A stretch of 22,882 bases of DNA. Source: a virus. The notes below the pieces were generated by a model. That model was not told the origin of the DNA. It ran no database searches and was given only the letters and a program-made list of their open reading frames with translations. Where the stretch lies: positions 1 to 22,882 of IMG/VR virus record IMGVR_UViG_3300033153_007511; one strand, written 5' to 3'. A program made the position numbers and the translations under genes. Numbering within the stretch: position 1 is the stretch's first letter; each line of letters opens with the position of its first letter. Positions 1 to 22,882 of this stretch are shown in pieces.

Positions 1-285
1 GTTCATATCACCTGAGTTCATATCACCTGAGTTCTTAAAACCTGAGTTACTATTACCTGAGTTCCAATGACCTGAGTTATTATTACCTGAGTTCATAACA
101 CCTGAGTTCTTAAAACCTGAGTTCCTATTACCTGAGTTCTTAGCACCTGAGTTCCAATCACCTGAGTTCCAATCACCTGAGTTCTTAAAACCTGAGTTCT
201 TAAAACCTGAGTTCCAATGACCTGAGTTATTATTACCTGAGTTCATATCACCTGAGTTCTTAAAACCTGAGTTATTCTTATTATC
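1..285 (-). repeat. 15-bp tandem repeat array encoding NSGxx pentapeptides
   Basis: Eighteen head-to-tail 15-bp units, each with CCTGAGTT on the + strand followed by 7 variable bases, continue to the window edge. The length is an exact multiple of 3 and each unit reads NSGxx on the minus strand, so this is coding repetition. A four-unit block (ccaatga, attatta, catawca, cttaaaa) occurs twice, near 61-120 and 211-270, which indicates expansion by segmental duplication. Confidence 0.95.
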
Positions 286-612
286 TAGCCATTTTTTCCA
301 TTCTTTTTTTGTTATGACTCGTATAATTTTCAATCCATTAGTTGCACATTTATATGTATCTTTTACAACGTCACCCGTTGCCTCAACTTCAACATATACA
401 GTATCTTTATCTCCTATGTTATAATAATCGTAACCAAAACAAAAATTATCATACTTGAAGAAATGATAACCTTGTTCGCATAGGACAGGTTTGATGTTTT
501 CAAGTTTATAAGTTTTTCCTATCTTGAATTCTGTATAGGTACTACCACCTATGTTGCCCGAGCAATAAACCCCTTTTTTTGTTGTTCTTTTTAAAACTTT
601 AATACCCTTCAT
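1..612 (-). CDS. DUF7666-like protein with C-terminal NSGxx pentapeptide repeats (3' end outside window)
   Basis: Reading leftward from ATG 612-610, the frame stays open to the window edge, so the protein is at least 204 residues and its end is missing. Residues 1-108 form a globular domain with a 'GKTY', 'C.qGyhff' and 'GDVV' pattern that I recall from phage DUF7666-type proteins. Then follow 18 full NSGxx pentapeptides (FK, DM, NN, HW, DW, NR, AK and similar in the variable pair). Family knowledge: such repeats form stacked turns or a beta-solenoid, and proteins of this layout are common in phages with no known function. A GGAGTG ribosome site lies 8 bases before the ATG and a sigma70 promoter at 673-701 drives it. 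The domain name is from memory and unverified; the repeat reading is direct. Confidence 0.8.
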   Translation of the reverse strand, partial: MKGIKVLKRTTKKGVYCSGNIGGSTYTEFKIGKTYKLENIKPVLCEQGYHFFKYDNFCFGYDYYNIGDKDTVYVEVEATGDVVKDTYKCATNGLKIIRVITKKEWKKWLDNKNNSGFKNSGDMNSGNNNSGHWNSGFKNSGFKNSGDWNSGDWNSGAKNSGNRNSGFKNSGVMNSGNNNSGHWNSGNSNSGFKNSGDMNSGDMN

Positions 613-672
613 AATAAACACTCCATTTGTAAAATTAAATACAACCATAACTAAAAATCAACTTACTTGATA

Positions 673-701
673 TGTATACCACACTTTGATATCATTGTCA
701 A
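673..701 (-). promoter_or_regulatory. Leftward sigma70 promoter for the pentapeptide-repeat gene
   Basis: On the minus strand there is TTGACA (701-696), a 17-bp spacer and TATACA (678-673). A TGG just before the -10 box makes it an extended -10 type. The TTTTCTTGACA...TGTGGTATA arrangement is shared with the promoters at 11924-11951, 18897-18924 and 20837-20864. Confidence 0.75.
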
Positions 702-718
702 GAAAATATTAAAATTTT

Positions 719-726
719 TATAAATA
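719..726 (+). promoter_or_regulatory. T4-type late promoter TATAAATA before the terminase gene
   Basis: Exact TATAAATA octamer 28 bases before the terminase ATG, followed by an AAGAGGT ribosome site. In T4 this octamer is the whole late promoter, read by the gp55 sigma factor. It sits back to back with the leftward promoter at 673-701. Confidence 0.65.
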
Positions 727-754
727 AAATAGTATAAATGTATAAGAGGTTGAA

Positions 755-2440
755 ATGGTCATGAGAAAAACGAAAAAAAATAAGAAGAAAAAAACAGAAA
801 ACATATGGTATAATGGTGTTAAAGGATTAAAAAAAGCTGGTGTTGATGTATCATCATATATGACATCAGAGAGAGAAGAAGAAATTTCTAAATGTATGAA
901 TGATGCTTTTTATTTTATAGAAAATTATTGTTTCATTAGAACACTAGATCCTGATGAAAAGGGAAACCGTGTTATGTCTGTCAAGGATGCTGGGGGCTTG
1001 AGATGGTATCAGAATAAACAGATTCAAGATTATTTAGATAATAGATTCATAGCGTTAAATTTTCCTAGACAATCCGGGAAAACTGTTGGTACTGTTTTAT
1101 ATTTTGTTTGGAAATTAATGTTCACCGATGATTTCAATATTATGTGTCTTGCAAATAAGGACAAAGTAGCAAAGAATATATTAACAGAAGTGAAAAGAAT
1201 ACTCAAAAATTTACCTGTTTGGATGTCAGAGGGTATTGTTTTGGCAAACGAGCATAAAATAGGTTTTGAAAATGGTAGTTGGATAGAGGCAAGTGCAACA
1301 ACATTAGATGCTGGTCGTTCATCTTCTGCAAACATTATTTATTTAGATGAAGTCGCATTTGTTAAACGCAATGTTTGGTTAGAATTTTACAAAGGAGTTT
1401 ATCCGACCATATCATCAGGTAATACAACACAACTTATCGCAACTTCTACTCCAAATGGGCTAAATCATTGGTGGAAAATTATATCAGAAGGTAGACAAAA
1501 ATTAAATGATTATGTTATACATGAAATAAAATGGTATGATGTGCCGGGCAGGGACGAAAAATTCAAAGAGCAGACTATTAAAAATTTGGGAAAAGCAGCA
1601 TGGGATTCTGAGTATGATTGTCAGTTTATTGGTTCTGCAGGAACACTATTAAACTCCACAGTATTACAATCATTGGTATCATCAAACCCACTCAAAGAAA
1701 TATCAATATACAACAATAAATGGAAGCTCAAAATATACAAAGAATATATAAAAGGACACCAGTACATAATGACTCATGATCCCTCATATGGTTATGGTGA
1801 TGGTAGTGATTATTCTGGTATACATGTGTGGGATGTCACCTACAAAAATAAAATAGAACAAGTTGCAGTTATGTACGAAAATACGATAGGAAAAGAGGAA
1901 GCTCCTTATGTTCTCAAAAAAATTGGTGAACTATACGGAAATCCTTTTGAAATATCAGAAGTTAATAAATGTGAGGATGTTCCAAAAGATTTGATCACAG
2001 AAGCAGAATATATGGGAGAAGTGTACAGGGACCCTAAACGATATGGGTTGTTACAAACAGGGAAAACACGATCTGAAGGTTTAAAACAGCTTCAAAAAAT
2101 GTTTAACAATGACATGATGATGATTCATGATTTTGACACCATACACGAGTTATCTGTTTTCATTAAAAAGGGCGACAAATATCAGGCAGATGATGATGAG
2201 CACGATGATCTTGTAATGTCCATGAATCTGATGACATGGTTGATGAGCGATAAAAATAGATACGAGAAATATATTACAGATCAAGTTGATTACATGAATG
2301 ATATACAAGGGATCAAAGTTAATAATGGTATTGCATTGGTAGTTGATGGTAATCGAGATGAAGACTGGAGTAGTGATTCGAGTGATATTACAGATTGCTA
2401 TGGTGATGATATCCCAGATAATTTTTACCCCTCTTCTTAA
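755..2440 (+). CDS. terL: Terminase large subunit (DNA-packaging ATPase/nuclease)
   Basis: The 561-residue motor protein pumps DNA into the prohead and cuts the concatemer. Visible motifs: Walker A PRQSGKT (residues 104-110), Walker B IIYLDEV (194-200) with the catalytic Glu, and coupling motif ATSTPNG (229-235). The RNase H-like nuclease domain has HDPSYGYGDGSDYSG (341-355) with candidate metal-binding Asp342 and Asp352, and a C-terminal HDD (483-485). This matches the T4 gp17 plan, somewhat shorter than gp17's 610 residues. The N-terminus is Lys-rich. The start at 755 has AAGAGGT at 744-750; a second ATG at 761 is possible. It is the first gene of a late-type rightward unit. No small terminase subunit gene is visible in the window. 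Confidence 0.96.
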   Translation: MVMRKTKKNKKKKTENIWYNGVKGLKKAGVDVSSYMTSEREEEISKCMNDAFYFIENYCFIRTLDPDEKGNRVMSVKDAGGLRWYQNKQIQDYLDNRFIALNFPRQSGKTVGTVLYFVWKLMFTDDFNIMCLANKDKVAKNILTEVKRILKNLPVWMSEGIVLANEHKIGFENGSWIEASATTLDAGRSSSANIIYLDEVAFVKRNVWLEFYKGVYPTISSGNTTQLIATSTPNGLNHWWKIISEGRQKLNDYVIHEIKWYDVPGRDEKFKEQTIKNLGKAAWDSEYDCQFIGSAGTLLNSTVLQSLVSSNPLKEISIYNNKWKLKIYKEYIKGHQYIMTHDPSYGYGDGSDYSGIHVWDVTYKNKIEQVAVMYENTIGKEEAPYVLKKIGELYGNPFEISEVNKCEDVPKDLITEAEYMGEVYRDPKRYGLLQTGKTRSEGLKQLQKMFNNDMMMIHDFDTIHELSVFIKKGDKYQADDDEHDDLVMSMNLMTWLMSDKNRYEKYITDQVDYMNDIQGIKVNNGIALVVDGNRDEDWSSDSSDITDCYGDDIPDNFYPSS

Positions 2441-2453
2441 AGTACAACATCCT

Positions 2454-2461
2454 TATAAATA
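2454..2461 (+). promoter_or_regulatory. Late promoter TATAAATA before the sheath-like gene
   Basis: TATAAATA followed by AT lies in the 50-base gap between terminase and the next gene, 29 bases before its ATG. A GAGG ribosome site is at 2482-2485. Spacing and position match the other rightward starts. Confidence 0.7.
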
Positions 2462-2490
2462 ATAACAGCAAATAAATTTATGAGGATAAT

Positions 2491-3801
2491 ATGATAAATC
2501 TAAGCAAGGTAGATTTTCAGAGCAGTAAAAAACCAAAAACTGGTCAAAAAGGTTTGTTTTGGGGGTTGACATTTTACGAATCCATCTGGGGACCGTTGTT
2601 AGAACCCACCCACATTTCTAGCACATCAGAGTTGGTTGATAGATTTGGTAATTATGATGCAACTCTTGATAATAAATCGGATTTCATGCAAGCATGGAAT
2701 TTTCTTGAATATAGCACTAATTTAAAAATATATCGAGTGGGGACGGCATCAAACAACCCTATATTCTCAACCAATGTTTTAACTGGAATGGGAGGAAACT
2801 CGAACTCGCACTTATTTCTTGATAGTGTTACTGGGGGTGATACCAGTGTTTGGAATTCTAGTGACAATGGCTCAGATGTGTTTATCAGATTGGGTGATAT
2901 GACTAGACATGAGGATGAACCAACATACGGCACAGATCAGGTATGTTTTTGTTATGCAAAATACACAGGAGCACTTGGTAATCAAATAGGAATATCTACA
3001 GCAAACTATTTGGATGTTCTTTCTGAAAAATATGTGTGGAATCAAACGTCATGGACAGAGATTGATCTGGTGGATGTGAGCAATTTTGTTGCTGGGGGTG
3101 ATATTTCTGGTGAAACATCTGGTGCATCTGGCACAATATCTGCTGTAAATGGGAATAGAATAGAAATTATCTACACAGAGGGTTCTGTTGCATTTGTGAG
3201 TGGTGAAAATGTTGATAATGTTGTTAGTTTTGTTGCTACTGAAACTACTTGTTCTAATATAGATAACTACGACAAAGAAACTAATTTTTCTTTTGATGAC
3301 ATATTACCAAGATCACTTGTGATCAATGAGTTTGCTGTTGCCATAACAGTTGATAATATTTTGAAAGATGTTGTGATACTGTCAATGGACAATGATAAAC
3401 CAAACTATATAGAAGATTTTGAAAATCCTTGGATTGGTTTTTTTGTTGACACTAATTTAACAATAGCAGTAGACACTGATGATACCGCAACAAAATATGG
3501 GAAAATACCAGTAAGTGTGACAAAAAGAAACTTGAGGTTTGGTGCAAATGATATGATACCAAACACAGAGATAGCAGAATTAATAGGAAAACTATCAAGT
3601 GTTTATTTTGCTGATTATGATGTTATATTTAGTGAAAACAATGATAATGTTATAAAAGATGCAATAGATACACTTGCAGATGAGAGGTTTATAATACCTA
3701 TCATAAATAATTATGGGTATGTTGACTATGGGTATTTGATTGATAATTATTCAGATTTTATAACCACACATGATGGTTATAATATTATAATAGTAGGTTA
3801 A
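2491..3801 (+). CDS. Truncated tail-sheath homologue (N-terminal part only)
   Basis: This 436-residue protein is a sheath paralogue without the C-terminal core. Residues 20-85 carry the sheath N-terminal pattern (WGP at 33-35, LVDRFG at 48-53, AWNFLEY at 68-74, then iYRV), as in T4 gp18. Residues 155-169 (YAKYTGALGNQIGIS) match YAKYPGSRGNDIKV in the full sheath at 13607-15985. Residues 199-245 hold one GGDISGETSGASG beta-repeat, also present in the full sheath. FAVAITVDN...KPNYIE (281-308) aligns with EYALLVYVDD...EPNYID. The end, with DYDVIF and ADERF (375-400), resembles the Rossmann-like sheath domain, and then the protein stops. About 300 C-terminal residues are missing and are not found downstream in any frame. 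Possible roles are baseplate- or neck-proximal sheath variant or adaptor for the fibre genes that follow; the role is inference, the homology is strong. Confidence 0.82.
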   Translation: MINLSKVDFQSSKKPKTGQKGLFWGLTFYESIWGPLLEPTHISSTSELVDRFGNYDATLDNKSDFMQAWNFLEYSTNLKIYRVGTASNNPIFSTNVLTGMGGNSNSHLFLDSVTGGDTSVWNSSDNGSDVFIRLGDMTRHEDEPTYGTDQVCFCYAKYTGALGNQIGISTANYLDVLSEKYVWNQTSWTEIDLVDVSNFVAGGDISGETSGASGTISAVNGNRIEIIYTEGSVAFVSGENVDNVVSFVATETTCSNIDNYDKETNFSFDDILPRSLVINEFAVAITVDNILKDVVILSMDNDKPNYIEDFENPWIGFFVDTNLTIAVDTDDTATKYGKIPVSVTKRNLRFGANDMIPNTEIAELIGKLSSVYFADYDVIFSENNDNVIKDAIDTLADERFIIPIINNYGYVDYGYLIDNYSDFITTHDGYNIIIVG

Positions 3802-3814
3802 AGGAGAAAATAAT

Positions 3815-4600
3815 ATGGCTAGTAATAAAAGATTTGATGAAATGACCGAAAAGGCTACTATTGCAAATACTGATATTTTGCTTATTGCAGATTATGCGGA
3901 TTTAGACATCAACAGTAACCCAAAAACAAAAAAACTGACATGGGCAAATATGCTGACTATTATTGCAGCATCTGGGTTTGTGCTCGATGTTGACTATGAT
4001 GCTTACTCAATTTTAGCATCAGATGCAGATGATACACCAGTTGCTCTGACAGTAGCAGCATCTACTTTTGTTGGGAGAAAAACAAGTGGGGGAATTTCCG
4101 CCATGACTGCCTCAGAAGCAAGGGATGTTTTGAGTGTAGAAGAAAATTCTACCGCTGATCAAACAGACAGTGAAATAGAAACAGCATATAATAACCAAGT
4201 CGCTCAAGTTTCTGAAACAGAAAAAGATGAAATGACGAGCACATCGATAAAAACTAGTGCACCGAAGGATATTGCGGATATCGCTGGCACGGGAAATAAT
4301 ATAGTAACTGATTCAACAACCTCAAGAACATTTTCCCTGACAGACAGCAACAAACACATAAGATGCACCAACGGGTCAGCGATCACTCTCACAGTACCCC
4401 TTAACGCTACAGTACCTCTTCCAATCGGTTTCATGTGTGAGCCAGAACAAGCAGGGGCTGGAACAATTACATATTCCCCCGAAGGGGCTGCTGTATTGAG
4501 ATCGAAAGATTCTAATCTTAGCTCTAACGGTCAATACGGTTCTAGTATGATCAAGAAAATCGGAACGGACGAGTGGCTAATAGTCGGAGATCTAGCATAA
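3815..4600 (+). CDS. Tail-fibre/virion-appendage-like structural protein
   Basis: 261 residues. The N-terminal part (TDILLIADYADLDIN near residues 19-33) resembles the opening of many phage fibre and appendage proteins. A middle stretch (SAMTASEARDVLSVEEN, about residues 94-110) is typical of fibre shaft linkers. The C-terminal portion (about 165-261) is Thr/Gly/Ser-rich and predicted beta, ending in DEWLIVGDLA. The ribosome site is AGGAGAAAATAAT before ATG, 13 bases after the preceding stop, so it is co-transcribed with the sheath-like gene. Its stop overlaps the next start (TAATG). I do not recognise a named family; the fibre call rests on composition, linker motif and position before a giant kelch protein. 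Confidence 0.6.
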   Translation: MASNKRFDEMTEKATIANTDILLIADYADLDINSNPKTKKLTWANMLTIIAASGFVLDVDYDAYSILASDADDTPVALTVAASTFVGRKTSGGISAMTASEARDVLSVEENSTADQTDSEIETAYNNQVAQVSETEKDEMTSTSIKTSAPKDIADIAGTGNNIVTDSTTSRTFSLTDSNKHIRCTNGSAITLTVPLNATVPLPIGFMCEPEQAGAGTITYSPEGAAVLRSKDSNLSSNGQYGSSMIKKIGTDEWLIVGDLA

Positions 4601-5418
4601 TGTTTAATCGCAGAAGATGTATGTTACAGCAGGGGGTTATACCTCCAATACCTTTCGCCGCTGAACAATCATTCGGTAGTGTATTAGACATACAAGATGC
4701 AGGACAATACGATTGGTATCTCTACCCAAAAGCTGAAAAATATGATGATGAAAACGTATCAACACAGTCTTCAAAAATAGCATACGATAATCAACATGGA
4801 TACTGTTACTATTATGACATAACAACAACTGATATTTTCTATGCCGGAACTGATATAACCTCAGCAGGAACACAACTCACAAATTGCACTGCAACGTCTG
4901 GTAGCGAAGGGCTTACTGCTGGTGCTGAATATGTCTATGGATTAGGTACTGATTATCAGACCGTAAGAAGGATCAAATACGACAATACGGACGAAGGTCT
5001 TGTAGGTACATTCTCCGCAAACATGTCAAGTATATTTTACTGGGATGGTGTTGTATACGGAATAACTGCAAACGGTACAACAATACAAAGGTTGCACGAT
5101 AACAAGACTATGGATTTAACTCCTATGCTAACAGGTATCACCAATAACATTAGTGTAAGCAGAGGTGCCGACTACGACGGTCATACGCTCTATATCAATG
5201 CGGATGGATCGGGTGCTGGAACTCTACTTGAATTTAACTGGGAATGCAACATGGGAATAAGACCCGTACTTTACACTGCTATGGAAAATATTGAGACATT
5301 AATGACTACAGGATTAGATAGCTGTGTAATCAACCCAGTAACACATAGAGTAGAGCTACTTAACAACGTTGTCACAAACTCCAGAATATACATGCTAAAA
5401 CTCAAAGGCGAGGCTTAA
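4600..5418 (+). CDS. Hypothetical structural protein, beta-rich, between fibre-like and kelch genes
   Basis: 272 residues from the ATG that overlaps the upstream stop (TAATG, 4598-4602). An in-frame GTG at 4573 would add nine residues but lies inside the previous gene; GGAG at 4584-4587 favours the ATG. The sequence is rich in Tyr, Asp, Gly and Thr, with short repeated strand-like stretches (TVRRIKYDN, IFYWDGVVYGI, TIQRLHDN) suggesting a small propeller or beta-sandwich. No signal peptide, membrane segment or catalytic motif is visible. Its operon position between a fibre-like protein and the kelch protein suggests a host-contact or appendage assembly role, which is inference only. Confidence 0.6.
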   Translation: MFNRRRCMLQQGVIPPIPFAAEQSFGSVLDIQDAGQYDWYLYPKAEKYDDENVSTQSSKIAYDNQHGYCYYYDITTTDIFYAGTDITSAGTQLTNCTATSGSEGLTAGAEYVYGLGTDYQTVRRIKYDNTDEGLVGTFSANMSSIFYWDGVVYGITANGTTIQRLHDNKTMDLTPMLTGITNNISVSRGADYDGHTLYINADGSGAGTLLEFNWECNMGIRPVLYTAMENIETLMTTGLDSCVINPVTHRVELLNNVVTNSRIYMLKLKGEA

Positions 5419-5421
5419 CAA

Positions 5422-8400
5422 ATGAAATCACATAACATAGAACTAGGACTAAGAACAATAACCAAAGATGAACACGGATGTATCCTGAGAGATTCTAACT
5501 TCAACTCTAACAAAAATGCTGAAAGTTCAATACAGGCAGGAGACAAGACGTTTCCGATGCGTAGCCCCGTGAAGACACTGTTTGATGGTTTAGATAATTC
5601 GTTCAGAAATAATGCAGGTGTTCTACCCAAACTCAAAGCAGTACACACTAACGGTAGTGACTGGGAAGAGAAGACTACTGTTGCTCCTTGGGGTGATAGG
5701 GGGGATTTTAACCCGGTAGAGTATCAAGGAAAACTATGGGTAATTGGTGGCTCGGATGGAACCACCTACTACAATGATGTGTGGTCTTCTGAAGATGGTG
5801 AAAATTGGCGCGAAGTTTTAGCCAATGACGCGACGCCCCCAGGAACACAATTCCCGCAAAGACGGGGACATCAAGTATACTCCTTTGATGACAAACTTTG
5901 GGTCGTTGGTGGTTATACAGGTGCTGCTTATCTCAATGATGTTTGGAACTCAACGGATGGGATAACATGGGCAAATAATCTAGCCGACACGGGAAGCCCT
6001 GGTGCTGATCAATTCTCAAGAAGATCTTATTTCACGGGTTGTGTTTTTAACGACAGAATGTGGGTAATAGCCGGAACAACGGGAACCCTGACTAATGAAG
6101 TTTGGAGTACTGCGGATGGTACTGACTGGGATAACGAAGGAGCTTCTGCACATTTTACTGCAAGGCAACTACTTGTGTGTACTATATTCAATAATGAGAT
6201 GTTTATATTTGGTGGACATGATGGTTCTCCCACAAACGATGTTTGGTCAAGTGTGGATGGTGCTAGTTGGACTGATGAAAGTGCAACATCTCAGTTCTCT
6301 GCAAGAAGCGGATTAAGTGCAGTGACAGTGGACGGCAAAATGTGGGTGTTTGGTGGAACTACTGGAACAATAGCAGATACAGCAAATGCACAAAATGATG
6401 TATGGTGGTCAGTTAACGGTTCCGTATGGACACAAGGAGGCAAATCAGGTTTTTGGAAAAGCAGAACACGACAAGGTGCTGTTGCTTTTAAAAATCAAAT
6501 ATATCTAATGGGAGGGGTAGCATCAACTAATGTAAATGATGTTTGGTCTAGCAAAGACACCTTCAACAATAACGCATGGGATGAAGTAGATGATAGTGCT
6601 GACTGGGTAGGAAGAAATGGTCATAGATCTGTGGTTTTTCAAAATAAAATGTGGATTATTGGTGGTTGGAATGACATCGCTGATTATAACGGCGTTTACT
6701 CGTCTCCTGATGGCACTGCGTGGTCAACTGTTTTATCTGAGGGTCATGGTCAGTTTACAGCAAGAAGACAACATACGCTGTTAGTTTATGATAATAAGAT
6801 GTGGATAATCGGAGGATTCATTGATCCTGCAACTAGTTTAAACGATGTCTACTCTAGTCCCGATGGTGTAACATGGACACAGGAAACCGCAAGTGCTGCC
6901 TTTTCCGCTAGATCAGGTCATGCATCTTTAGTCTATGATAACAAAATGTGGGTATTGGGTGGCTCTGACGGTGCTAGGAAAAACGACGTTTATTGGTCAA
7001 CAGATGGCTCTACTTGGAACACCGCGACAATAAGCGCAGGGTGGTCTGGTAGAGTGATTTCATCGGGTATTGTCTTTGATAATAAAATGTGGTTAATAGG
7101 GGGAGATGATGGGTCGGCCAAATCAGATGTTTGGTCAAGTTCAGATGGAGTTACCTGGATAGAAGAAACACCTGACGGGGCTTTCGGAGGCTCTTTCGGG
7201 TCTATTTGTACAACATTCAATAACCGAATATTTATCGTTGCAGCGGCGGGAGATAGTGATAGCGTTTGGTCAAGTTCAAATGGAAAAGACTGGACTAAAG
7301 ATGAATCTGATGCTGAATGGGTCGGACGTTGGTATCATAACGTTTTGACCTTTAAAAATAAAATATGGATACTTGGCGGAAAGAATGGATCAGGAAATTT
7401 AAACGACGTATGGAGTTGGAACCCTTACCCTACAACAACAGGAATAACATTAGGATCAGGAACATTTGGCAGTAGTTGGAGTGAGATACTTGCTGACGAT
7501 GCAACACCCCCGAGCACACAATTCAATCAACGAGAATGCTCTTCCTTAGTTTTCAACAACAAACTTTGGATAATCGGAGGATTTGACAGTACTAATTATT
7601 TTAATGATGTTTGGAGCAGTTCAGACGGCATTAATTGGACTGAAGTGCTTGCGGATGGTCATGGTCAATGGTCACAGAGGAGACTGCATCAAATAAGTGT
7701 TTTTGACAATAAAATGTGGGTATTTGGGGGAACTACCAATATTAGTGAATTAAATGATGTTTATTCTTCCTATGACGGCGTAACTTGGACTCAAACAACA
7801 GCGGCGGCGGAATGGCCTATACGTTCCTCTTTTTCTTCATTGGTATTCGACAACAAGATGTGGGTTATGGGCGGCTACTCTTCTACAGTAAATAGAAACG
7901 ATGTTTATTCCAGTTCAGACGGCATAACTTGGAATGAGGAGACATCCTCAGCGGATTGGGATGCTCGGAGAGGACATACGACCTTAGTTTTCGACAATAG
8001 AATGTGGGTATTTGGTGGATATGGTAGTGGTACGACATATAATGTCTGGAGCAGTTCGGATGGGATTAACTGGGTTGAGGAAGCTTCCGCAATATGGATG
8101 GGTAGACGTTATGTAGGGTCGTGTGTATTCAACAATAAAATGTATGTGAGTTGCGGGTATACTACGGCTTCTTTGGATGATGTCTGGTCTTCAGAAGATG
8201 GGATTAACTGGTCAGAGGTGTCTAGTTCATTAGGCATAGGAACACGATATGTTATAGGAATGTCAGTGTTTGACAATAAACTTTGGATCATGGGCGGGAT
8301 TACAGACTCTTCCAATCTAAACGACGTTTGGGCAACAAACATAACCACAACAGCAGTAGATCCTACAGACACTGCCCTAGAAGATATACAGAACAACGGA

Positions 8401-10017
8401 ACAGACAAACTAACCTATGGTAACTGTGAAGTAGTACCGTTTGGAACTGCTACGTTGAGTGGGGCGAGTTGGACGGAGAAAACTGCAAGTGCTGCTTGGT
8501 CTACTAGAAGAGGTCATGCTTCTGTGGTCTTTGACAATAAGATGTGGGTTATTGGAGGATGGAATGGTACACAATTTTTCAACGGGGTTTATTCTTCCCT
8601 AGACGGTATTAATTGGGTGACTGTTTTACCAAACGGTCACGGAGGCACTGAACAATGGTCTCAAAGAAGTAACACAAGAGTAGTCGTCTTCGACAATAAG
8701 ATGTGGTTAGTCGGTGGTCGTACTGGCCCTGCATATCTTAATGATGTATATAGTTCAACTGATGGTGTGACTTGGGCATTGGCGACATCAAATGCAGGTT
8801 GGGATCTTAGGGTGTCCAATACTTTAGTGGTCTTTGACAACAAGATGTGGGTTATCGGTGGTTTGGACAGTTCGATGGTCTATCGGAATGATGTATGGTC
8901 CAGTAGTGACGGGATTAGTTGGGTAGAAGAAACGCCGAGTGCGAACTGGGGATCAAGATATGAGCATGTATCTGTGGTCTTTGACAACAAGATGTGGGTT
9001 ATCGGTGGTTATGCTGGTACATACATTCCTGATGTATGGTGTTCCGGTGATGGTATTAATTGGTCGGAGGTTGCAGACGGTTGTGACTTTAGACCATTTT
9101 CCCCTGTTGGATTAGTTGCAAATAATAAAATATTTTTACTTGGTGGATCTAGTGCTGAGGATAGCGGAGATGCCTCAAATGATATATGGTATTCAGAGGA
9201 TGGAGAATCTTGGAGTAAGATTCTCGTTTCAACTATATGGAGTGGGAGAGTTTATTTTTCTGGGGTGTTTTATGACAATAAGATGTTGATGTTTGGTGGT
9301 ATTGGGTCTTCTTATCTGAATGATGTATGGTGTGCAGAAGACGTTCTTTCAATAGGCGTAAAAAGAAAACTCAAAAACAATTGTGACTCAGACCTCGTAA
9401 TAGCCGAATCAGGAATAACTCTAACAGATACAATAGAATCAGCAAATCAAGTATGTGTTAGAGATGCAGTAGCAACTACAATAATGCCAAACAGAGAACT
9501 CACAATGACGTACAAGATTAATGCAACCATAGACAACACCTCTCCAATACTGACATTCAACGAGAACTTCTTTAAAGCGTTACAAGCAGCAATGCAAAAC
9601 GAACCCGTTGAGCTTAACCATACCAACACATACACAAACATTGTAAATCCTTTCTCGCTGTCAAATGGTGCAAGTATCCTAGGAGGGGCAGGTGTTCACA
9701 AAGAGGGTTTAGTAGTAGGAACGCAAGCGAATCCTGTATATAACGAACATGATTTGGGAATCGAATCATCACTCACGTACAGTGCACATACATATACCCC
9801 TCCCACAATAAATGGCTCAAAAACACAGATAGTAATATCAAGAGACATAACGAACGAAACGGGAAGTGATTTTGGGATAAACTGTTTCGCATTAAAAATA
9901 CTGACAGACACTTTTCCGTATTCTGAATATTCCATAATCCAAGGTGATCTAAACGAAACATTGCTGAAGAATCAAGTACTCACAATAACATTAACAATCT
10001 CAGCAGATACCGCATAG
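5422..10017 (+). CDS. Giant kelch-repeat protein, probable four-propeller adhesin or receptor-binding protein
   Basis: 1531 residues. Twenty-four kelch-type blades follow the pattern FdNKMWVIGG...NDVwSSsDGinW...R.gH, at about 51 residues each. First blades of successive sets of six are near residues 103, 407, 713 and 1039. The sets are marked by irregular joints: an altered joint (SSKDTFNNNAW) after blade 6, TTTGITLGSGTFGSSW after blade 12, and a longer linker (TDTALEDIQNNGTDKLTYGN) after blade 18. This fits four six-bladed beta-propellers. Residues 1-100 are a separate N-terminal region. Residues 1312-1531 are a beta-rich, non-repeat C-terminal domain, possibly for trimerisation or attachment. 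Kelch propellers bind proteins or glycans; host recognition is inferred from size, repeats and neighbours. There is a three-base gap after the previous stop and GAGG lies about 9 bases upstream. Confidence 0.88.
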   Translation: MKSHNIELGLRTITKDEHGCILRDSNFNSNKNAESSIQAGDKTFPMRSPVKTLFDGLDNSFRNNAGVLPKLKAVHTNGSDWEEKTTVAPWGDRGDFNPVEYQGKLWVIGGSDGTTYYNDVWSSEDGENWREVLANDATPPGTQFPQRRGHQVYSFDDKLWVVGGYTGAAYLNDVWNSTDGITWANNLADTGSPGADQFSRRSYFTGCVFNDRMWVIAGTTGTLTNEVWSTADGTDWDNEGASAHFTARQLLVCTIFNNEMFIFGGHDGSPTNDVWSSVDGASWTDESATSQFSARSGLSAVTVDGKMWVFGGTTGTIADTANAQNDVWWSVNGSVWTQGGKSGFWKSRTRQGAVAFKNQIYLMGGVASTNVNDVWSSKDTFNNNAWDEVDDSADWVGRNGHRSVVFQNKMWIIGGWNDIADYNGVYSSPDGTAWSTVLSEGHGQFTARRQHTLLVYDNKMWIIGGFIDPATSLNDVYSSPDGVTWTQETASAAFSARSGHASLVYDNKMWVLGGSDGARKNDVYWSTDGSTWNTATISAGWSGRVISSGIVFDNKMWLIGGDDGSAKSDVWSSSDGVTWIEETPDGAFGGSFGSICTTFNNRIFIVAAAGDSDSVWSSSNGKDWTKDESDAEWVGRWYHNVLTFKNKIWILGGKNGSGNLNDVWSWNPYPTTTGITLGSGTFGSSWSEILADDATPPSTQFNQRECSSLVFNNKLWIIGGFDSTNYFNDVWSSSDGINWTEVLADGHGQWSQRRLHQISVFDNKMWVFGGTTNISELNDVYSSYDGVTWTQTTAAAEWPIRSSFSSLVFDNKMWVMGGYSSTVNRNDVYSSSDGITWNEETSSADWDARRGHTTLVFDNRMWVFGGYGSGTTYNVWSSSDGINWVEEASAIWMGRRYVGSCVFNNKMYVSCGYTTASLDDVWSSEDGINWSEVSSSLGIGTRYVIGMSVFDNKLWIMGGITDSSNLNDVWATNITTTAVDPTDTALEDIQNNGTDKLTYGNCEVVPFGTATLSGASWTEKTASAAWSTRRGHASVVFDNKMWVIGGWNGTQFFNGVYSSLDGINWVTVLPNGHGGTEQWSQRSNTRVVVFDNKMWLVGGRTGPAYLNDVYSSTDGVTWALATSNAGWDLRVSNTLVVFDNKMWVIGGLDSSMVYRNDVWSSSDGISWVEETPSANWGSRYEHVSVVFDNKMWVIGGYAGTYIPDVWCSGDGINWSEVADGCDFRPFSPVGLVANNKIFLLGGSSAEDSGDASNDIWYSEDGESWSKILVSTIWSGRVYFSGVFYDNKMLMFGGIGSSYLNDVWCAEDVLSIGVKRKLKNNCDSDLVIAESGITLTDTIESANQVCVRDAVATTIMPNRELTMTYKINATIDNTSPILTFNENFFKALQAAMQNEPVELNHTNTYTNIVNPFSLSNGASILGGAGVHKEGLVVGTQANPVYNEHDLGIESSLTYSAHTYTPPTINGSKTQIVISRDITNETGSDFGINCFALKILTDTFPYSEYSIIQGDLNETLLKNQVLTITLTISADTA
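8827..8863 (+). repeat. 37-bp exact direct repeat inside the kelch gene (second copy 8974-9010)
   Basis: The 37 bases at 8827-8863 recur without change at 8974-9010, encoding the VVFDNKMWVIGG core of two neighbouring blades in the fourth propeller. The spacing of 147 bp (49 codons) is one blade, so recombination between them would remove or add a whole blade in frame. Confidence 0.85.
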
Positions 10018-10027
10018 GAGGAATATT

Positions 10028-10148
10028 ATGAATTTGAGAAACTACAGACCAAAACAACTATTCCAAATATGGTGAAGTAGCATGGTTAATTATTCTCCAG
10101 ACATTTTTTGTATTCTGTTTTGGTTTCACTGTATTTCAAACACACTGA
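10028..10148 (+). pseudogene. Small membrane-protein mini-gene after the kelch gene, apparent 1-base frameshift
   Basis: A strong ribosome site (TAGGAGG, 10015-10021) overlaps the kelch stop and is followed by ATG 10028, but the frame stops after 15 codons at 10075. One base fewer in the AAAA run at 10051-10054 would give a 39-residue protein. Its start would be MNLRNYRPNNYSKYGEVAW, then a hydrophobic helix LIILQTFFVFCFGFTVF, ending at 10148. Either the gene is broken, or the run is miscalled, or the short peptide is the product. It overlaps the minus-strand candidate at 10086-10249, so at most one is likely genuine over that stretch. Confidence 0.35.
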
Positions 10149-10249
10149 ATGAGAGAAATACAGGAGCATAAAAAGTCCCACTGTTAAACTAAATAGTCCT
10201 GCTGAGATTAGAAGATCCCCGAAATTAGCGTTAGTCTGTATTTTTTCAT
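10086..10249 (-). pseudogene. Small single-helix membrane protein, apparent 1-base frameshift at its start
   Basis: Directly after the stop of the gene at 10251-10451 an ATG (10249-10247) is followed by six A, and the frame stops after 13 codons. With one more A the reading frame continues for 54 residues: an MKKIQTNANFGD start, a hydrophobic segment LLISAGLFSLTVGLFMLLY, then a charged Cys-containing tail ending KKCLENN at 10086. The operon position, one base after the previous stop, fits the leftward cluster. The upstream GGAGG is 15 bases away, which is far. It could be a real gene with a homopolymer miscall, a slippage site, or a decayed gene. Confidence 0.35.
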
Positions 10250-10250
10250 T

Positions 10251-10451
10251 TTATCTTCTTTTTTCCTCCACTTCTACATATTTAACATTTAAACCATCCA
10301 CCCTGTCCGAAGAATCACACATTCTACCAGGGCAACCCGTACCCTCGTAGTAACATCCTTCACATCCTTCGGCTATGGTCGCTTCTACAACACGAACTCT
10401 GCCAACACTAAAGGTATCCCCAACTTTATACTCTCTCATAATCTCCTTCAT
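10251..10451 (-). CDS. Small Cys-rich phage protein (possible zinc-binding)
   Basis: 66 residues. An opening KVGDTFSVGRVRVVEA is followed by four Cys (residues about 30, 33, 40 and 45) in a CEGCYYEGTGC...C arrangement and a C-terminal DGLNVKYVEVEE strand. I recall the same plan in many short phage proteins of unknown function. The Cys spacing could bind one zinc ion. The start overlaps the upstream stop (TAATG) with GGGAG 7 bases before it, so it is translationally coupled to the membrane protein at 10451-10717. No function can be assigned. Confidence 0.7.
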   Translation of the reverse strand: MKEIMREYKVGDTFSVGRVRVVEATIAEGCEGCYYEGTGCPGRMCDSSDRVDGLNVKYVEVEEKRR

Positions 10452-10717
10452 TATTTTTCTCCCTTATGTCTTTGTTGATTTAACTTCCTGGCGTGTTGCA
10501 TTACGCTGACCAATCTTAAAAAAGTGATAACGGCTACAACTAAAGGCGACCATAAGAACCATAATAGTATTTTAACCCCTATCAAGACAAACTCTTCTTC
10601 TTCTGTCCATCTCAGGGTGTTCCCTTCCGACAACTTCCAGGCATGGTATATGACTGAAAGAATAAATCCTATTGCATAAAGTAAAGCTATCGTGTTTATT
10701 GCATATGATGTGTTCAT
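10451..10717 (-). CDS. Small two-helix membrane protein, unknown
   Basis: 88 residues with two hydrophobic segments: about residues 7-25 (INTIALLYAIGFILSVIYH region) and 43-66 (FVLIGVKILLWFLWSPLVVAVI region). A charged hairpin (TEEEE) separates them and a basic tail (RKLNQQRHKGEK) follows. This predicts an inner-membrane hairpin. A GGAGAAGTAAC ribosome site precedes the ATG. It lies in the leftward cluster whose promoter is at 11042-11069. Holin-like topology is possible but nothing specific supports it, and no endolysin gene is adjacent. Confidence 0.65.
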   Translation of the reverse strand: MNTSYAINTIALLYAIGFILSVIYHAWKLSEGNTLRWTEEEEFVLIGVKILLWFLWSPLVVAVITFLRLVSVMQHARKLNQQRHKGEK

Positions 10718-10763
10718 GTTACTTCTCCTTCATTTTTTAACATTTTAGTTCCTTCGTTTTATT

Positions 10764-11003
10764 TCAAAAAACACCCGTAGTTTCTATCGTCAACCGTTTT
10801 TGCAAAAAATATACAATATTTGACGCAACCCTCTCATCTATAAGATCACGTGCAATTAGCCCATCAAAAAATATTTTTATTTCTTCTTTGATACTCTGGT
10901 GAGCCGCAACACTATTAAGTGAAGAATACTTTGCTATTAAATTATTCCAAAATTCATCTAATTTATAATTTTTTGGTCCTACTGTGATATTAATATCATT
11001 CAT
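10764..11003 (-). CDS. Hypothetical small protein, first gene of leftward unit
   Basis: 79 residues from ATG 11003-11001, chosen because AAGGAG lies 7 bases upstream; the longer frame would need a TTG at 11027 that lies upstream of this site. The sequence is mostly helical and charged (KLDEFWNNLIAKYSSL, IKEEIKIFFDGLIARDLID). No membrane segment, Cys pairs or recognised motif. It follows the promoter at 11042-11069 by about 40 bases and is probably expressed early with the two genes after it. Confidence 0.6.
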   Translation of the reverse strand: MNDINITVGPKNYKLDEFWNNLIAKYSSLNSVAAHQSIKEEIKIFFDGLIARDLIDERVASNIVYFLQKRLTIETTGVF

Positions 11004-11041
11004 TTTGTTCTCCTTAACAAGTGTCAATCAACTACAATAGC

Positions 11042-11069
11042 AGTATACTTCATTCTATGAAGTTGTCAA
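11042..11069 (-). promoter_or_regulatory. Leftward sigma70 promoter with a palindrome between the boxes
   Basis: Minus strand: TTGACA (11069-11064), 16-bp spacer, TATACT (11047-11042). The spacer is a perfect inverted repeat, ACTTCAT-AGA-ATGAAGT (11047-11063), a position where a bound repressor would block polymerase. Unlike the four related promoters it lacks TGTGG before the -10 box. Confidence 0.7.
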
Positions 11070-11075
11070 CAAAAA

Positions 11076-11083
11076 TATAAATA
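11076..11083 (+). promoter_or_regulatory. Late promoter TATAAATA for the 11112-11579 gene
   Basis: TATAAATA starts 7 bases from the -35 box of the leftward promoter, pointing the other way, 28 bases before the ATG at 11112. Same back-to-back layout as 673-726 and 18897-18956. Confidence 0.65.
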
Positions 11084-11111
11084 TTTTTAAATAACCTGAA
11101 TGGAGGAAGGA

Positions 11112-11579
11112 ATGAAAGTTTACAAGGCAGTATTAAAGATGTTAGTAGAGAAAGGCAGAGTGGCACAAAACATAGACAGCACAACCAAAACAGAACTAGA
11201 CACATTGATTGACAATCTATCAAAAGAATCACATTTTCAAATCAAGTATTCTGATTTCGATCAAGTTGCGTCTACCAACATCACGTTTGATGATTTGAAT
11301 AGAACTGCGACATCTAGTGATACAAATGCGGAATTAGTGACAAATCAATTGTCATTGAGTGATATTAGTATTAAGTCTCTACACGTAAATTCAACAGGAG
11401 CAACAGTGAATCAAATCACAACTGACAACACTGTTTTTCATATAGTCCCTGAATTTAATATCAATGAAGAAATTTTAGAGGCTGTACAAGTTATTGATTT
11501 TAGAATTAAGATTATTGTTTCTGGATCAGGTGATGTTGTATCTGGTATGGAATTGGTTTACGACTCTGTAGATGTTTGA
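11112..11579 (+). CDS. Hypothetical late protein
   Basis: 155 residues from ATG 11112, chosen over the ATG at 11100 because GGAGGAAGGA lies immediately before the second one. The N-terminus (MKVYKAVLKMLVEKGRV) is helical; the rest is Thr/Ser/Asp-rich with a predicted beta-type C-terminal half (VIDFRIKIIVSGSGDVVSGM). No signal peptide, membrane helix or known motif. A late promoter just upstream and its position between host-contact and tail genes suggest a virion component. Its TGA abuts the TAA of the convergent gene at 11580, so its transcript must run into that gene. Confidence 0.6.
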   Translation: MKVYKAVLKMLVEKGRVAQNIDSTTKTELDTLIDNLSKESHFQIKYSDFDQVASTNITFDDLNRTATSSDTNAELVTNQLSLSDISIKSLHVNSTGATVNQITTDNTVFHIVPEFNINEEILEAVQVIDFRIKIIVSGSGDVVSGMELVYDSVDV

Positions 11580-11876
11580 TTATGAACCGTGCACATAGTT
11601 GAGTGTTGATTCTTTGAAATTGTGTGTTATTTCTTTAGCAGTAAATTCATTCCAATCTGCAAATTCAAATTGTGAGATTGATTTGTTATGTTCTAGCGGA
11701 GAGGACAATATATAGTTCTTCTTTGCCAACGACGCGATATACCCGGCGACTTGATGTTTGGTCAATTTTCCAAAATCACATTGATCAGAAGTTGTGAATT
11801 GTCCGCCTGTTTCTTTGATTGCACTTTCTGCAATGATGATTAAAACCTTTCTCTCTTCTTTGTTGATGCACAACAT
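11580..11876 (-). CDS. Small winged-helix-like putative transcription regulator
   Basis: 98 residues from ATG 11876-11874, which has GAGGTGA 6 bases upstream; twelve earlier in-frame residues precede it without a ribosome site. The pattern KVLIIIAESAIKETGGQF...DFGKLTKHQVAGYIASLAKKNYI (in parts, residues about 10-56) fits a winged helix-turn-helix in which LTKHQVAGYIASLAKKN would be the recognition region. Similar short phage proteins with 'LT..Q..GYlsSL.KKg.I' occur, from memory. It could regulate a nearby promoter, for instance its own, which holds a palindrome. Being monocistronic and early fits a regulator. DNA binding is inference. Confidence 0.55.
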   Translation of the reverse strand: MLCINKEERKVLIIIAESAIKETGGQFTTSDQCDFGKLTKHQVAGYIASLAKKNYILSSPLEHNKSISQFEFADWNEFTAKEITHNFKESTLNYVHGS

Positions 11877-11923
11877 AACGTCACCTCTTTCAAAAATTAA
11901 ATAAACAACCAACTTACATATAT

Positions 11924-11951
11924 ATTATACCACATCTGTGGTGGATGTCAA
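11924..11951 (-). promoter_or_regulatory. Leftward sigma70 promoter with operator-like palindrome
   Basis: Minus strand: TTGACA (11951-11946), 16-bp spacer, TATAAT (11929-11924), with TGG before the -10. A palindrome ACCACA-TC-TGTGGT (11929-11942) covers the -10 edge and spacer, a plausible operator for the winged-helix protein it drives. Confidence 0.8.
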
Positions 11952-11985
11952 GAAAAAGTGAAGAAAAGTGAAAAATAATTATATT

Positions 11986-12072
11986 GTCATACAAGCACGA
12001 AAACGGTTTACCCTTGCTTTGGTATTCGGAAACCGTTTTCGTTGCACCACGAGCCACACAGTTGCTTAAATC
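11986..12072 (+). repeat. 87-bp element, copy 1 (inverted partner at 19416-19502); candidate structured RNA
   Basis: Aligns end to end, without gaps, with the reverse complement of 19416-19502 at about 80% identity; both are 87 bases. The best-conserved block is the 24 bases around GTTTTCGTTGCACCACGAGCC (copy 1 about 12035-12058). Copy 1 contains a strong hairpin: GCA plus CGAAAACGGTTT (11995-12009) pairs with AAACCGTTTTCG, a bulged T and TGC (12030-12045). A second small hairpin AGTTG/CAACT is at 12060-12076. No T-run follows, so it is not a standard terminator. It lies upstream of the gene at 12183 and downstream of the rightward transcript that crosses 11579. Confidence 0.7.
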
Positions 12073-12136
12073 AACTATCTACTACCAAGACGGATCCCAA
12101 AAAGTGATACTTATTTAAAACATAAATACAAAACAA

Positions 12137-12144
12137 TATAAATA
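12137..12144 (+). promoter_or_regulatory. Late promoter TATAAATA for the 12183 gene
   Basis: TATAAATA followed by AT, 38 bases before ATG 12183, with GGAG at 12174-12177. It starts the block leading to the sheath gene. Confidence 0.65.
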
Positions 12145-12182
12145 ATACCAGTATAATATTTTTTTAATATAATGGAGTAATC

Positions 12183-12956
12183 ATGAAACCATATTTCAAA
12201 TGGGCAATTTTTCTTGTTTTTGTGCTGTTGATCGCAATTTTGATATCGAGTGATACAGGAAACACTTTAATAAACTGGATCATATCATTTAGCAACAGCA
12301 CAAACACCGGCAAGGGGATAATAACAGCACTGATAGGTGGGCTGTTTGCTGTCATTGCAGCATACATAAAAACAGTCCTTTATAATGCAACAACCCACGC
12401 ATCAACAGAAATCAAAATCGGGTATGAAAACATAACCGAGAAAATACTAAATTTGACAAATACAATTGACATAACTAGAAAAGACATAGAGAGTTTGAGA
12501 CATGATTTTTCAGAGATGAAATTAAGCCAATCCACACGAGAGGAGTACGAGAAGCAACTAACCAAAGTTATCAACACTGCAATTGGTTATTTCAACGTTG
12601 ATAGTGATTTGCAATCATTTGTCAGATACCAAGCAGAAGAGTTCAAGAATTTCACAGTCAGCATTCAACAAAAAGATTTAAAAGATTTGGAATATGAAGA
12701 TATAAAACAATCTGGCATAACATTAGCAGAAACTATCTATCAACGATCGTGCGAACTACTTGGAAATGAAGCAGCAAACTATTACAGAGACAATTGTTAT
12801 CTAGGTGATTGGAAAATATTTATGAACAAGGTTAAATATATCATTAACGATCCGGTGAATAATAAAAATTATAGGTTCTTTTCGGAGTCAACAACATATT
12901 TACAAACATCTATGTCAAGAACGTTAGAATGCTGGATGAATTACAATAAAAAATAG
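12183..12956 (+). CDS. Membrane protein with two N-terminal helices and a large helical cytoplasmic domain
   Basis: 257 residues. Two hydrophobic segments: residues about 7-23 (WAIFLVFVLLIAILISS region) and 45-66 (GIITALIGGLFAVIAAYIKTVL region). After them a heptad-like helical stretch (about 80-125: ITEKILNLTNTIDITRKDIESL) suggests a coiled coil, followed by a helical C-terminal domain. Polarity predicts both ends in the cytoplasm. No known motif is visible. It has a late promoter and sits 8 bases before the sheath C-terminal homologue, so it is expressed with tail genes. A membrane-anchored late assembly or lysis factor is possible; the T4 holin has only one helix and a periplasmic domain, so it is not an obvious match. 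Confidence 0.7.
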   Translation: MKPYFKWAIFLVFVLLIAILISSDTGNTLINWIISFSNSTNTGKGIITALIGGLFAVIAAYIKTVLYNATTHASTEIKIGYENITEKILNLTNTIDITRKDIESLRHDFSEMKLSQSTREEYEKQLTKVINTAIGYFNVDSDLQSFVRYQAEEFKNFTVSIQQKDLKDLEYEDIKQSGITLAETIYQRSCELLGNEAANYYRDNCYLGDWKIFMNKVKYIINDPVNNKNYRFFSESTTYLQTSMSRTLECWMNYNKK

Positions 12957-12964
12957 GTGATATC

Positions 12965-13555
12965 ATGTCAAACAGAGAAAATTTGGTATACTTCAACAAC
13001 CAAAAAACACAGCAAAATCCATATACTAATACACTAGAAGAGTATGGAGTGTCAGGGGATGTTGCAGGGGTGGTGATACAGAAATTAAATTCCCGGGAAT
13101 TTTCCGAGATAGCAGGTTCAACCAATTCAGATATAAAAAACATAGTATCTATTAATCAATACACTTATGATGAAGCACTTGAAAAAGAAAAAGACAACGA
13201 GAACATCATAGAGCGACTAGGGGATAAATTTTTTATACACGGGAACACAACAAACAAAACAGACAAAGAGCACATGACCGCATATCTAAATATTAAATTG
13301 TTAGTAATGTATATAGATAAAGGACTAAGCAAGTATTTTGACAATATGATAGGTTCTAATTTTTCTGATAAAAGGATATTGAGGCGACTAGAAGGGAAGA
13401 TGGAAGAAATATCAGGAAATGTGAAAAGATATTTAAGGGATTTTGCATACGAGATAACCTATGAAGATGATAAAAGGAAGATAGATGTTGATATATTTCA
13501 GGCATACAATAAACCAATAGGGAAAATAAAATTAAACATACAGCAAATTGATTAG
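12965..13555 (+). CDS. Stand-alone homologue of the tail-sheath C-terminal domain
   Basis: 196 residues. Residues 109-133 (starting NIKLLVMYIDKGLSKYFDNM) align with residues 681-704 of the full sheath at 13607-15985 (starting NAVLVVTRDMKVLSKLLDNY), sharing N, L, V, K, LSK, DN, I and N in register without gaps. Preceding 'hGn.T' and 'WGqkT' also correspond. The rest follows sheath C-terminal logic: FSDKRILRRLEGKMEEISGNVKRYL in two overlapping helices, then IDVDIFQAYNKPIGKI, matching sheath VVDFYVRPAKAVEYI. There is no sheath N-terminal or middle domain; residues 1-90 are different. In contractile tails this domain builds the inter-subunit mesh and contacts the initiator and terminator, so a cap, initiator or regulator role is inferred. 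AGGTGAT precedes the ATG. The alignment was made by eye. Confidence 0.6.
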   Translation: MSNRENLVYFNNQKTQQNPYTNTLEEYGVSGDVAGVVIQKLNSREFSEIAGSTNSDIKNIVSINQYTYDEALEKEKDNENIIERLGDKFFIHGNTTNKTDKEHMTAYLNIKLLVMYIDKGLSKYFDNMIGSNFSDKRILRRLEGKMEEISGNVKRYLRDFAYEITYEDDKRKIDVDIFQAYNKPIGKIKLNIQQID

Positions 13556-13562
13556 TGTAAAT

Positions 13563-13570
13563 TATAAATA
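13563..13570 (+). promoter_or_regulatory. Late promoter TATAAATA for the tail sheath
   Basis: TATAAATA followed by AT, 36 bases before the sheath ATG, with GAGGAGAA at 13593-13600. It starts 7 bases after the stop of the upstream gene. Confidence 0.7.
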
Positions 13571-13606
13571 ATGTTAGTATTTAATAACTTTAGAGGAGAA
13601 TAAAAA

Positions 13607-15985
13607 ATGGCAACAAATAACAGCCCTCATGTAAAAAAAAGAATCCAGGATAAAAGTCTTGGTGTGGTTCCTTTAGGTGCTGGCAACGGTGCTTTTATCT
13701 GTGGTGGTCAGTGGGGACCATGCGGAAAAGTTTTCACCGTTCAAAGTGAAAACGATTTAAGAGATATGTTAGATGAGCCTGTAGTGGGAAACAATCATCA
13801 ATCATGGCATGCAATCGCACAGCACGTCGAATTTTATTCAGGTGGTGCTAAAATAGTTCGCCCCTACGACACAGCAGGACTTGCAAATTCATGTCTGATA
13901 GCATCTGTAGATTCTTCTACTACCGCATTTTCAACAACAGGAACAACTAGTAATGGTACTGCAATTCCTTATAACCTCAATGTTGATGCTGATATTTCTA
14001 TCACACCCACACTCATACCTCTGCAGAAATTAACTTGTGCAGATGGTTCAGTATTTAGTGCAGGTGGTGATATTTCAGGCGAAACTTCTGGAGCGGCAGG
14101 AACAGTAGCATACATTATCGGAAATTATGTGTATGTAAAAGACATCACTGGCGGTCCTTTTCAGGCAGAAAATCTTGATGATACTGCTATCTATGCAGCG
14201 ACAATCACAACTTCTACAGCTGTCACACAGGATCAGGATCAGGTTCTCTACCTCTATGCTAAGTACCCAGGTTCAAGAGGTAATGATATTAAGGTTGCTT
14301 TCTGTGATCATGTTAATTTTCATGACAGAACTAGACTAACAGTAGGAACAGATGCAGAGGCACAATTTGCAGCAGGTGATGTTGTTGTTGGATCTACCTC
14401 AAACGCATCTGGTATTGTATATGCCTCTGATACAACCAATCACTATCTCTACCTAAGAGATGTTAGTGGTGTTTTTCAGGCAGAAAATCTAACTGTAATA
14501 GGTGAAGAACAATGGATGATAACTGTTGGAGCAGGAGAAGAAAATACATTCACTGTTGGTGAAAAAGTATACCAATCATCTAGTATTTACGGTTATGTTT
14601 CAGATATAGACACAACAAGCCATATTTTATACCTTGCTAACAGTGGCACTGGAACATTCACAACCGCAGCAGTAACAGGAACGAGTGGTGGTGCTGGTAC
14701 AGCATCAGCAGTGGCAAATGTTTCAGCAGTTGCGTCTGCATTCGATGCAACAGGGTTAGGATCTACAGCAGATGGAACAAACACATTTAAAGCGCTCGTG
14801 AAAAACGAGACAGGAACAGAAACACTTGCATCAGATGAATATGCACTTTTAGTCTACGTTGATGATGTACTAACAGAAACACACGTTGTTTCACATACAA
14901 CTACATCAACCAAACCAAACGGGAATGAGCCAAATTATATTGATTATTTGCTAGAAAATGATTCAGCGTGGTTATACTCTGTGACAGATGTTAGTGGCGT
15001 GAGTTTTGATGATTTTAGCGGATCTTTTCAGAAAACATCTCTAGCAGGAGGAACTGCAGCACAGTGTTCAATCTCTGCCTGTCAAGTGGCATATGATACC
15101 TTATTTAATGATACAAGAAATGGGATCTATTTTGTTGGTGATTATCATGATATGGCATCTTACGATGTTAGTAACTATAGAACACTTACTGCATATATGG
15201 TAGGGAAAGCAGAATTGTCAAGGGAACATTTTTGTATATCAACATTGCCAAAGGCTGCAATAAGCGACACTGCGTTTGATATTAACACGCTGAACGAGAG
15301 TGTGGCGGGAATAAATTCAAAATACATTAGTATCACAGATCAATGGAAAGAGATCTGGTGTAAATATAATAGAAGGAAATATTTCATTCCTACGACTGGT
15401 GATGTTATGGGATTGGTTATAAACAATGTTGAACAAAATGGTGACTGGGAAGCACCTTTCGGAAATACCAAGGGTGTTATGAGAAATACTACCAAATTGT
15501 ACCATAATCTGTCTACTGGCGAAGCAAGCAACGTGTCGGATCTCTATGGGGCGGGAATCAACAGTATTATATATAAAGAAGATATTGGGTTTGTATTATG
15601 GGGACAAAAAACGAGATTCAACCCAGCGTCAGACCTAAGTAGAATTAATGCTGTTTTAGTTGTTACTAGGGATATGAAAGTTCTAAGTAAACTTTTGGAC
15701 AATTATATTTCATATAACCTTAATGAGAGCTTGTATGCACTTGTTACAGTTGCATGTGATAGGGGATACCTGGCAGGCAGAAGTGCGAGCGGGGCATATT
15801 TGTCCCAAAATGGTGATGGTGGGTATGAATTTGTGTGTAGTAGTCAAAATAATACACCTGCAACACAGAAAGCTAACACGTTGGTGGTAGATTTCTACGT
15901 TCGTCCCGCGAAGGCAGTCGAATACATACACTTCACGGCGATTGTCACCCCGAGCGGAACAACATTTAAAGAACTTGTTGGGTAA
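13607..15985 (+). CDS. Tail sheath protein (full length)
   Basis: 792 residues; contracts to drive the tube through the host envelope. The N-terminal sheath pattern is at residues 28-88 (GGQWGP, LRDML, YSGGAKIVRPYD). YLYAKYPGSRGNDIKVAFCDH (215-235, in parts) is the conserved sheath strand. EYALLVYVDD at 411 and EPNYID at 441 follow. The C-terminal core runs from about 570 to 792: ITDQWKEIWCKY, a proximal FVLWGQKTRF, the helix around 681-704 and the final strand VDFYVRPAKAVEYIHFTAIV (761-780). T4 gp18 has 659 residues. The extra length comes largely from three beta-repeats inserted at about 149-199, 253-300 and 313-360, each of the form FsaGe.v.g.tSgAsG.v......lylrdvsG.F.aeNl. The late promoter is at 13563. 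Confidence 0.93.
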   Translation: MATNNSPHVKKRIQDKSLGVVPLGAGNGAFICGGQWGPCGKVFTVQSENDLRDMLDEPVVGNNHQSWHAIAQHVEFYSGGAKIVRPYDTAGLANSCLIASVDSSTTAFSTTGTTSNGTAIPYNLNVDADISITPTLIPLQKLTCADGSVFSAGGDISGETSGAAGTVAYIIGNYVYVKDITGGPFQAENLDDTAIYAATITTSTAVTQDQDQVLYLYAKYPGSRGNDIKVAFCDHVNFHDRTRLTVGTDAEAQFAAGDVVVGSTSNASGIVYASDTTNHYLYLRDVSGVFQAENLTVIGEEQWMITVGAGEENTFTVGEKVYQSSSIYGYVSDIDTTSHILYLANSGTGTFTTAAVTGTSGGAGTASAVANVSAVASAFDATGLGSTADGTNTFKALVKNETGTETLASDEYALLVYVDDVLTETHVVSHTTTSTKPNGNEPNYIDYLLENDSAWLYSVTDVSGVSFDDFSGSFQKTSLAGGTAAQCSISACQVAYDTLFNDTRNGIYFVGDYHDMASYDVSNYRTLTAYMVGKAELSREHFCISTLPKAAISDTAFDINTLNESVAGINSKYISITDQWKEIWCKYNRRKYFIPTTGDVMGLVINNVEQNGDWEAPFGNTKGVMRNTTKLYHNLSTGEASNVSDLYGAGINSIIYKEDIGFVLWGQKTRFNPASDLSRINAVLVVTRDMKVLSKLLDNYISYNLNESLYALVTVACDRGYLAGRSASGAYLSQNGDGGYEFVCSSQNNTPATQKANTLVVDFYVRPAKAVEYIHFTAIVTPSGTTFKELVG

Positions 15986-15989
15986 AAAC

Positions 15990-16017
15990 TTGACTTTTGC
16001 TAATAAATGACTATAAT
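15990..16017 (+). promoter_or_regulatory. Rightward sigma70 promoter for the HNH gene
   Basis: TTGACT (15990-15995), 16-bp spacer, TATAAT (16012-16017), just after the sheath stop and 63 bases before the HNH start. It is the only rightward gene start here with a host-type promoter and no TATAAATA. Confidence 0.7.
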
Positions 16018-16080
16018 GCATGTGTCGTATTATGTAATATGTGTATTTGATATGTTTTAATATTTAAGTAGGAGGAGTTC

Positions 16081-17363
16081 ATGGCTAAGAAATTTACATA
16101 TGAATATGTGTATAATTACTTTAAGACACAGAGCTGTGAACTTCTCTCCGATTCATATACAAACAGTAAGACTAAAATGTCATACATATGTTCATGTGGG
16201 AATATCTCAATAACAACACTTGGGGATTTTAAAAGTGGTTGTAGATGTAAAAAATGTGCTGGTAATGAAAAACACACATATGAATATGTTCACAATTATT
16301 TTAAATCACAAGGATGTGAATTGCTTTCAAAAAAATATGTTAATGCAATGACTAAAATGTCATATATATGTTCATGTGGGAATCATTCAGAAATAAAATT
16401 CAACACATTTAAAAACGGTACACGTTGTAAAAGATGTGGTAATAAAAAAAGTTCTGATATGCAACGCTATTCATATGAATATGTTCATAATTATTTTGAA
16501 GAACAAAATTGCACATTATTGGATGAATCATATATAGATAGTAAGACTAAAATGAAATATATATGTTCTTGTGGTGAGAAATCAGAAATTATATTCAACT
16601 CATTTAAAAACGGTCATAGATGCAAAAGCTGTGGATATAAAAACAGATCAATGCCTACAAAACATTCTTTTGAATATATAAAAGCCTATTTTGAAGAGCA
16701 AAATTGCAAACTATTATCAAAAGAATATTTTGATAAGGATTCCTTGTTGGAGTATATTTGTTCATGTGGTATAGCATCCAAAATTTCATTCAACAACTTT
16801 AGAAACGGTCATAGATGCATATCATGTGGTGCGAAAAAAACAGGAGAAAAATTAAGACATACATATAGTGAAGTTTATGATTATTTTAAAGATAATGGTT
16901 GTGTTTTACTATCATTGGAATATATAGACAATATTTCACCTTTAAATTACATTTGTGAATGTGGTAGGGAGTCGAAAATAACATTTTCAAATTTTAAAAA
17001 TGGTAATAGCTGTAAACGGTGTGGGTATGCTAAAATAACAGGGAAAAATAATTACAACTGGAACCCAAATAAAACAGATGAAGAGCGTATTAGAGACAGT
17101 ATAATAAAACGCAACTACCCTGAATATAAACAATGGCGTACTGATGTGTTTGAACGTGATAACTACAATTGTCAATGTTGTGGTGTTATTGGCGGTACTC
17201 TCAACGCACATCACCTGGAGGGTATGCAAACAACCCAGAAATAAGAACAGATATAAATAATGGTGTTACCCTTTGTAAAGACTGTCACGATGATTTTCAT
17301 CACTCTTTCGGTCGAGGAAATAACACAAAAGAACAGTTTAATAAATTTTTAATAGGAGAATAA
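16081..17363 (+). pseudogene. HNH homing endonuclease with five zinc-knuckle-like repeats, 1-base frameshift in the HNH domain
   Basis: Five repeats of about 65 residues (starts near residues 4, 65, 130, 195 and 260). Each reads TYEYVhnYFk.q.CeLLs..Y, then YICSCG, then F.nG.rCK.C, giving a CxC/CxxC metal-site pattern likely to bind DNA. The HNH nuclease follows: YKQWRTDVFERDNYNCQCCG, then NAHHLEG, where the frame ends at 17244. In the other frame the expected continuation YANNPEIRTDINNGVTLCKDCHDDFHH runs to 17363. Restoring one base in GGG (17220-17222) gives an intact protein of 427 residues. The upstream product would keep the paired His but lose the Asn and the last Cys/His motif, so it would be inactive. 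Alternatives: -1 ribosomal frameshift (rereading G17220 joins the frames exactly) or an assembly error. GGAGGAG precedes the ATG. Confidence 0.85.
17252..17259 (+). promoter_or_regulatory. Possible late promoter for the tail tube, inside the HNH reading frame
   Basis: TATAAATA followed by AT, 105 bases before the tube ATG. It coincides with codons for the DINN stretch conserved in these HNH proteins, so it may be coincidence; no other octamer lies between sheath and tube. Confidence 0.4.
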
Positions 17364-17364
17364 A

Positions 17365-17883
17365 ATGACAACTATAGATGAACAGCGGGAAAAAATGTCT
17401 AGTTTGATCCGTCCAAACAGGTTTAATGCTAAAATATTTTTCCCACCTTTTTTGGATGGTACAATCGCAACTGATTTGTCCACCTTTATGATCGAAGCAA
17501 CCGTAATCCCATCCTCTGAAATGGGAATCATAGAAGTTCCTCTCGCCGGTGGATCAAAGTTAAAACTTGCCGGAGATGAGACCTTTCCAGACTGGTCAGT
17601 AACAATAAAAGCATCTGCTGACATGCCGATTTACAGAGCCTTTACCCGTTGGAGAGAGTTTATTAAATCTCCTGTTGCTGGTACTCGTGCAAACGATTTG
17701 ACCTATAAATCAATCGTTGAAATTGGTCTGCTTGATGGTGTCAACGAAGTTGTGCATCTTACAGAACTTATTGGTGCTTTTCCTGTTTCAGTGGGTGAGT
17801 TGAGCCTTTCACGTGAGGAAAATGATACTTATTTACGTTTTGATGTGACTTTCGCATACGATTATATGGCACAACCTTTTTAA
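17365..17883 (+). CDS. Tail tube protein (T4 gp19-like)
   Basis: 172 residues, close to T4 gp19 (163). The order of motifs is that of gp19-type tubes: SSLIRPNRFNAKIFFPP (13-29), FMIEATVIPSSEMGIIEVPLAGG in parts (41-63), KLKLAGDETFPDWSVTIKA (65-83), a central helix with FTRWREFI (93-100), V.EIGLLDG (117-124), L.GAFPVSVGELSLS (135-149) and a final RFDVTFAYDYM. It forms the inner tube inside the sheath. AGGAG lies 9 bases before the ATG, immediately after the HNH stop. Sheath and tube genes are normally adjacent; here the HNH gene separates them, which fits homing insertion. Confidence 0.93.
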   Translation: MTTIDEQREKMSSLIRPNRFNAKIFFPPFLDGTIATDLSTFMIEATVIPSSEMGIIEVPLAGGSKLKLAGDETFPDWSVTIKASADMPIYRAFTRWREFIKSPVAGTRANDLTYKSIVEIGLLDGVNEVVHLTELIGAFPVSVGELSLSREENDTYLRFDVTFAYDYMAQPF

Positions 17884-17911
17884 TTACGACATTCACTATT
17901 ATCTATTACAT

Positions 17912-17930
17912 GTACTTTAATTAAAAGTAC
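17912..17930. terminator. Weak hairpin between convergent genes
   Basis: GTACTTT-AATTA-AAAGTAC forms a 7-bp stem with a 5-base loop in the 84-base gap between the tail tube stop and the leftward gene stop at 17968. No clear T-run follows on either strand, so termination activity is uncertain. Confidence 0.3.
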
Positions 17931-17967
17931 TATTATTGGGATCAAAATTATCAGTATTACTCCAATC

Positions 17968-18288
17968 TCAATTATATTCTTTGTGGTGTATTTTCCTCCT
18001 TGTAATCAAATTTATAATCTTTTTTAAAAAACTGGTATCTTTAGCTTCATTATGAGGTTTTGTCAAAGCCTTGTAATATTTACAATCGAAATTCTTGTTG
18101 GCTTTAGAACAGACGTTAAACGCAGCTGACCCCACAAGATGACTCATTTCCCATAATACTGTTATATTCTTCCCTGTAACGCAATCTATCTCATCTAATA
18201 TCTCTATATGATTGTAGAGGCAAGCTGAATACATTGGCGAACTCATTTTATCATAATACCTACAATTGACACAAAAAATCTTTTCCAT
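17968..18288 (-). CDS. Cys-rich small phage protein (zinc-ribbon-like N-terminus)
   Basis: 106 residues. CVNCRYYDK (6-14), SACLYN (21-26), DCVTGK (35-40) and VCSKANKNFDCKYY (59-72) place seven Cys in a layout reminiscent of short phage and prophage proteins with 'C..C......C....D.VtG......C' that probably bind zinc. The C-terminal third is basic (RRKIHHKEYN). AAGGAGATACT precedes the ATG. Its ATG overlaps the stop of the 46-residue gene upstream (TAATG). Function is unknown. The 3' end contains a perfect AAGGAGG, a possible ribosome site for a following reading frame, but no ATG follows it. Confidence 0.65.
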   Translation of the reverse strand: MEKIFCVNCRYYDKMSSPMYSACLYNHIEILDEIDCVTGKNITVLWEMSHLVGSAAFNVCSKANKNFDCKYYKALTKPHNEAKDTSFLKKIINLITRRKIHHKEYN

Positions 18289-18428
18289 TAGTATCTCCTT
18301 TTTTTCTCTTCGTAAATGTTGCCGATTACTTCATCAGTACTATCAATACGCTTGCAAACAAAGTCAACACCAATCTCAATGGCTATTTCTTCTTGCTCAA
18401 GTGTCATATCTTCTCTTTCTTTTTTCAT
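18288..18428 (-). CDS. Very small acidic/basic protein, translationally coupled
   Basis: 46 residues: an MKKEREDMTLEQEE start, then IAIEIGVDFVCKRID and a charged end YEEKKRRY. AGGAG lies 7 bases before the ATG. Both ends overlap neighbours by one base (TAATG at 18428 and at 18288), so three genes form one coupled chain. No membrane segment or known motif. The short length makes function uncertain, but ribosome site and overlaps argue strongly that it is translated. Confidence 0.65.
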   Translation of the reverse strand: MKKEREDMTLEQEEIAIEIGVDFVCKRIDSTDEVIGNIYEEKKRRY

Positions 18429-18817
18429 TATAAATCTCCTAAATATTCTTTTATTTCTTCTATTATGCTCTCTCTATCAAGCCCTCTATAATCTGGTACT
18501 ATATCTCTAATGTGTCTCGAATTTGTGATGTTAACACCTTCCCATAGAACACATTCACCTGTGAAGAACACATTGTAATAAGGAGAATATTTATCGCCAT
18601 CAACACAGGTTATATAACCTCTGAAGACTTCTATAGCCCTTTCAATTTCATCCATATTAGGATCAAAAACGATAGCCCCGTCTTCGTCGCTAGAACATCC
18701 ACAGAAAGAGAACCTGCTCCAGTCCTCCATCTCGGCTACTGTTGTAGATGGAAAGGAAAAAGTGTGTGTGCCATTGTGTATCTTGACACCATTATTTGTT
18801 TCGGTCATTGTCAACAT
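18428..18817 (-). CDS. Hypothetical acidic protein, first gene of leftward unit
   Basis: 129 residues from ATG 18817, with GGAGATAATC before it; another ATG three codons later is less well placed. Contains FSFCGCSSDEDGAIVFDPNMDE (in parts, residues 36-57) and a predicted alpha/beta mix, ending in an acidic helix (RESIIEEIKEYLGDL). No membrane helix or recognised family. It is transcribed from 18897-18924 and coupled by TAATG to the 46-residue gene. Confidence 0.65.
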   Translation of the reverse strand: MLTMTETNNGVKIHNGTHTFSFPSTTVAEMEDWSRFSFCGCSSDEDGAIVFDPNMDEIERAIEVFRGYITCVDGDKYSPYYNVFFTGECVLWEGVNITNSRHIRDIVPDYRGLDRESIIEEIKEYLGDL

Positions 18818-18865
18818 GATTATCTCCTTCCAGTTTTATGACTTGATGGTCAAAGTTTTTAAGTT

Positions 18866-18936
18866 GGTCAAGATCAATCCTCAACCTTATGTATATATTA
18901 TACCACATTCACACTATATGTCAAGAAAAAAATGAA
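18866..18936 (-). repeat. 71-bp perfect direct repeat (partner 20806-20876) carrying promoter and leader
   Basis: All 71 bases are identical to 20806-20876. The block holds a complete leftward promoter plus about 30 bases of transcribed leader (AGGTTGAGGATTGATCTTGA on the minus strand). Weaker similarity continues on the -35 side into the late-promoter octamer at 18949. Confidence 0.95.
18897..18924 (-). promoter_or_regulatory. Leftward sigma70 promoter
   Basis: Minus strand: TTGACA (18924-18919), 16-bp spacer, TATAAT (18902-18897), with TGTGG immediately before the -10. Both boxes match consensus. Drives the three coupled genes at 18817-17968. Confidence 0.85.
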
Positions 18937-18948
18937 AATAATTCACAA

Positions 18949-18956
18949 TATAAATA
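18949..18956 (+). promoter_or_regulatory. Late promoter TATAAATA for the gp53-like gene
   Basis: TATAAATA followed by AT, 30 bases before ATG 18987 and 25 bases from the opposing -35 box. The gene it serves has no strong ribosome site. Confidence 0.65.
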
Positions 18957-18986
18957 ATTACATAATAACAACTATATAGCAGTCAT

Positions 18987-19397
18987 ATGAAATACTTCTC
19001 AAAATTACTGGAAAAAAGAACAACAGACGATGAAATAGAAATATATAATTTGCTCAGGTCGGTCAGAGTTGATCAGATCCTCAATGACAAATATCTGATT
19101 GACTACACTATCAAAGATGGTGACAGTCCTGAACAGATAGCACACAACGTATATGGTAATATTGATCTCTGGTGGATTCCTCTTGTTGTCAACAACATCA
19201 AAGATAGGTTTTATGAGTTTCCCATGAATGATAGAGTCCTGAGAGACTACTACACTTATCTTGTTGGGCTGGGAGAAACACCTACTTATTCAGACATGGT
19301 AACAGAGAACAATGCTAAGAGAAACATCAAGATAATTGATCCTAAATTTATATCGGGTTTCTTGTATCAGATAGAAGAGAAGATAAACGAGGGATGA
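18987..19397 (+). CDS. Baseplate wedge protein, gp53-like
   Basis: 136 residues. LIDYTIKDGDSPEQIAHNVYGNIDLWWIPLVVNNI (in parts, residues 37-71) is the hallmark of gp53-type baseplate wedge proteins, with a LysM-like fold; RFYEFPMNDRVLRDYYTY (74-91) follows, as in the family. T4 gp53 is longer (196 residues), so this is a compact version. It would join wedges into the hexagonal baseplate on which tube and sheath grow. It has its own late promoter and is a single rightward gene between two leftward clusters. No good Shine-Dalgarno sequence precedes the ATG. Confidence 0.85.
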   Translation: MKYFSKLLEKRTTDDEIEIYNLLRSVRVDQILNDKYLIDYTIKDGDSPEQIAHNVYGNIDLWWIPLVVNNIKDRFYEFPMNDRVLRDYYTYLVGLGETPTYSDMVTENNAKRNIKIIDPKFISGFLYQIEEKINEG

Positions 19398-19415
19398 TCA
19401 GAACACTCAGATAGC

Positions 19416-19502
19416 GATTTAAGCAAATCTGTGGCTCGTGGTGCAACGAAAACAGTTTCCGAGTAGTAAGTGTAGGGTAGAAGTTTTTCGTGTCTGTATG
19501 AC
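19416..19502 (-). repeat. 87-bp element, copy 2 (inverted partner at 11986-12072)
   Basis: Reverse complement aligns ungapped with 11986-12072 at about 80% identity. The main hairpin is degraded here: CGAAAAAC against GTTTTCG leaves mismatches. The GTTTTCGTTGCACCACGAGCCACA block is unchanged, and the small hairpin is rebuilt with different bases (GATTT/AAATC around GCTT). It fills the gap between two convergent genes and would be the 3' untranslated region of the leftward gene ending at 19510. Confidence 0.7.
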
Positions 19503-19509
19503 GCTCATT

Positions 19510-20085
19510 TTAAAATAAAATTCCTTCTGATTTAAAACCATATGCTGAAATATGATTACTTGGTATTCTCACGCCCTCTATAACAAATGATCTATCTTTG
19601 TGTGAACCAGTTCTTAATTTAGAATAAGCATCACCAATTTTATCAAACCCCACCTTACTACCAATAGAAATCTCTTTGTTCTGGTATACAAGTATTGCAT
19701 CACCGCCCTCATCATCAGGCAATTTCAGCAAGACACTTTCTTGATTAAAATCTTTTCCTAATGTTTTAGCAAAGACCTTAAATTCATCAAGTGTCATGAC
19801 CTTTTGATTAAAAGGGATAAACACTGACAATTCACTTTCAGTATGACCATCATCATATTTGTATATCCCATCAATTTCAAAAAACCCCATCTTTTCTTTT
19901 TTGAGTCTTTTTTTAAGCTGATCGTGATTTTTATTATTCTTTTCTTGGTTGTCTCCTCTGTAGGCAGAGATCATGATAAAACCTTTTTTACCATGTGTCC
20001 ATACTCTACTAAGTGAAACTTCAAACAGTGATTCCCCTCTGTCATAAGTTTCTCGTGCTATCAATTTACCGTCTTTTAAATACAT
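19510..20085 (-). CDS. Hypothetical protein, possibly DUF3293-like
   Basis: 191 residues from ATG 20085, which has GGAGG five bases upstream; a TTG at 20097 would overlap that ribosome site. Features: FIMISAYRG (about 36-44), NNKNHDQLKKRLKKEKMGFFEIDG (in parts, 50-73), SELSVFIPF (84-92), then FAKTLGKDFNQESVLLK (104-120). The 'saR...N...L...l...G.gf....G.y...E.sflv......A..fgQ.s' plan recalls DUF3293 and related phage proteins; this is from memory and tentative. No membrane segment. Last gene of a leftward unit, possibly with its own promoter at 20115-20122. Confidence 0.6.
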   Translation of the reverse strand: MYLKDGKLIARETYDRGESLFEVSLSRVWTHGKKGFIMISAYRGDNQEKNNKNHDQLKKRLKKEKMGFFEIDGIYKYDDGHTESELSVFIPFNQKVMTLDEFKVFAKTLGKDFNQESVLLKLPDDEGGDAILVYQNKEISIGSKVGFDKIGDAYSKLRTGSHKDRSFVIEGVRIPSNHISAYGFKSEGILF

Positions 20086-20114
20086 AGTAGCCTCCAAATA
20101 TGTTTAGTTTGTAA

Positions 20115-20122
20115 TATTTATA
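20115..20122 (-). promoter_or_regulatory. Minus-strand TATAAATA upstream of the 19510-20085 gene
   Basis: TATAAATA on the minus strand 29 bases before ATG 20085, the same spacing as rightward late promoters. It can also be read as a sigma70 promoter (TTGATC, 16 bp, TATAAA). The only leftward gene with this octamer. Confidence 0.45.
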
Positions 20123-20140
20123 CATATGGGTTGACAATGA

Positions 20141-20404
20141 TCAAGTTTTAGACAAATTAATGATACTGACCTTAGCGTTTTCAATAGCTTCATTGATATC
20201 AACATCAAAATTTTTAATTAAAATATTCTTGAACTTGTCATTTCTGAGAATAGCTTCATACACTTTTATATCATGTGTGTAGCATTCAATAGAAATATCT
20301 TTCATTCTGTTGTTTTCGTTAAAATCCCACCATGTCAGAGGAATTGACTTCCTATTATCAAATTTTGCCAACTCCATAATTTTTCTTTCTACTAATTTTT
20401 TCAT
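20141..20404 (-). CDS. Hypothetical small protein
   Basis: 87 residues from ATG 20404, with AGGAG 8 bases upstream; the longer frame would start at a TTG. N-terminus MKKLVERKIMELAKF is helical and basic, followed by SIPLTWWDFNENNRM and a predicted alpha/beta remainder. No membrane segment, Cys pairs or known motif. It lies 60 bases after the LRR gene in a leftward unit from 20837-20864. Confidence 0.6.
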   Translation of the reverse strand: MKKLVERKIMELAKFDNRKSIPLTWWDFNENNRMKDISIECYTHDIKVYEAILRNDKFKNILIKNFDVDINEAIENAKVSIINLSKT

Positions 20405-20464
20405 AATAGTTCTCCTATTAATCAATTTATGTTTTCTGAAAACGTCACCTTAATACTCATTTTT

Positions 20465-20776
20465 TTAACGATGGTTGAGATAAATGTTGCCATCGTTCCG
20501 GGAGATGGTGGCATCTCCCAAAGTTTCGATCTTGTTGTGACGGAGATCAACCCATTCATCATTCTGGAATATGTCGGTATCTGGTAGGGTTGTAATATTG
20601 TTGTTGCTTAGGTCGATATTGCCTTCATTCTGAAATATGCACGAATCGGGTAGAGTTGTAATGTTGTTGTAGCTGAGATCAACGTCTCCCGCATGAGTTA
20701 CAATAATCTCATTGCCATCAATTCTGTAATCATAACACTTGGATTCTAATAATTTTATCATTTTGTTTCTCTTCAT
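20465..20776 (-). CDS. Small leucine-rich-repeat protein
   Basis: 103 residues with GGAG 7 bases before the ATG. After a short N-terminal part (about 1-28) come repeats of 23 residues: vDLSYNNITTLPDSCIFQNe, iDLSNNNITTLPDTDIFQNd, vDLRHNKIETLGDATISRN, then a partial IYLNHR. The DLxxNxIxTLP core is a leucine-rich repeat in which the IFQN...vdL segment closes the turn. Short LRR proteins with FQN-type repeats occur in other phages and probably bind a host or phage protein; the partner is unknown. Three full repeats are few for a stable LRR solenoid. The final repeat stops short, so it may be a truncated version of a longer gene. Confidence 0.8.
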   Translation of the reverse strand: MKRNKMIKLLESKCYDYRIDGNEIIVTHAGDVDLSYNNITTLPDSCIFQNEGNIDLSNNNITTLPDTDIFQNDEWVDLRHNKIETLGDATISRNDGNIYLNHR

Positions 20777-20805
20777 TTTAATCTCCTTTTAATAAGTTTT
20801 AAAGC

Positions 20806-20876
20806 GGTCAAGATCAATCCTCAACCTTATGTATATATTATACCACATTCACACTATATGTCAAGAAAAAAATGAA
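20806..20876 (-). repeat. 71-bp perfect direct repeat, second copy (partner 18866-18936)
   Basis: Identical over 71 bases to 18866-18936. Beyond it the two regions stay alignable with small gaps up to TATAAATG at 20903-20910, a one-base variant of the late octamer. No rightward gene follows, so that half looks vestigial. Confidence 0.95.
20837..20864 (-). promoter_or_regulatory. Leftward sigma70 promoter for the LRR gene unit
   Basis: Minus strand: TTGACA (20864-20859), 16-bp spacer, TATAAT (20842-20837), TGTGG before the -10; same sequence as 18897-18924. The leader is about 60 bases before ATG 20776. Confidence 0.85.
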
Positions 20877-20964
20877 GAAATGTGAAAATAATTTAAGAAA
20901 AATATAAATGATTGTTTTTATTGAAGTTTAATATACCCTAACACAAGGGCAAAAGGTTTGAAAA

Positions 20965-21234
20965 TTACTCTGAAATAGTTGCTATGATTTCATCCGCAGG
21001 AAGGAGTATAACATCCTCCCCATCGTGCTGAAAACCATCAACTGCTTTGTACCCCTGATAGATCACAACTTTGTCACCAAGATAACCTTTTAATCCTTTC
21101 ATGTTTCTTTTTTTCTGAGGATAATCGTTTTCTAGCAACATCCCAAGATCATTGTGTGTTGTCTCTGTATCCTCTATAACTTCATCAATAGGTTTAATAA
21201 CTACCCACCCCTCTGCTGGTTCAATAACACTCAT
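20965..21234 (-). CDS. groES: GroES-like co-chaperonin
   Basis: 89 residues. WVVIKPI (10-16) is the first GroES strand. DLGMLLEN (29-36) sits where the mobile loop and its hydrophobic GroEL-binding tripeptide are expected. GDKVVIYQGYKAVDGFQHDGEDVILLPADEIIATI in parts (53-87) matches the GroES C-terminal strands. The middle (KKRNMKGLKGY) is short and lacks the usual GEVxAVGxG strand and roof loop, so the dome may be reduced. Bacterial GroES has about 97 residues. It would cap the adjacent GroEL. Its ATG overlaps the groEL stop (TAATG) and its ribosome site GGGAGG (21249-21244) is made of the groEL codons for the Met-Gly tail. Confidence 0.85.
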   Translation of the reverse strand: MSVIEPAEGWVVIKPIDEVIEDTETTHNDLGMLLENDYPQKKRNMKGLKGYLGDKVVIYQGYKAVDGFQHDGEDVILLPADEIIATISE

Positions 21235-22865
21235 TACATCATACCTCCCATCATACTAGGATCCATCTGTGGCAATCTACCGCCGTCCTCTTCAACAATC
21301 ATAACAGACGTAGTGATTATAGTACCAGCAACAGAACTTGCATTAAGTAAAGAAGATTTAGTAACTTTAGTAGGATCAATAACACCCATTTTAAACATAT
21401 TACCGAATTTATTCGTTACTGCATTCCAACCATAGTTTTTACTGTTTTTTGTTAAAACATTTTTTAACACTTCTTCTCTGTTAGCACCAGCATTCATGGC
21501 AATAGTTTCTAGGGGACTAACAAGAGCATCAAGAACAATGTCCCTACCGTTCTTCTCATCATCAGTCTCAAAATTCAACTTTGCAATTTCAAGTTTTTTA
21601 TAGCAATGAGCAAGAGCAGAGCCACCGCCTGGAATAATGCCTTCTGCTACTGCTGCTTTTGTAGCATTAATAGCATCCTCTACCCTATCCTTTTTCTCTC
21701 TCATTTCTACTTCACTTGGTGCTCCAACCTTAATAAGAGCAACACCACCAGAGAGCTTTCCTATTCTTTGACTGATCATTTCTTTATCGTAGTCAGATGT
21801 TGTTGCTTCTCTCTGATTTTCAAGTTGTTTAACCCTAAATCTAATATTTTCATCTCTACCATTGCCATCAATAACAGTTGTGCTGTCTCGAGTGATAATG
21901 ATTTTCTTTGCCTCACCTAAATGAACAACACTTGCATCTGTTGCTTTAATACCATACTCAGATGAAATAATAGCACCACCAGTGAGTGTTGCAAGATCTT
22001 CTAATATATCCTTTCTAGCCATGCCAATTTCAGGAGCTTTGATAATAGCACCCGTAAAATTGTTTTTCATTTTATTCTGTACGAACATACTTAAAGCTTC
22101 TGGGCTTGCATCATCACAAATAATTATGATAGGTTTTTTCTTTTGTGATGCAACTTCGAGAACAGATTTAATATCTTTCAGTTGTTTCAATCTTTCTCCC
22201 ATTATCAAAATATAGGCATCCTCTAGTGTAGCAGTCATTTTCTCCATATCTGTAGCAAAGAAAGGTGACAACAAGCCTCTGTTGAATTCCAGTCCCTCTA
22301 CGATATCAAGATATGTTTCCATGCCCTGTGCTTCCTCTACAGCGACAACTCCCTCCGTCCCTACACATTCCATTGCCTTTGCGATAAGATCACCAAGCTC
22401 CCTATCATTGTTAGCAGAAATAGTAGCAACATCAGAAATATCATCAACTGTGTTAATAGGTACTGCCATTTTATCTAATTCTTTGAGGACAAATTCGACT
22501 GATTTATCGATTCCTCTTTTTAGAAAAACTGGGTTTGCTCCCTTGTCGATCACTTCAAACCCATTGTTAATGATTGATTGTGCAATACAACAACTTGTAC
22601 TTGTACCATCACCTGCAGTCTCGTTTGCTCTAAGTGCTGCTTCTTTTATCAATTGTGCTCCTACATCAGCAAGCTTATCATCAAGAGAAATTTCCCTTGC
22701 AACATAGTAGCCATCCTTTGTGATAGTAGGAATCCTAAATTCTAATTTAGACACAACATTTCTACCACCTGGTCCGAGGGTTGCACAAACAGCATCCCCA
22801 ACCACATTCACCCATTCGAGCAATTTTTCTTTCATTTCCTCGCCAAAAACAACTTGTTTTGCCAT
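21234..22865 (-). CDS. groEL: Phage-encoded GroEL chaperonin (Hsp60)
   Basis: 543 residues from ATG 22865, with AAGGAGG seven bases upstream; a TTG two codons earlier is not needed. It folds proteins in an ATP-driven double-ring cage. Nucleotide-site motifs: TLGPGGRNV (29-37), TKDGYYVAREI with Asp51, and AGDGTSTS (84-91, bacterial consensus AGDGTTTA). The region LSGGVALIKVGAPSEVEMREKKDRVEDA includes the Asp equivalent to E. coli Asp398 (in DRVEDA), followed by EGIIPGGGSAL. The apical domain is present (ALSMFVQNKM, TLTGGAIISSE). The tail GGRLPQMDPSMMGGMM is the usual Met/Gly-rich end. Length and motifs indicate a complete, probably active chaperonin. The gene order groEL then groES is the reverse of the bacterial operon. 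The promoter lies outside the window. Confidence 0.97.
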   Translation of the reverse strand: MAKQVVFGEEMKEKLLEWVNVVGDAVCATLGPGGRNVVSKLEFRIPTITKDGYYVAREISLDDKLADVGAQLIKEAALRANETAGDGTSTSCCIAQSIINNGFEVIDKGANPVFLKRGIDKSVEFVLKELDKMAVPINTVDDISDVATISANNDRELGDLIAKAMECVGTEGVVAVEEAQGMETYLDIVEGLEFNRGLLSPFFATDMEKMTATLEDAYILIMGERLKQLKDIKSVLEVASQKKKPIIIICDDASPEALSMFVQNKMKNNFTGAIIKAPEIGMARKDILEDLATLTGGAIISSEYGIKATDASVVHLGEAKKIIITRDSTTVIDGNGRDENIRFRVKQLENQREATTSDYDKEMISQRIGKLSGGVALIKVGAPSEVEMREKKDRVEDAINATKAAVAEGIIPGGGSALAHCYKKLEIAKLNFETDDEKNGRDIVLDALVSPLETIAMNAGANREEVLKNVLTKNSKNYGWNAVTNKFGNMFKMGVIDPTKVTKSSLLNASSVAGTIITTSVMIVEEDGGRLPQMDPSMMGGMM

Positions 22866-22882
22866 TCTCAATCCTCCTTATT

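Follow-up and report, generated by a model that had tools for sequence, protein, structure and literature searches.

A short sheath homologue without domain IV in the gp18 position of a divergent T4-like phage

Why would a phage that encodes a complete tail sheath protein also carry a second, intact gene that resembles a sheath but stops before the C-terminal core? This question is raised by a 22.9 kb fragment (22,882 nucleotides, hereafter the window) of the virus record IMGVR_UViG_3300033153_007511, which belongs to a divergent T4-like phage. The top matches of its terminase among those listed for the phage collection are cyanophages, at 33–36% identity, and a direct search of IMG/VR with the terminase did not find a close relative. 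Domain IV is the part of the sheath subunit that grips the tail tube and links the subunits into a mesh, and phage sheaths are thought to acquire their outer domains as additions to a fixed core. A natural protein with the outer part but without the core would show that the outer domains can function independently of contraction, as carriers of adhesins for instance.

Sheath homology along the protein

The gene that the original prediction placed at 2491–3801 is present as an intact reading frame of 436 codons, which we call the short sheath homologue (SSH; Table 1). It matched the tail sheath family PHROG_23 in the PHROGs (E = 8.6e-6) and, below the threshold, Gp18_domIII_N in Pfam. Residues 31–286 scored 47.7 bits against a profile of 117 T4-like sheaths, and comparison with sheaths by hhalign gave about 96% over residues 33–171. 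These last two results supply the match sought in the HHpred-type profile comparison that had been proposed as a check and, together with PHROG_23, they place the homology to sheaths beyond chance. As judged from its sequence, SSH is a real gene of sheath origin.

Table 1. Positions of SSH, its segments and the other genes and signals discussed in the text.
Feature	Positions	Strand	Basis
Terminase large subunit (gp17)	755–2440	+	Pfam Terminase_6N 3.7e-13; PHROG terminase 4.9e-49; slot comparison
T4-type late promoter box TATAAATA of the SSH operon	2454–2461	+	Exact match
Ribosome-binding site GAGGA	2482–2486	+	Sequence
SSH, 436 aa, without domain IV	2491–3801	+	ORF call, profiles, structure match
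SSH residues 1–18, remodelled N-terminal arm	2491–2544	+	SPG motif lost
SSH residues 19–95, N-terminal half of domain III	2545–2775	+	Strongest sheath match
SSH residues 96–340, domain I/II region	2776–3510	+	Similarity to full sheath: YAKY.G..GN, DISGETSG module, PNYI; BLASTP 6e-9
DISGETSG surface module in SSH	3067–3261	+	42% identical to module of full sheath
SSH residues 341–436, modelled as C-terminal half of domain III	3511–3798	+	pLDDT 55–83 per 10-residue block, guided model only
Fibre-like protein	3815–4600	+	PHROG 8780 1.9e-12
272-aa protein of unknown family	4600–5418	+	Start overlaps preceding stop (TAATG)
Kelch-repeat (beta-propeller) protein, 1531 aa, last gene of the operon	5422–10017	+	Pfam Kelch_1 8.8e-101
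Late promoter box of the full sheath gene	13563–13570	+	Exact box
Full tail sheath (gp18), 792 aa, arm through C-terminal core	13607–15985	+	PHROG_23 1.1e-36; PDB sheaths 3.3e-21
Tail tube (gp19)	17365–17883	+	PHROG_45 3.4e-38

Against a general sheath profile, residues ~19–95 scored 64.7, compared with 13.3 ± 2.4 for shuffled sequences, and residues 20–95 are barely similar to the full sheath of the same phage. Further along the protein, the similarity to this full sheath was equalled by 0 of 1000 shuffles for residues 96–190 and by 2 of 1000 for residues 258–340. The C-terminal ~100 residues (318–436 tested) did no better than shuffles against either the sheath profile or the full sheath. 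The claim that the Rossmann-like regions are clear therefore holds for the N-terminal half of domain III and does not hold for residues ~335–436, which are at the level of shuffles.

The motifs that had been listed for SSH are all present (YAKYTGALGNQI, GGDISGETSGA and KPNYIE). The GGDISGETSG repeat is indeed common to SSH and the full sheath, but it cannot serve as a hallmark of sheaths, since it is missing from 160 others: BLAST of the ~60-residue module against all other ORFs of 165 loci, 160 of them sheaths, returned no match. Marginal BLAST matches were obtained in cyanophage virion proteins. Because BLAST placed the module in no other ORF of these loci, its presence in both proteins suggests that they are related, or have exchanged sequence, within this phage and is not in itself a sign of sheath ancestry. 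In the full sheath, the module is clear in one copy, with up to two weaker copies, in the outer domains; the N-terminal domain of this protein is unusually diverged. A recent duplication of the full sheath gene is unsupported, the N-terminal domains being 20% identical. The outer domains of the two proteins have lineage-specific features in common, so that an older duplication within the lineage, or a conversion, is likely.

Prediction of the structure of SSH alone, which had also been proposed as a check, gave a sheath fold when the model was guided, but the C-terminal Rossmann fold vanished in a control. With 48 sheath fragments as a guide, AlphaFold returned a domain III fold, with pLDDT mostly 65–90 at residues 21–89 and mostly low confidence between residues 89 and 341. 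The guided model matched T4 gp18M (3foa) with Z 16.4, residues 19–436 of the model corresponding to residues 21–454 of gp18, a match that is to some extent circular, the guide rows being sheaths themselves. When the guide rows were restricted to residues 1–170, the confidence in the C-terminal part was low and the structural match to sheaths covered only residues 15–173. Because the confidence is gone in this control, the idea that a domain boundary marks the end of SSH belongs to the model and is not a result.

Absence of domain IV and the search for relatives

The C-terminal core, which had been reported as absent, is missing from SSH: the profile match stops at position 248. The full sheath covers positions 3–647 of the 117-sheath profile. 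A six-frame search outside the full sheath gene, including 3801–13606, found no remnant of the C-terminal core. A frameshift artefact in SSH is thus ruled out because no frame downstream, or anywhere outside the full sheath gene, encodes the core, and a trans-split sheath is ruled out by the completeness of the full sheath. Moreover, the S-P-G motif of the arm, which is found in at least 90% of the aligned sheath rows in two alignments, does not occur in SSH. SSH is without either half of the sheath core (domain IV), the SPG of the arm being lost and the C-terminal core gone, and because of this double loss SSH alone should be unable to form a sheath.

SSH resembles T4 gp18 and other T4-like sheaths in the N-terminal half of domain III, the YAKY.G..GN region, the slot behind gp17 and the late promoter. 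It differs from T4 gp18 in having neither the SPG arm nor the C-terminal core, in its length (436 vs. 659 residues) and in its ~100 C-terminal residues, which are unrecognisable. A construct of T4 gp18 comprising residues 1–510 (gp18M) was folded and did not polymerise (PMC3004832). Like SSH, gp18M, a deletion mutant that has been crystallised, retains the outer domains but not the C-terminal part of domain IV, and it is the best structural match of the guided model. However, gp18M was made in the laboratory, still has its native N-terminal residues and runs to residue 510, whereas SSH aligns only to residue 454.

In T4-like phages, the sheath is terminated by gp15, which counts against the idea that SSH is an assembly factor, binding sheath subunits by its outer domains so as to cap a ring, set the end of the sheath or block premature polymerisation; in addition, the operon partners of SSH are adhesins and not assembly genes. 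Such a factor would suit the failure of core-less deletion forms of gp18 to polymerise (PMC3004832) and the outer-domain features common to SSH and the full sheath, and we regard it as improbable.

A direct search of IMG/VR with SSH found no close relative, and an IMG/VR search with SSH as the lead gave 80 loci and no other intact SSH-like gene. The same gene arrangement was not found in a relative among the loci searched. Among 187 complete sheath-like ORFs from 240 loci, the only core-less ORFs were SSH (with its own copy) and those of S-ShM2 and CC_R7. The 335-residue "tail sheath" of S-ShM2 and the 271-residue "sheath-like" protein of Aeromonas phage phiAS4 are probably splits introduced by gene calling or sequencing, because the other half of the S-ShM2 gene overlaps and further split genes occur in both records. 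In Campylobacter phage CC_R7 (L169:3756–7871), the member of the sheath gene pair that carries the core is in two pieces, 5509–6846 and 7446–7871. An IMG/VR contig (L043:1225–5195) has tandem sheath genes of 633 and at least 686 residues, the second of which reaches the end of the contig.

The gp18 position and the late operon

SSH starts 51 bp past the end of the terminase gene, and the full sheath gene lies 11.2 kb past the same point. In 213 of 213 T4-like loci, the sheath gene starts at most 989 bp from the end of the terminase gene (median 78 bp), a count that covers terminase and sheath genes in the same direction; because the flanks of the loci extended no further than 10 kb, wider spacing would be under-counted. 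The sheath gene is also directly behind the terminase gene in RB49, S-PM2, HTVC008M, Mosig, ACP17 and T4. SSH had been described as far from the real sheath; the distance is indeed 9.8 kb, but it is SSH itself that stands in the canonical sheath slot behind the terminase. SSH thus occupies the gp18 slot, and it probably descends from a gp18 gene at its ancestral site.

The late promoter claimed for SSH is an exact T4-type box, TATAAATA. Eight exact copies of this box occur in the window against 2.8 expected, a number reached in 0 of 100 shuffles, and each of the seven copies on the plus strand lies 24–113 nt upstream of an ORF start. Because SSH is in the gp18 slot, the promoter may have been inherited and would be expected for any gp18, and it therefore says little for function or against decay. 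The position cuts both ways, in that it gives the origin of SSH and removes the promoter as a functional argument.

The clean stop of SSH is followed by the predicted ribosome site, AGGAG, between this stop and the next start, 13 nt on. From SSH through the genes 3815–4600 and 4600–5418 to the kelch gene, the successive gaps are 13, −1 and 3 nt. Because these gaps are tight and the next exact box is at 11076, the four genes are laid out as one late operon with a single promoter box, which agrees with the operon of fibre-like and kelch genes that had been proposed. The product of 3815–4600 has a C-terminal domain that is common among minor tail and tail-fibre proteins, and its tblastn matches are in Gordonia and alphaproteobacterial phages; a search for relatives of the 4600–5418 product found none. 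The codon usage of SSH correlates with that of the core genes at 0.91, compared with 0.74 and 0.78 for the next two genes, whose GC content also differs. Judging from this deviating composition, the fibre-like genes may be a later insertion.

The gp18 slot gives real weight to the alternative that SSH is a relic, namely the original gp18 cut by an adhesin cassette that was inserted behind the outer domains, after which a second sheath took over. SSH stands where the sheath stands in all 213 loci, its promoter and ribosome site are possibly inherited, and the deviating GC content and codon usage of the two next genes fit a cassette behind a truncated gp18. Furthermore, copies of gp18 can duplicate and break, as in the broken sheath copy of CC_R7, and conservation of SSH was not seen, with no relative found in IMG/VR. 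However, a 3′ cut alone leaves the remodelled N-terminal arm unexplained, the frame of SSH is still open despite its large divergence, and its codon usage is of the core-gene type. In a neutral simulation, in which indels were not counted, the frame stays open with a probability of 0.055 at 0.05 substitutions per site and 0.002 at 0.1. We consider the relic rather unlikely. The homology, the missing core and the long-open diverged frame support the original description of SSH as sheath-derived, core-less and not freshly decayed, and the open diverged frame, the native codon usage and the tight operon with a fibre-like and a kelch gene are better functional evidence than the promoter.

Phages with several sheath homologues and the possible role of SSH

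According to the reports on CP220 and IBB_35 (PMC2853527, PMC3322345), three gp18 homologues of each phage are present in virions. In our comparison, CP220 CPT_0052 covers only positions 2–213 of the sheath profile and continues with Ig-like domains, and the adjoining CPT_0053 contains the core but hardly any of the N-terminal part. This division of domains was not found stated in the searched passages of PMC2853527 and PMC3322345. CPT_0052 was a gel band from CP220 virions and the CPT_0053 product was likewise found in virions, so a core-less sheath homologue can be a virion component. Similar to SSH, CPT_0052, IBB_35 gene 1-7 and CP21_078 (PHROG_20545) are natural sheath homologues without the C-terminal core, and they carry extra surface domains. 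Unlike SSH, they keep the SPG arm, Ig-like domains replace the remaining sheath fold, and the gene directly precedes a second sheath gene, in which the core is present but most of the N-terminal part is missing, whereas the gene next to SSH is fibre-like and the full sheath is complete elsewhere. SSH had no match to PHROG_20545 at E ≤ 1. The adjacent "tail sheath" genes of CP220 (L293:5950–9306) and IBB_35 (L294:4501–7806) look trans-split, one with the arm, the N-terminal part and Ig-like domains and the other with the core.

Pseudomonas phage PaBG (PMC7412058) also has two sheath paralogues; unlike SSH and its full sheath, both are full sized (about 58 kDa), with similar predicted structures. 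The two sheath proteins of PaBG, the three reported from virions of CP220 and IBB_35, and the division of the N-terminal part and the core between neighbouring homologues in CP220 would be precedents for SSH as a minor subunit that is built into the sheath itself, interleaved with copies of the full protein. However, the full sheath has every part from arm to core and requires no partner to complete it, and SSH, being without both halves of domain IV, cannot occupy the inner mesh as a normal subunit. We therefore judge a heteromeric sheath of this kind to be very improbable.

Vibrio phage pv27 CDS0288 (L166:6249–7616, minus strand), which lies ahead of fibre genes and is annotated as "tail sheath", is not a second sheath but a homologue of gp15, the sheath stabiliser, which its N-terminal ~200 residues match. 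It is similar to SSH in that a tail-structural domain heads a fibre operon with the main sheath elsewhere, and it differs in not being a sheath protein. Since CDS0288 heads a fibre operon, it may be a further tail part that has been put to use again next to fibres.

We tentatively favor the explanation that SSH was once a sheath subunit and has been retained as an accessory protein of the virion or as a docking protein for adhesins. The gp18 at the ancestral site would have lost domain IV, giving SSH, which would keep much of the outer part, namely domain II, the surface module and, of domain III, the N-terminal half. Its own promoter would direct the late synthesis of SSH, the first product of an operon with fibre-like and large kelch proteins, and SSH would pack on the exterior of the tail or on the adhesins, where it would dock or decorate for the host-recognition proteins. 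The sheath ancestry, the absence of the core, the gp18 slot, the late promoter box and the operon layout are read from the DNA itself, and we infer the expression of SSH, its presence in the virion and its contact with adhesins. Domain I of the T4 sheath bears the contact with retracted fibers (PMC3004832), and from this analogy and from the operon, the proposed role of SSH as an adaptor between host-recognition proteins and the tail may reasonably be inferred. It is possible, although doubtful, that the outer part of a sheath, freed of the core, became a stand-alone virion protein that docks the fibre and kelch adhesins on the tail. Against an accessory role, the gp18 slot makes the promoter and the neighbourhood explicable without a new function. 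Together with CP220, SSH raises a testable question, namely whether phages with multiple sheaths decorate their tails with spare homologues.

The window has other features outside the SSH operon. Between the sheath and tube genes, 16081–17363 holds an endonuclease-like gene with repeated zinc-ribbon-like units, which looks frameshifted because an HNH domain is encoded in a different frame at 17169–17363. The minus strand at 20965–22871 encodes a GroEL-like chaperonin (Cpn60_TCP1 1.1e-61), and next a small protein that matches GroES weakly (0.015), and the two may be a phage chaperonin pair; in Vibrio phage pv27, a GroEL gene lies between the sheath and tube genes. At the other end, the minus strand at 1–648 encodes a pentapeptide-repeat protein (repeated NSG) with an N-terminal DUF7666, which runs off the window.

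Follow-up and report, generated by a model that had tools for sequence, protein, structure and literature searches.

We found that P0001, a 196-residue protein encoded by a viral DNA fragment, matches, on sequence grounds, just the C-terminal third of a T4-gp18-type sheath and stands alone as a separate protein. The same fragment encodes a full-length main tail sheath and a third protein, hereafter N-only, that has the N-terminal sheath domain and lacks the C-terminal third. The window analyzed here is the whole record of 22,882 bases (Table 1), a fragment of a T4-like myophage that is far from all records searched; among these, terminase identity to the nearest match was ~36% at best and main sheath identity was <30%. 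The phage seems to have a second, diverged sheath protein in two pieces, of the kind represented by CPT_0034 of Campylobacter phage CP220. Phage sheaths are usually encoded by one gene, and here a minor sheath in two pieces would stand beside a whole main sheath.

Table 1. Features of the 22,882-base window, in order of position.
Feature	Position	Strand	Remarks
Terminase large subunit, gp17-like	755..2440	+	Directly followed by the N-only gene
TATAAATA, late-promoter-like	2454..2461	+	5′ of the N-only gene
N-only sheath protein, 436 aa	2491..3801	+	N-terminal sheath domain, 61 bits
Fibre or adhesin-like cassette (261-aa, 281-aa and 1531-aa kelch-repeat proteins)	3815..10017	+	Between the two sheath parts
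1531-aa protein of the cassette	5422..10017	+	Many kelch-type beta-propeller repeats
159-aa gene	11100	+	
TATAAATA, T4-late-promoter-like	12137..12144	+	5′ of the 12183 gene and P0001
257-aa gene	12183..12956	+	Hydrophobic N-terminus; ends 8 bases before P0001
Shine-Dalgarno-like AGGTGA	12955..12960	+	4 nt 5′ of the P0001 ATG; shares bases with the stop codon of the 12183 gene
P0001, C-only sheath protein, 196 aa	12965..13555	+	C-terminal third of a T4-gp18-type sheath, judged by sequence
TATAAATA, late-promoter-like	13563..13570	+	Between P0001 and the full sheath gene
Main tail sheath, full-length, gp18-like, 792 aa	13607..15985	+	phrog_23 E 1e-36; PDB T4-like gp18 chains, best E 3e-21
CapR/HNH-like protein	16081	+	
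Tail tube, gp19-like	17365..17883	+	phrog_45 E 3e-38
gp53-like baseplate wedge protein	18987..19397	+	PF11246 E 8.5e-11
S-adenosylmethionine lyase family protein	19513..20097	-	PF23780 E 1e-12
Short leucine-rich-repeat protein	20468..20776	-	
89-aa ORF	20968..21234	-	Adjoins the GroEL-like gene
GroEL-like chaperonin	21237..22871	-	Cpn60_TCP1 E 1e-61

From its sequence signals, P0001 looks like a real, late-expressed gene. Its reading frame, placed by an earlier note exactly where we find it, stays open for 196 codons, whereas 500 dinucleotide shuffles had no open run of more than 126 codons, and the N-only frame stays open for 436 codons against a shuffle maximum of 125-126. Both partial sheath genes have start signals (ribosome-binding sites) of their own. 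The T4-late-promoter-like TATAAATA occurs at eight sites in the window with 2.8 expected, a count reached by no shuffle, and the seven sites on the + strand precede the terminase, N-only, 11100, 12183, sheath, tube and gp53 genes. The 12183 gene and P0001 are probably co-transcribed.

The reading frames also bear on whether the two partial genes are relics of a tandem sheath copy that was broken by the fibre cassette, with pieces that are translated and no longer needed. The gene order would suit such an origin: N-only follows the terminase directly, which is the usual place of gp18 (as in pf16, Smp14 and S-PM2), P0001 directly precedes the full sheath gene, and the 9.2 kb between them consists mostly of fibre genes. 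The strong divergence of P0001 points the same way, and so does the sheath of Campylobacter phage CP21, whose C part is likewise in pieces. However, both frames are open far past chance, start signals and late-promoter-like sites accompany both, and no additional residues precede the sheath homology in P0001. We regard relics as quite unlikely.

To place P0001 among sheaths we relied on profiles and on shuffled controls. An HMM of the sheath C-terminus, built from ~117 other sheaths with P0001 and the window sheath left out, gave P0001 21.8 bits, while the best of 6,000 shuffles reached 12.0 and the best of 1,725 real ORFs 5.4; two related HMMs gave 19.1 and 16.5 bits against a best control of 10.8. 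The match pairs profile positions 9-129 with P0001 residues 11-129 and fades past residue 129. Compared directly with the main sheath, P0001 residues 109-132 share 11/24 identities, ungapped, with sheath residues 681-704, in line with the roughly ten first reported, where P0001 shuffled 40 times and compared with the C region of the sheath gave no ungapped 24-mer with more than 10 identities (mean 7.4). The resemblance first seen between the closing strands comes to 4/16 identities (P0001 173-188 and sheath 759-774) and is weak alone. Over the whole window sheath, BLASTP was marginal (20.8 bits, E 0.059), and the Smith-Waterman score was exceeded by only 1-4 of 1000 shuffles. The end-to-end profile score of P0001 was not above chance (Z 1.8), its identities at conserved sheath columns were no better than those of shuffles, and with one deep full-length HMM 1 of 5,000 shuffles scored above it.

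The gap left by the weak pairwise match to the main sheath and by the fading of the profile match after residue 129 is closed by CPT_0034, a diverged minor sheath whose C-terminal end is the closest relative of P0001 that we found. Aligned end to end with that C-terminus, P0001 scored 78, where shuffles gave 22 ± 8 (Z 6.7, 0/1000) and no more than 68; 496 real ORFs reached at most 46. These scores, together with those of the C-terminal HMM, beat their controls and make it highly improbable that P0001 is some other tail or neck protein, such as a terminator or a member of an uncharacterized family, with a similarity to sheaths owed to chance or a shared fold. Such a protein would fit the two whole-length tests that did not rise above chance, as well as the absence of any Pfam match and, at E ≤ 1, of any sheath PHROG; among the PHROGs, phrog_34287 matched best (E 8e-4), and it had no match in 20 phage records. 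However, the only phmmer match of P0001 among the ORFs of ~170 phage loci was the Astolliot sheath (E 1.5e-4), and tblastn against 50,697 phage records gave five weak matches, two of which, those of broadest coverage, were sheaths (E 4-8). The earlier note had named a better match to a gp25, gp15 or gp3 family as evidence against a sheath origin; Pfam and the PHROGs gave none at E ≤ 1.

P0001 had been described as a protein with the sheath C-terminal domain only. Its C-terminal assignment holds, and its extent has to be revised, as the match begins inside the sheath just N-terminal to the GDIAG motif, ~80 residues before the closing domain. By profile mapping P0001 corresponds to T4 gp18 residues ~444 to ~645, the last third only, and it does not have the complete set of N-terminal arm, middle domains and C-terminal arm that makes up a full-length sheath. 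Its C-terminus falls 9-12 or more residues short of all 64 other sheath segments in the alignment, and the missing residues are not encoded in the frames past its stop codon. P0001 shares with T4 gp18 (phrog_23) the GDxAG motif, an N-(I/V)-(K/R) helix motif and, in predicted models, the helix-helix-three-strand order; it differs in lacking the first two thirds, the NNTP loop and those final residues, with an identity of ~20%.

A structure model predicted from a sheath alignment was used as support only and was not counted as independent evidence. A single-sequence AF2 model of P0001 was poor (pLDDT 38.7), with a low-confidence order of helices at residues 98-128 and 136-154 and strands at 160-167, 172-179 and 183-191. 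Given the 64 sheath segments as alignment, AF2 returned a model of moderate confidence (mean pLDDT 65) that is biased by that alignment and whose best PDB matches were sheaths (Foldseek E 5e-5; VIA-align Z 8.6). Residues 93-194 of the same biased model also align with T4 gp25 (Z 7.8).

The gp25 alignment raises the question of whether P0001 acts by itself as a platform in the manner of gp25, taking up the terminal strands of a sheath ring, with N-only doing a separate job such as tail decoration. On this account P0001 could start, cap or tune sheath assembly, the role first proposed for it. The EPR motif is a feature of gp25 and the GPW_gp25 family. P0001 resembles this initiator in being a small stand-alone protein with, in the models, the fold of the sheath C-terminal domain, and differs from it in having no family match (PF04965 or gp25 PHROG, E ≤ 1), no EPR motif and an extra middle-domain segment. 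That segment comprises ~90 residues of sheath middle domain that gp25 does not have, and the strongest sequence match of P0001 lies there. A precedent exists in phage XM1, whose gp25-type initiator is similar to the C-terminal domain of the sheath and holds on to the termini of the first sheath ring (PMC10457771). The far C-terminal residues missing from P0001 and the different nearest relatives of P0001 and N-only would also suit a platform. However, P0001 has no GPW_gp25 match and the true gp25 gene probably lies outside the 22.9-kb contig, and we consider a gp25-like platform unlikely.

The third sheath gene bears out the claim that this phage has full, N-only and C-only sheath genes. N-only scored 61 bits with a sheath N-terminal profile and had no match with the C-terminal profile, and hhalign gave its N-terminal sheath domain a probability of 97.7. 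The protein starts at the VxVSExDL strand, without the N-terminal MAxxLSPG residues that precede it, and is closest to the main sheath and to CP220 CPT_0052. Further on, N-only matches the main sheath significantly in a single local stretch (4/1000 shuffles), which begins before PNYI and runs somewhat past it; the last ~100 residues have no significant sheath match, and the extent there rests on length. N-only residues 190-257 (3058-3261) and main sheath residues 141-206 (14027-14224) have in common an insert, FxAGGDISGETSGAxGT..., at 40% identity over 68 aa, which suggests paralogy or exchange between the genes.

Because N-only stops, by length, where P0001 begins, the two look, from their sequences, like complementary parts of one minor sheath. 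From PNYI to its end N-only has 133 residues, and the main sheath has 129 between PNYI (442) and the start of the P0001 match (571). An hhalign alignment of N-only plus P0001 was collinear over profile columns 24-634, with a hand-over near column 430. Against one split gene, P0001 scores 21.8 bits and N-only 61 bits where the full sheath scores 102 and 61, so that the C half is far less conserved; given this unequal divergence and their different nearest relatives, N-only and P0001 may not derive from one gene.

We tentatively favor, at somewhat short of an even chance, a reading in which P0001 is a genuine late structural protein that forms with N-only a two-chain minor sheath subunit, specialized and likely placed in a baseplate-side ring. 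A sheath protomer of the type VI secretion system is built from two separate chains, TssB and TssC. P0001 and N-only would pair likewise, both would be present in the virion, and the paired chains would supply the minor sheath subunit of a specialized ring in the contractile tail, with the baseplate side its likeliest position. The C-terminal domain of the minor sheath would receive the arms of the overlying main-sheath ring, and the shortened ends of the minor sheath would grip less below; a C-terminal domain with shortened ends would thus fit a baseplate-side ring. The pair may have arisen from a tandem copy of the sheath gene into which the fibre cassette was inserted. In CP220, CPT_0034 is encoded on the same strand as gp25 and three annotated genes away from it, which is in keeping with the baseplate side. 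Against this reading, the split point here differs from that in CP220. The putative two-chain sheath is cut elsewhere than TssB/TssC, and the main sheath here is one chain. The fuller proposal, a split myovirus minor sheath whose two separately encoded chains, with trimmed arms, reassemble into a specialized terminal tail ring, we rate as rather doubtful. The arrangement makes it possible to test how the first or last ring of a contractile tail is marked, and would parallel, in a phage, the two-chain sheath of type VI secretion.

The earlier note knew of no described system with this set of genes. That view has to be qualified, since public data already include a T4-like phage with a whole sheath gene, an N-only gene and a gene for a C part. 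In CP220 (Firehammervirus), CPT_0034 is a whole, diverged minor sheath whose C-terminus is also short, CPT_0052 is an N-only sheath protein with Ig-like domains, and CPT_0053 is a C-part of 578 aa without the N-terminal domain; related Campylobacter phages have close relatives of CPT_0052 and CPT_0034. According to passages of the CP220 study, all three proteins were detected in mature virions; the same passages describe them as multiple gp18 copies and do not call two of them partial (PMC2853527). In the open-licence literature we found no paper naming the CP220 sheath genes as complementary parts. CP220 thus has the same three kinds of sheath protein in a mirror arrangement: its main sheath is split into two adjacent genes and its minor sheath is whole, whereas this phage has a whole main sheath and apparently a minor sheath divided between two genes 9 kb apart, with the cut nearer the C-terminus. 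Taken with its mirror image in Campylobacter phages, a two-piece minor sheath next to a whole main sheath suggests that sheath genes tolerate splitting and that more than one kind of sheath subunit serves in the tails of some T4-like phages. Phage PaBG likewise has two different sheath proteins, listed at ~58 kDa each (PMC7412058), which unlike those here are not N- and C-terminal parts.

Direct searches for P0001 homologues among viral contigs, genome contigs, PDB sequences and phages (tblastn at E ≤ 1) gave nothing usable, and single-sequence scans of viral contigs with the sheath, terminase and N-only proteins gave no near relative. Profile-led scans collected ~240 T4-like loci. Among 267 loci with a sheath (222 full ORFs; some loci overlap), separate sheath parts were genuine only in Campylobacter phages, and the co-occurrence of N-only and C-only genes looked for in relatives is confined to these. 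Three further candidates (L040, L132 and L260) appear to reflect frameshifts or truncated reading frames. Vibrio phages Va1 and phiKT1024, considered as candidates for a split sheath, each have one whole sheath, and in Fletchervirus NCTC12673 the single sheath match extends over a reading frame that contains one stop. In CP21 (locus L186, 5924-9294) the pieces of the sheath C part are ~163, 311 and 145 aa, and a 388-aa ORF between two sheath pieces is perhaps an intron or mobile insertion. Another family, phrog_13288 (208 aa), matches the sheath C-terminal third only and may be a further C-only sheath family. Annotation lumps partial sheath genes as 'tail sheath', as for CPT_0052 and CPT_0053, or leaves them nameless, as for phrog_13288.

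Several other genes in the window merit mention. The 1531-aa protein of the fibre cassette is probably an adhesin. On the - strand, the S-adenosylmethionine lyase family protein is of a kind that phages use against restriction systems, and a short leucine-rich-repeat protein is encoded beyond it. The phage also encodes its own GroEL-like chaperonin, and the 89-aa ORF next to that gene resembles GroES by eye, although Pfam gave no match for it. Vibrio phages Va1 and phiKT1024 have a GroEL gene between sheath and tube.
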